From: Limonium bicolor
Lineage: Eukaryota; Streptophyta; Magnoliopsida; Caryophyllales; Plumbaginaceae
NCBI GenBank assembly: GCA_023374045.1
Contig: CM041776.1
Location: forward strand, 42,910,171-42,974,170
DNA: 64,000 bases
Direction of reading: 5' to 3'
Positions 1 to 64,000 of the stretch are shown here, piece by piece. Numbering within the stretch: position 1 is the stretch's first letter; every line of letters starts with the position of its first letter. The notes under the pieces were generated by a model, which made no database searches, was not told the DNA's origin, and saw only the letters and a list, made by a program, of their open reading frames with translations. Position numbers and translations under genes: made by a program.

Positions 1-1585
1 ATCCGTTGCTCTTGTTTGGCTTTTACTGCTGACCGTAGTATGGAGTCGACTACTTCCCGTGTTCCCGACTCTACTCGTATACATATGTGGGGTACCATAC
101 TGATACATTGCTACTTACCCGACTAACCCATAAGTGGGTCCATCAGGTCCACAAGCTCCTATCGGAGTGCGGTCGTCCAACATTTCAGTAGGTACACTCG
201 TAGTGTCCGTCACACGCCTAGGTGAAGTATTCTGTTGTCAACTCCCGTATATTGTCCTGTGACAATATACATTCTGTGCTTCCTGAACTTAATCAAGGAA
301 AGCCTATCCACTGTTGTATCATTATGAACTCCATCCATTCCCTCGGGTTGCTACCCTTGGGTTTACCGATTTCCGTCCGGTTGTTCAAAAGTGAACTGGG
401 TGCAACTTACCTACTGTGTGGCGCTGAGGCCGGTGTAGGTCCTCTGGTTTGGTTTAAAAGAAGGTTAGAAATAAATATGGGTTTGAAAGAAAATTTGGTT
501 TTGAAAGAAAAGAGTTTGAAATAAATCTGAGTTTGAAAGAAAAATTCTCGCGGTTTCACAACGTCTTCTTGCCTTAACCAAGTCTAGCTTCTTGCTGACT
601 GGTGTATTCCCATTTACAAAGGTTAGGCTGTTAAGCCCTTCCACAGTTATGATGATCCCACTCAACTTCGTGGTACTTTACTAAGTACTTTGTAATTGTT
701 GAAATTTTCCCCGAACAGCCCCGTTGTAGCAGCACTTGCCATGGCAAGTGCACCATGTTAACTGGCTATCAGTTCGACATGTATCGGCTGTGGTACTGTT
801 TTTACCTGTACTGTCATCAGTGGCCTTGTTGGTCCTTACTTTTATACTCTAATTTGGTAAATAATCTTCTGCACATCTTCTCATTGGTCTTCACATGACA
901 GTCATCAACTAGGGTGTTTTCCATTCTTGGAGACCCCCTTTTACTTAGTATTGTATCTTCTTCGTAGCCCGTTCCACGCATTTTTCGTGGTTACTGAGAC
1001 TTGTCTCTTGTTTGGGTATTATGTTATAGTTCCTTAATCGGTTGATATACTGTTGGTGTATTATTTAACATTGGTGGTCCCGTAGCTACTCGTCCCGGGT
1101 TTCATTACTTCACTTCTTGCCTGTTGCACGGTTAGTGCGTTGCAAGCTGGTTGTTCTCGACTGCTCGGCATGTCGACCTAGGTTGCCGGAAATTCCATTC
1201 TCCTATGCATAGGATTCTTCATTCTTCGCTATTAAATGTGGTTAACATTGTTCAGTTGGAAACCGTCTCCGGGATTCTCACTTTTCGGGATCTACCGTAT
1301 GACAGGTTCTCCGTTCTTATAGTGGTACTTAGTAACATTCAGATCGGGTATTCCCGAGTAAGAGAGGACTTTCCTCTCTCTGGTGTTCTTTCCCATGTTA
1401 TAAAACGGGGATTGTGGAGGGCGGGATGGATATTGTAGGTTTCCAGTACACACTGGTAATTCCTAACTAGCGTATTTCTCACGCTATCACTCAACCCTTA
1501 ACCCAAAGTACTAAAATCCTAACTCGGTACTTCCTAAGCTCGGTAATTCAGTCATCAGAGCGATACTTCACTCTGATACCACTTT
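1..1585 (-). mobile_element. E0: internal region of a minus-strand Ty3/gypsy-like element (partial)
   Basis: Read on the minus strand, this follows the primer-binding site at 1571-1581 and runs off the left edge. Positions about 30-250 are a clear reverse-complement match to about 17100-17330 in the internal region of E1, including the stretch around 'cctatcggagtgcggtcgtc'. It is therefore the gag-distal internal part of a related element. No gag or pol reading frame is recognisable; the short open frames have no motifs. It looks like an old, coding-deficient relative of E1. The boundary with the LTR is good to within a few bases. Confidence 0.6.
1571..1581 (-). other. E0 primer-binding site (tRNA-iMet type)
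   Basis: The plus strand reads ctctgatacca, the reverse complement of TGGTATCAGAG, which is the usual complement of the plant initiator tRNA-Met 3' end. It lies a few bases from the LTR end at about 1586, as in E1 and E5. Confidence 0.75.
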
Positions 1586-4514
1586 TGGTAACACCCCAAC
1601 TACAACCATACATTTAACCACACATTGCACCAGAAAATTTAGCTCATCACATTACTTAACTCAATGGTGTTACACGCCGTTAACCACCCACGTGGCTAAC
1701 AAGGCTAATACATATACATTGTATCGGTCTGATGGACTAGATTCCCGAGCAACTACACATTACTATCCCTTTCTATTAACATCAACCAATATACATATAC
1801 ATTCCAACTGTACCGAGTATTTACAAACTAATGCCGACAACACTTTCAGTCTTACTACACCTACAATACATACACAATTTAAATGGATACCCATGTACAA
1901 AAACTAACCCGTCCTACTCTTGAACGGCTTCCAGCTCCAAGCACCTGAAATAGGAAAGAAAAGAAAGGGTGGCCCCCAGGGGGCTCAGCACCTTTGCTGG
2001 TATGGTAATCCCGCAACCCGCATACTACCGGGCCACACACAACTAATTGTCGTCTAAGTATGCGGTTGATTATATTTAAATCATGCATGTAAACTATAAA
2101 CACATAACACATTACATTCAACACAAATGGGCTCAACAAAACAGACAACACATCTATACTTAATAAATCACTCTTTGTGTTCCTTAACCCTAGAGTGTTT
2201 CTCCTCTAATGGAGTTATTTCCTTAATAGACGACACTTACCCACTAATCGGGTTATCCTTAAACGCCTCTTATTTTAAACTGGGATTCACATCCATGATC
2301 CACATACTCCACATTTTAGCAACATATAACATCACATCGCAATAAGAATTGCAGCGCGACAATAACACATAACATAAAGGTAACAGTTCTCTTTACGAAC
2401 CAACCCAAACATAGTTAGTTAACTTGGTAAACCTAGAGAATGAAAACGCCCTCATGATAAGCTTGTTACATCACTCGTTACCGTCTTGTTAGTCGGACGA
2501 GTAACTTAACTTAAAGATGGATCGGATATAGTGATCCGAACACACCGTACATATTCCCCAACCGACGTGAGTCAGAAAAGCCTTGGTTAAGCTTAAGGGT
2601 GATTGAAGACCAACGAAGGAAAACAACCAACAGAGAGGGAGCTAAAGAAACTGTATACATCAACTCCCAAACAACGTGCGACCGGAACAACCGGATTCCT
2701 CACCCCCCCACAATATTTATAACTTTATAGTTAAGGGCTCCACTATGGAACCTATCACATCCATACACCTTACGGGTTACCATTGGGTTAAACACACAAG
2801 GGAGGTTCACACACTCACACACAAACATCACACAACTAACTCATGCATAGCCGTGGTTAGAACTTTCCCATGGTTCGGGTTGTTAAATCCGAATACCGAT
2901 CTCTCGTGTGATCCTAGACTCAGTTAGCTAAGGTTTAACACTTTCGAGGTTAAACGGTATCGGAACTAGACACGCCACATATATGAATTACTGTAAACTC
3001 ATTACATATTTTTATCTTATAAGGTGGCAAACATTCAGAAAAACACATTGGCATACAAGCCGGTGTAATCCGGTAGGACACAGGTTGCAAAAAAACCATA
3101 CCTGTCACCACGGTCCACTATATTGTGTCCTCCTAGGTTCCTCGAACAAATCCCGTACAACTGGTAACATCACAATTACTTTCATTAACGTTGGGGTAAC
3201 ATGATTGCTTAACATCTAATGCGCCCATAGTTAACCCCGTCATCCCGTTATACTTAATTTTACTCTTGTGATCTTAAGTTCACAACTCCCACATCAAACC
3301 TAACACTTGGTTACACTTTTTAAGGCCTTTATATGTCACCAAACAAAGCCTAAACATCACCTAAAACCATTACCATTCAATCCCACATGATTAGAAGCCT
3401 TTAAAACACATTTTGCAACATTTTTGACCTGGTCCGGGACTTGGTCCGGACCCAAGGTCCCGGACCATCACTAATTTTCACTCCAGGCCCTTATTTTCAC
3501 TTAGTCTAGGTCTTGGTCCTGGACTAAGGACCCGACCACTTGTAAACTTCAATCTCGGCTTGTTTTTAAGGGTGGTCCGGGTACCTATCAAGGGCTAGGT
3601 CTCGGACCATGTTAAAAACTTGTCAAAACATCATTTTTCATCCCCTAAACCAACCTTAAACCTTACCTAATCATTCCATAAACTTTCCACATGTTTCCTA
3701 CATGTTTAAACACCTTAAAAGAAGCACTAAACTTTCCTAAATCATCACTAACTTGTTACTCAATTTCTTACAAAACTTCCTAACACTTATAACATTTTTC
3801 CTTAGATTTCTAAGTGGTATATTATGCCTACTACCTCAACTAACCAAAGTGTTGTCTCACAAACATTACCACTACTTAGAAAGCATTATTTTCTCACATA
3901 CACCTCCCATATACAAGCTCCTTCCATTTCCCACTAGTTCACACTTAGATCTTCACAAGGCATTATTTTTCCTTTGATCACCAAAACTTGCACAAAACTT
4001 TGCACTTCACATGACATAACTTTGGTGTGTATAAAACACCCATTTTATTTCTAAATCCTCCAAGACTATGCCCAAGGCATCTTAACACTTAAGAACACCA
4101 TAATTCACTTTCTTTCACCATCTTAACACTTAACAATTCCTAGTACCTTCTAGGTCATAAAATCCCTTTGCATCACATAAACTCCTTTGTTTATCAACTA
4201 AATTTTGCCATAGCTTCTCTTGTACATTCTCACACCCAAACACTTAGGTTTTCACCTTTTGACAACCAAGAACACTCAATCACCTAATACACATTCCTTA
4301 CACACAAACATATTGTTTTTCATCCTTTAACCATTCAAGACATTCATCTTCACAAGAAATGCTCTTTACACACATCTAAACCTTTAAACTACACTACATC
4401 ACAATATAGTGCATAAACTTAAATTGCTTAGCTCTTAGGCCCTTAAATTGCACTAAACTTAAACACTGAATTTCCACATTTAAATGCCTTCAACCTGCAA
4501 ATTCACACAACAAT
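1586..4514 (-). repeat. E0 LTR (minus strand), cut by the E1 insertion
   Basis: On the plus strand it begins TGGTAACACCCC, a slightly decayed form of the TGTAACACCCC end of related LTRs. Its inner end (about 4440-4514) resembles about 10190-10280 in the minus-strand solo LTR, including 'cttcaacctgcaaat'. The expected outer end (GGGGTATTTCA) is missing because E1 begins at 4515. A GC-rich cluster of GGTCC/GGACC words lies at about 3425-3610. Small open frames inside are chance. No gene is seen here. Confidence 0.65.
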
Positions 4515-7500
4515 TGAAATACCCCAAACTAATAAAATGGATTAAACATATAATCACATTAATTAAGGCCTAAACATGCCTTAAAAGTCAACTGAGAACA
4601 ACAGTGGTCAACACAAAGCAAGATATTGCACCCTTTGACTGTTTAGGGTAAATAAATACCCAAATGAACTTCTTAGGACCTAAAACTTTGTCCTAAGAAT
4701 TATAACACATAACTAAACATATTACAAGCGTTGGAAAACACTCCAACACAAAGAACAAGCATTTACATGCTTCAAGGTCAAGTAGGGCAAAAATGTGCTC
4801 TAAGAAAACCTTAAAGGTCTAATGACCTCTATTTTATATAAAATTGGATTCCTAAGACCACTTATCATGTAATGAACACAATGAAACCGTTCTCAAAGAA
4901 AATAGAGCTCAGAGACACCTTGAGACACAAAATGTGCACTAAAACACCTTAAAGCACGTTTTTGTGTAATTGCCTTCTAAATTGGTTTTTAATGGGCTTA
5001 AAGGTTATAATTACCTTTAAATGATATAATATATCATATTATATCATATTAGGAATTTAATTCCAGAAATGTACAAATTTTTACAAATTTTATATTAAAA
5101 TATTAATAAAACCAAAAAAGGGGCCCCGTTTGAGTCAACGTTGACTAAGAATGGCCAAGAGGTCAAAGTTGACCCCTTGGACCCCATGGAGTCGGCAGCC
5201 ACAAGCAGGGAGAGCCTAAATTCGTCACTTTCAACACAAGGGACAAGCTCCAACACATTTCCATGAATTAAGGAAGCTACTTTTACCTTTCTTATATTAT
5301 AGTCTAAATATCACACTTTTGGCTCCTTGATTGAATAAGTCTTCAAAAAACGTGAGAGACTCCCTTTGCCCCTCCAATAATCGATGCCACCCATCCTTGA
5401 TGACTCATCAAACACTAAGACAATAAACAAAGCAAAAATTGTGTTTTATTGCAAATTTGACCTATTCTCTCATTTGCCTTGCTTCCCAGCCGACACCAGC
5501 TCCTTCAAACCTCTATTTTGCTTCTCCAAACCGTGGCTAACACACCAAGGACAGAGGAGAACAACAATTGACATAGGTAAGCTTATTAAGCCATTTTATG
5601 TTCATTTTCTTCACAATTCTTTCCTCTTTCGATGGATCTAAGCATCAACCATTTCCATCCATCGATCTAGCTTGTTTTGGAGGTTAAAAGGAGGGCAAAT
5701 CTCGGCTGTAACAAGGGGAGAAGGTGGAGAAATCTAATCATGTTCTTAATGTATAAAAATGTGCTTTAAGCACTTATCCTTTGATTCTCTTCAAATCTGG
5801 TTGTGAAACTTTGTTTCCAAGCCTTCTAATCTTCTTCTTAACATACTTATTTAGTGGATCTATCAAGAGCTTCAAGGTGTAGCCAGATCTAAGCCAAAAA
5901 CACCATTTTTGGCATTTTAATCAAGGTAAAAATTAGCCATCTTCTAATCTGAGTTATGTCGGTTTTAAGCCTTAATTTAGTAGCTCTTTTGATGCTCTTT
6001 TTCTTCTGTAAATTTAGGCCGAAGACAACCCTTGGTTACCTTGGTATTCTAAGGTAAATTTTACCTTGAAATATACATTAAAACACTTCTTATGGATAGA
6101 TCTTGCTTGGAGACTAACTATGCCTTAATTGCTGTTGGAAAACATGTAAAAGAAGCTGTGGAAATTTTATTCCTAAGCAGCCGAAACCAAACAAGGCCTA
6201 AACTAGGCAAAAACAAGGTATAAATCACTTAAACCTACACTTGGTATATTAATATGTGTTTATACATATGTATATGTATATTCCGTGAGTGAACATGGTT
6301 AATAAGGTCTTATTTTGACCTTAGGTGATTAAGGAATGGTTTAATAAATTTATCTAAGTAATTAATTAGCATAATTGTCAAATTTAAGACATTATGTGGA
6401 AAATTGGTAAATATGGAAAAATATGTGTAAGGGCCGAGAGTTTAATGCATTTTTGGGCATTTATGTGTAATTAATTTTATAAGCTAATGTTTGTAATAAG
6501 GCCATGTACTTTAGGCCATTTCATTTATGTATTTACAATGTTTTATTTAAGTTTAGGTAATATATAGGTATTACCGCAAGGAATAGGGGTTAAAGTGTAA
6601 TTAAATTAAATTTGGGGGCTATATAATAATAAAGCCGAAAATTAAAGGTTTAAATGATTTTAAATAAAAAATATAAGATTTTATAAAGTTTTAGGGTTAA
6701 ATGGTAATTTCTGAAAAATATGGTTATAAACCGTAATTATAAGGAATTAATGGTCAAGGAAATATTAAGGTGGTCGACCTTGACCATATGGTAGGTTTTG
6801 ACCAAATTAGATAAGTTAAATAACTTATTTAAGGTTTTATAATAAGATAAGTATTTAATTGTAACAATTTTATAACATATGTGGTATATATGTTTTTCCG
6901 AGAATTAAGGGTGTAAAATGGTATTATAAACACCCATGGGCTATTAGGAATTTTTAGGAATTTATTGGGTTGATTTTGGAATTAAATAAACTATATATGT
7001 ATAATTATAGTTATTATGTCATTATGACACTTTGGAATAAAAGATGGGGTGAAAATGTGAAATACTGAAAGTATATGGTTAGTAAGGGTAATTATAACCC
7101 TTGGGTGAAATTTGGTGATTTTTGGAATTATATAAGGGTATTTATTAAGATATATGTATAATTGTAACACCCCAACTCAATCCAAATGTGGTCTCGCAAC
7201 TTAACAGTATATATATAAACATGTCACAGCGGAATTCTTTACAATCCAGGACCTTGCCACGGTCTGACTACAGAATATACCGAACATTAGTCTAACAACC
7301 TTAACCATTTACATAACCTTCTTACAACCCCCTCACATCCTATACATCTTACTAACTCAGATTGCCATACGAGTGTACATGCACAACTCGTAGGCCACAC
7401 TAAACCCTTAACAGCTGTATCCTCTTCTTACGCTTGCGACGACCGCTTCCTGATGTACCTGTGTAGTAAAAACAGCCCCCAAAGGGGGTCAGCACGAATG

Positions 7501-10500
7501 CTGGTACGATCCCCTCATGGCCCCCAAGCTAACGTGGCTACGACGACTAATTGTCGATAGCATGGAGGTTGATTAAATGCACAACATAATAAATGCTGTA
7601 AACAACAATCCATATATGAACAATCAAGGTTCACACACACAATGAACGGCTTAAATGCGTTCCCTTAATTAGAGAGTTAATTGTTTAACTCCTTAAGTTA
7701 TATATCCTCTTAATCTTAGTCCATCCTTATCTCACCTCAATCTTAATCTTATCTTAATCTTAGAAACAACCACCCCTTTAATAAGGAGTGGATGTAGCTT
7801 ATCTTAGCCTTAATAATACAAACCATCCTTTAATAAGGAATGGTTGCAACTTATCTTAACCTTACCTTATGTATGCCACCGTTCTCTCATTGGGAACAGG
7901 TTAGCCCTTAATTCGATGTTTATTTTTGTAGGGCTTGGTTAACCCTAGCCAGCAGCAGGACACTTACCGGCAATAAACAACATTCTTAAATTGTTGGGGA
8001 TGTAGGCTTGATCCCCCCACGCCATCTTAAAGCCACCTACCTTGGACTGGATGTCCAATGTAGCCGAGCCGGTCAACCGACCCAAGGCTACTAGTCCGAG
8101 GACTAGTCCTTAATCGGAAGTCGAATCTGCTATAGATACCGACCCCCTTTCCTTAGCATGCATGACCGGAGATCGGTCCCGGGTTTCCTCACTCAAGTTC
8201 CAGTTAGTAGTTATCTCAAGACCCCGTTTGTTGGTTAACCTCTTTCGGTTCATATCGTCCCTCATTAGGGGGCGTTCCTTAGTCTCACTCAATTCCTTAC
8301 TAAGCATTGGTTAGTAAGTTCTCACGGTATGTTGTGTTAGTTTCCAAACATCACACAACAATACAATATATATAATATGTTCCGGTTGCATGCTTTATCT
8401 TGTTTAGTGAGCACACAAAACAAATAGCACACAAGCCGAGGGACACCTCGTTAGCAAGCAGGTCACAAGAGAACTGTACCGTTCACCGTTGGCCGTTTGG
8501 TTGCTTACTCTCTTCCGGAGTCCAAATTCCAAGTCCTAAAACATTCATTCAGTTTTAGGTTATTAATCACTTAGCTTAATTCAACTTACTTAACCTACTT
8601 AACTTACTTAATGATTCCCACTATCACCTCTTAAGTCTTACCATTTAATCTACAACTTAACCTTACACTTTTAAGTTTATACTTAACTTAACTTAATCCC
8701 TTAAGTTCTTAGGGTCCTAATCATTACCACCCTACCAAAGGTATTCCTCATTACCCATTACCATTCTTAGAATTCAAATTTTTTTTTTTAAGTGTTAAGG
8801 GTCGACCGACCCAACCCCTGGGTCGGTCCATTACAGAAACTCTTCCGTCTTTTGAAACCCATCCGACCGACCCAGAGCTAGACCGACCGACCCAAACCCT
8901 CTGGGTCGGTCCCTTACAGAACCCATTTTCCTGCATTAAACCTTTGCCCGACCGACCCAAGGCTGAGCCGACCGACCCAAACCCCCCCTGGGTCGGTCCA
9001 GTCCAGAGGCATTCCGGATGGCTTAACTTGGCCCGACCGACCCAAAACTGGGTCAGGACCTGGGTCGGTCCTCTACAACCTTCCTCTTAAATTGCCTCTT
9101 TCAATTCCAAACTCTTCCACAAGTGTCCTAATAGGTCCAACATCATCTTGGCACCTTAAACCCACCTTATAACCTCCACCAACTCATTAGATCCAACTTC
9201 CAAAGATCTTCTCAAACATTTACTCAATTCTCATAAACACTCCTAACACTTATCATATAATTCCTTACATTCTAACTTGTAACCTTACCAAAAACTTCTA
9301 CCATCCAAGGTGTTTCTTTCAACCCATATAACTCCTCCTTAACATCATTGCACTCCATCTTTGCTTGTTAAACCTTCCAAGGTTATCTTGCATGTCCATG
9401 CACAGTTCCTCCTCTTTTCACTTGTTACTCATCACTCCTAAACTCTTGGGCATACCTAAACATTTCTTGTCATCCTCTTAGCACCTTAACCTTGTTCTTC
9501 TTTACCTTAACTATACTACACTACACCCTCCTTGGACATTTCCACCTCCTTTTACTCACTTACTCACCATTCTCACGATCATATGCTCTTTTACATTCCT
9601 AGTCATTTTCCTTGATGACTTACAACATCCTCCTACCTTTTTCACTTCCATTACCCAAGTCCACACATTACCATTCAACTAAACCTTACTAGTCCACCAC
9701 TAACATCATCACACTTACACAAGGTTCTCAAAACTCTCATTGTCTTACTCTCTAGTTCATACCTAAATCTCCTTAAGGCATTATACACCTTTCCTTAAAA
9801 CTTATGCACAAGTCTTACATTCCTCATATCATGATTTTGGTGTGTTCAATACACCCACCTAAACTCTAACTTCCTCATAGACCATTCTAGGTCATTCTCA
9901 TCCTTAAGAACTCCTTAGTTAACTCATTTCCACTCAAATTCTTCATAATGACTCCTAGTAAATCCTAGGTCATATTAATTCACCACCATCACCTAAACAC
10001 TTATTTTACTCAAATTTCGCCATAGCTCCTCTAGTATATTCTCATGCCCAAATGCATTGTTTTTCTCACACAATAATCTCACACACACACCAAGTCCTTT
10101 CTCATCTTATTTTCTCACCCAAATCAACTTATTCACATCATACTCAATATATTGCAATAATCTTAAATTGCATAGCACTAAGGCTCTTAAATGACATGGC
10201 TCTTAGGCCCTTAAATGACTTAAACTTAAACACTGAATTTCCCACATATAAAAGCTTTCAACCTGCAAATACACCCATCAATCTCATAGTAGTTATAATG
10301 CTCTTAAAATCCTTCTTAAACTATATTACTAACTCATTCCCATTGGCTCCTTAGTCACAAGTTCACAAGCTTATTTAAGTTCTTTTCTTAGGTTATATAA
10401 CCCAATACACAATGTAAGCTCTAAGCCACATTGGTATCCACTTAAACTCATCCCTTAAAACTTAAACCACCATTAGGTAAGCATTTTACCTTGTTTTCCA

Positions 10501-13500
10501 AGCTTATCTTAACTTCCTCCTTAGACCTTCTTCTTGCATGAATCTCGGCACCACTTAAATTCCCCTTGCCAATGTTCTAATCAATATTCAATGACTCATA
10601 TGAGTACTAAACAATACACTAACCTCAAGGAGTAAACCCTAGGTTAAAAATGTGTTCTAAGGTATTAAACTGAATGTTTTACCTTGGATTCTCAAAGCAA
10701 GCTTGGATATGAATTAAGTAGGACCTCCTCTAGCCCTTGGAGAATGGAATCAAACTAGAACAATGGATAAAAGTGAATCCCCATGAGTAGTAATTTTCGG
10801 TAATGTGTAGAAATGGTGGAAACATGGTTTTTCTTACATTTTCTTTACCTTAAGAGAATGGAGAAGCCAATGAGCTCTTCAAACTTGATTTTCCTCCATC
10901 AATGGAGTTTTCTCATGGCACCAAAATGGAGCTTTGAAAGATTTGAAAAGATAGAAAGATAGGTCTTGACCTAACTAAGAGAAATATGTGTTTAGTTTTT
11001 GATTTGGAGCAAAGATAAACACTTAGTGAGTGATTGAAGGTGGAGCACCCATGGATGGAGCTCTCTCTCGGTTTGGAGCAAAAGAAGAGAAGAAGAAATC
11101 GTGTGAAGAAGAGAAATGAAGAGAGAGAAGAAGAAAAGGTAGGCTAAGGTAAGATATTTGCTTTAATAAAGCAAATAGTAACTTCTTTACTTATCTCTTC
11201 TTTTCTTCCTTATTTGATAAAGTCTATGGTGACTCACCCTTAGAAAACCGGCCCCCTCATAATAACCAAGATATTTATGGTCTTGTTTGACCAACTAATT
11301 GACTTAAGTTGATTAAAACTTAAACTAGTCACTATTTGGCACTATTCACTAATCAGTGCACATAATCGGGAAATTTTTGATTTCTCATTGATTTAGACCT
11401 CCTAATGTGATACTAATTAGTACACATGTTGATTAAAGAGTAATGATGGACATTTAGCCACTCAAAAACTCAATTCTAAGACAATTTCTCAAAAATGTGC
11501 TTTAAGACTTCTTAAAGCACATTTTGTGTTTTAACTTGTTTTCAAGCTTGGTTTTCTTTGCTAATTGATTTAAAATGACCATTAGAATATTAATAAGGTC
11601 TTACCATGATATTCGGGTACTCACCCAAGTCTCTCCAAGCTTAGAGCACATTTTTGCCCTAATTGCCCTTAAGGCATTTCCTTTGTTTTCCTTGGTTTAA
11701 ATTGTCTACCAATCTTTCTAAGGCATATTCTAGCCTTACTACATCATAATTTGATGTTTACCTAGCATACTTAGGTTTGGGGTATTTCAATAATATATAG
11801 TTTTAATGATATGGTAAAACTATATGTTATAAATTGGGCCAAATGGCAATTATAGGAACTTGGTGGGTTGAAAAATAATATAGGATATATATTGAGGTCT
11901 GTTCGGATTTTACAAGAATATAACCATAGGTTATACCATTTTATAAGTTAAAATGTTATATTATATGATATATAAAACATGGTATAAATTTATGGGGTGA
12001 TTTTGTAAATAAAGGAAACTATGGATTATGAAAAAGAATAAGGTTTTGATATGGTGCCCATGCGGCAATATTAAATAGTTTTGCATAAAAACTATATGTT
12101 ATAAATTAAAGGAAAAGAATATCATAATATATGATATTAGTGTAAGGTATAACATTACAAAGTTTATGTGGTCAAAATGGAATTAAAAGAAATATAAGGG
12201 CTGTACCGAATTTAAAGGTTGGAAAATGAATTTTAGACTATGGTCTATAATGTTATAATGTTATAACAATTGTATGGTATTAAGGTGTTTTAATGGAATT
12301 AATGAGTGAGGATATTCACATTAAATATGTGAATACTAATAATAAATAAGATTTATAAACTAAGGTGTTTATTGATTAAACCTTAGGAGTTGAAATTATA
12401 CAACATAAAATGTTACATAATATTAGGATAAGAATCTTAATATAAGTGTATAATATAATACGACTAATGGAAATAATCATCTAATATAGATGATAAAATG
12501 TATAAATAATAAGAGTTTTATAACTCATGGAACTTACCTATATGGTAAATATATACATATACAAGATAATGTATATAAGGATGGATATATATAATGGTTG
12601 GAAACCAAGTAATATAATGGCGGAGATTATTACATGGAAATAGTTTATAAACTATATGTTATAAGTCTTGGATGCAAATATAATTTGCTACGATAATGGA
12701 TTATATAATACAATGTATTATAATGGATGGTGGAAAAATAATACAATCTAATAAGTAATGCATGCATACATGCAACTATAGGTTATATACCTAAATTCAA
12801 TGATGGATAAGATTAAAGGATTATAATGAATTAAACTTAACAGTCGAAACAGTTCGACATACGAGTTTTAGTAACAAAGCCGACCGGTTTAGAGAAACCC
12901 GTAACAAATAACTGTAGAAATACGGGGATGAACTGTCGGGGTTACTTGTTATTCGGAAGTACCGGATGTAGTTAGTCATGGAGACTGACTTATAGTTTTA
13001 TTACCGTTTTGATCATACTTCAGACGGAGGCGCTTGACGAGCTAGTGGTCTACACTGCGCATCCTAGGTCTTGGTGAACGGTATGTAAAGGGGTTTGATC
13101 CGAGTTGTCCTAAGGAAACTCCTTGGGCTCGGATTTGGTTGATATCACTTGTGTGTTAAGTGTTTGGATACATGTATGTGATTATGGGTGTTATTGCATT
13201 AATTATTTATGCACGAGCGTCCTACGGGACTAACACTACGTCGAATATAAATCGACTTATATAAACATACATATACGTTATTGTAATGACATGGCGGTCA
13301 CTTGATATAATACCATAGTATTAATATTAAGTATATGGTAACCTAAGTAAAATACGTAGGGACGAGTCATGACATTGTCGGTCTCTAGAGCATGGATCTC
13401 GAACATGAATATAACCTAGATTACTTCTAGGTATTCATGAGACCCATTGGGTAGCTAATTAATATTTATTCTCCATAAGACTAAGAGTATATCTTAAACA

Positions 13501-14513
13501 TTATGAGAGAGAGATGGTTTGAGTTGAGGTGAGGAATCCCGGTAGTTTACGAACTACTTGGTTGCGCATTTGTGATCACTGAGGGGTTCCCGATCGGGTT
13601 CCGCTCCAGGTTTATACCGAACGAGCCCTATTTGGATCGTGGGTCAGGTGGCTACGGCCTTTTATATGGACGCCTTACGAGGCTAAGTGAATAGTCAGGG
13701 GCCTCCGGACCTCTGATGAAATGAGCACCTTTGTGTGTACGGGAGGACTACTGTCCATGGTGAGGTTATGTGGTTGTCTTAACATGACACCCAACTAGTA
13801 CTAATAAAACATGGTTTGGATTAGGCCTTAAGGCCAAGATAAATTAACTATGGAAACTGTACGCTACGGCGATTGTACATTGTACATTACACTGTTATTA
13901 TTCGATACGTTCGATATACAATTGTGGTTGTGATATTTTATGAATGATTGGATTGGATGGATGGTTAAGTGTTTATAAATGTTTGGATGGATGGTTATGT
14001 TTTTATGCATGGTTATTACGGTATTGATTATATATGTAAAATGGTAAAGCATGAAACCAATCTAATAATAAGATGGTTAATGAAACTAAGTGACCATTAG
14101 GGTCTAGGCCCGGCATACTCAGCATCTATCGCTGATACTACACTCATGCAGGTTGTTGATTATCGCCGAAGCCGAAGTGTGGGAACAGGGTAATTAGAGT
14201 TTATTTTAATTACCGCACATGGAGTTGTAATATGGTACGGTTATGTATATTCAGGTTTGGGTAGACGCTCACTTGTCGACGTTTATGGTTTATGGACTTA
14301 GTATGACGTATAGGAGTTTTCTCGTTATCACGGCGGTTAGTAGTTTGTTTTGGTTGGTTGTTGGATGTAGTTTGGCTTCGTTACTCGCATGGGCGAGTAA
14401 TGGCCGGTGACACCCGAGTGAGTATTGTTGTTATTATTCATTCTTCCGCTGTAAGACGTTTTATTTATTGCTACGTGAGAGATTATTACGTGTTTAAGGA
14501 GAGGGGTGTTACA
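4515..14513 (+). repeat. E1 5' LTR, interrupted by a solo LTR
   Basis: The segments 4515-7162 and 11795-13740 align nearly base for base with the 3' LTR from 28425 onward; 13741-14513 has no counterpart because the 3' LTR is cut at 33013. Ends are TGAAATACCCC and GGGGTGTTACA. A GTCAACGTTGAC palindrome at about 5133 recurs in the 3' LTR near 29043. Open frames inside (for example 5384-5641 and 14358-14558) lack motifs and are not called. Confidence 0.85.
7163..11789 (-). mobile_element. Solo LTR, minus strand, with 5-bp target duplication ATAAT
   Basis: It starts TGTAACACCCC and ends GGGGTATTTCA on the plus strand, an inverted copy of the E1/E5 type of LTR. ATAAT flanks it at 7158-7162 and 11790-11794. 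The uninterrupted 3' LTR of E1 near 31066 has one continuous copy of this site, which proves the insertion. No internal sequence remains, so LTR-LTR recombination removed it. GACCGACCCA/TGGGTCGGTC words cluster at about 8805-9075. The part around 11490-11560 resembles the E5-type LTR at 45280-45340. No genes are seen. Confidence 0.92.
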
Positions 14514-14517
14514 AAAG

Positions 14518-14529
14518 TGGTATCAGAGC
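14518..14529 (+). other. E1 primer-binding site (tRNA-iMet type)
   Basis: TGGTATCAGAGC starts four bases after the LTR end (GTGTTACA at 14506-14513). It overlaps a perfect hairpin, TCAGAGCGG (14523-14531) and CCGCTCTGA (14536-14544), with loop TACT. Confidence 0.85.
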
Positions 14530-14745
14530 GGTACTCCGCTCTGATGACTAGAAAATAGGTTAAGACAGTGAGCTTAGGACTTGGGAAATTATGGGAAACG
14601 TTTGTGAGGTACGAGACAACTCGTCTTAAAGGATATTGTGTTTAGTAACACAAATAGCGTGATATATTAGCCTTAAAGGCAACTCAATATATATTGGTTG
14701 TGTACGGTAAATTACCGAGTATTTATGTGACATACCGTACTACAG

Positions 14746-16142
14746 ATGTCTGGGGGAACTAGAGGGCGTGGTACTGGTAGAGGTGAAGGCGGTGACCCCG
14801 TGATACCAGGAGTTGTAGAGACGATTGCTGCCGTTCTCGCACAGCTTGGTACTCAAATTGGAGGAGCACCAGCCCACCTGCCACAGCCCAGGGAAACGAA
14901 CTGGCTGAAGTCAGTTACCGAGACCCGACCACCTACATATTCAGGGGAGCCAGACCCCGTAGCCTTAGAGCGTTTCATTGTTGAACATGAGAAGGCCTAC
15001 GAAGCTTTACAAGTACCTGCCGACAAGAAGGTCGTCATTGCTGCTTTCCATCTGAAGGATGCAGCCAGCACTTGGTGGAGGTTGGTCAAGGACCATCACC
15101 TGGCTATACCTGACTTTTCGTGGACTGCCTTTGTCGAGTTGCTGAGGGGGAAGTACTACCCGGCACATCTCAAGCAGAAGAAGCGCCATGAGTTCGAGAC
15201 GTTATCTCAGGGAGGTCTGACCGTGGATGAGTACTACGCTCGATTCATTGGTCTGCTGGACTTTATCCCCGGTGTTGATTACTCAGAGACCGTGAAGGTC
15301 GAGAAGTTCCGGGGGGATTGTTGTTTCGCATCCAGATGGTGATGGGTGCTACCCTCTATACTACCATCCAGGTATTAACATGAAAGCCATAAATTCTTTA
15401 CTTACACATTACCGATTAACCTTGTGAGAACTTACCAATGAGATTCCAGGAGTGTTATGACGCTGCCTCGAGGACGGAGCTAATGCTCCAGACTCGGGAA
15501 GAGACTCTCGGGACAAAGAAGAGAAAGAACCCTGAGGGAGAGTCTGAGGGTGTAGGAGCATCTCCAGGCGAGAGCCAGAAGAAGGGAAAGTAAGGACTTA
15601 TCCCATTCTAAACTATTTATCATTAAATACCTAGTGAATGCTGACCCGAAACCTTAAACAGGAAATTCTTTCAGAAGAAAGGGCAGCAGGGTCACCAGGG
15701 AGCAAAGGGGAAAGAGCCCGTCCTTCGGTTGACCGGCCCAGCTATAGATGCTCAGCCTTTGAGATCTGCACCTCCTAAGGGTGAGAACACCTACCTCTTA
15801 AATTCAATTGTAACCTTAACCTAAATATCATTAGATTTTAACTTAAACTAAATACTACCATCAGGCACCGGACAGCCCCAGCGCCATTTCTATTGTAAGC
15901 GTTGTGGGAAGGATCATCCGGGGGTCGACTGCAATGGCCGCAAAGTTTAGTGTCGGTATTGCAAGAAAGAGGGCCACTGGGAGTTCGAGTGCTGGATGAA
16001 CCCTGATAGTCGTAACTACAGGCCACCAAGGAATACTCAGAAGACTTAAGTTGGAGGACCTGGAGTACCACAAGGCGGTCAGGATGGCCAGACATCTACT
16101 GATGCTGGAGCCCAGAGAGGCAAGGGAGTAGATAGGGCATGA
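14746..16142 (+). pseudogene. gag: E1 gag, intron-containing and decayed
   Basis: Gag forms the virus-like particle and binds element RNA. The ATG at 14746 opens a basic Gly/Arg-rich N-terminus, followed by a retrotransposon-gag core with RETNWLKS, a STWWRLV tryptophan motif and a KYYPAHLK segment. Predicted exons are 14746-15371, about 15443-15589, 15662-15780 and 15865-16142. They end and start at GT/AG sites, and the first two join like the gag exons of E5. The last exon encodes zinc knuckles beginning CKRCGKDHPGVDC, then a CRYCKKEGHWEFEC knuckle. Damage: a frameshift in the G run near 15310, one extra base near 15446, an in-frame TAG at 15948 and a TAA at 16047. No protease or pol follows. 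The family assignment is firm; the exon edges are inferred from splice signals and phase. Confidence 0.75.
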
Positions 16143-18105
16143 GTACCCTGAACTCCATGAGACCGCTGGTGGAAGACTTTTGCTTACTATGTTGTGTACT
16201 TACCTTGGATGTTAGACAGAGATATGTTATAAGTATGTGGGAGCGTGTCATTGACCACTCGCCTTTTGTGTATGACTTTTGGGACTAGTTTTGTGGACTC
16301 GATGCGAGTATAAATATGAACAAAATGTTAATGCTTACATTATCATGTAGCCCATACTAGACGACGCGGAGTCAATGAGACCGGAGATTACTGACCAATA
16401 TTTCCATCTGCATGGCGCACTTGCTATTGCAAGCGCTATGACAAGTAAACCACTGAAATTTCCATCTGCCTTGCGCACTTGACCGAGCAAGTGCTGCAAC
16501 TGCAACTACTACTTTTTAGTTTTTATTATATATATATACCAAAATTTTCATATCAACTTTTTCATACAAACTTTAAGATTAGAAACTTATGCAACTGGAG
16601 AAATTATACGGCCACTGTGATTGTAAACCACACCAGTTTAATCATTCGAGAAATTTCAGACAGGGCTTACTAGCCAAATACCATCAGTGTATACTCGCAT
16701 TAAATGCTAATCACTAATAGTGATAAATGTTTAGTCCTTATGGACAAGCATACCCTTTGTATATGCACCACCGTCAGTGAGGATGGTTGGGTGGTGGAGA
16801 GCCAAGTTGCTCAAACTATTATGCAATCTGCAATACATCCAATTAGATGGATGAGGGAATGAATATGAACTATGGATGAGATATAATCACGATAAACAGG
16901 GAGAAAAGGGATATGTGTTGTACTCAATGAGATCAAAATAGGAGGACCAAGTTTGCTAAATATAGCACGAATTTTACTTACACCGAGCTGAATAACACCG
17001 ACTTATGGCACGAAATACCACCGATGCCACTAGGGCAATATCACTTACAACAAGATAACCGATAACAAGAATCAATAAAGAATTAAAGGACATCCATCAA
17101 AGGGAGATTGACAATAGAATACTTCACAATACCCGTGAGACAGACATTACCAGTTTACTAAACGAGACATGGGACGACCGCACTCCGATAGGAGCATGTG
17201 GGCCTGACAGACTTATTTATGAGTTAGTCGGGTAAGTAGTAATGTATCAGTACGGTACCCCATGCATGTAGACAAGTAGTGTTAGGAACACGAGAAGTAG
17301 TCAACTCCATACTAAGGACAGTGATACAGATTACCTCGAAGATGGACGAGAAGAGCCGCAGTTAAACCAACGGGCTAGAGAAATCAAGAACCTTCAACAT
17401 AGAGTAGTAGACAGTATACAGTGAAGACAAGGAAACCCTTCAAGGACGTAAAAAAAATGAAAACCCATTATGGACGAATAATCAATCTAGAGGAAATCTA
17501 CCAGATGACGTGGATAGAAACGCGTGACTACGCAATGATGAGAGACAAAGCTAATATACTAGCAGATACCTTAAGTAAGGAACAAAGGAATTGGAATGTA
17601 CCACTCACGTGATAATTCGCTCATCTTATCTGTTTGACTCATTAGATATTAGCTGCTGAGAGTTTACGCCTCTGCACTCGGTAGGACTGAGTGTTTTGGT
17701 ATTGCACTTGTGCAGTTATTAATCTAGTGGGAATACTGAAAGATGTAATGGATATCAACACGAGTGTGTATCAAAGAACTACAACAGTGTGTTACTCCGG
17801 AACAAGACCACCAGGAGACACGGATGACTACCATTATCTCCGTGGACATGTAGGCTGGTACGTCTTAATATTACTAAGACAAGTGCAAAGAGCACTAAGT
17901 ACTAACAATAGCCAATGTCATATTACACCTCAAACTGAATATCAGTGAGAGAAGACACACGCATGTATGCTATTGATCCAAATGAGAGGATACACAGCAA
18001 TGGAAAGAGGCAAACTGAGCCTATGTTCATGGGTCTGCAACTCATACGGAGCGAGTGGGCCCATTAGAACGAGCATGGGAGAGAGCACAAATAGTTCAGT
18101 GCCTC
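16143..18105 (+). other. E1 internal region without coding motifs
   Basis: There are no gag or pol motifs. Part of it (about 17100-17330) matches E0 in reverse complement, so it is a conserved part of this non-coding family. The 63-codon frame at 17421-17612 lacks any recognised domain and is not called. The stretch ends at the E2 target site ACCCT (18106-18110). Confidence 0.6.
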
Positions 18106-18110
18106 ACCCT

Positions 18111-20151
18111 TGTGAGCCTCGATTTTAAACCCTATCCTATGTTGATTAGATTGATTGGGATCTAGTCGGGTTTTAGGTCCACTTATAACCTAAGATTAAT
18201 AACTATGTCATCAAACAAAAATTATTAAAACCTAAGCTAGCTCACTGGAACCTATTATGAGTCGCCACCTAATTTTTACCTAGATCAAATTAGGAAAGGA
18301 GAGTTCGGGTTCGGGGGCTTGATATTCGACTTAATTAGGGTTCAAATTACTTTCATTACCCTTCCTAGGTCGTTTTTCCTCTACTTGGTTTATTTACGGC
18401 TTATTACGAGTCGTTTTAACCTAAGTGCGCGAGCTTCTGTTTTTTTGTGTTTTTTAGCATTTTTTGACAGAAAATTAAAATAAAATTAAAGATTCCTAAA
18501 CTAGGGTTTCGGAGGCAGAATTAGGTCAAATTTTGTTTCCGTCCGTGGCTACGGACCTAATGTCCGAACCCACGGACCCTAGTTAACCTATGTGAACATA
18601 AAAGTCGAATTAAACAGAAAACACGATTTTGCAAGGTCCGGGGCCACGGACAGGATGTCCGTGGGCCCGGACATTATTTTAGAAAACCTAAATTTTGAAT
18701 TTTTAAAAATCCCGCCGCCGTCCGTGGGCGTCCGGGCTTACGGACAGGGAGTCCGGGACCCCGGACACGACGTCCGTGGGTGCGGACCGCCCTCGGACGG
18801 CGGCGTTGAGGCTGTTCCCGAAGGTGTTTTTGGCTCAAATTTTATGGGTGTGTAGCCTGAAAGATGTACAAGACGTTAGTGATTGAAAGTTTTCAATTTG
18901 AAATCGAATTTAATGCGAAACTTAACGAACAAGTTAGAAGGCAGAAACACAAACAAACCTTAATTCAAAAGCAAGGAAAAATCAATTCGGTTAGCAATTT
19001 CAACCAGAATTGTATTTTGACCAGAAGGGTTAGAGAATTTGGTTTTTACCCTGTTTTGATTTCGAAAACCTGTTGTTCCTTCACGTCGGGAATCTCTGAA
19101 AGCTTCGTTGGTGGCCGATCCGGTTCGACTTTGACCCGAGCTTCTGACCTCTTCTTCCTTGTGTTGTTAAGCATGTTTTGGTTCTGTATTTGTGGTGTTT
19201 TGATGCTTGGAAGTTCAATGAGAGAAGAAAGAATGTGTTTTTGGTGATTTTGGGATGATTTCGGTAGAGTTTCGGTGTTGGGAGTGTTGAAAACGTGGGA
19301 GGCAAGTAGACGGCTGTGTTTTCTGACTATGGGGATCATCTACCTTGCCCTAGGTCGTTTTTTGGAAGACCTTTTATAGAAAGAGCATGGCCAAGTTGAT
19401 AGAACAGAATTTTTATCTAAAACCTTGATTTTGTGCTCTAAGAGAATCTGATTTTTTTAAAATATGTTGCAAGCCGATAAAAATTATGAAAATTTAACTG
19501 AAGGTAAAGAATGATTTTTAGGAATTTTGAGAGTTGGAATCGGGTTATTTTGATAAATAACCAATTAGATAAAAATCTCACAATATGGAATCTCCCAAAA
19601 TTCATAACTTATTATTGGAAAGTCGAAATTACGAAATTGCAACGGCATTAGTCTCTAATAATCATCCTCTACCCTGTGTTAAAATTTCATGACATTTTGT
19701 TTTGATTTCGGTATTTTCCAGAGGAGAGAGAAAATTGCAAAAATGATTGAATTTCTCTTTTAAATTTTGGGATAAGGTTCCCAATAAAATAATTTCAGGT
19801 TTATGACTGTATGTAGTCATGGTAACCATGTGACAATTTTATTTAATTTTGGAAACCTTTTAATTTCTATTTTGAGGCTATTTCATGTGTTAATTATTAA
19901 AGAAATTAGCTTATAATATGAATTAAAAGCTAAATTTCCAGAATAAATATTATCAGAGAATCATGAAATACCTTTCATAATGACCATGATATTTGGAAGT
20001 GTTTGGAGATAATGAACAAGTCATATGAAAAATAGAAAATCCCGAGAATGTCCTTGGAAAATCCTGCATTGGTGCATTTTGACCACTTTACCCTTTGTAA
20101 CACGTATGCCTTAGAGACTACTCCGGGGGGGTTGCAATTTTGGGTATAACA
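18111..20151 (-). repeat. E2 3' LTR
   Basis: 2041 bp, starting TGTGAGCCTC and ending GGGTATAACA on the plus strand. It matches 25628-27673 with few differences, many of them single-base indels, so the insertion is recent. It contains the TCCGTGG/CCACGGA word cluster (18540-18810) and a large GC-rich foldback at 18713-18805. The frames at 18592-18855, 18864-19247 and 19046-19339 recur in the other LTR but have no domain and are not called as genes. Confidence 0.93.
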
Positions 20152-20171
20152 GATTGCCCCCCGTCAACTAG
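20152..20171 (-). other. E2 polypurine tract
   Basis: The minus strand reads CTAGTTGACGGGGGGCAATC directly against the 3' LTR start TGTTATACCC. The same sequence adjoins the 3' LTR of E3 at 57681-57700. This is the plus-strand DNA priming site. Confidence 0.85.
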
Positions 20172-20255
20172 GCTTTGTAATGAAGATGAAAAGACTAGTT
20201 GATGCCTGAGTGATACCCCAAAATTTTGGATCTTAAAAGGCCCTATATGCAGATT

Positions 20256-20423
20256 GCGTCGAGCTATTCTAAGGCGCTGACTACCTATGAGTGAGAATGA
20301 GAAGATGTCAAGCGATTCTAAGGCGTTGACTACCTATAAGATGAAGTAATGTCAAGCGATTCTAAGGCGTTGACTACCTAAGCGATGATGTCAAGCTATT
20401 CTAAGGCGCTGACTACCTATAAT
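20256..20423 (-). repeat. E2 tandem repeats, about 44-bp unit, 4 copies
   Basis: Four imperfect units carry 'attctaaggcg' followed by 'tgactaccta'. The corresponding place in E3 (57177-57580) has about nine units, so copy number changed between the two elements. Confidence 0.8.
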
Positions 20424-20598
20424 GCGTGAAATGTGCTTAATGTGATGGTGAATTGTATGACCTAGGTGCATCTAGGGACCGGAACCTATTCCGAAGTGTG
20501 TGTAAAAGGTTAAGGACTGAGAGTGCCAAACGTGGCAGGTGCTAAGGAAGTGGGTAAGACTTATGACGAGCTTGAGGGTGAGTTCTTCTACTCAGGTA

Positions 20599-21029
20599 AG
20601 AATCTGCATCTTCGTGGTGAGAATCTGTATCTGAATCTACGGGTGAGAATCTGTATCTCTGATGAGTCTGTATCTATGGATGAGAATCTGAAGAATCTGT
20701 ATCTTCGTGGTGAGAATCTGTATCTCTGAAGAATCTGTATCTATGGATGAGAATCTGTATCTCTGAAGAATCTGTATCTTCGTGGTGAGAATCTGTATCT
20801 CTGAAGAATCTGTATCTTCGGCTGAGAATCTGTATCTCTGAAGAATCTGTATCTTCGTGGTGAGAATCTGTATCTCTGAAGAATCTGTATCTTCGGCTGA
20901 GAATCTGTATCTCTGAAGAATCTGTATCTTCGTGGTAAGAATCTGTATCTTTGAAGAATCTGTATCTTCGGCTGAGAATCTGTATCTCTGAAGAATCTGT
21001 ATCTTCGTGGTGAGAATTTGTATCTCTGA
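20599..21029 (-). repeat. E2 tandem repeats, 37-bp composite unit
   Basis: Alternating 'agaatctgtatct' blocks with 'tctgaag', 'tcgtggtg' or 'tcggctg' linkers form roughly 11 units. Apparent long frames on both strands here (for example 20674-21087) are repeat artefacts. A shorter array of the same unit is in E3 at about 56434-56655. Confidence 0.85.
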
Positions 21030-21563
21030 TTTGTGACGAGAAATCTCGTATGAATAGATGCAAGGTAAATTTTATGCAAATGATCATGATGAAAGTTGAT
21101 TATGAAAATGCCAAACATGGCAATGTTGAGGTATTATGCAAAAGTTGTAAAATGCAACTAAACTGTTTGTTGGAAGCTTGTCCAAAACAAGGAACTGTTG
21201 AAGAATGTGCCAAACATGGCAATGTTTGAGAAAAACTCTGTTGAAAAAGGAAAGTGAAATGATCATTTCCTGACTAAAAATTTCATATCTGCAATTCGTT
21301 TCTTAGAGAATGAACATGCCGTTGGTGGAAGTGTGTGGTGCTTGTTGTGGTGCTAAAGGCTTTTGCTGGTGTTCAGGATTTATGATAGTCCTTGGATTGG
21401 GCTGTGATTTTGGATGGTGGTCAGGGTTATGACGGGCCTGATGTTTTTGTGGTGGTAAGGCTGAAGACGGGCCTGAGAGTATGTATGTGAGGAGGTTATG
21501 GCTTATGTGTGCCTATGGTGGGATGGTGGTGCTCAAGCTTTGGGTTTTCGTTGGTGTTTTCAT

Positions 21564-21656
21564 GGCAATTGTTGGAACCAACAATTGCCCCCAGTATTTT
21601 TCTTTAGGACAATCTGAGCTAGAGTTCATGGCAATCGATCATTCCGATCGATTGCC
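21564..21656 (-). other. E2 paired hairpins with PPT-like motifs
   Basis: Arms GGCAATTGTTGG (21564-21575) and CCAACAATTGCC (21578-21589) enclose AA. Arms GGCAATCGATC (21630-21640) and GATCGATTGCC (21646-21656) enclose ATTCC. On the minus strand each is preceded by a GGGGGCAAT motif like the true polypurine tract. Both hairpins are conserved in E3 at 55810-55836 and 55879-55902. Confidence 0.65.
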
Positions 21657-23094
21657 CCCAGTATTTTCTTTGATCAAACGTGCGAACGAGTCTCGTCCTC
21701 ACAGGGTCAAGGCTTATGTTCTGATTTGGTGCTTCCTAACCTACACTCGACGTGTTTGGTGTTTACACTCGTTTCTCACTTACGGTCACAACTTCTAGAC
21801 CATTGAATTTGATATTTGATGAATTTACGCACTCGATCTGTTACTTTCACGTAATTGGATACACAACTATCAAGTCGGAAGTCTTTGAGGCTTATAACGT
21901 GGCCATGGGGTGTGATGAAAGACAACGGGACCATGGGGGGATGTATGAGGTATTTGGAGCTTAAAGGGGTGACCAAAGCTGCACTTTGTGTCTTCTCTCA
22001 GATTCATCTTCCTTGTCTTGAAGTCATCTAGCTGCTTTGTGTTGACGTTGTTTTCAAGCTTCTGGACCTGGAATTTTAAAGTTATCCTTTACACCGTTTC
22101 TTTTTTTTGTCATTTGGACTTCTTCGAGGCACTTCGGGTTTGCCTTTTTGTTTTATCCTTTCTTGACTTTGCCTTCGGGGTTCTTGTGTTTCCCGGTTTT
22201 GGGCTTCGAGAGTTGTTTTGATGTGAGCTCTTTTGATCTTGTGTCACTCTGGGAACATTTGCGGATCGCTTCGTCATGCTGATAGCGGTATTGCTTCTTT
22301 GGACTGATGAGAATGTTATCTGAGAGTCGGGCTCCTTGCTTCCTTTGGTCACCGGGTCGGACATTCACCATTGGCTGGGTTATTTTGTGGAGCTCATAAT
22401 ATCAAAAAGGGATATACGAAAGGCTCAACGGGGGTTCCTAGGGTTTAACGTCAGGGTTCACAAGCTTTTGACTATGTGGTGTTGTACCTAGGTGCTTCGT
22501 CATTCCTGATAGTTGTGTATCCATTATTTGTTACTTTTCGCAGGTCTAAGAGTAAATTTACAAATTATCTCCTTCGGTCGGAGTTATGCCATTTACCTTA
22601 CCTTTGAATGTGGTCTCACTGGAGTCGTGTAAAAATGACACGCTCCTTCACTCATGGTTTTTCCGCTCAAATCACTCTCATGAATTCTCACTCTGAGACT
22701 TGTTCACACAATTAAACAAAAGAAATAATCATGGTTGGTCTTTAAACTCAGATTGCCCCCAGTATTAGTCCAGGGTTTATGACAACAATTTGTATATGGT
22801 TTGTTTGGATGCTTAGGGGTGAGCTGTGGCATTCGGTTGGACATGTTCATCCTTTTGGAAACAAAAAGACAAATCATTTTATTCAATTGCCAGAAGATGA
22901 ACATTAGTTTTGAAAGATGATTTGGTTGAAGGTGCAAAATGAACAAACATTTTTTTTATTTTCTTGAGATTGTAAATCGAAAAGACAAGAGACTGAAATT
23001 CGAACATCTAAGCCTCATTAAAATGGAAATATCATAAACCCCTTACAAAATAGAAAAGAAAAATTAAGAAAGCAAAATGCAACTAGACACTAGC
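21657..23094 (-). other. E2 3' non-coding region
   Basis: Between the gag stop and the hairpins no coding motif is seen. The stretch is homologous to E3 54291-55800. It holds a further GGGGGCAAT motif (minus strand) near 22748. Frames at 21752-21964, 22110-22364 and 22704-22946 lack domains. Confidence 0.55.
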
Positions 23095-24394
23095 CTACTC
23101 GACAAACTGGAGTCCTTGCTCGATAAGGTCCTCAATCTTGTGCTTCAATGCTCTGCAGTCGTCAGTACTGTGTCCTGGTAGTTGATGAAACTGGCAGAAC
23201 TGATGGAGATGTTCCCCGGCTTGGGTGATCCCAAGGCTAGGTGTGAGAGGTTGTAGTAGGTCTAGCTCTTGTAGCTTCACGAGTGCTTGACTGAGAGGCC
23301 GGTCAATGTCGGTAAACTGTCTCGGTGCAGAGAACCTCTTGGATCGGGGTGAGGCCTTGATGTTCTGCTTTACAGCACTGGGTTTTTGTATGGTGCTCAC
23401 TTGGTATGAAACTTGAGCTGCTTTGGCCGGTCCTGACTTAAAGGTCTCGATACTCACACCCTGGGCTTTGGGTTGTTCCAGCTTCAGCTCGCCTTTGTGA
23501 ATCTTTTCTTCCATGATTCTTACCTGTCCCATCAGCATGTCGAAATTAGGGAAGTATGTGCAACTCAGCTCGTTGTTGTATTGTCTCTGCATATTGTCCA
23601 CAATCATTCGAATCTGTTCTTGCTCATCCATTTTTGTAGGCATAGCAGCGGCCTTCATCCTCCACCGTTTGATGAAGTCGGACATTGATTCACTGTCTCT
23701 CTGCCGAGTGCTGGAAAGGTCGGACCTGGTGACTTCGAGATTCTTAGCATACTCGAAATGGTGCAAGAAAGCCTCGCAAACCTCCTCATAGGTTTTGGTG
23801 TTCATCCTCTGAGTCAAATACCAACGTTGAGGTGTTTCATCGAGGTAACGGGCAAAGACCTTGGCCTTTTGCATGTCATTCAACCTGAGGATGGACATCT
23901 CCCTATCGAACATCGCCAGATGGACCTGCGGGTCTGAGGAACCCTTGTATAGAGCAAGTGTGGGCAACTTCAACTTTGGGGGAGATCAACCTCGGGGTAC
24001 GATGCCATAGAGGAGTAATCAAAACCAGCCGGCTTGCTAGCCTTTTCCATGCGCTCGATCCTTTTCAGAGCCTTCTTGAGTTCTGCAGTTAGCTGGTGAT
24101 CTAGGGCGGCTTCCCCTACGAATCCCTGCGCACCCTGGGCCCCAATGGAGTTAACTTCGATGTGGTCATGTTCGTTCCCAGAGTCAGCAATCTTTCCTGA
24201 AATGTTTTCCTGATGACCAACCTCAAGGGAATTGATTTTGCTTTTCAGCTCTTCGATGATGGTGACATACTTAACCTCCATGTCATTAGTGGTGGACCTA
24301 AGTTTCTGTTCCATGGCATCAAAGGCGGCTCTGTACCTCTGCTCTAAGGCTGCAAACTGGCCTCCATGCTGACTGGGTTTCCTCCCTCTGCCAT
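23095..24394 (-). pseudogene. gag: E2 gag, frameshifted
   Basis: The only protein of this element, expected to form particles and package its RNA. The start at 24394 matches the start of the E3 gag (both MA-GGGNP-like). The gag core includes KLPTLALYKGSSDPQ, MFDREMSIL, a YLDETPQRWY tryptophan region and DFIKRWRMKAAAM. A C-terminal zinc-binding motif, CQFHQLPGHSTDDC, is typical of Ogre/Tat gag. The protein ends after EQGLQFVE at 23095. One shift lies between 24394 and 24354. Another lies in the C run near 23975, where E3 reads straight through. Two single-base indels in an element with near-identical LTRs may be sequencing errors rather than true decay. Confidence 0.85.
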
Positions 24395-25606
24395 ACTTGG
24401 GATTCGGGCTTATCTGTTGGAAAATAGAAGTGGATTGAGCTAAAATTCTGGACCGTGAAGGAGTTGTAGGTTAAAACTTGTTTGGGCTGCAAGAAAAGCA
24501 CATGAGCTGGAATGTTTTGAAGATTGTGGGTAAGCACTGAGGCCCGAAATGAGTTGGAAGGGAGGCGCCTAGAAATGTTTGAAGAATGTGGCTCTTGGGC
24601 CAGAATATTTTGAGAATTGGGCGCTTGGGCCAGAATGTGTTTGGGCTAGAGGTAAAGCACATGGGTCAAAATGATTTCTAAACCATGTTCTTGATGTGAA
24701 TTGGAACTTGGGCCAAGTAATTCTGATTGGGCCTAAAAGATGATACTTGTTTCTAGGATCTTGGGTCAAAGCCCAAGTGAAAAGTCTTCCTAGACTAGAA
24801 TGAACCTTGAAATGGAAAGGCCTGATGGATCTTCATGAACTGTTTTAGGTGGATTTGATTTTCATGGGCCTAGAACTAAATTGATAATTAAAATTGGGCT
24901 GAAAGATAAATCACCTAAATCTAAACTTTTGGGCTGAAGCCCGAATAAATAACTCACACATTCAAATCAAGCAGGGCCTTTGGGCCGCAAACAATAAAGC
25001 CGCGATATCGGGTTGGGCTGAGTTGATGTAGGAAAAGTTCCTATCAATCTCTAGACTGGGTAGTGGGCCGATCATACAGGCAAACAGGGCCCACACAAAT
25101 TCAACATGTCCTCACTTGACGGTTAAATCAATTTGGGTATGGATCGATCCGGAGAGGTGCTTAGGGCTTGGGCCCAGGTCACCACAAAGGAATAGGGCTT
25201 GCACGCTATTCTCTTTGGGCTTCCCCACTTTTTTTTTCACATCACCTGAAGGTGTGCGTCTACGGTCGGGTCTTTGACTGACCAAACAATGGGCTAGGTA
25301 AGGACACTGCCAGGAAAACGCTTGGGGCTAAGGCCCAGGTATTAAGGGGATGTGGTTAGACGACATCCTCCTCTTTTCCCCCGCTTATTCACATCACCTA
25401 AAAGGTGTGAGTCCCTGACAGGGGACCCTAGATGGGTCCCGGGGTGAAACTGGTTTGTGTGGACCCTCGCTCTCATATGATGCAAATGGTGCAGAAAATT
25501 AAAGTGCGCACAAAAGTAAATAAACAAAGTAATAAAGCCATAAATAAACAATTTTTCAAGTTAAGCCCTCTTTCTTAAAATTAAACAAGTTAAAATTAAG
25601 AATTGA
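24395..25606 (-). other. E2 leader between PBS and gag
   Basis: This non-coding leader is homologous to E3 52001-53244. On the minus strand it has many GGCCCA blocks and degenerate repeats around 'ttctcaaaacattc', clustered at about 24470-24670. Short frames here are not supported as genes. Confidence 0.6.
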
Positions 25607-25624
25607 TCCCCAGCAGAGTCGCCA
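25607..25624 (-). other. E2 primer-binding site
   Basis: The minus strand reads TGGCGACTCTGCTGGGGA, three bases inside the 5' LTR. This resembles the tRNA-Arg-type PBS of Ogre elements; the exact tRNA is an inference. The identical sequence is in E3 at 51983-52000. Confidence 0.85.
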
Positions 25625-25627
25625 GTC

Positions 25628-27673
25628 TGTGAGCCTCGATTTTAAACCCTATCCTATGTTGATTAGATTGATTGGGATCTAGTCGGGTTTTAGGTCCACT
25701 TATAACCTAAGATTAATAACTATGTCATCAAACAAAAATTATTAAAACCTAAGCTAGCTCACTGGAACCTATTATGAGTCGCCACCTAATTTTTACCTAG
25801 ATCAAATTAGGAAAGGAGAGTTCGGGTTCGGGGGCTTGATATTCAACTTAATTAGGGTTCAATTACTTTCATTACCCTTCCTAGGTCGTTTTTCCTCTAC
25901 TTGGTTTATTTACGGCTTATTACGAGTCGTTTTAACCTAAGTGCGCGAGCTTCTGTTTTTTTTTGTTTTTTAGCATTTTTTGACAGAAAATTAAAATAAA
26001 ATTAAAGATTCCTAAACTAGGGTTTCGGAGGCAGAATTAGGTAAATTTTGTTTCCGTCCGTGGCTACGGACCTAATGTCCGAACCCACGGACCCTAGTTA
26101 ACCTATGTGAACATAAAAGTCGAATTAAACAGAAAACACGATTTTGCAAGGTCCGGGGCCACGGACAGGATGTCCGTGGGCCCGGACATTATTTTAGAAA
26201 ACCTAAATTTTGAATTTTTAAAAATCCCGCCGCCGTCCGTGGGCGTCCGGGCTTACGGACAGGGAGTCCGGGACCCCGGACACGACGTCCGTGGGTGCGG
26301 ACCGCCCTCGGACGGCGGCGTTGAGGCTGTTCCCGAAGGTGTTTTTGGCTCAAATTTTATGGGTGTGTAGCCTGAAAGATGTACAAGACGTTAGTGATTG
26401 AAAGTTTTCAATTTGAAATCGAATTTAATGCAAACTTAACGAACAAGTTAGAAGGCAGAAACACAAACAAACCTTAATTCAAAAGCAAGGAAAAATCAAT
26501 TCGGTTAGCAATTTCAACCAGAATTGTATTTTGACCAGAAGGGTTAGAGAATTTGGTTTTTACCCTGTTTTGATTTCGAAAACTTGTTGTTCCTTCACGT
26601 CGGGAATCTCTGAAAGCTTCGTTGGTGGCCGATCCGGTTCGACTTTGACCCGAGCTTCTGACCTCTTCTTCCTTGTGTTGTTAAGCATGTTTTGGTTCTG
26701 TATTTGTGGTGTTTTGATGCTTGGAAGTTCAATGAGAGAAGAAAGAATGTGTTTTTGGTGATTTTGGGATGATTTCGGTAGAGTTTCGGTGTTGGGAGTG
26801 TTGAAAACGTGGGAGGCAAGTAGACGGCTGTGTTTTCTGACTATGGGGATCATCTACCTTGCCCTAGGTCGTTTTTTGGAAGGCCTTTTATAGAAAGAGC
26901 ATGGCCAAGTTGATAGAACAGAATTTTTATCTAAAACCTTGATTTTGTGCTCTAAGAGAATCTGATTTTTTTAAAATATGTTGCAAGCCGATAAAAATTA
27001 TGAAAATTTAACTGAAGGTAAAGAATGATTTTTAGGAATTTTGAGAGTTGGAATCGGGTTATTTTGATAAATAACCGATTAGATAAAAATCTCACAATAT
27101 GGAATCTCCCAAAATTCATAACTTATTATTGGAAAGTCGAAATTACGAAATTCCAACGGCATTAGTCTCTAATAATCATCCTCTACCCTGTGTTAAAATT
27201 TCATGACATTTTGTTTTGATTTCGGTATTTTCCAGAGGAGAGAGAAAATTGCAAAAATGATTGAATTTCTCTTTTAAATTTTGGGATAAGGTTCCCAATA
27301 AAATAATTTCAGGTTTATGACTGTATGTAGTCATGGTAACCATGTGACAATTTTATTTAATTTTGGAAACCTTTTAATTTCTATTTTGAGGCTATTTCAT
27401 GTGTTAATTATTAAAGAAATTAGCTTATAATATGAATTAAAAGCTAAATTTCCAGAATAAATATTATCAGAGAATCATGAAATACCTTTCATAATGACCA
27501 TGATATTTGGAAGTGTTTGGAGATAATGAACAAGTCATATGAAAATAGAAAATCCCGAGAATGTCCTTGGAAAATCCTGCATTGGTGCATTTTGACCACT
27601 TTGCCCTTTGTAACACGTATGCCTTAGAGACTACTCCCGGGGGGGGGGGGGGGTTGAAATTTTGGGTATAACA
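25628..27673 (-). repeat. E2 5' LTR
   Basis: 2046 bp; this is the upstream LTR on the minus strand and carries the working promoter. It is the near-identical partner of 18111-20151, with a longer G run at about 27640. It has the same GC-rich word cluster (about 26055-26330). Confidence 0.93.
26884..26893 (-). promoter_or_regulatory. TATA box of the E2 5' LTR
   Basis: The minus strand reads TCTATAAAAG inside the 5' LTR; the same site is at 19371-19380 in the other LTR. Position and sequence suit a pol II TATA box. The transcription start was not determined. Confidence 0.5.
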
Positions 27674-27678
27674 ACCCT

Positions 27679-28424
27679 TTATATATTGTGGAGCCCGGAA
27701 GGGCTAGAGTCATACTCGTCTCTCTGATATGATGATAATCCACGAGTTGGGAACTCTATGAGAGCCAAGTATCCAGCGCTCCTTGTTGAGCGGCTGTTGT
27801 ATACTTGTGGGGTACGGGGGCGTAACCCTTTTTAAGGGGGGTAGAGCCTCTTGGCTGTGCACGTGTGTGCACTAAGTTTTGTTGTTTCGTATGCGTGGCA
27901 TACAGTGAATTGGTGGTATGCGGGGCATACGATGTTTTGTTGGTTATGTTGGTACGCGGGGCGTACGTTGTTGGTTGTTTGTGTTGTTGTGCACTTATAT
28001 GTATGTATCTTATGAGATACCTGTTTGAATGATGTATATACACCCATGTGTGTAGTACTTTTCTTATGCTACTTGTGATATATATATTTATAGTGCTTTG
28101 TAAAATGATTACATATGGTATCGCCTAGATACGAAATGAATCATTAGATATGGAATGTGGAACGATGGTATGTTATGGACACCTCGGGGAGGTTGTCAGG
28201 GTTTGTAGAATTGATAGGAAATAATGGTGCTGATGGATCACCTATATCCATATATGATTGAACTAACGCCACGAAGTGATGGCTATGTGTTGTATAAGCA
28301 CAATACGATGTGTGGAAATGATATATCACATAGATATACATTATGCGAATAATGGGTAGTTATATATTTATATACATGCTTTTTTAAGCGACTTCGGGAT
28401 GAAGTGTTTTTAAGGGGGGTAGAT
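27679..28424 (+). other. E1 3' internal region with polypurine tracts
   Basis: Non-coding remainder of E1 after E2. It ends with the polypurine tract AAGGGGGGTAGA (28412-28423) directly before the 3' LTR. The same 17-base block TTTTTAAGGGGGGTAGA also occurs at 27829-27845, so a second tract-like site lies 578 bp upstream. Frames at 27756-28047 have no domain. Confidence 0.75.
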
Positions 28425-31400
28425 TGAAATACCCAAACTAATAAAACATGGATTAAACATCTAATCACATTAATTAAGGCCTAAACATGCCTTAAAAGTC
28501 AACTGAGAACAACAGTGGTCAACACAAAGCAAGATATTGCACCCTTTGACTGTTTAGGGTAAATAAATACCCAAATGAACTTCTTAGGACCTAAAACATT
28601 TTCCTAAGCATTATAACACATAACTAAACATATTAAAAGCGTTTGATAACACTCCAACACAAAGAACAAGCATTTACATGCTTCAGGGTTAAGTAGGGCA
28701 AAAATGTGCTCTAAGAAAACCTTAAAGGTCTAATGACCTCTATTTTATATAAAATTGGATTCCTAAGATCACTTATCATGTAAGGAACACAATGAAACCG
28801 TTCTCAAAGAAAATAGAGCTCAGAGACACCTTGAGACACAAAATGTGCACTAAAACACCTTAAAGCATGTTTTTGTGTAATTGCCTTCTAAATTGGTTTT
28901 TAATGGGCTTAAAGGTTATAATTACCTTTAAATATGATAATATCATATTATATCATTTTAGGAATTTGATTCCAGAAATTTACAAATTTTTACAAATTTT
29001 ATATTAAAATATTAATAAAACCCTAAAAGGGGGCCCGTTTGAGTCAACGTTGACTAAGAATGGTCCCTTGAGTCAAAGTTGACCACTTGGACCCCATGGA
29101 GTCGGCAGCCACAAGTAGAGAGAGCCTAAATTCGTCACTTTCAACACAAGGGACAAGCTCCAACACATTTCCATGAATTAAGGAAGCTACTTTTACCTTT
29201 CTTATATTATAGTCTAAATATCACACTTTTGGCTCCTTGATTGAATAAGTCTTCAAAAAATGTTTGAGACTCCCTTTTCCCCTCCAATAATCGATGCCAC
29301 CGATCCTTGATGACTCATCAAACACTAAAGACAATAAACAAAGCAAAAATTGTGTTTTAAGGCAAATTTGACCTATTCTCTCATTTGCCTTTCTTCCCAG
29401 CCGACACCAGCTCCTTCAAACCTCTCTTTTGCTTCTCCAAACCGTGGCTAACACACCAAGGACAGAGTAGAACAACAATTGACATAGGTAAGCTTATTAA
29501 GCCATTATATGTTCAATTTCTTCACAAATCTTTCCTCTTTCGATGGATCTAAGCATCAACCATTTCCATCCATGGATCTAGCTTGCTTTGGAGGTTAAAA
29601 GGAGGGAAAATATCAGCTGTAACAAGGGGAGAAGGTGGAGAAATCTAATCTTGTTCTTAAGGTATAAAAATGTGCTTTAAGCACTTATCCTTTGATTCTC
29701 TTCAAATCCGGTTGTTAAACTTTGTTTCCTAGCCTTCTAATCTTATTCTTAAAATACTCATTCAGTGGATCTATCAAGAGCTTCAAGGTGTAGCCAGATC
29801 TAAGCCAAAAACACCATTTTTGGCATTTTAATCAAGGTAAAAATTATCCATCTTCTAATCTGAGTTATGTCGGTTTTAAGCCTTGGTTTAGTAGCTCTTT
29901 TGATGCTCTTTTTCTTCTGTAAATTTAGGCCGAAGACAACCCTTGGTTACCTTGGTATTCTAAGGTAAATTTTACCTTGAAATATACATTAAAACACTTC
30001 TTATGGTTAGATCTTGCTTGGAGACTAACTATGCCTTAATTGCTGTTGGAAAACATGTAAAAGAAGCTGTGGAAATTTTATTCCTAAGCAGCCGAAACCA
30101 AACAAGGCCTAAACTAGGCAAAAACAAGGTATAAATCACTTAAACCTACACTTGATATATTAATATGTGTTTATACATATGTATATGTATATGCCGTGAG
30201 TGAACATGGTTAATAAGGTCTTATTTTGACCTTAGGTGATTAAGGAATGGTTTAATAAATTTATCTAAGTAATTAATTAGCATAATTGTCAAATTTAAGA
30301 CATTATGTGGAAAATTGGTAAATATGGAAAAATATGTGTAAGGGCCGAGAGTTTAATGCATTTTTGGGCATTTATGTGTAATTCATTTTATAAGCTAATG
30401 TTTGTAATAAGGCCATGTACTTTAGGCCATTTCATTTATGTATTTACAAGGTTTTATTTAAGTTTAGGTAATATATAGGTATTACCACAAGGAATAGGGG
30501 TTAAAGTGTAATTAAATTAAATTTGGGGGCTATATAATAATAAAGCCAAAAATTAGAGGATTAAATGAGTTTAAATAAAAATTATAAGATTTTATAAAGT
30601 TTTGGGGTTAAATGGTAATTTCTGGAAAATATGGTTATAAACCGTAATTATAAGGAATTAATGGTCAAGGAAATATTAAGGTGGTCAACCTTGACCATAT
30701 GGTAGGTTTTGACCAAATTAGATAAGTTAAATAACTTATTTAAGGTTTTATAATAAGATAAGTATTTAATTGTAACAATTTTATAACATATGTGGTATAT
30801 ATGTTTATTTCCGAGAATTAAGGGTGTAAAATGGTATTTAAACACCCATGGGCTATTAGGAATTTTTAGAATTTATTGGGTTGATTTTGGAATTAAAAAA
30901 CTATATATGTATATAGTTATTATGTCATTATGACACTTTGGAATAAAAGATGGGGTGAAAATGTGAAATACCGAAAGTATATGGTTAGTAAGGGTAATTA
31001 AAATACCCTTAGGTGAAATTTGGTGATTTTTGGAAATATAAGGGTATTATATAAGATATATGTATAATATATAGTTTTAATGATATGGTAAAACTATATG
31101 TTATAAATTGGGCCAAATGGCAATTATAGAAACTTGGTGGGTTGAAAAATAATATAGGATATATATTGAGGTCTGTTCGGAATTTTACAAAAATATAACC
31201 ATAGGTTATACCATTTTATAAGTAAAAATGTTATATTATATGATATAAAAACATGGTATAAATTTATGGGGTGATTTTGTAAATAAAGGAAACTATGGGT
31301 TATGAAAAAGAATAAGGTTTTGATATGGTGCCCATGCGGCAATATTAAATAGTTTTGCATAAAAACTATATGTTATAAATTAAAGGAAATAAGAATATCA

Positions 31401-33013
31401 TAATATATGATATTAGTGTAAGGTATAACATTACAAAATGTTATGTGGTCAAAATGGAATTTAAAAGAAATATAAGGGCTGTACCGAATTATAAGAATTT
31501 TGACTATGGTCTATAATGTTATAAATGTTATAACAATTGTATGGTATTAAGGTGGTTTTAAATGGAATTAATAAGTGAGGATATTCACATTAAATAATGT
31601 GACAAACTATAAATAAATAAGATTTATAAAGTAAGGTGTTATTGATTAAACCTTAGGAGTTGAAATTATACAACATAAAATGTTACATAATATTAGGATA
31701 AGAATCTTAATATAAGTTGTATTATAATACGACTAATGGAAATAATCATCTAATATAAGATGATAAAATGTAACATATAATATAAGAGTTTTATAACTCA
31801 TGGAACTTACCTATATGGTAAATATATACATATACAAGAATAATGTATATAAGGATGGATATATATAATGGTTGGAAACCAAGTAATATAATGGTGGAGA
31901 TTATTACATGGAAATAGTTTATAAACTATATGTTATAAGTCTTGGATGCAAATATAATTTGCTAAGATAATGGATTATATAATACAATGTATTATAATGG
32001 ATGGTGGAAAATTAATACAATCTAATAAGTAATGCATGCATACATGCAACTATAGGTTATATACCTAAATTCAATGATGGATAAGATTAAAGGAATATAA
32101 TGAATTAAACTTAACAGTCGAAACAGTTCGACATACGAGTTTTAGTAACAAAGCCGACCGGTTTAGAGAAACCCGTAACAAATAACTGTAGAAATACGGG
32201 GATGAACTGTCGGGGTTACTTGTTATTCGGAAGTACCGGATGTAGTTAGTTATGGAGACTGACTTATAGTTTTATTACCGTTTTGATCATACTTCAGACG
32301 GAGGCGCTTGACGAGCTAGTGGTCTACACTGCGCATCCTAGGTCTTGATGAACGGTATGTAAAGGGGTTTGATCCAAGTTGTCCTAAGGAAACTCCTTGG
32401 GCTCGGATTTGGTTGATATCACTTGTGTGTTAAGTGTTTTGGATACATGTATGTGATTATGGGTGTTATTGGATTAATTATTTATGCACGAGCGTCCTAC
32501 GGGACTAACACTACGTCGACTATAGATCGACTTATATAAATACATATACGTTATTGTGATGACATGGCGGTTACTTGATATAATACCATAGTATTAATAT
32601 TAAGTATATGGTAACCTAAGTAAAATACTTAGGGACGAGTCACGACATTGTCGGTCTCTAGAGCATGGATCTCGAACATGAATATAACCTAGATTACTTC
32701 TAGGTATGCGTGAGACCCATTGGGCAGCTAATTAATAATTATTCTCCATAAGACTAAGAGCATATCTTAAACATTATGAGAGAGAGATGGTATGAGTTGA
32801 GGTGAGGAATCCCGGTAGTTTACGAACTACTTGGTTGCGCATTTGTGATCACTGAGGGGTTCCCGATCGGGTTCCGCTCCAGGTTTATACCCAACGAGCC
32901 CTATTTGGATCGTGGGTCAGGTGGCTACGGCCTTTTATATGGACGCCTTACGAGGCTAAGTGCATAGTCAGGGGCCTCCGGACCTCTGGTGAAATGAGCA
33001 CCTTTGTATGTAC
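28425..33013 (+). repeat. E1 3' LTR, truncated
   Basis: It starts TGAAATACCC next to the polypurine tract and follows the 5' LTR copy through 'cacctttgt' (matching about 13733). The alignment stops where the Athila-like LTR begins at 33014. About 0.78 kb of the LTR end is missing. Differences from the 5' LTR include substitutions as well as indels, so E1 is older than E2. No genes. Confidence 0.9.
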
Positions 33014-34557
33014 TGATAAGCCGTAGACTTATCATATTTTATAAGCTAGATTTGCAATAATATTAGTTAGATTAAGGTTAGAATAAGTAGTATTTACGTT
33101 ATTTTGTATGTAAAATAATTTTTTATGTTTAGTCTTATGTTTTGTGTGTTTTCTGTGCAAGGAGAGAAACTCAACATCAGGAACTAAGTATTGCCGGATG
33201 TGAAGCCGGATTCCTCATGCACGACACAAAAGCAAAGTAAAAAGGAGTCAAGCCGGGCATGGTGTCGGGTAGTATGTATCCGGCATAATCAAAAGATACA
33301 CCTGTTCACCAAAAGATAGCGGTTATTTACCGTTATCTAAATACTCGATGCCGGGTATGGTGCCGGATATACTCTGACCGGCACAAGTGACTTTTCGCGC
33401 CCTAGCGGTTACGACCGTTACAGCCCGCGCACGTTTTTAATATACATGCCGGATCAAACAGACCCGGCAGGACGTCCGGCATAAGTATTTTTGGTGCCTA
33501 TAAAAGGAGGCCGAATGTTGCATTTTTGGCCATCTCTCATATATACTTCTACACTCAGAAAACTCTCAAAAACGTCCCGAAGTGTTGATGGAGGAAGATC
33601 TTGCATTATTTACAAGGAGAAGAAGAATTTGTCAATGGGTTAAGGCTAAGACCATTTTCCTTCCCCCTTGATTGTTCCTTTTCCATTAAATGTAGAGGAT
33701 GCATTATAATCCTTAGTGGTTACTGATTTGGAGTGGTTCTCTTTGTAAACACACTATGATTGTTTAATAAAAGACATAAGTTTCAGCTTGGAGTTTTGTG
33801 TTTCTTGCAATTGGAATGAAGTTGCTTCTCCTTCCATTTACTTCGAATTCTGACTTTATTAAGGCAGAAAGGTTGAGAAACTCCAAGTGGTCTTTCCATT
33901 TGTCTTCTACAATTTAGAGGATGAAAACCTAAGATTTAGTATTAGCCATGTTATTCTCCCCTTGTCGGTTCATTGATTACCAAATCTTTGCTAGTTTTCG
34001 ATAATGATTAGGGAGTTCTTGGTTCGGCTTCGAACTAGAGAAGTAATTTGCCATTTTGATAATGTCGGGTACAAACGTCCGGTAAGTTCAAGGTTTTTGA
34101 ATCTGCCGTGCGCATTCTATCCGGCACTATCAAGAGTTGGTTAATTCGAAGCTTATTCTTTTCTTGGGTGATCATATGTGTCTTTATGACGTTTACCATT
34201 ATGAATCTGGGGCGGATCATTGAAAATACCGTTTAGTTTTGTTAGTTTTTAGTAGAGTTAGAAAATCTATCACATTTTCCCCCTCTTTTACTTATTAATT
34301 ACAAAAGGCTAGGACTAATTTTCTATACAAGTCCCTAGGGTTCGACTTGCTTGGTCTTAATTTGCTTCCCTGCTACTTTTGACCGGGTTTTTGTTTGCTA
34401 CCCGTATAGATTGAGTAGGTTTCCTTTCGTTTTTATATATGCCGTGCTTGGTGCCGGGTATTTCGTACCTGGCACATTCTTGGTTATTTTCCTATGTTTT
34501 TGTTTAATCTCTTGTACATAAGTGTTCAGTAAATACCTACTATAAATCTTTTTAGCA
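33014..34557 (+). repeat. Athila-like 5' LTR
   Basis: It begins TGATAAGCCGTAGACTTATC and ends TTTTTAGCA before AAA and the PBS. GCCGGA/CCGGC words are unusually frequent here and in the leader to about 34900. Confidence 0.8.
33499..33506 (+). promoter_or_regulatory. TATA box of the Athila-like LTR
   Basis: TATAAAAG lies about 0.49 kb into the 1.54-kb LTR, in a suitable place for the U3/R border. Assignment is by sequence only. Confidence 0.5.
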
Positions 34558-34560
34558 AAA

Positions 34561-34578
34561 TGGTGCCGTTGCCGGGGA
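34561..34578 (+). other. Athila-like primer-binding site (tRNA-Asp type)
   Basis: TGGTGCCGTTGCCGGGGA begins three bases after the LTR. It differs by one base from TGGCGCCGTTGCCGGGGA, the site commonly found in Athila/Tat elements. Confidence 0.85.
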
Positions 34579-34966
34579 CTTGGAATTAGTCCAAGTCCTA
34601 AAATTGGTAATAGCCTTTTTGTTTCTTCGTGGGTTTTGTTTTCCAAATGTTGAATATACCGGACTTAGTGCCGGATGACTTATACCCGGCTTCATCAGAG
34701 GAAGTCTGTGCCGGATATTATACTCCTGGCATTAAGCCCGGCATGTTCAACATTTGGAAAGTTTTCTTCCGATGAATGTTATATAAATTTTATTTTTGTT
34801 TGCGCTATTTCTTTACCTGCCGTGTAGGATGCCGGGTGTTTATGATCCGGCAAATTCGGAGGAAGTCCGATGCCGGACACATTCTGTCCGGCACTCTACC
34901 CGACCTTGTTTTTAGCATTTATTTTTCTCTTTCTCTTTGTTATTTATATATTCCTTCCTCTTACAG

Positions 34967-35314
34967 ATGTCTCACCCTTTGCCTATCTTTGTACTCAGGA
35001 TGTCTAGTAACGTTTGGATGGCAAAGTTACAGAGTGAAGAGACCGACCTTTTTCATTTTCTACATATTTATGTAGTAAATGAACTCTACCCTCGTACAGG
35101 GGTAGAAATATTTATTAAGAGGAAGAAGATGAGACCTGCCCTTTGTTACCACTGCCTTAGGACCACCGCACACATGAGGGTCATGCCCGTGGATGAACTT
35201 AGGCGAAGATTCCCGCATTGGGGTATCTTCACTAATAGAATTCACCAAAGGCCCCCCTCCTATGCGATCTTCACTAGTAGGGTTAGGCGGGCTAGGTTTA
35301 GGGTTATCTATTAG
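34967..35314 (+). CDS. Hypothetical leader ORF of the Athila-like element (115 codons)
   Basis: An open frame of 115 codons starting MSHPLPIF lies between PBS and gag, directly after a pyrimidine-rich stretch ending in CAG that resembles a 3' splice site. The product would be basic, with a Cys-His-Cys cluster (CYHCLRTTAH) and an RRRFPHW segment. I do not recognise it. It may be a chance frame; the protein-like composition is the only support. Confidence 0.25.
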   Translation: MSHPLPIFVLRMSSNVWMAKLQSEETDLFHFLHIYVVNELYPRTGVEIFIKRKKMRPALCYHCLRTTAHMRVMPVDELRRRFPHWGIFTNRIHQRPPSYAIFTSRVRRARFRVIY

Positions 35315-35515
35315 TATACCTTAGTATCTTTTATATAGTGTTATCTATTAGTATCTTTTGTATGTTTTATTTTTAGTTTATTTTCTCTTTTATATATTAT
35401 GTAATGACAATGAAGTTCCTATTTAATAATAGCATACATTAGTAATTATATGTTCTTTTCAGTTTCTTAAAAACATTTCCTTTGTCATCTCTTAGGTACT
35501 TGCTTTCACTAGTGA

Positions 35516-36432
35516 ATGCTTCTTAGATCACAAGGCCTCTCTGACGAATTAGTAGATTACGATCCTGAAATCGAGAGAACATTCCTTCGTTCCTTACGAC
35601 AGAGAAAGAATCAATCTTGCCCACAGGAGGAAGAAAGTACTTCAAGAAGGATGGCAACAGTACGCAACATCAACAGACCCTCTAACTAAGGCCAAAAGCC
35701 GGCCATCAATCTCCCTAATCTCCCTCAAGCCGATTATGACGAATGGCAGAAATTGAAGCCGTGTCATCAAATCCGCTGCGTCAAGGAGTTGGGGATGTTT
35801 GATGGTTCCAACCCGGATGAAGCATTGCTCCATGTAACAAAATTCTTGCAACATGTCAATAGCCTCACCGCTACCGACGTGGTCTTGCAATTTGCTCGTC
35901 TCTCGCTTTTTCCTCACAATCTCAGTGGAATTGCAAGCAAATGGTATCACAGTCTGACGCCAAACACTATCTCTACATGGGACGACATGGCAACGAAGTT
36001 CTATGACAAATTTCTACCGCCAAGTCGCACTTTAGAAATGATCGCTGAAATCTACAATTTCAAGCAACCTGGATCCGAAAATATTTGTGAAGCTTGGGAT
36101 AGATTTAAAGGATTACTTTTGAAGTGCCCCTATCATGGTCTCACGAAGGAGCAACTCTCACAATTGTTCTACAAAGGGCTTATGAACCAGTACAAGATGA
36201 TGTGTTGTCCTCCCTTGGCGCCGACGTCCTGAAGAAACCAGGAGATCAATTTCTAGACGGGATTGAATCCTTATGCGAGGAAATCCGTGATTGGGCTACG
36301 GGAGGAACCAGAGGTAATACTCCAGGTTTGTACCACATTGGAGAAAGTGACAACAAATTTGAAAAGTTGATGAAGAGTCACGAGCAATTGCTAGAGAGCA
36401 ATGCCCAACAATCTACAAAGGTAAGTGCTCTA
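35516..36432 (+). pseudogene. gag: Athila-type gag, broken
   Basis: Structural protein of the element. The frame from the ATG at 35516 (MLLRSQGLSDEL) runs through a TAA at 35687-35689 into a typical Athila gag core: a KELGMFDGSNPDEAL region, ASKWYHSLTPNTISTWDDM, KFLPPSRT, then GLTKEQLSQLFYKGL. A one-base shift near 36215 moves the frame to GADVLKKPGDQFLDGIESL and the following HIGESDNKFEKLMKSHEQL segment. It then ends abruptly at the junction with E4. The stop, the shift and the truncation make it non-functional. Confidence 0.85.
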
Positions 36433-37029
36433 CAAAAAGCACGCAAGGGTACGGGGGAGGAAAGAAGAAAAAGCCATACCCCCAGTCCCAGAAAAGACAT
36501 CCACAGGGTGGCAAGGGCCAAGCCCAGACCACCACCGCTAAGGAGTCGTTGCAGCTCACCTATGCTTATGCGGCTAAGCCCCTACGCACTCAACCATTCA
36601 AGGGTAACTAGTTAATTCTGAATGTCGAGTTTAAGTGTGTGATGATATAGTATGAAGTGTGTACTGAATGTGTGATGTGCTAGCAGCTAGCACGGGCTCT
36701 GGATCCGATCGCCACTACTACTGCAAGTGGTGCAAGGGAGACCACCCCGGCAAGGACTACAAGGGAGATGATGTGCAGTGCCGCTACTGCAAGAAGATGG
36801 GGCATCGTGATTACGAGTGCTTCCAGAACCCGAATGGTAGGAACTACAGGCCCAAGGGGCAGTGGAAGGGTAAGGCCGCCGCGACCACCGATGGCCCGAA
36901 GACGGCAAACCAGACATCCTCAGATCAGAGGAACACTGATTCCCAGAAAGGGGAAGGGGTCGGGAGCTGGCAAGGCCACCCTGAATATGGTGGACCGGTC
37001 TGAGGCACCAGGATCCTCTTCTAGACCAG
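36433..37029 (+). pseudogene. gag: E4 gag C-terminal part with zinc knuckles
   Basis: Positions 36433-36603 match the end of E5 gag exon 2 (a GGGKKKK lysine run, then a TYAYAAKPLR block). A GT/AG intron, 36604-36686, leads to the zinc-knuckle exon (36687-37029). The first knuckle, CKWCKGDHPGKDY, has lost its last Cys (to Tyr). The second, CRYCKKMGHRDYEC, is intact. A one-base shift near 36950 separates it from the exon end. The exon ends CCAG before GT at 37030, exactly as in E5. Confidence 0.8.
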
Positions 37030-37175
37030 GTACCACCTAAACCGTTAAGTGAAATAAAGTGATTGCATACCGCATTTCATGCATGTGTGTTAGTGAGTCT
37101 AAGTGTACAAATACATGAGTAAAGAGTAGAAGTATAATGTGAAAGTCACCTAAATTAGGTAATTCTAAACCTTAG
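37030..37175 (+). other. E4 intron between gag and AlkB exon (predicted)
   Basis: It starts GTACC after CCAG and ends CTTAG before GAACCTTC, 146 bp. The phase (one base into a codon) is identical to the E5 intron at 59734-59877. No RNA evidence is available here. Confidence 0.6.
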
Positions 37176-40100
37176 GAACCTTCAATATTTGCTATCCAAT
37201 CCCTCCCACACCAACCCCTGAAGAGACCACCATCGACATCGCTGACTATCCGACAGAACAGTGTCAGGTTATCCAGCCAGGTATGATATTATTAAGAGGA
37301 TACCTGACACCCGAAGCACAAATCCATATCATTCGACGATGCAACGAGCTTGGAGCGGCACCTGGAGGTTTCTACACACCCGAATACCCAAGTGGAACGA
37401 AAATGAATTTAAAGATGATGTGCATGGGTAAGTGAAATACCCCAAATCTAATTAACATTATAAAACCATTATTTAATGGAATATAATCCAAATATAAATC
37501 ATTTCACGTACGCATGCAAACCCATGCATGAGAACGATACGTAAAAATAGTCGTTTCACCATAAACGCTAAAACGCCTTAGAAACATGTGATCAAGCATG
37601 ACCTTGTATGACCTTCTAAAACTCAAACCAAATGGTCTTACACTCATTATATGAATATATAAACATGATCCTTAAGCTATATTTAGTCAAAAACGCAAAA
37701 CGCTCGGGAGTGCTCACGCACGCCCCTTAAAGCACGAAAAGCCCGGAGGAGTGCCGAGGTGGCACGAACTCCTATAAAATTAATTCTTAGAGTTCCTAAA
37801 ATCATTAATAACCATCCTAAAGAGAACCCACGAGGTGGTTTCTCAAAATTCAACAAAAACCTCAGGAGGATTTCTTAACGCTCCTTTTTGCCTCGGGAGT
37901 GTCCCGATAGCCCGAAAATTATGTCATGAGTTTATGTAACCCCATATAATCAATGTAACACATTAATACATCATTATTTACTATAATAAATGTTTATAAA
38001 CACTTGGAACTCATAAATACAGATCATTTCCCAAAATTTCCTTAGAGCACAAAAACGCACTTTTCGGGTACCGAAAAGTCGCGTTTTACACATTTAACTT
38101 GTACAAATTATTAGCCACGAGTTTATAGACTTAAAATGACATGAGTTAAGCATAATAATCAGGGGATAACAATGGTGACTCACCATCTCTAAGGGGGCCG
38201 ATTTTGACTACTAGAAAGACATGATTTTTATGTCTTTAAGTCACTTTCACCAATAATAACTCCACTTTGACAAATCTGGCTCCTATCATTAGTGATGGCC
38301 GATTGAAGCAGCTGGAAGGGCCTTCAATTTCAACCCATATCTCCTTGATTGAAGCCTTAGACAATTCCACATCACCTTTTGACTAAAATGTCTTCTTTTC
38401 ACCTAATCCTTGACAACTTAGGAAGGTTGTCTCTTCTCCACTTCTAGCTGGCGATTTCTGCCTCATTTCCCAGCCTGCATTCACGCCAGCTCCCTCCCCT
38501 TACAGACCTTCAAGCTTCCATTGGTAAGAGCTCTCAAACCTTAAGTTATTCTAGTTATATTTTAACACCATTTTTTAGCTTATTTTCGATTCTTTACTCC
38601 AAGGAAGTTCTTATAATTCATCCCATTGATCTAGATCAACATCAATCATCACTCAAGCTAGGAATTTCGTGGGTAAGCAGAGGGGACACTTAAGAAAGGT
38701 TCTTGAAGGCTTAAGGTAAGAAAAATGCCTTAAACCCTCATTTTCTTCCAAGACAAGTTCATGGACGAAATTGTCTTTCTTCTCTCCATTAACTTCAATT
38801 TCTCCATGGTTTGACAAGGTTTTCACCCCTACTCATTCAAGGCGTGAGCCTACACCAAATTCCCTAAGGTAAATCTTGACTTTTAAGGTTTACAAGAGTT
38901 ATTTCTAAGTTATAAGCTTAGATCTCTTCAAGAGCTAATTGTTTTCTCTTCTCCTTGTCAAGGCCGAAAATAAATTATTCTTGAACTCCATTTTGAGTCA
39001 TCAAGGTAAATCCTAATCTTTTATATAAATTATATACATAATACCTTAGTAAATTCCTTACGGTTTATTTAGGAATTCAAGGTTTAAACTTGAGGTATCC
39101 TTGTTCTAATATTCAAGACACCTACAAAGGAGTGTAGATCAAGGTTGTGTGGCCAAAGATCCAAGGAGAAACCAAGAGGAAATCAATTACTAAGAGAGTA
39201 AGTAATTTATTCAAGCATATATATGTAGATCTATGGTTTAAACTATGTTTTATAACATTAAATCATTAATTATCATCTTATAAAATTAAAGCCGAAATTA
39301 AGGAGGATTTAATTATGTGTTTTGATAAATTAAAGATGGAATTAAGGTTTTTTAAAATTGATAAGGAGTTTTAAGGTAATTAATTGGCTAAAAATATAAT
39401 TGCCAAAAATATAAGGATTAATTTGGTGAATTATAGCTTAATACTATGTATTAAGATGTTAGAAAATATTTGGGTAAGTTAATTAGGTATTTTAATACAT
39501 GAGATATTAAGTTTATAAGTTTAAGGGTAAAATATGTAATTTACCAAAACTTGGTGGGCAAAAAATTAAAGCCGTGAGGTATATATTAGATTAGGTGAAT
39601 TTTGATATAATGGAAAGTATAAACTTATATTATGAATTTTGGGTAAGTTGAAAATAATTACTAGTGTTTAAATGACTAGTTTAAAAAGTTATGTGGTAAA
39701 AATATAATTTTTAGAAGTTATGGGGGTATATAGTAAATAGCCGAAAATATAAAGTGTCATTGACATAATAATGATATATTATAAGGTAGGAATTGATAAT
39801 ATGAATTTTGGGTGAATTAAATAGGTGTTTAGAAGTTAAAATAACAATTTATTAATCTTTGGGCTATTATGTAATTTATAAAACTTATTATGAAAGTTTG
39901 GAGTTGAATATGGGCGAATTCATAATTAAGAAAATTATAAAGTTCACTTTTGAAATTTTGAGGAATTAAATATTTAAACTACAGTTTATAAGTTATTAAG
40001 TAGCTATTATAAAGTTTTGGGGTGAGAATGTAAATAAAGGGAAGTTTATGTTACAGCCGAATTGTTTGGGGTTAGATTTGTAATTTAAGAATTTATATAT

Positions 40101-42425
40101 ATATATATATATTCAGCAATTATGGAGAATTAAATTAAAACTATAGTTTATAAGACATTATGTAAAGAATATAAGATTTTGTGGTTAAATTGTAATTATA
40201 GAAAATATATATATATATAGGCCGAGAATTTGAGGGGGGCCAAATTGTAATTTTCGAAAGTTATAGTATTTAAAAGTTATATACCAAAATATTAATGGTG
40301 GTTTAGTAATATAATTAAACAAGGAATTAAAACTATGGCTTATATAGTTATAAGGAATTTAAAAGTTACCAATAATTATTATTTATTGTTAAAAGGGGAA
40401 TAATAAAAACTATAAGAATATTATGTCCATATATGGCATATAAATATAGCTAAGAAATTATAAAGTTGTTATGTCACCGAGACAACTAAAAATAAGCAAC
40501 ATATATAGTACATGAATAAATAAATACATATATGTACATTAAAGGATTTACAAATAAATCAAGAAGAAATAAACCTCACATGAAATAACAAATACAGAAT
40601 CATTAAATGATCCAATAAAATTATTATACAAGGGTAACATAAATTAACCCTTTCAGCTAATCCTAATATAGGACAAAACTTGACCAGACGTTGACCAGGA
40701 TATATTCAACTGCAATCTATGGTGAACGGTATGGGATTCTTGCAACCTGTTTGCTACCGGATTACACCGGCTTGTGTGCTATCTGTTGTTTGAAATAACG
40801 ACCAAGATAATTAATGTAGAATGTTGTATTACTCCTTTGCACTGTTGTGTTATTTTATGTGCGTGTTGGTGCTAACTGTAACATGTATGTCTCACGCATA
40901 CAACACTACATTACTAGTGGAATAAATACCTGTGCTTTATTATACCGAGAACTTGTACTCAAGTTTCTCACTAACTTCACTTTATAACGAACGTCGTTGT
41001 CCTAAACGTGACAACTGACAATACACATTGTGTTCTTGTTTAACATTCTTGGTTGACACCTAACAAATTCTATACTACGAGAACGAGGAGCCCAGTTGGA
41101 TCTGGCCATGCATGCTACGGGAGTTGTACCTATCTCAGGTCGTCTCCTATTCAATTTACGTCGCGACGGGAGTTTTGGGTGTGCACTATGTCCACTCACC
41201 GGGACCGTACCGGAACATTTTAAGTTGAGAGGAAGACTTTATTTCTCTCGAGGGTACGATACCCACCATTTGAAGTACAGGAGTTAACCTACGTTATCTT
41301 CTGAGGGAACTGGTACCCACCTCTTATAACAAGGTCACTATACCTTCATTATAATGACACACTCTTGTATACCATGTTAGTCCCATTGTGTGGACCCGAC
41401 TACTATTAAAGGATTACAGAACATCTAACTTGACCTTCTGAGTCTTGTTCAATGTGACATTGTTGTCCTTGTGTTGGATACTTGTTATTATCATGTTTTG
41501 TTTGTTTACAGCTTTATAATGAACTGCATGTATTCGACAAAGTAGTTGGTGTGGCCCAGTAGCCGGTGGGCTGCACGTTTTCCATACCGGCGATTATTTT
41601 GCTGAGCCATTTCATGGCTAAACAATTCCAGGTACGTGGAGTTGAGAAGATTACCACACCGAGTGTAGGTGGGGTAGACCAAGCTGTGGGAGTCTACTAC
41701 TAGTTTATTGTTTTACTTATTTATTGTACCTTTGAGTTTGATTCCTAGTATCTCGGGTTGTATTCGTATTCAGACGATGACTTTTGAGATTTGTATTTGG
41801 ACTTAGCCTTGTTAGTCACAAGGGTGGCTAACGGCATTGTAATACCGCCCGTTTGTTGTAATTTATTCCACTGCAATTTAAGTTTATTTGGGAGCGATCG
41901 TCGTTCAGGTTATTGAATTTCAGGTAGCGGTGTTACAGTAAGGATTGGAACCCCTACACCAAGACATATCAGGACACATAAGCTGAAGATGGAGCTACCA
42001 TACCGAATATACCTAAGGAGTTCCTTGCGGTGGTTAACCACACCGTGGGAATTTCTCAGCAAGTTGAATCAAAACCACTTCCGAGTATCAAGGCAGATTT
42101 GTGTATTGTCAACTTCTACCAAAGGGGTGGAAGATTGGGTTTACACCAAGATAAGAACGAAACACCCGAGTCTCTAAGTAAAGGAGTACCCGTGATGTCT
42201 TGGTGCATTGGTGATACCGCAATATTTATGTATGGCGAGCAGAAGCGTGCGGACCTCGCAAGGAAGTTAGTATTGAATTCTGGAGATGTGTTAATCATGG
42301 GTGGGCAGTCGAGGGTGTTGTATCATAGTATCCAGAAGATCAAACTAAATACGGCGCCTCCGACAATAATCAATGCCACACACATGAAACCTGGACGTTT
42401 GAACTTAACCTTTAGGCAATTCTGA
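37176..42425 (+). pseudogene. E4 AlkB (ALKBH1-like) exon, split by a solo LTR
   Basis: The two parts are 37176-37432 and 41943-42425, with GTAAG duplicated at the break. They form the same domain as the intact E5 copy: MMCMGK before the break; then NFY, the LHQDKNE iron motif (His-x-Asp), the distal His in LYHS and the final GRLNLTFRQF with both 2-oxoglutarate-contacting Arg. The solo LTR and one TAA (41979-41981) inactivate it. In the first 50 codons from MILL I count 10 codons with only silent differences from E5 and 6 with amino-acid changes, as expected if the domain was under constraint before the copies died. Confidence 0.9.
37433..41937 (+). mobile_element. Solo LTR (4505 bp) with target duplication GTAAG
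   Basis: It starts TGAAATACCCC and ends GGTGTTACA, flanked by GTAAG at 37428-37432 and 41938-41942. E5 has the uninterrupted site. It belongs to the same superfamily of long LTRs as E1 and E5 but is a different subfamily. CCGGAG/CTCGGGAG words cluster at about 37700-37920. There is an (AT)n run near 40095-40112. No genes are seen in these 4.5 kb. Confidence 0.93.
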
Positions 42426-42550
42426 AGTTATGTGTAATCATGTAAAGTGTGAAGTCAGTTGTATGTTGAGTTTGTGATGCATTAAGTATGCTAAGTATTA
42501 AGCGATGTAGCCAAATGTAATACTATCATGGTGTAAGGATGAGTTTTATG

Positions 42551-42556
42551 AATAAA
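42551..42556 (+). terminator. AATAAA signal after the E4 AlkB exon
   Basis: AATAAA lies 126 bp after the AlkB stop and 73 bp before the next exon acceptor (42629). E5 has one in the equivalent place (60724-60729). It is a candidate early polyadenylation signal. Confidence 0.45.
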
Positions 42557-42628
42557 GCAGTGTTGATTTCTTAAGTGTTCCACCCGTGTTGTTACCAATA
42601 TGCTTATCACGTTTATGAAATAAATTAG

Positions 42629-45035
42629 GCGCTGCACTCGGAATGGAAGGTACACTGAGTGTGTGTACAGAGGCAGAGGCCGACAAAAGCGGCACTATCC
42701 TCACCGGTACCTTCCCAGTGAATGGCGTGGATGCGTCGATACTGTTCGACTCTGGAGCCTCACATACATTTGTCTCACTCACATTCGCGAGGAGACTGGG
42801 GTTAGACGCGGAGGAGATACCTGACTTCCTAGTCACTCTCCCGTCTAAGGAGCGGATCAGATGCACCCGCTATTACCGAGATGCCACCGTTCGAATTAAG
42901 ACTGAAAAGTTCCCGATCGACATGATAGAGTTCGAGGGACTCGGATTTGATGTGATTGTGGGGATAAACTAGTTGGAGCGGCACAAGGGCCGAATCATAT
43001 GTGCCGAGCACCGTCTACTTCTTCGGAGTCCGTCTGGGGTTACCATTTCATACCGCCAGAGGCCCAGGGAGCCTTCGACACAAATCTCTCCGCCATGGCC
43101 ATGTATCATGAAATCAGAAGAAAGAATGATGTATACCTCTGCTATGTCCAGGACATTGAGAGAGACCCTGAGTTTAGCCCAGATGTGCTGGTTGTGTCAG
43201 AGTTTCCTGTATGTCTTTCCTAAGGAACTCACAGGCATGCCGCCTACAACGGGCAGTTGAGTTTGAGATTGATTTGGTGGCCGGGCACCGGACCGATAGC
43301 GAAGGCGCCCTACCGTATGGGCTCCAGCTGAGATGACAGAGCTCAAAGCAGCTGAGAGACCTACTCGACAAGGGATTTATATTCGCCCGAGCGTTTCACC
43401 ATGGGGAGCACCAGTCCTTTTTGTGAAGAAAAAGGATGGTAGTCTCCGCCTCTGCATCGATTACAGGGAGCTGAATGCTGTTACGGTAAAGAACCGTTAT
43501 CCATTGCCCGTATCGATGATTTGTTTGATCAGCTGAAAGGTGCATCTGTGTTCTCTAAGATCGATCTGCGATCGGGTTACCATCAGATTGTATCAGGGAT
43601 AGTGACATTGAGAAGACCGCATTCTGAACCAGATATGGCCACTATGAATTCACGGTCATGCCGTTTGGTTTATCTAATGCACCGGCGAAGTTTATGGACT
43701 ATGATCGTTTGTTTCGAGATCAGTTGGATTCAGTGGTTGTCTTCATTGATGATATTCTTATTTATTCTAAGTCCAAGTTGAGCATGAAGATCCTTGAGGG
43801 TGTATTGCAGACATTGAGAGAGAACCAGCTATATGCGAAGTTCTCGAAGTGTGAATTTGGCTAGACCAAGTCTCTTTTCTTGGTCATGTTATTTCTGAGG
43901 CCGGGATCGCTGTGGATCCGGCCAAGATTGATGCTGTGCGCACCTGGCCTAGACCGAAGACGGTTACCGACATCCGGAGCTTCCTCGGCCTAGCAGGGTA
44001 TTATAGGAGGTTTGTAAAGAATTTTTCCAGTGTTTCGAAACCGATGACATCCTTAATGAAGAAGGATGCACCATTTGAGTGGACAGTTGACTGTGAGAGT
44101 TCATTTCAGAGTCTCAAGGATGCTTTGACTTCTGCACCAGTTCTGACTATACCAGATGGTACTGATGGCTTTGAGGTGTACTGCGACGCGTCAGGCAAGG
44201 TATGGGCTGTGTTTTGATGCAGCACGGGAAGGTCGTGGCTTACGCCTCCCGACAGTTGAAACGACATGAAGAAAACTATCCTACACATGACCTAGAATTG
44301 GGTGCCATTGTCTTCGCCTTGAAGATATGGCGACACCATTTGTATGGAGTGAATGTGACGATCTATTCAGATCACAAGACTTTAAATACCTGTTCACTCA
44401 GAAGGAGTTGAACATGAGGCAAAGAAGATGGGTTGAATTCCTTACTGATTACGATATTAACCTTCAGTACAATGAAGGTAAAGCAAACGTTGTAGCTGAT
44501 GCATTGAGTTGCCGAGCACACTCTCTCCAATCGCTAAGCTCTCACTCTAGCTTGGTTGCTGAGGTGCGGAATGCTCAGATGTCCGATCAGTACATGCAAA
44601 GATCAGACAAAAGCTTATTGACGGCACATTCGAGCTAGAAGTATGATTTCCGACTTCATGATGATGACTTGATCAGGCTGAATGGCCGACTTTGTATTCC
44701 AAGAAGTAGCGCTGAGCTGAAGGAGCACATAACTGAGTGAATCACACTGTTCTACCACTTCGATTCACCCCGGAGCTTCAAAGATGTATAAGGATATGAA
44801 ACGATACTTTTGGTGGACGGGAATGAAAAAGGATGTGAATGACTATGTTGTGAGGTGTCTCACTTGCCAGAAGGTCAAGTTTGAGCACCGACGGCCTGGT
44901 GGTATGTGCAGCCAATGCCAGTGCCTGATGGAAGTTCCATGATATTTCCATGGACTTCGTTGTTGGGCTTCCGCCTACTCGGGGAGGCTTGAATATGATA
45001 TGGGTCATTGTTGACCGACTGACCAAGGTGGCCCG
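42629..45035 (+). pseudogene. pol: E4 protease-RT-RNase H-integrase, multiply broken
   Basis: It begins at the acceptor AATTAG/GC. The aspartic protease has LFDSGASHTF (about 42745) and is stopped by TAG at 42970-42972, where Trp is expected. RT starts near 43330: [21 protein letters not shown], a break near 43515, then [36 protein letters not shown] and the catalytic FIDD at 43742-43753. RNase H has [24 protein letters not shown] and YSDHKTL. Integrase has the zinc-finger Cys pair CLTCQKVK and the first catalytic Asp in MDFVVGLP. It ends in VDRLTKVA where E5 inserted. At least five frame changes and two further stops make it dead. Confidence 0.9.
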
Positions 45036-48000
45036 TGAAATACCCCAAACCTTAATAAGTTGTTTAAATATTAAATAATGATTTATTAAGACAAAAAAAT
45101 GTCTTAGAAACATTAGTAAACAATTTAAACCATAGAAAACACAAATAAATACCTTAAAGTCAATATGGGCTAAAATGTGCTCTAAGCTTGGGATAAGTTT
45201 GGTTAAGACCTAATAAGCTTACCAAGACTTAATTTATATGTTAATGAACATATTAAACCAATTACCAAAGAGAACCAAGCTTGAAAACAAATTAAAACAC
45301 AAAATGTGCTTTAAGAAGTCTTAAAGCACATTTTTGAAAAATTATCTTGTAAATGAGTTTTGAGTGGCTAAATGTCCATAATTACTCTTTAATTAATATG
45401 TGTACTCTTTAGTATCAAATTAGGAAGTCTAAATCAATGGGAAATCAAAAATTTCACATCTATGTGCCTTGTTTTTATGAATAGTAACTATAATAAGCTA
45501 GTTTGTAACATAGGTCTATGTAAGTAATTAAATGATTCAACAAAGACTAAAGTACCCCTTGTTACAATTGGGGGCCTGTTTTCTTATAAGGGATGAGTCA
45601 TCCCCTTGTTAATTTGATAAGATAGAAATTGATAAAGTAAATCACTATTTGCTTTACTTAAATATCTGAACTAACTAAGCCTTCTTCATTCTCTTATTTC
45701 TCTTGTTCCCACCGTCTTCTTCCTTCCTCCTTGCTCTCTTTTACGGTTTGCTATAGTACCACACACACCACCATCATTCTCCATCTTTGACCACTTATAT
45801 CTCCTAGCTCACTTTGCCAAATCAAATTCTAAGACCACCATTCTCTTACTCTTATCAAGCTCTTCAACTTCATCCTTTCAAAATCTCAAGAGCTCCATTT
45901 TGGTGCCAAGAAGAATCTCCATGGGAGGAGCTTGAGCTTATATTTCTACACCTAGTTGTTCTCCTTTGCTTCAAGGTAAGGAAACTCAAAGAAAAATGAT
46001 GTTTCCTCCATGTTTTTATGTTCACCGAAAATCACCTCTTCATGGTGTTTCCTTTTGCTTTGTTCTAGCTTCATTTGAATCATTCAAGGTCTTGGTGGAG
46101 TCCTCTCTTGCTACATATTCAAACTCTCTTTTGTATCCAAGGTAAAACAACTATCTAAATGTTCTAAGACAATATATGTATCTAGGGTTTACAATGAGAT
46201 GAAGCATAAAGCTTGTATACTCATTTCATGCTTGATATATTTAGAAGTTGACCAAACAATCAAAGCCTTGTCGGTTTTCAAAGGAACAAGAAAGAAGTTT
46301 GTGGGAAAAGAGGTAAATATGCTAACCTAAGTAGTTTAATGTCTTAGGAGAAAGTGAGCTTATTTGCTATTAAAAACTACTTAAAGAGCTAATGGTAAAT
46401 GACCTAGTGAAATGTTCTCAAGGAGACTAGTAAAAAGGACATATGTGTTGTTGTATGTATTTGTAGGTCAAAGGCAAATATATTGTGGGAAATTCAGTGT
46501 TTAAGGTTTATGCAATTTAAGGGCCTAAGAGCCATGCATTTTAAGGGCCTAAGGGCCAAGCAATTTAAATTATGCACTATATTGTGATGTAGTGTAAATT
46601 GGGTGAAGTTGTGTGTGTGAAAGTGTTCTTGATGGATTTAGGTGTTCTTGGGTGTTTATTGGTGAAAACAATGTGTTTTAGCTTAGTAATGTTCTAGGAG
46701 AATCCATGTCAAAATTTAGGTAATGTCCAAGAAGTTCTAGGTGTTTAAATAAGGTTTGGTGAACTATAAAGTGATAGAAATGATTAGGTATTTTACTAGA
46801 GAAGAAACAATGTTATAAGGTGTTCAAGAAACAAAAAGGACTAAGACATCAACTAGGAGTTGGTTGTAGGAAAATATGCTTGGGAGATGATGTTGAAGTG
46901 GTGAGAAAACATTTTGGGATAATAGTTATCTTAGGTATGAAACACCACTTAGAAACCTAAGAAATTACAAGTGTTGGAATTTTGGAAAGGATGAGTAAGT
47001 ACTTAAGGAAATAGAAAATGACTTTTATGAATGTTCAAGGAGGCTTTGAGTGTGCCAAATGGTGTTGGTAAACATTGAAGGCTTTAGGAGAAGTTTGGTG
47101 AAGATTTGACAATGTTTGGGCATGTTCTGGTGGCGTCCGACCCAGGGGTCCGACCCAAGTTTGGGTCGAACGACCTCTGTTAGACGCCAGTAAATGGTTC
47201 TGGAATGGTCCGACCCAGAGGATTGAGTCGGACATTGGGTCGGACGGGTGAATTAAAAGACGTAAAAGTTTCTGGAATGGTCCGACCCAGTTGTGTCGGT
47301 CATGGGTCGGACATGGGTGTTTTCAAGGACGTAAGTTTCTGGAATGGTCCGACCCAGAGGACATGGGGTCGGACAAGCAAAGTTTTTCAAACCCGAAAAT
47401 TACTGGAAGGGTCCAACCCAGTTTTGGGTCGGACGGTGGGTCGGACAAACCAAAACTTAAAAAAAAAACACAAAAGAATGTGACTTAAAGTATTAACCCT
47501 AAGGGGTATAATGAAGGTAACCAAGATAAGTTGGGCATTTAAACATGTCATATAATCATGTAAATACTTAGTAAACTTGAAGTTAATGAATTAATTAACC
47601 GGCGTTATTAATTATGTATAGGAGTGGCCTACGGTGGAAACAAATCGAAGCAAGGACCAAGGTATGGTTTTTCTTGCATTCTGTTGCCTACCGGTTTACA
47701 CCGGCTTGTGTTTGTTTATTTTTCTGTATGTTTACGACGTTATAAGACTCAATCATGTATAAGTTTACAGTGTTCATATTATTGTGATGTTATGATGTGA
47801 CTCATTTCCCTTGTGTGTGTCAACATGACTACCACTGTTTGTGAACTGTTTGTTAAGTTCCACTGTTGAACTTCTAACAAGTGCTAACTGGGAAGTGAGG
47901 AATCCGGTTGTCCGGTCATGCATGTAAGTTTAAGAGTAGATATCTGTATCAGATTCAACTCTTATGTTGTTAAGATTGTTCTCCTTCATTTGGCGTACGA

Positions 48001-48822
48001 TCTCCCATTAGCTCCCTCCAGAGCTTACCTATTCTGACTTATGATCGGTTTAGTGGGGAACATGTGTTTTTGTGTGGTGTGTTCTGTCACTATATCTGGA
48101 CCATCTGTGACTTAAGTTACTCGTTCGAATAACAGAACGGTAATGAGTGTGTGTAACAAGCTTAATATGAGAGTGAACCATTCTCTAGGCTTCTTATGTT
48201 GATTAACCTTCTTGGTTGTTATTGTGGAAAGTGTATCCACTATGTATGTGTTGTTGTGCTATGCAATATTATTGCTATGCCATATGTATATGTTATGTGT
48301 TAAAATAAATGCCATGTCATCATGACAATTAGTTGCGCGTATCCCGGTAGCCGATGGGCTGCCCGTTAACCATACCAGCAAAAGGTTGCTGACCCCCTCT
48401 GGGGGCTCTGTTTATTTGCAGGATGAGGATCAAAGAAGCGGAGTGGCTTTAGATCCTAGGTGGTAGAAATACCTTTGATTATTTTGGATGTTGAGCCCGG
48501 GATGCGCCTGTGCTCCCGTGGCGTTATATTTTTGTACCATTAGTTTGACAGTGACGGTTGTTGACAGTGATAGTGGCAGTTTATGGCTGACAGTTTACAG
48601 TGATGGATTGTATTTATACACTCGGTATTGTATATGATGTATTATGGTTTTAGTTCTACGCTCGGGAGTCTGATCATCAGACCGGTACACTTGTATTTAT
48701 TCTGCCTTGTTAACCACGTGGGTGGTTAACGGCGTTGTAGCACTGAACCGTTTAGTTATTGTTTAGTTGTTTATTTCCGCTGCGATTTCAGTTAGTGATA
48801 AGTGCGAAGTAGGGGTGTTACA
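45036..48822 (+). repeat. E5 5' LTR (3787 bp)
   Basis: It starts TGAAATACCCCAAACC and ends GGGGTGTTACA. The first ~0.85 kb is the reverse complement of 61605-62459. TCCGACCCAG/GGGTCGGAC words are repeated at about 47137-47455, which creates frames (47205-47488) that are not genes. No coding content is recognised. Confidence 0.88.
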
Positions 48823-48827
48823 AAAAG

Positions 48828-48839
48828 TGGTATCAGAGC
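48828..48839 (+). other. E5 primer-binding site (tRNA-iMet type)
   Basis: TGGTATCAGAGC begins six bases after the LTR end, followed by an imperfect TCAGAGCGA...TCACTCTGA foldback like that of E1. Confidence 0.85.
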
Positions 48840-50218
48840 GAAGTATCACTCTGATGACTAGAATACCGACCTTAGGAATATACCGAGTTAGGAAACCTAA
48901 CCGTAGTTACCTAAGTGAACAGACTTGGAAAGGTTAACCACTAACTAAGTGTGGAAATACCTTGTTGTCGGAAAGATGCTACAACCGTTGGACCGATAAG
49001 TGTGCAAGCATAATGCTAATGAAATGTTCATGTGAATTTAGATGTCAGGTAGACCACGAGGTAGAGGCCGCGGGCGCGGTACTGGAGATACGGGTGACCA
49101 GGGCGAGAATACTACGGCTCAGGTTATGGCTGAGGCAGTAGTAGCCGCCGTAGCCCAGATGGTCCCGCAGTTGGTTGCTGCGATACAGCAGGGGCAACAG
49201 CCCGAAGTTCAACCACCACCACCACCACCGCCACGAGAGACCAACTGGGTCAAGGCGTTGGCAGATTTGAGACCCCCGTCGTTCAATGGGGAGACCGGCC
49301 CTCGTAAGCTGGAGGCGTACATCTCTGAGCTGGAGACCGCCTACGAGACCCTGGCTGTGCCTGCTAAGGCTAAGGTCCGTCTTGCCGCTTACTACTTGAA
49401 GGGTTCGGCACAGAGTTGGTGGAAGCTTGTGAGAGAGGACAGGATGGCTGATCCTGAGTTTGGTTGGAGGGAGTATACGGCTCTGCTGCGCCAAGTATTA
49501 TCCTGTGCATGTACAAGAGGCCAAGCGCCTAGAGCTGGATAGTCTGAGGCAGGGGGATAAGATGTCGGTTGACGACTACTACACCGCTTTCACCGGCCTT
49601 ATCCACCTGTTACCGGACCTGGGATACTCGAACCGGGTGTTGGTGAACCGGTTCTACGACGGTCTCAGCCACCGTCTTCGCTACGGGATGGGGCAAGCTG
49701 AGTATACCACCTTGCAGGTAATTAAATACTGTGATGTGAATCAGTTTATACTGTAAGTGAATGATAATGTGAGTTGTGAGTTTGTTTTGTGGGGCATGAC
49801 TGACATCCTAGATTCAGGAGTGCTATCATGCCGCTGCTAAGGTGGAGATTACCGTCCGTCTGAGGGACGAAGAGAATGCACACAAGCGCAAGGCCACGAA
49901 CGAGGGCCAGAGTCAGCAAGGGTATGGGGGAGGAAAGAAAAAGAAGCATTACCCTCAGACCCAGAAGAGTCAGCACCAGGGTGACAAGGGCCAAGCCCAG
50001 ACCACCACAGCTGAGGAGCCACTGAAGCTCACATACGCGTATGCGGCGAAGCCCCTACGCTCTCTCCCGCCCAAGGGTAACTACCCAATAATGTGTATCA
50101 AGTTGAAGTGTATGTTGTAAGTTATGAAGTGAGTATTAATTGTGTATTGTGATAGCAGCTAGCGCGGGTTCTGGACCGGAGCGCCACTACTACTGTAAGT
50201 GGTGTAACGGAGACCACC

Positions 50219-51979
50219 TGTTATACCCAAAATTTCAACCCCCCCCCGGAGGAGAGTCTCTACTAATAGGCTAGTAGCAAGGGTTCCCAGTTCGATCGGC
50301 ACATTTCAGAGTACTAGGGACAGCTTAGTCATCTCCAGGGGCATTTTCGTAATTTTTCAAGGCTCCTAAGCCCCCTATAGGCTTTCTCTCTCCTCCAAAT
50401 AAGGGTCAAATCAACTTGAAATGCTTTGATATTTTAACCCATGATAGAGGATGACATTTTAAGCATAATGGCGTTGGAATTTTGATTTTTCGAATTTCCA
50501 ATAATTTTCTAGCAATTTCTGATTGAATCTGACGAGAAATTGAATTTAAAAATATTCCAATACCCAAAAAATTCGATCTCACTTTAGAAAAATCAGAATT
50601 ATCATCCTTTACCCATGTGTGAAATTTCATAATCAAATTCCTTTTGGAAGCCCTTGAGCTAAAACGTCGGTAAATCTCGGTTTTTACCGGATTTTTCTAT
50701 CTTTAAGGAAGTCTATATAAGGAACCTTATCCCATGATCAAAAGAAACCTCAAGAACCCTAAGCAACCAGAAAACCTAGCCGTCTCATTCTCCTCACGTT
50801 TTTACACATCCAAGCACCAAAATCACATCAAAAATCTCTCGAAATCACCACCTAAACACACTTTTCAACTCCTAACACATCAACAATCATCAAACATCAA
50901 CCAAACCACCTCCAAAACGTGAAGAACATCATCAACAATCAACAACCAGAAGCCCGGGTCGAACTCAATCCGGAACCGGCATCATCGGAGCCTCCGAAGA
51001 ATCCCAACGTGAAGAATCATCTTGAATTCGAAGGTAAAACAGGTTACAATCCAACTTTTCTGATTCCCCACGACCTTATTAACTCTCTGTTAAATTTTGG
51101 GTTCAAACTAACCTTCGTACGCTTCTGTATTGCTGTTTATTCAAGCTTCTGTCCAATAACTTGTTTACCAAGTTTCGTGCATAATTCGAATTCAAATTGA
51201 GAACTTTCGATCACTAACGCATTGTACATCTTTCAGGCTACACACCCATAAAATTTGAGTCGAAAACACCTTCGGGAACAGCCTTAACGCCGCCGTCCGA
51301 GGGCGGTCCGCACCCACGGACGTCATGTCCGGGGTCCCGGACTCCTTGTCCGTAAGCCCGGACGCCCACGGACGGCGGCGAGATTTTTTAAATTTTTAAA
51401 TTTAGGTTTTTTCTAATAATGTCCGGGCCCACGGACGGCCTGTCCGTGGCCCCGGACTTTACAACTTTCTGTTTTCTGTTTAATTCGACTTTTATTTTCA
51501 TATAGGTTAACTAGGGTCCGTGGTCTCGGACATTAGGTCCGTGGCCACGGACGGAAACAAAATTTGACCTAATTCTGCCTCCGAAACCCTAGTTTAGGTA
51601 GCTTTCAATTTCACTTTGTTTTTCTGTCAAAAAATGATAAAAACACAAAAAAAAAGCGCGCACTTAGGTTAAAAACGACTTTGTAGTAAGCCGTAAATAA
51701 ACTGAGTAGAGGAAAAACGACCTAGGAAGGGTAATGAAAGTAATTGAACCCTAATTAAGTCGAATATCAAGCCCCCGAACCCGAACTCTCCTTTCCTAAT
51801 TTGATCTAGGTTAAAATTAGGTGGCGGCTCATAATAGGTTCCAGTGAGCTAGCTTAGGTTTTAATAATTATTGTTATATGACATAGTTATTAATCTTAGG
51901 TTATAAGTGGACCTAAAACCCGGTTAGATCCTCATCAGCTTTAATCAACATAGGATAGGGTTTAAAATCGAGGCTCACA
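50219..51979 (+). repeat. E3 5' LTR
   Basis: 1761 bp, TGTTATACCC to GAGGCTCACA. It holds a TATA-like box, TCTATATAAGG (50711-50721), and the TCCGTGG cluster (51290-51555) with the perfect 16-bp palindrome GTCCGTGGCCACGGAC at 51537-51552. Its sequence differs appreciably from the E2 LTR, so E2 and E3 are separate subfamilies. Confidence 0.93.
50711..50721 (+). promoter_or_regulatory. TATA box of the E3 5' LTR
   Basis: TCTATATAAGG is in the same relative LTR region as the E2 TATA box and recurs in the 3' LTR near 58186. Start site unknown. Confidence 0.5.
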
Positions 51980-51982
51980 GAC

Positions 51983-52000
51983 TGGCGACTCTGCTGGGGA
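51983..52000 (+). other. E3 primer-binding site
   Basis: TGGCGACTCTGCTGGGGA, three bases after the LTR; identical to the E2 site. Confidence 0.87.
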
Positions 52001-53244
52001 CAACTTCTTAATTTTAACTTGTTTAATTTTAAGAAAGAGGGCTTAACTCGAAAATTGTTTATTTATGGCTTTATTACTTTGTTTATTTACTTCTGTGCGC
52101 ACTTTAATTTCGGCACCTTTGCATCATGTGAGAGCGAGGGTCCACGCAAACCAATTTCACCCCGGGACCCGTTTGAGGGTCCCCTGTCAGGGACTCACAC
52201 CTTTTAGGTGATGTGAATAAGCGGGGGAAAATAGGAGGATGTCGTCTAACCACACCCCCTTAATACCTGGGCTTTAGCCCCAAGCGTTTTCCTGGCAGTG
52301 TCCTTACCTAGCCCATTGTTTGGTCAGTCAAAGACCCGACCGTAGACGCACACCTTCAGGTGATGTGAAAAAAGTGGGGAAGCCCAAAGAGAATAGCGTG
52401 CAAGCCCTATTCCTTTGAGGTGACCTGGGCCCATGCCCCAAGCACCTCTCCGGATCGATCCATACCCGTTTGGATTTAAACGTCTAGTGAGGACATGTTG
52501 AATTTGTGTGGGCCTTGTTTGCTTGTATGATCGGCCCATTACTCAGCCTACAGATTGATAGGAACTTCTCCTACATTAACCTAGCCCAGCCCGAATTGGC
52601 GGTTCTATTTGTTTGCGACCCAGAGGTCCTGTTTGGTTTAATATGTGAGTCATTCGGGCTTCGGCCCAAAAAGCTTAGACTTAGGTGATTTCTCTTCTGG
52701 CCCAATTCGAATTATCCATTTAGTTCTAGGCCCATGAAAAACAAATCCACCTCAAGCATTTCATGAAAATCCATCAGGCCTTTCCATTTCAAGGTTTATT
52801 CTAGTCCAGGAAGACTTTCCACTTGGGCTTTGGCCCAAAGTCCTAGATATAGGTATCATCTTCTAGGCCCAATTAGAATTACTTGGCCCAAGTTCCAATT
52901 CACATCAAGATCACGGTTTAGAAATCATTTTGGCTCATGCACTTTACTTCTAGCCCAAATACATTCTGGCCCAAGCGCCCAATTCTCAAAACATTCCGGC
53001 TCAAGAGCCACTTTCTTCAAACATTTCAGCCTAGGCACCAGTTCACGGCTCATGAATCATTCCGGCTCATGTGCCTCTCTTCCAACTCATTTCGGGCCTC
53101 AATGCCAACCCACAATCTTCAAAACATTCCAGCTCACATGCTTTTCTTGCAGCCCAAACAAGTTTTAGCCTAAGACTTCTTTGCGGCCCAGAATTTTAGC
53201 TCAGGTCGCTTTTGTTTTCCAACAGATAAGCCCAAATCTCAAGT
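52001..53244 (+). other. E3 leader between PBS and gag
   Basis: Non-coding; homologous to the E2 leader. GGCCCA blocks and degenerate repeats with 'ttctcaaaacattcc' lie at about 52930-53170. Frames at 52019-52207 and 52830-53173 come from these repeats and are not called. Confidence 0.6.
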
Positions 53245-54290
53245 ATGGCAGGGGGAGGAAATCCAATCAACATGGGTGTCCAGTTAGCCGAAGAATTCAA
53301 TGGGATGCTGAAAAAGATTGAGCGAATGGAGAGGGCCAACAAGCCAGCCGGTTTTGACTACTTTTCCACTGGATTATATCCCAAGGTTGACCTCCCTCCA
53401 AGGTTGAAATTGCCAACACTTCCTCTATACAAAGGTTCCTCCGACCCACAACTTCATTTGGCAATGTTCGATAGGGAAATGTCCATCCTTTCACTAAACG
53501 ACATGCAGAAGGCCAAGGTGTTTGCTCACTATCTTGACGAGACCCCTCAGCATTGGTACATAACTCAAAGGATAAATACCAAGACCTACGAGGAGGTATG
53601 TGAAGCTTTTCTGCATCATTTTGAGTACGCTAGAAGTTTTGGAGTCACCAGGGCTGATCTTGCAAGCACACAACAAACAGAAGGTGAATCAATGTCTAAT
53701 TTTGTCAAGCGTTGGAGGATGAAGGCAGCCGCAATGCTCACACAGATGGACGAACAAGAGCAAATCCGAAAAACAAAAAAAAAAATGTAAGAAGTCAATA
53801 CAGTGACGATCTGAAATTCACATACTTTCCTAGCTTCGACATGCTGATGGGACAAGTTGATGTCCTAGAAGAAATGATTCACCAAGGGGAGTTAAAACTT
53901 GGGAACTCAAAAAAAACCGGGAACGGCTCGAGGACAGCAGCCTGTATCCAAAGTGGCACCCGAAAGAGAACTAGGCAGCATGAGGTAAACACCGTTCGAC
54001 AGATAAAAGGACCAGGACAAATCGTTAGGGCAATGGAATCATCCCGAAAGAGCTCCCGTCAGAAAGAGTTCACAAACATCGGTCAACCATTGAGCCAGGC
54101 TTTTGAAAGACTCCAGGAACGAAACATGCTGCAACCTCTCACCCCTCGACAAAGAGACCCTCAAAAAGGAAGGAATCTGAACCAGTATTGTCAGTATCAC
54201 CAGCTTCCCGGTCATGACACCGACAACTGCAAAATTCTGAAGCAGCACATCCAAGATCTTATCAACCAAGGTTTTCAACTCCCCGAGTAG
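53245..54290 (+). pseudogene. gag: E3 gag, one frame break at an A run
   Basis: The ATG at 53245 (MAGGGNPINMGVQLAEEF) is the family start. The core has KLPTLPLYKGSSDPQLHLAM, MFDREMSIL, YLDETPQHWY and FVKRWRMKAAAM. At the A-rich stretch near 53770-53786 the frame changes, replacing the segment that reads MIVDNMQ in E2. The second frame continues with LKFTYFPSFDMLMGQVDVLE and the zinc-binding motif CQYHQLPGHDTDNC, ending LINQGFQLPE at 54290. The zinc motif and core resemble Ogre/Tat gag. The A run may be a sequencing fault or real; without it the protein would be nearly full length. Confidence 0.87.
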
Positions 54291-56430
54291 GAATCCCATG
54301 TAAAGCACCATCAGAGACTGCTGTCTTCAAGTGTTTTCTTCGATTTCCTCTCTTTACTAGTCTTTTTTTTTATGTTTTTCCAATGTTTGTAGTAGTTAGT
54401 TTCCTTTACCATTTTCGGTAGTTTCTCTAAGTCTGTAATTTCCAACATTATCACATGATTCATAAATAAAATCATAGTTCCATTTTCACAATTCCTGTAC
54501 AAACCATTTTCAATTCATCAAACAAAAACAAAAAAAATGCTTTTCAGGGAAAAGGATCACGGAATAATCATTTCCCGACTATAGAACTGAACGATTTATT
54601 TCTTGTTGAACATGCCACGCTAAGCATCACAACTCACCCCAAAACATCCAAAACAACCCACGAAGCGGTTCCAAATCCACATCTTTCCAAATTGTTGTCA
54701 TAAACCCCAAATCAATACTGGGGGCAATCTAAGTTGAAGTTCGTCATCTTTCATTTAAATGTGCGAATGAGTTTCCAAGTGAAAATCTCGCGAGAGTGTC
54801 TTGAGCGGAAAAACCATGAGTGAACGAGTGTGTCATTTTTACACGACTCCGGTGAGACCACATTCAAAGGTGAGGTAAACGGCATAACTCCGACTGAGGG
54901 AGATAATTTGTAAATTTACTCTTAGACCTGCGAAAAGTAACAAAGAAAGGATACACAACTATTAGGGATGACGAAGCACCTAGGTACAGCACCACACATC
55001 CAAAAGCTTGTGAACCCTGACATCACACCCTAGGCACCCCCGCTGAGCTTTTGATATATGACCTCTTTTACAACACTACAAACTCCACAGAATAAGCCAG
55101 CCAATGGTGAATACCCGACCCGGTGACCAAAGGATGCAAGGAGCCCGACTTCCGAACAGCAACTTCACAAGTCCAAAGAAGCAGAACTGCTACTAGCATG
55201 ACGGAGTGATCCGCAAATGGCCCCAAAGTGGCACAGGATTCAAATGCGCTAACATCAAAAACAGCTCTCAAAGTTCAAAACCGGGAAACACAAGAACCCC
55301 GGAGGAAAAGAGATTCAAAGAAAGGCAAACCTGGAAAGCCTCGAAGTAATCCAAAATCAGTAGAAAGAGAGAAGGCGCAAGGAACAACCCAAAAGTTCTA
55401 AGTTCCAAGCTCATAAGCGAAGTTATCACGAAGTAGCCAAACGACTTCAAGGCAAAGAAGACGAGTCCGAGAGAGGGTGAAAGTTGCAGCTTTGGTCACC
55501 CTTATAGCTCCGCATACCTGAAATATCCCTCCATGGTCCCGTTGTCTTTCATCACACCCCATGGCCATGTTATAAGCTTTAAAGACTTCCGACTTGATAG
55601 TTGTGTATCCAATCACGTGAAAGTAACAGATCGAATGCGTAAATTCATCAAATATCAAATTCAATGGTCTAGAAGTTGTGACCGTAAGTGAGAAATGAGT
55701 GTAAACACCAAACACGTCGAGTGTAGGTTAGGAAGCACCAAATCAGAACATAAGCCTTGACCCTGTGAGGACGAGACTCGTTCGCACGTTTGATCAAAGA
55801 AATACTGGGGGCAATCGATCGGAACGATCGATTGCCATGAACTCTAGCTCAGATTGTCTTAAGGGAAAAATACCGGGGGCAATTGTTGGTTCCAACAATT
55901 GCTATGACAACACCAATTGGAACCCAAAGCCCTTACCTGCACATCAAACACCACAGGCCCACATAAGCCCTTACCTTCACATCATACACCATACCCCACT
56001 GGCGGCATGTTCATCTCGTAGGAGATAAATTACAAGTCCGAAGTCTATAGTTAGGAAATGATAATTCACTTTCCTTTTCACTAAACAGAATTTTCTTCAA
56101 ACACTGCCACATTTGGCACCTCTTTCAACAATTTCTTGTCTTGAACAACTTTCCCTCAAACACTTCGGTTTCATAAACCTCATCATGGCCACATTTGGCA
56201 CACTTTCTAGCAATGTCTTGCTTTGGACAATTTTTGACCCTTAATGTTGCCATGTTTGGCACATTTTCCAACGATTTCTTGTTTTGGACAAGTTTCCTAC
56301 ATACACTTTGATTATATTTTGACATGCATATCATCTTTGCCACGTTTGGCACTTTCATAATCAGCTTTCATCATGATCATTTGCATAAAGTTTACCTTGC
56401 ATCCGTCTGTACGAAACTCCTCATCATAGA
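54291..56430 (+). other. E3 3' non-coding region with hairpins and PPT-like motifs
   Basis: No coding motif. GGGGGCAAT occurs near 54719, 55807 and 55875. Hairpins: GGCAATCGATCG/CGATCGATTGCC with loop GAA (55810-55836), and GCAATTGTTGG/CCAACAATTGC with loop TT (55879-55902). Several copies of 'ccacatttggcac'-like blocks lie at 56100-56350. Homologous to E2 21057-23094. Confidence 0.6.
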
Positions 56431-56433
56431 CCA

Positions 56434-56655
56434 GAGATACAGATTCTCAGCTGAAGGTACAGATTCTTCAGAGATGCAGATTCTCAGCCGAAGGTGCAGA
56501 TTCTCCAGAGATACAGATTCTCAGCTGAAGGTACAGATTCTTCAGAGATGCAGATTCTCAGCCGAAGGTGCAGATTCTTCAGGGATACAGATTCTCAGCC
56601 GAAGGTACAAATTCTTCAGAGATGCAGATTCTCAGCCAAAGATTCAGATTCACCA
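56434..56655 (+). repeat. E3 tandem repeats, 37-bp unit
   Basis: About six imperfect units with 'cagattctcagc' followed by 'gaaggtacagattcttcag'. Same unit as E2 20599-21029, in fewer copies. Confidence 0.85.
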
Positions 56656-56785
56656 GAATAGATGAACTCAACCTCAGGCTCGTCGTGAACCCAATTTCCT
56701 ACCATTCCACTTAGGCACCCATAGGTCCTACTTTACATTCGTCAATTTAGGCACACATCACATCAACCTCATTACATCTCTTCTC

Positions 56786-57165
56786 AATTCCAGGTTCCCG
56801 ACACCTTATAATGCTCGGCGCATTCCAGGTTCCCGACACCTTATAATGCTCGGCGCATTCCAGGTTCCCGACACCTTATAATGCTCGGCGCATTCCAGGT
56901 TGGTTCCCGACACCTTATAATGCTCGGCGCATTCCAGGTTCCCGACACCTTATAATGCTCGGCGCATTCCAGGTTCCCGACACCTTATAATGCTCGGCGT
57001 ATTCCAGGTTCCCGACACCTTATAATGCTCGGCGTACTCCGGGTTCCCGACACCTTATAATGCTCGGCGTGTCCCGTTAATCTCAGGTTCCCGACACCTT
57101 ATAATGCTCGGCGTATTTCATTCGTTTCAGGTTCCCGACACCTTTAGAATGCTCGGCGTACTTCA
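56786..57165 (+). repeat. E3 tandem repeats, 35-bp unit, about 10 copies
   Basis: 'ggttcccgacacc' followed by 'ttataatgctcggcg' and a variable 'cattcca' linker, spaced mostly 35 bp. I see no comparable array in E2, so it expanded in this lineage only. Confidence 0.87.
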
Positions 57166-57176
57166 TTCCATTTAAA

Positions 57177-57580
57177 GGTAGTCAACGCCTTAGAATAGTT
57201 TGACATCATATCATCCTTTTAGGTTGTCAACGCTTAGAATCGCTTGACATTATCTCATTTCCACATTTTAGGTAGTCAACGCCTTAGAATAGCTTGACAT
57301 CATTTCATCATCACTTTAGGTAGTCAGCGCCTTAGAATAGCTCGACAGCATATCATCACTTTAGGTAGTCAGCGCCTTAGAATAGCTCGACAACATATCA
57401 TCCTTATAGGTAGTCAACGCCTTAGAATAGCTTGACATCATATCATCCTTATAGGTAGTCGACGCCTTAGAATAGTCTGACATTACTTCATCATTACCTT
57501 TAGGTGGTCGACACCTTAGAACCACTCGACACCCTTCCACTTTACTCATAGGTAGTCAGCGCCTTAGAATAGCTCGACAC
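57177..57580 (+). repeat. E3 tandem repeats, about 44-bp unit, about 9 copies
   Basis: 'ggtagtcaacgcc' followed by 'ttagaatagcttgac' and a 'atcatatcatc' linker. Four units are present at the homologous place in E2. Confidence 0.85.
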
Positions 57581-57680
57581 AACTTGTCGGATTTCAGTTG
57601 CACGAGGGCCTTTTAAGATCCAAAATTTTGGGGTATCACTCAAGCATCAACTACTAGCCTTTTCATTTCCATTACAAAGT

Positions 57681-57700
57681 CTAGTTGACGGGGGGCAATC
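57681..57700 (+). other. E3 polypurine tract
   Basis: CTAGTTGACGGGGGGCAATC directly before the 3' LTR (57701). Identical to the E2 tract. Confidence 0.87.
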
Positions 57701-59446
57701 TGTTATACCCAAAATTTCAACCCCCCGGAGGAGAGTCTCTACTAATAGGCTAGTAGCAAGGGTTCCCAGTTCGATCGGCACATTTCAGAGTACTAGGGAC
57801 AGCTTAGTCATCTCCAGGGGCATTTTCGTAATTTTTCAAGGCTCCTAAGCCCCCTAAGGCTTTCTCTCTCCTCCAAATAAGGGTCAAATCAACTTGAAAT
57901 GCTTTGATATTTTAACCCATGATAGAGGATGACATTTTAAGCATAATGGCGTTGGAATTTTGATTTTTCGAATTTCCAATAATTTTCTAGCAATTTCTGA
58001 TTGAATCTGACGAAAATTGAATTTAAAAATATTCCAATACCCAAAAAATTCGATCTCACTTTAGAAAAATCAGAATTCATCCTTTACCATGTGTGAAATT
58101 TCATATCAAATTCCTTTTGGAAGCCCTTGAGCTAAACGTCGGTAAATCTCGGTTTTTACCGGATTTTTCTATCTTTAAGGAAGTCTATATAAGGAACCTA
58201 TCCCATGATCAAAAGAGAACCTCAAGAACCCTAAGCAACCAGAAAACCTAGCCGTCTCATTCTCCTCACGTTTTTACACATCCAAGCACCAAATCACATC
58301 AAAAATCTCTCGAAATCACCACCTAAACACCACTTTTCAACTCCTAACACTCACAATCATCAAACATCAACCAAACCACCTCCAAAACGTGAAGAACATC
58401 ATCAACAATCAACAACCAGAAGCTCGGGTCGAACTCAATCCGGAACCGGCATCATCGGAGCCTCCGAAGAATCCCAACGTGAAGAATCATCTTGAATTCG
58501 AAGGTAAAACAGGTTACAATCCAACTTTTCTGATTCCCCACGACCTTATAACTCTCTGTTAAATTTTGGGTTCAAACTAACCTTCGTACGCTTCTGTATT
58601 GCTGTTTATTCAAGCTTCTGTCCAATAACTTGTTACCAAGTTTCGTGCATAATTCGAATTCAAATTGAGAACTTTCGATCACTAACGCATTGTACATCTT
58701 TCAGGCTACACACCCATAAAATTTGAGTCGAAAACACCTTCGGGAACAGCCTTAACGCGCCGCCGTCCGAGGGCGGTCCGCACCCACGGACGTCATGTCC
58801 GGGTCCCGGACTCCTTGTCCGTAAGCCCGGACGCCCACGGACGGCGGCGAGATTTTTAAATTTTTAAATTTAGGTTTTTCTAATAATGTCCGGGCCCACG
58901 GACGGCCTGTCCGTGGCCCCGGACTTTACAACTTTCTGTTTTCTGTTTAATTCGACTTTTATTTTCATATAGTTAACTAGGGTCCGTGGTCTCGGACATT
59001 AGGTCCGTGGCCACGGACGGAAACAAAATTTGACCTAATTCTGCCTCCGAAACCCTAGTTTAGGTAGCTTTCAATTCACTTTGTTTTTCTGTCAAAAAAT
59101 GATAAAACACAAAAAAACAGAAGCGCGCACTTAGGTTAAAAACGACTTTGTAGTAAGCCGTAAATAAACTGAGTAGAGGAAAAACGACCTAGGAAGGGTA
59201 ATGAAAGTAATTGAACCCTAATTAAGTCGAATATCAAGCCCCCGAACCCGAACTCTCCTTTCCCTAATTTGATCTAGGTTAAAATTAGGTGGCGGCTCAT
59301 CATAGGTTTCCAGTGAGCTAGCTTAGGTTTAATAATATTGTTATATGACATAGTTATTAATCTTAGGTTATAAGTGGACCTAAAACCCGGTTAGATCCTC
59401 ATCAGCTTTAATCAACATAGGATAGGGTTTAAAATCGAGGCTCACA
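57701..59446 (+). repeat. E3 3' LTR
   Basis: 1746 bp, TGTTATACCC to GAGGCTCACA. Compared with the 5' LTR it lacks many single bases (for example at the C run after 57719 and in 'caaatcacatc' near 58290) but shows few substitutions. Confidence 0.93.
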
Positions 59447-59733
59447 CCACCCCGGCAAAGACTGCAAGGGTAACGACGTGCAGTGTCGCTACTGTGAGAA
59501 GTGGGGTCACCGTGACTATGAGTGCTACCGGAACCCCAACAGTAGAAACAACAAGCCCAAGGGGCAGTGGAAGGGTAAGGCCACCGCGACTAATGATGGC
59601 CCGAAGATGACTAATCAGCCACCCACTGATCAGAGGAACACTGATTCCCAGAAGGGGAAAGGGCCGGGAGCTGGCAAGGCCGCCCTGAATGTGGTGGACC
59701 GGTCTGAGGCACCAGGACCCTCTTGTAGACCAG

Positions 59734-59877
59734 GTACCGCCTAAATTGTTGAATGAAATAAGTGATTGCTTACCGCATTTCATGCATGTGTGTTAGTGGG
59801 TCCAAGTGTATAACCATGTGAGTAAAGAGTTAAAGTAAAATGTGAAAGTCACCTAAATTAGGTAATTTGAAACTTAG
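59734..59877 (+). other. E5 intron between gag and AlkB exon (predicted)
   Basis: 144 bp, from GTACCGCC after CCAG to AACTTAG before GAACCTTC. If not spliced, gag ends at the TAA three codons into the intron. The same donor is also in phase with the acceptor at 60797, which skips the AlkB exon. No transcript evidence here. Confidence 0.6.
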
Positions 59878-60617
59878 GAACCTTCAATATTTGCTATCCA
59901 ATCCCACCCACACCAAACCCTAAAGAAACCACCATCAACATTACCGAATTCCCACTGGAACAATGTCAGGTTATCCAGCCAGGTATGATACTTTTAAATG
60001 GATACCCGACACCGGAAGCACAAATCCACATCATCAGGCGATGCAACGAGCTTGGAGCAGCACCAGGAGGTTTCTACACACCCGAATATCTGAGCGGATC
60101 GAGAATGAAACTGAAGATGATGTGCATGGGTAAGGACTGGAACCCTTACACCAAGTCATATCAAGATGTGCGAGCTAAAGACGGAGCAACTGTACCATGT
60201 ATACCTGAGAAGTTCCTTGCGGTCGTTAACCACGCCGTGGGAATTGCTCAGCAAGTTGAATCAGAACCGATTCAGAACGTCAAAGCAGATTTGTGTATTG
60301 TGAACTTCTACCAGAAAGGTGGACGATTAGGGTTACACCAGGACAAGGACGAGTCACCCGAGTCTCTAAGTAAGGGAGTACCCGTGGTGTCTTGGTCCAT
60401 TGGTGATACCGCAGTGTTTATATACGGCGAGCAGAAGCGTGGTGATCTCGCAAAGAAGCTAGTATTGAAGTCGGGAGATGTGTTAGTCATGGGTGGACAA
60501 TCAAGGATGTTGTACCACGGTATCAAGAAGATCAAACTGAATACCGCACCATCGACAGTGATCAATGCCACACGCATGAAACCCGGACGTTTGAATTTGA
60601 CCTTCAGGCAGTTTTAA
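59878..60617 (+). CDS. ALKBH1-like Fe(II)/2-oxoglutarate dioxygenase domain of a retrotransposon
   Basis: AlkB-family enzymes oxidatively remove methyl groups from DNA or RNA bases. The exon adds about 36 residues before the Met at 59985; from that Met the frame is 210 residues. Counting from it: N107 and Y109 in IVNFY, H118 and D120 in LHQDKDE (iron), distal H178 in LYHG, R202 and R208 in GRLNLTFR (2-oxoglutarate). KGVPVVSWSIGDTAVFIYG is typical of the plant ALKBH1 branch. All catalytic positions are kept and there is no stop or shift before the TAA at 60615. It has no internal intron, consistent with capture from mRNA. It sits between zinc-knuckle gag and protease, in phase with the gag donor. 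Best read as the C-terminus of a Gag-AlkB fusion, or a separate protein from Met 59985. Substrate unknown. Confidence 0.92.
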
Positions 60618-60796
60618 GCCTTGTGTAATCATGTAATGTATTAAGCCAGTTGTATGTTAAGGATGCTATATTTAGCCATGTCTACAATGTAACCCAACTT
60701 ATGGTGTAAAGAGTGTGTTAATGAATAAAGAGATGTTGTTTTGGAGTATATCAATCGTGTTGTCACCCAATACTTATAAGTTTGCCAATGAATTAG
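60618..60796 (+). terminator. Spacer after AlkB with AATAAA (60724-60729)
   Basis: Non-coding between the AlkB stop and the protease acceptor (AATTAG ending at 60796). E4 has a similar spacer (42426-42628) with AATAAA in an equivalent place. Use of the signal would give a Gag-AlkB mRNA; skipping would allow pol. It may be the 3' UTR of the captured gene, which is inference. Confidence 0.45.
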
Positions 60797-61104
60797 GCTG
60801 TGCACTCGGAACGGGAGGTATACTGAGTGTCTGCAATAAGGCAGAAGCCGGCAAGAGCGGCACAATCCTCACCGGTACCTTGCCAGTGAATGGCGTGGAC
60901 GCATCGATCTTGTTCGACTCTGGAGCCTCTCATACATTTATTTTGCTGTCTTTTGCGAAGAGGCTGGGGTTAGACGGTGAAGAGATGCCTGACTTCCTAG
61001 TCACTCTCCCGTCGAAAGAGCGGATCAAGTGTACCCGCTACTACCGAGATGCTATTGTACAAATCAGAGATGAGGAGTTTCCGATCGACTTGATAGAGTT
61101 CGAC
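60797..61104 (+). CDS. pol: E5 aspartic protease, start of pol (cut by gap)
   Basis: The exon opens at AATTAG/GCTGTGCACTC in the phase of the gag donor at 59733. It has SGTILTGTLPVNGVDASILF, then the active site DSGASHTF, RLGLDGEEMPDFLVTLPSKE and RYYRDA. The frame is open to the gap at 61105. Orthologous to the E4 protease at 42629. A frame from Met 60715 also covers it, but its first residues have no counterpart in E4. Confidence 0.88.
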
Positions 61105-61604
61105 NNNNNNNNNNNNNNNNNNNNNNNNNNNNNNNNNNNNNNNNNNNNNNNNNNNNNNNNNNNNNNNNNNNNNNNNNNNNNNNNNNNNNNNNNNNNNNNN
61201 NNNNNNNNNNNNNNNNNNNNNNNNNNNNNNNNNNNNNNNNNNNNNNNNNNNNNNNNNNNNNNNNNNNNNNNNNNNNNNNNNNNNNNNNNNNNNNNNNNNN
61301 NNNNNNNNNNNNNNNNNNNNNNNNNNNNNNNNNNNNNNNNNNNNNNNNNNNNNNNNNNNNNNNNNNNNNNNNNNNNNNNNNNNNNNNNNNNNNNNNNNNN
61401 NNNNNNNNNNNNNNNNNNNNNNNNNNNNNNNNNNNNNNNNNNNNNNNNNNNNNNNNNNNNNNNNNNNNNNNNNNNNNNNNNNNNNNNNNNNNNNNNNNNN
61501 NNNNNNNNNNNNNNNNNNNNNNNNNNNNNNNNNNNNNNNNNNNNNNNNNNNNNNNNNNNNNNNNNNNNNNNNNNNNNNNNNNNNNNNNNNNNNNNNNNNN
61601 NNNN
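61105..61604. other. Assembly gap (500 N)
   Basis: Exactly 500 N, probably a placeholder of unknown true length. Frames reported across it are meaningless. E5 RT-integrase, its 3' LTR and whatever joins the inverted LTR should lie here. Confidence 0.98.
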
Positions 61605-62459
61605 CTTGAGATTTTGAAAGGATGGAACTGAAGAGCTTGATGAGAGGAAGAGAATGGTGGTCTTAGAATTTAATTTGGCAAAATAAGCTAGGAGATACAA
61701 GTGGTCAAAGATGGAGTTTTGGTGAGTACTTTTGCAAACCGTGAATGGAGAACAAGAAGAGATAGAAGAGAGCTTGAAGACGTGTGAAATGAAGAGGGAA
61801 ATGAGAGAATGAAGTTTAAGTCTACTTTTAAGAGATATTTATATGTTAAAGTAAATAGTACTTAAGTAGTCATCTTTTATTTGTTTAACAAAATAACAAG
61901 AGTGGTGACTCACCACTAGAAAAACCGGCCCCCTTAATGTTACTAAGGGCATTTTAGTCTTTGTTGGCCAATTTAAATACTTATACAAACATATGTAACA
62001 AACTAGCTTATTTTAGTTACTATTCACTAAAACAAGGCACATAGATGTGAAATTTTTGATTTCCCATTGATATAGACTTCCAAATGTGATACTATATAGT
62101 ACACATGTTAATTAAAGAGTAATGATGGACATTTAGCCATTCAAAACTCATTTACAAGACAATTTTTCAAAAATGTGCTTTAAGACTTCTTATAGCACAT
62201 TTTGTGTTTTAATTTATTTTCAAGCTTGGTTTTCTTTGGTAATTGGCTTAATATGTTCATTAGTATATAAATAAGGTCTTGGTAAGCTCATTAGGTCTTA
62301 TCCAAGCTTATCCTAAGCTTAGAACACATTTTAGCCCTAATTGACTTTAAGGTGTGTTTCTATGGTTTAAATTGTTTACTAATGTTTCTAAGACTCTTTT
62401 TAGTCTTAATATACCATATTTAAATGTTTAAACAACACACTAAGGTTTAGGGTATTTCA
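61605..62459 (-). repeat. LTR fragment of the E5 family, opposite strand
   Basis: Reverse-complemented, it starts TGAAATACCCTAAACCTTAG at 62459 and follows the E5 LTR from 45036 for about 0.85 kb, including 'gtcttagaaacattagtaaa'. It therefore belongs to a second, minus-strand element or to an inverted join across the gap. No genes. Confidence 0.85.
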
Positions 62460-62740
62460 GGCTATGTCCCACCCTCGCTCGAACTGTGCACCATGACGAC
62501 CGAAAATAGGTACATAGTTAACGTGCAAACTGAAAGGAAACTCCATTGGACGTTTTGAGACTCAATTTTGGGGTTATATATGGAAGGTGGAAGTAGAAAT
62601 ATATTGGTAGTAGGTAGTTACGGATGATTAAGCTGGAGACTGGTACCCCCTTTTATAAGACAATTTTAATGGTCACTGACACGCCCAACGGCTACATCAA
62701 CCGATACTCCAATGGCTAGTTCAACAACTATTATCCAACG
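62460..62740. other. Sequence of unknown nature next to the last LTR
   Basis: Starts directly after the LTR end. No coding motif and no similarity to the elements described here. There is a TATA-like 'gttatatatgg' near 62573. Confidence 0.4.
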
Positions 62741-63692
62741 GGTACAATTCCGTAACGGACAGCAGCAACCTATTCAAAAGAATGGTCAAAGTCCCAACCA
62801 ATGCAAAAACTGCATAATACAAAAATGCACTCGAGTGCTGCTTTGCGCTTACAGTTTGGACTGCCAAATGATTGCCGTTGTGCGCCAAATTTGGTGTGTA
62901 TGTAGTATTACATGCAGAAACCGTTGTGTCAAAAAATGGTGGCCAACGGACAGCAGAAACCTATTCAAAAGAATGGTCAAAGTCCCACCCAACGCAAAAA
63001 CTGCATAATAAAAAACTACACTCGGGTGCTGCTTTGCGCTTACAGTTTGGACTGCCAAATGATTCCCGTTGTGCGCCAAATTTGGTGTGTATGTAGTATT
63101 ACATGCACACACCGTTGTGTCAAAAAATGGTGGCCAACGGACAGCAGCAACCTATTCAAAAGAATGGTCAAAGTCCCACCCAACGCAAAAACTGCATAAT
63201 AAAAAACTACACTCGGGTGCTGCTTTGCGCTTACAGTTTGGACTGCCAAATGATTCCCGTTGTGCACCAAATTTGGTGTGTATGTAGTATTACATGCAAA
63301 CACCGTTGTTTCAAAAAATGGTGACCAACACACAGCAGCAACCTATTCAAAAGAATGGTCAAAGTCTCACCCAACGCAAAAACTGCATAATAAAAAACTA
63401 CACTCGGGTGCTGCTTTGCGCTTACAGTTTGGACTACCAAATGATTCCCGTTGTGCCCCAAATTTGGTGTGTATGTATTATTACATGCACACACCGTTGT
63501 GTCAAAAAATGGTGGTCAACGGACAGCAGCAACCTATTCAAAAGAATGGTCAAAGTCCCACCCAACGCAAAAACTGCATAATAAAAAACTACACTCGGGT
63601 GCTGCTTTGCGCTTACAGTTTGGACTGCCAAATGATTCCCGTTGTGCGCCAAATTGGTGTGTATGTAGTATTACATGCACACACCGTTGTTG
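62741..63692 (+). repeat. 191-bp tandem repeat array, about five copies
   Basis: The marker 'ggtcaaagt' recurs at 62784, 62975, 63166, 63357 and 63548, exactly 191 bp apart. The units are highly similar. Each contains a near-palindrome around 'gtatgtagtattacatgc'. Because 191 is not a multiple of three, the overlapping frames on both strands shift between units and are not genes. Confidence 0.92.
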
Positions 63693-64000
63693 TGTAACAT
63701 AATGTTTGTTTTCTTTGTGCGTATTTGTAAAAAAACAATGATGGATATCATTTATTAGAATAAGACTTTTGTATTATTATGCATTCGATAGTGTGTGCAT
63801 TTTGCTTAAAAGAAACAAATGCGTAAGCAATGACGTCCGTCGTTGCCTTATTCCAAAACTAGAGAGAAATAGTACAACACAATCCACAGTTCGTACTTAA
63901 TGATGTTATTGCATTTTGTTCGCTCGACACTTAATGTCATTAGTCAAACTGAACTAGGATTTGAATCCTATCAATATGCTCGATGTAGTCCATGTAATTT
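63693..64000. other. AT-rich sequence after the array, nothing recognised
   Basis: No open frame of note, no LTR end and no recognised element. Confidence 0.4.

What the first reader, a model, noticed from the sequence alone, without database searches (positions are those of the whole stretch)
59878..60617. Ty3/gypsy retrotransposon carrying an intact ALKBH1-like demethylase domain
Seen: a 210-codon frame with NFY, HxD (H118/D120), distal H178 and R202/R208, lying between gag zinc knuckles and the aspartic protease of one element. Known: AlkB enzymes demethylate DNA or RNA; AlkB domains occur in some plant RNA viruses; TET/JBP dioxygenases are linked to some fungal DNA transposons; rice ALKBH1 is reported to act on DNA 6mA. 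Inferred: the element captured a host ALKBH1 cDNA and may use it to erase methylation from its RNA or cDNA, or to repair damaged genomes in the particle. I know of no described LTR retrotransposon family with this domain, but I could not search.
Basis: partly seen in the sequence, partly recalled or inferred. Interest (0 to 1): 0.93.

Follow-up and report, generated by a model that had tools for sequence, protein, structure and literature searches.

The report
Retrotransposon carrying its own methyl eraser
In what is likely a plant genome, a jumping gene whose enzyme frame occurs at least 150 times carries, between its coat and protease genes, an intact AlkB-type enzyme exon that is predicted to be spliced onto the coat protein and would likely strip methyl marks from the element's own RNA or DNA copy.

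Summary
An intact ALKBH1-type 2OG-Fe(II) dioxygenase frame (59985-60617; predicted exon 59878-60617) lies between the gag zinc knuckle and the aspartic protease of a Ty3/gypsy element. It is no single accident: the same 2.92-Gb genome gave 150 scored copies of the frame at 91-100% identity, 142 without an internal stop. In 20 fetched copies, gag capsid exons lie upstream in 19, protease downstream in 20, the RT-RNase H region in 19. Copies are young (LTR K2P 0.005-0.023, 10 copies). The frame is under purifying selection like the RT (omega 0.10 and 0.11). First, precedent exists: Phalaenopsis Ty3/gypsy elements with an ALKBH5-like m6A demethylase (PMC9289625). Second, gag has introns, and AlkB looks like an alternative terminal exon: one gag donor is in phase with both an AlkB and a protease acceptor, and coding conservation (omega 0.13) runs upstream of the ATG. 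I infer a Gag-AlkB fusion that brings a demethylase to the element's RNA or cDNA. Splicing across AlkB, activity and substrate are untested. All other genome searches did not complete, so AlkB-free relatives and the host ALKBH1 gene were not surveyed.

The parts
45037..48823 (+). 5' LTR of the AlkB-bearing element (copy B), TGAAATACCCC...GGTGTTACA; it sits inside the integrase region of copy A
   Evidence: 3' LTRs beginning at the same point found in other copies
48828..48839 (+). primer binding site TGGTATCAGAGC (initiator-Met-tRNA type; recalled)
   Evidence: exact 12-mer also in 15 of 20 other copies
49042..49717 (+). gag exon 1 (capsid part); frame changes near 49500 in this copy
   Evidence: Retrotrans_gag E 2.3e-18 in copy L017
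49718..49817 (+). gag intron 1 (GT...AG, phase 0)
   Evidence: precisely missing in copies L021 and L026
49818..50076 (+). gag exon 2
50077..50158 (+). predicted gag intron 2 (GT...AG, phase 1)
50159..59733 (+). predicted gag exon 3 with zinc knuckles, interrupted at 50219-59446 by the nested element; ends at splice donor CCAG|GTACC
50219..59446 (+). younger nested LTR element (LTRs 98% identical; target duplication CCACC at 50214-50218 and 59447-59451); not part of the AlkB element
59734..59877 (+). predicted intron 3 between gag and the AlkB exon; 59734-60796 is the alternative intron that skips AlkB
   Evidence: donor and both acceptors kept in 19 of 19 aligned copies; phases; edges
59878..60617 (+). 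predicted AlkB exon: 107-nt conserved coding leader (TFNICYPIPPTP...QPG), then the 210-codon ALKBH1-type dioxygenase, stop TAA
60724..60729 (+). AATAAA, predicted proximal poly(A) signal between AlkB and protease
   Evidence: 20 of 20 copies plus both window copies
60797..61104 (+). protease (pol) exon from predicted acceptor AATTAG|GC; runs into the 500-N gap 61105-61604
   Evidence: RVP_2 E 7.6e-16
36443..37432 (+). copy A (older): end of gag, zinc knuckle, intron 3, leader and N-terminal part of AlkB (86% identical to copy B over 36741-37432)
37433..41937 (+). solo-LTR-like insertion inside the AlkB frame of copy A (TSD GTAAG)
41938..42425 (+). copy A, C-terminal part of AlkB (one in-frame stop just before 41982)
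42568..45045 (+). copy A protease, RT, RNase H and start of integrase (matches L017 pol residues 16-845, with frame changes), cut at about 45036 by the insertion of copy B

Best explanation
A Ty3/gypsy LTR retrotransposon, whose AlkB frame occurs at least 150 times in this genome, carries an intact ALKBH1-type dioxygenase exon between gag and protease that is predicted to be made as a Gag-AlkB fusion by alternative splicing and would likely remove methyl groups from the element's own RNA or cDNA. Shown: the element anatomy, copy number, youth, conserved catalytic residues, purifying selection, conserved and phase-matched splice sites, and exact genomic loss of intron 1 in two copies. Inferred: one donor at the end of the gag zinc-knuckle exon chooses between a near acceptor (AlkB exon, stop, AATAAA), giving Gag-AlkB, and a far acceptor (protease), giving Gag-Pol. 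Unspliced RNA would serve as genome. Gag would carry the demethylase to or into the particle, where it would clear methyl groups (m1A, m3C, m6A in RNA, or 6mA in single-stranded cDNA) that stall reverse transcription or mark the RNA for host control. Untested: the Gag-AlkB splice itself, activity, substrate and benefit.
Against: No transcript, protein or activity was seen. No copy was found in which gag is joined exactly to AlkB or to protease; the genome-wide junction searches did not complete. The 20 copies were chosen by AlkB protein similarity, which biases AlkB omega downward (the leader and RT do not share that bias directly). The zinc-knuckle exon diverges as much as the introns (0.072 against 0.059-0.154). 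AATAAA alone is weak: 710 of 5000 shuffles of the spacer contain one, and 6.9% of six-base windows in the spacer are as invariant. The AlkB frame has its own ATG, so separate initiation is possible. Window copies A and B are both broken elsewhere. Rice ALKBH1 is described as acting on 6mA in single-stranded or unpaired DNA (PMC10469495) and NbALKBH1L on m6A RNA (PMC12736721, abstract), so the substrate cannot be read from sequence.
Confidence: 0.6

Rival explanations
1. The AlkB protein is made free, from its own ATG or a separate subgenomic RNA, like ORF2 of the orchid element, and acts in trans on cellular or element RNA rather than as a Gag fusion in the particle.
For: ATG at the start of the 210-codon frame kept in 21 of 21 copies as MILL or MVLL; the orchid ORF2 is a separate frame.
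Against: The 105 nt upstream of the ATG are conserved as protein (omega 0.13, 17 copies) back to a splice acceptor in phase with gag.
Confidence: 0.22
2. The domain has a non-enzymatic or structural role, for example nucleic-acid binding or setting the Gag:Pol ratio as an alternative exon, and its catalysis is incidental.
For: As a terminal exon it would by its position change Gag:Pol output; EVD uses spliced, prematurely terminated shGAG for Gag excess (PMC8892269).
Against: Iron ligands and R202 kept in 21 of 21 copies, R208 in 20 of 21; omega as low as that of RT.
Confidence: 0.12
3. A passenger: a host ALKBH1 retrocopy that landed in one element and hitch-hiked through a recent burst without function.
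For: Copies are young, and young copies look intact by default; the sample was chosen by AlkB similarity.
Against: Synonymous divergence among copies is about ten times the nonsynonymous (pS 0.15, pN 0.015); window copies A and B, found without regard to protein similarity, give dS 0.54 and dN 0.10 in the C-terminal part; relatives at 59-70% identity exist on other contigs.
Confidence: 0.05

Closest known systems
Phalaenopsis Ty3/gypsy elements with ALKBH5-like ORF2 (Gypsy_Pa_2799; PMC9289625)
   Same: Plant Ty3/gypsy LTR element with an extra AlkB-family domain (PF13532), catalytic residues kept, many copies; the authors propose action on TE or cellular RNA.
   Different: There: Tat/Ogre lineage, 25.5 kb, gag-pol in one ORF, AlkB at the end of a separate 565-aa ORF2, ALKBH5 class. 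Here: about 13.9 and 14.1 kb (L019, L016), AlkB between gag and protease, intron-bearing gag, ALKBH1 class. That study saw no such domain in the consensuses of any other genome of its 121-angiosperm screen.
Rice ALKBH1 (5xoi/5xeg) and plant ALKBH1D-type proteins
   Different: In the quick tree B, A, P0001 and P0004 form their own group (SH-aLRT 94), and with P0002, P0003 and P0146 (Riccia) lie outside the 122-row group (support 80) that holds the other rows apart from the root P0196. Root uncertain.
EVD (Ty1/Copia) shGAG: splicing-coupled premature polyadenylation (PMC8892269)
   Same: Donor in gag plus a proximal poly(A) signal would give a short Gag mRNA beside Gag-Pol.
   Different: Here the short product would end in an enzyme domain; Ty3 not Copia; three predicted introns plus the skip; no transcript seen.
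Ogre intron-containing Ty3/gypsy elements (review PMC12786077)
   Same: Plant Ty3/gypsy with spliceosomal introns; the review calls introns an exception in plant LTR elements (passage).
   Different: Two introns within gag here, and the predicted alternative terminal AlkB exon.
AlkB domains of plant RNA viruses (Alpha-/Betaflexiviridae, Closteroviridae)
   Same: AlkB-family domain in a mobile genome; fold matches in BFVD such as grapevine leafroll-associated virus 3.
   Different: Only 8-22% identity in the 50 BFVD rows listed; clearly the plant ALKBH1 class instead.

Membership tests
Ty3/gypsy LTR retrotransposon | Two LTRs with TG...CA ends, PBS and 5-bp target duplication | tested here: met
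   LTR pairs compared in 10 copies; TSDs TATAC (L019) and AAACT (L016), both ends read in those two; PBS 12-mer in 15 of 20 copies
Ty3/gypsy LTR retrotransposon | pol order PR-RT-RH-INT | tested here: met
   L017 1160-aa frame: RVP_2 43-167, RVT_1 299-459, RNase H 522-646, H2C2 735-789, rve 812-905 (rve below cut-off); best solved match Ty3 Gag-Pol 7q5b, E 5.6e-157
Chromovirus lineage | Chromodomain at the integrase C-terminus | tested here: inconclusive
   Chromo 19.2 bits, E 0.0011, cut-off 25.1; no RT tree built
ALKBH1-type 2OG-Fe(II) dioxygenase | AlkB fold with HxD...H and Rx5R | tested here: met
ALKBH1-type 2OG-Fe(II) dioxygenase | Demethylase activity | not testable with these tools
   needs the purified protein
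Phalaenopsis AlkB gypsy family | ALKBH5-class domain in a separate ORF2 of a 25-kb Tat/Ogre element | tested here: not met
   ALKBH1-class by sequence and fold; domain between gag and PR; about 14 kb. RT placement against Ogre not tested
EVD-like splicing-coupled premature polyadenylation | Short spliced, early-terminated gag mRNA | not testable with these tools
   sites conserved in the DNA; no RNA data
Intron-bearing LTR element | Intron removed from the RNA | tested here: met
   judged from DNA only: intron 1 precisely absent in L021 and L026, possibly one event; introns 2 and 3 present in all 19 copies aligned, so untested for them

The most novel reading that the evidence does not exclude
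A retrotransposon that uses one splice choice to end its coat protein either in a polymerase or in a demethylase: Gag-AlkB packs an ALKBH1-class eraser into the particle beside the genome and its tRNA primer, clearing m1A, m3C or m6A (or cDNA 6mA) so that reverse transcription and escape from host methyl marks succeed. It would be a packaged epitranscriptomic eraser acquired independently of the orchid ALKBH5-like case.
Probability: 0.4. Interest if true: 0.9.

Novelty: new variant of a known kind. Interest (0 to 1): 0.74.

Why it matters
A second AlkB class in a differently built Ty3/gypsy element suggests that taking up a demethylase is a repeatable strategy of plant retrotransposons, not an orchid oddity, and so that methylation of retroelement RNA or cDNA is a real barrier worth paying to remove. 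With at least 150 copies of the frame, mostly open, and selection in the sampled copies as strong as that on RT, it gives a natural system for asking which methyl mark limits retrotransposition. The predicted Gag-AlkB / Gag-Pol splice choice would be a new way of placing an enzyme in a particle.

Tried and rejected
Single-locus retrocopy: rejected. Segmental duplication of one AlkB locus: rejected for the two window copies because B has its own LTR and PBS inside the integrase region of A, and by young LTR pairs elsewhere. AlkB fused to pol domains in annotated proteins: a search among longer proteins gave 78 hits, none with retroelement domains in the precomputed Pfam column. Relatives in IMG/VR: two scans, none confirmed; these hold virus contigs and say nothing on plants. 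P0001-P0004 (59-70% identity) lie on unnamed contigs whose context could not be read. P0199 (Artemisia annua) scored high only because it holds two AlkB stretches. A related gag-bearing element at 14518-18110 shows no AlkB but is too decayed to say whether it was ever there. Prior art: 8 paper searches. In the listings (titles and abstract starts) only PMC9289625 is about an AlkB domain in an LTR element; the review PMC12786077 cites it; I saw no ALKBH1-class case, but did not open the other papers. The library holds open-licence PMC only. Seen: PMC9289625 abstract, introduction, Results parts 1-2 of 3 and Discussion; PMC12786077, PMC10469495, PMC8892269 passages; PMC12736721 abstract and outline. 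Recalled, from no call: human ALKBH1 action on tRNA m1A58, stalling of RT by m1A/m3C, the tRNA assigned to the PBS, and the LTR rate of 1.3e-8 per site and year (0.2-0.9 My).

Full report

Which element. Copy B has a 3787-nt 5' LTR (45037-48823), a PBS (48828), gag from 49042, and after a nested younger element (50219-59446; LTRs 98% identical, duplication CCACC) the zinc-knuckle exon, AlkB and protease, up to a 500-N gap at 61105. Copy B sits inside the integrase region of copy A: A matches the pol of copy L017 from residue 16 to 845, with frame changes, and stops where B's LTR begins. Copy A also has zinc knuckle and AlkB (split by a solo-LTR-like insertion with duplication GTAAG, and with one in-frame stop). 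So B reached its place by its own insertion and the AlkB segment came with it. B's right-hand duplication lies beyond the gap and was not seen.

The family. One search of the window's own genome was answered: 2.92 Gb in 2686 contigs, 49,950 first-look candidates of which 150 were scored; all 150 are 91-100% identical over residues 1-210 (one 4-210) and 8 carry one internal stop. One of the 150 is the window's copy B. I fetched 20 of the other 149. In those, at least part of the gag capsid exons lies upstream in 19 (L015 has only part of the zinc knuckle), protease downstream in 20, the RT-RNase H region in 19 (not L015; a later check found an RT-core match in 20 of 20, which in L015 may belong to another element). 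L014 has an insertion of about 5.3 kb in protease; L017, L022 and L028 have a single pol frame of 1149-1160 aa. L017's pol matches RVP_2, RVT_1, RNase H and H2C2 above cut-off, rve and Chromo below. Ten copies gave LTR K2P 0.0053-0.0231 over 445-596 sites; L016 and L019 show 5-bp duplications and span 14,141 and 13,902 bp. The sample was picked by AlkB similarity and cannot say how many elements of the family lack AlkB.

Introns and the alternative exon. Gag is interrupted by GT-AG introns at 49718-49817 and 50077-50158; a related element at 14518 has predicted introns at the same places (read by eye). In L021 and L026 the first is exactly absent (TTGCAG|GAGTG): the simplest reading is that spliced RNA was reverse transcribed, once or twice. 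At the end of the zinc-knuckle exon a donor (CCAG|GTACC; 59733/59734) is kept in 19 of 19 aligned copies (L015 left out of that alignment), as are an AlkB acceptor (59877/59878) and a protease acceptor (60796/60797). Intron 1 has a GT donor in 17 of the 17 copies that keep it and an AG acceptor at the same place in 16 (not L011); intron 2 donor 19 of 19, acceptor 18 (not L018). Phase: donor 1 in 17 of 20 (L015, L020, L023 read otherwise); AlkB acceptor needs 2 nt in 19 of 20 (L013 lost 4 nt); protease acceptor likewise in 14 of 15 that the script could place (not L013). So gag can be joined in frame to AlkB, which ends in its own stop, or to protease.

Selection. Pooled Nei-Gojobori omega: AlkB 0.098 and RT 0.107 (18 copies, L014 and L015 left out), protease 0.224 (18), gag 0.195 (15); AlkB in all 20 plus window B 0.102. 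The leader upstream of the ATG, which was not in the search query, gives 0.13 in 17 copies (L013, L026, L027 left out for indels; a first run that kept L026 and L027 but left out L013, L014 and L015 gave 0.41 because of the shifted rows). A crude ungapped pseudo-frame control in the AlkB-protease spacer gave 1.08-1.16. Divergence from L017 in the 13-15 copies counted: AlkB 0.037, protease 0.031, gag exons 0.040-0.043, zinc-knuckle exon 0.072, intron 1 0.154, intron 2 0.075, intron 3 0.059, spacer 0.070; the zinc-knuckle exon is thus no better kept than introns 2 and 3. Between window copies A and B, C-terminal AlkB gives dN 0.10 and dS 0.54, the leader pN 0.10 and pS 0.31.

Poly(A) signal. AATAAA lies about 100-115 nt after the last AlkB codon in 20 of 20 copies and in both window copies (somewhat further in copy A); the evidence is modest, since 710 of 5000 shuffles of one spacer hold the hexamer and 6.9% of six-base windows are as invariant.

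Origin. In a quick tree of 130 rows, window B, window A (C-terminal part), P0001 and P0004 group together (94), and with P0002, P0003 and P0146 (Riccia) stand outside the 122-row group (80) that holds the remaining rows except the root P0196; the root is on a long branch and the nearest host lineage is unresolved. The host ALKBH1 gene of this genome was not found because the genome search did not complete again. No call names the organism; that it is a plant is inferred from its nearest relatives.

How it most likely works. Shown: element, copies, youth, catalytic residues, selection, splice sites in phase, genomic loss of intron 1. Inferred: Gag-AlkB from the near acceptor and poly(A) signal, Gag-Pol from the far acceptor, unspliced RNA as genome; Gag carries the eraser to the RNA or cDNA. 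EVD's shGAG is the precedent for the RNA strategy (PMC8892269, passages) and the orchid AlkB for the chemistry (PMC9289625). Substrate is open: rice ALKBH1 is described as acting on 6mA in single-stranded or unpaired DNA (PMC10469495, passages), NbALKBH1L on m6A RNA (PMC12736721, abstract).

Novelty. AlkB in a Ty3/gypsy element is known. The ALKBH1 class, the place between gag and protease, the intron-bearing gag and the predicted choice of terminal exon do not appear in the paper listings I obtained. I file it as a new variant of a known kind.

Noticed in passing
G000, e.g. C7:16140482 / C7:16150777 and C5:31026634 / C5:31036985: Some AlkB hits come in same-strand pairs about 10.0-10.4 kb apart, roughly the length of one internal region plus one LTR, which suggests tandem elements sharing an LTR.
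   Followed up: no
window 14518-18110: A related gag-bearing element with predicted gag introns at the same places and zinc knuckles but no AlkB match; too decayed to tell loss from absence.
   Followed up: partly
window 18111-20131 and 25628-27645: A 99.4% identical direct repeat pair, which looks like the LTR pair of another element of the nested (50219-59446) kind; also 4513-7162 / 28423-31068 and 11790-13740 / 31064-33013 at 96%, a possible local duplication.
   Followed up: no
window 62754-63690 and 56432-57579: Tandem arrays with units of 191 bp (62754-63690) and of 37, 35 and 45 bp (56432-57579).
   Followed up: no
protein P0196: An AlkB domain and an RNA-methylase-type domain (PF00588, SpoU family; name recalled) in one 491-aa protein: possibly eraser and writer in one chain.
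   Followed up: no
window 61105-61604: A 500-N assembly gap cuts copy B in protease; right of it lies an LTR fragment of the same family on the minus strand (61605-62458).
   Followed up: partly
protein P0199, Artemisia annua: Annotated dioxygenase with the AlkB domain partly duplicated in tandem; may be a gene-model artefact.
   Followed up: partly
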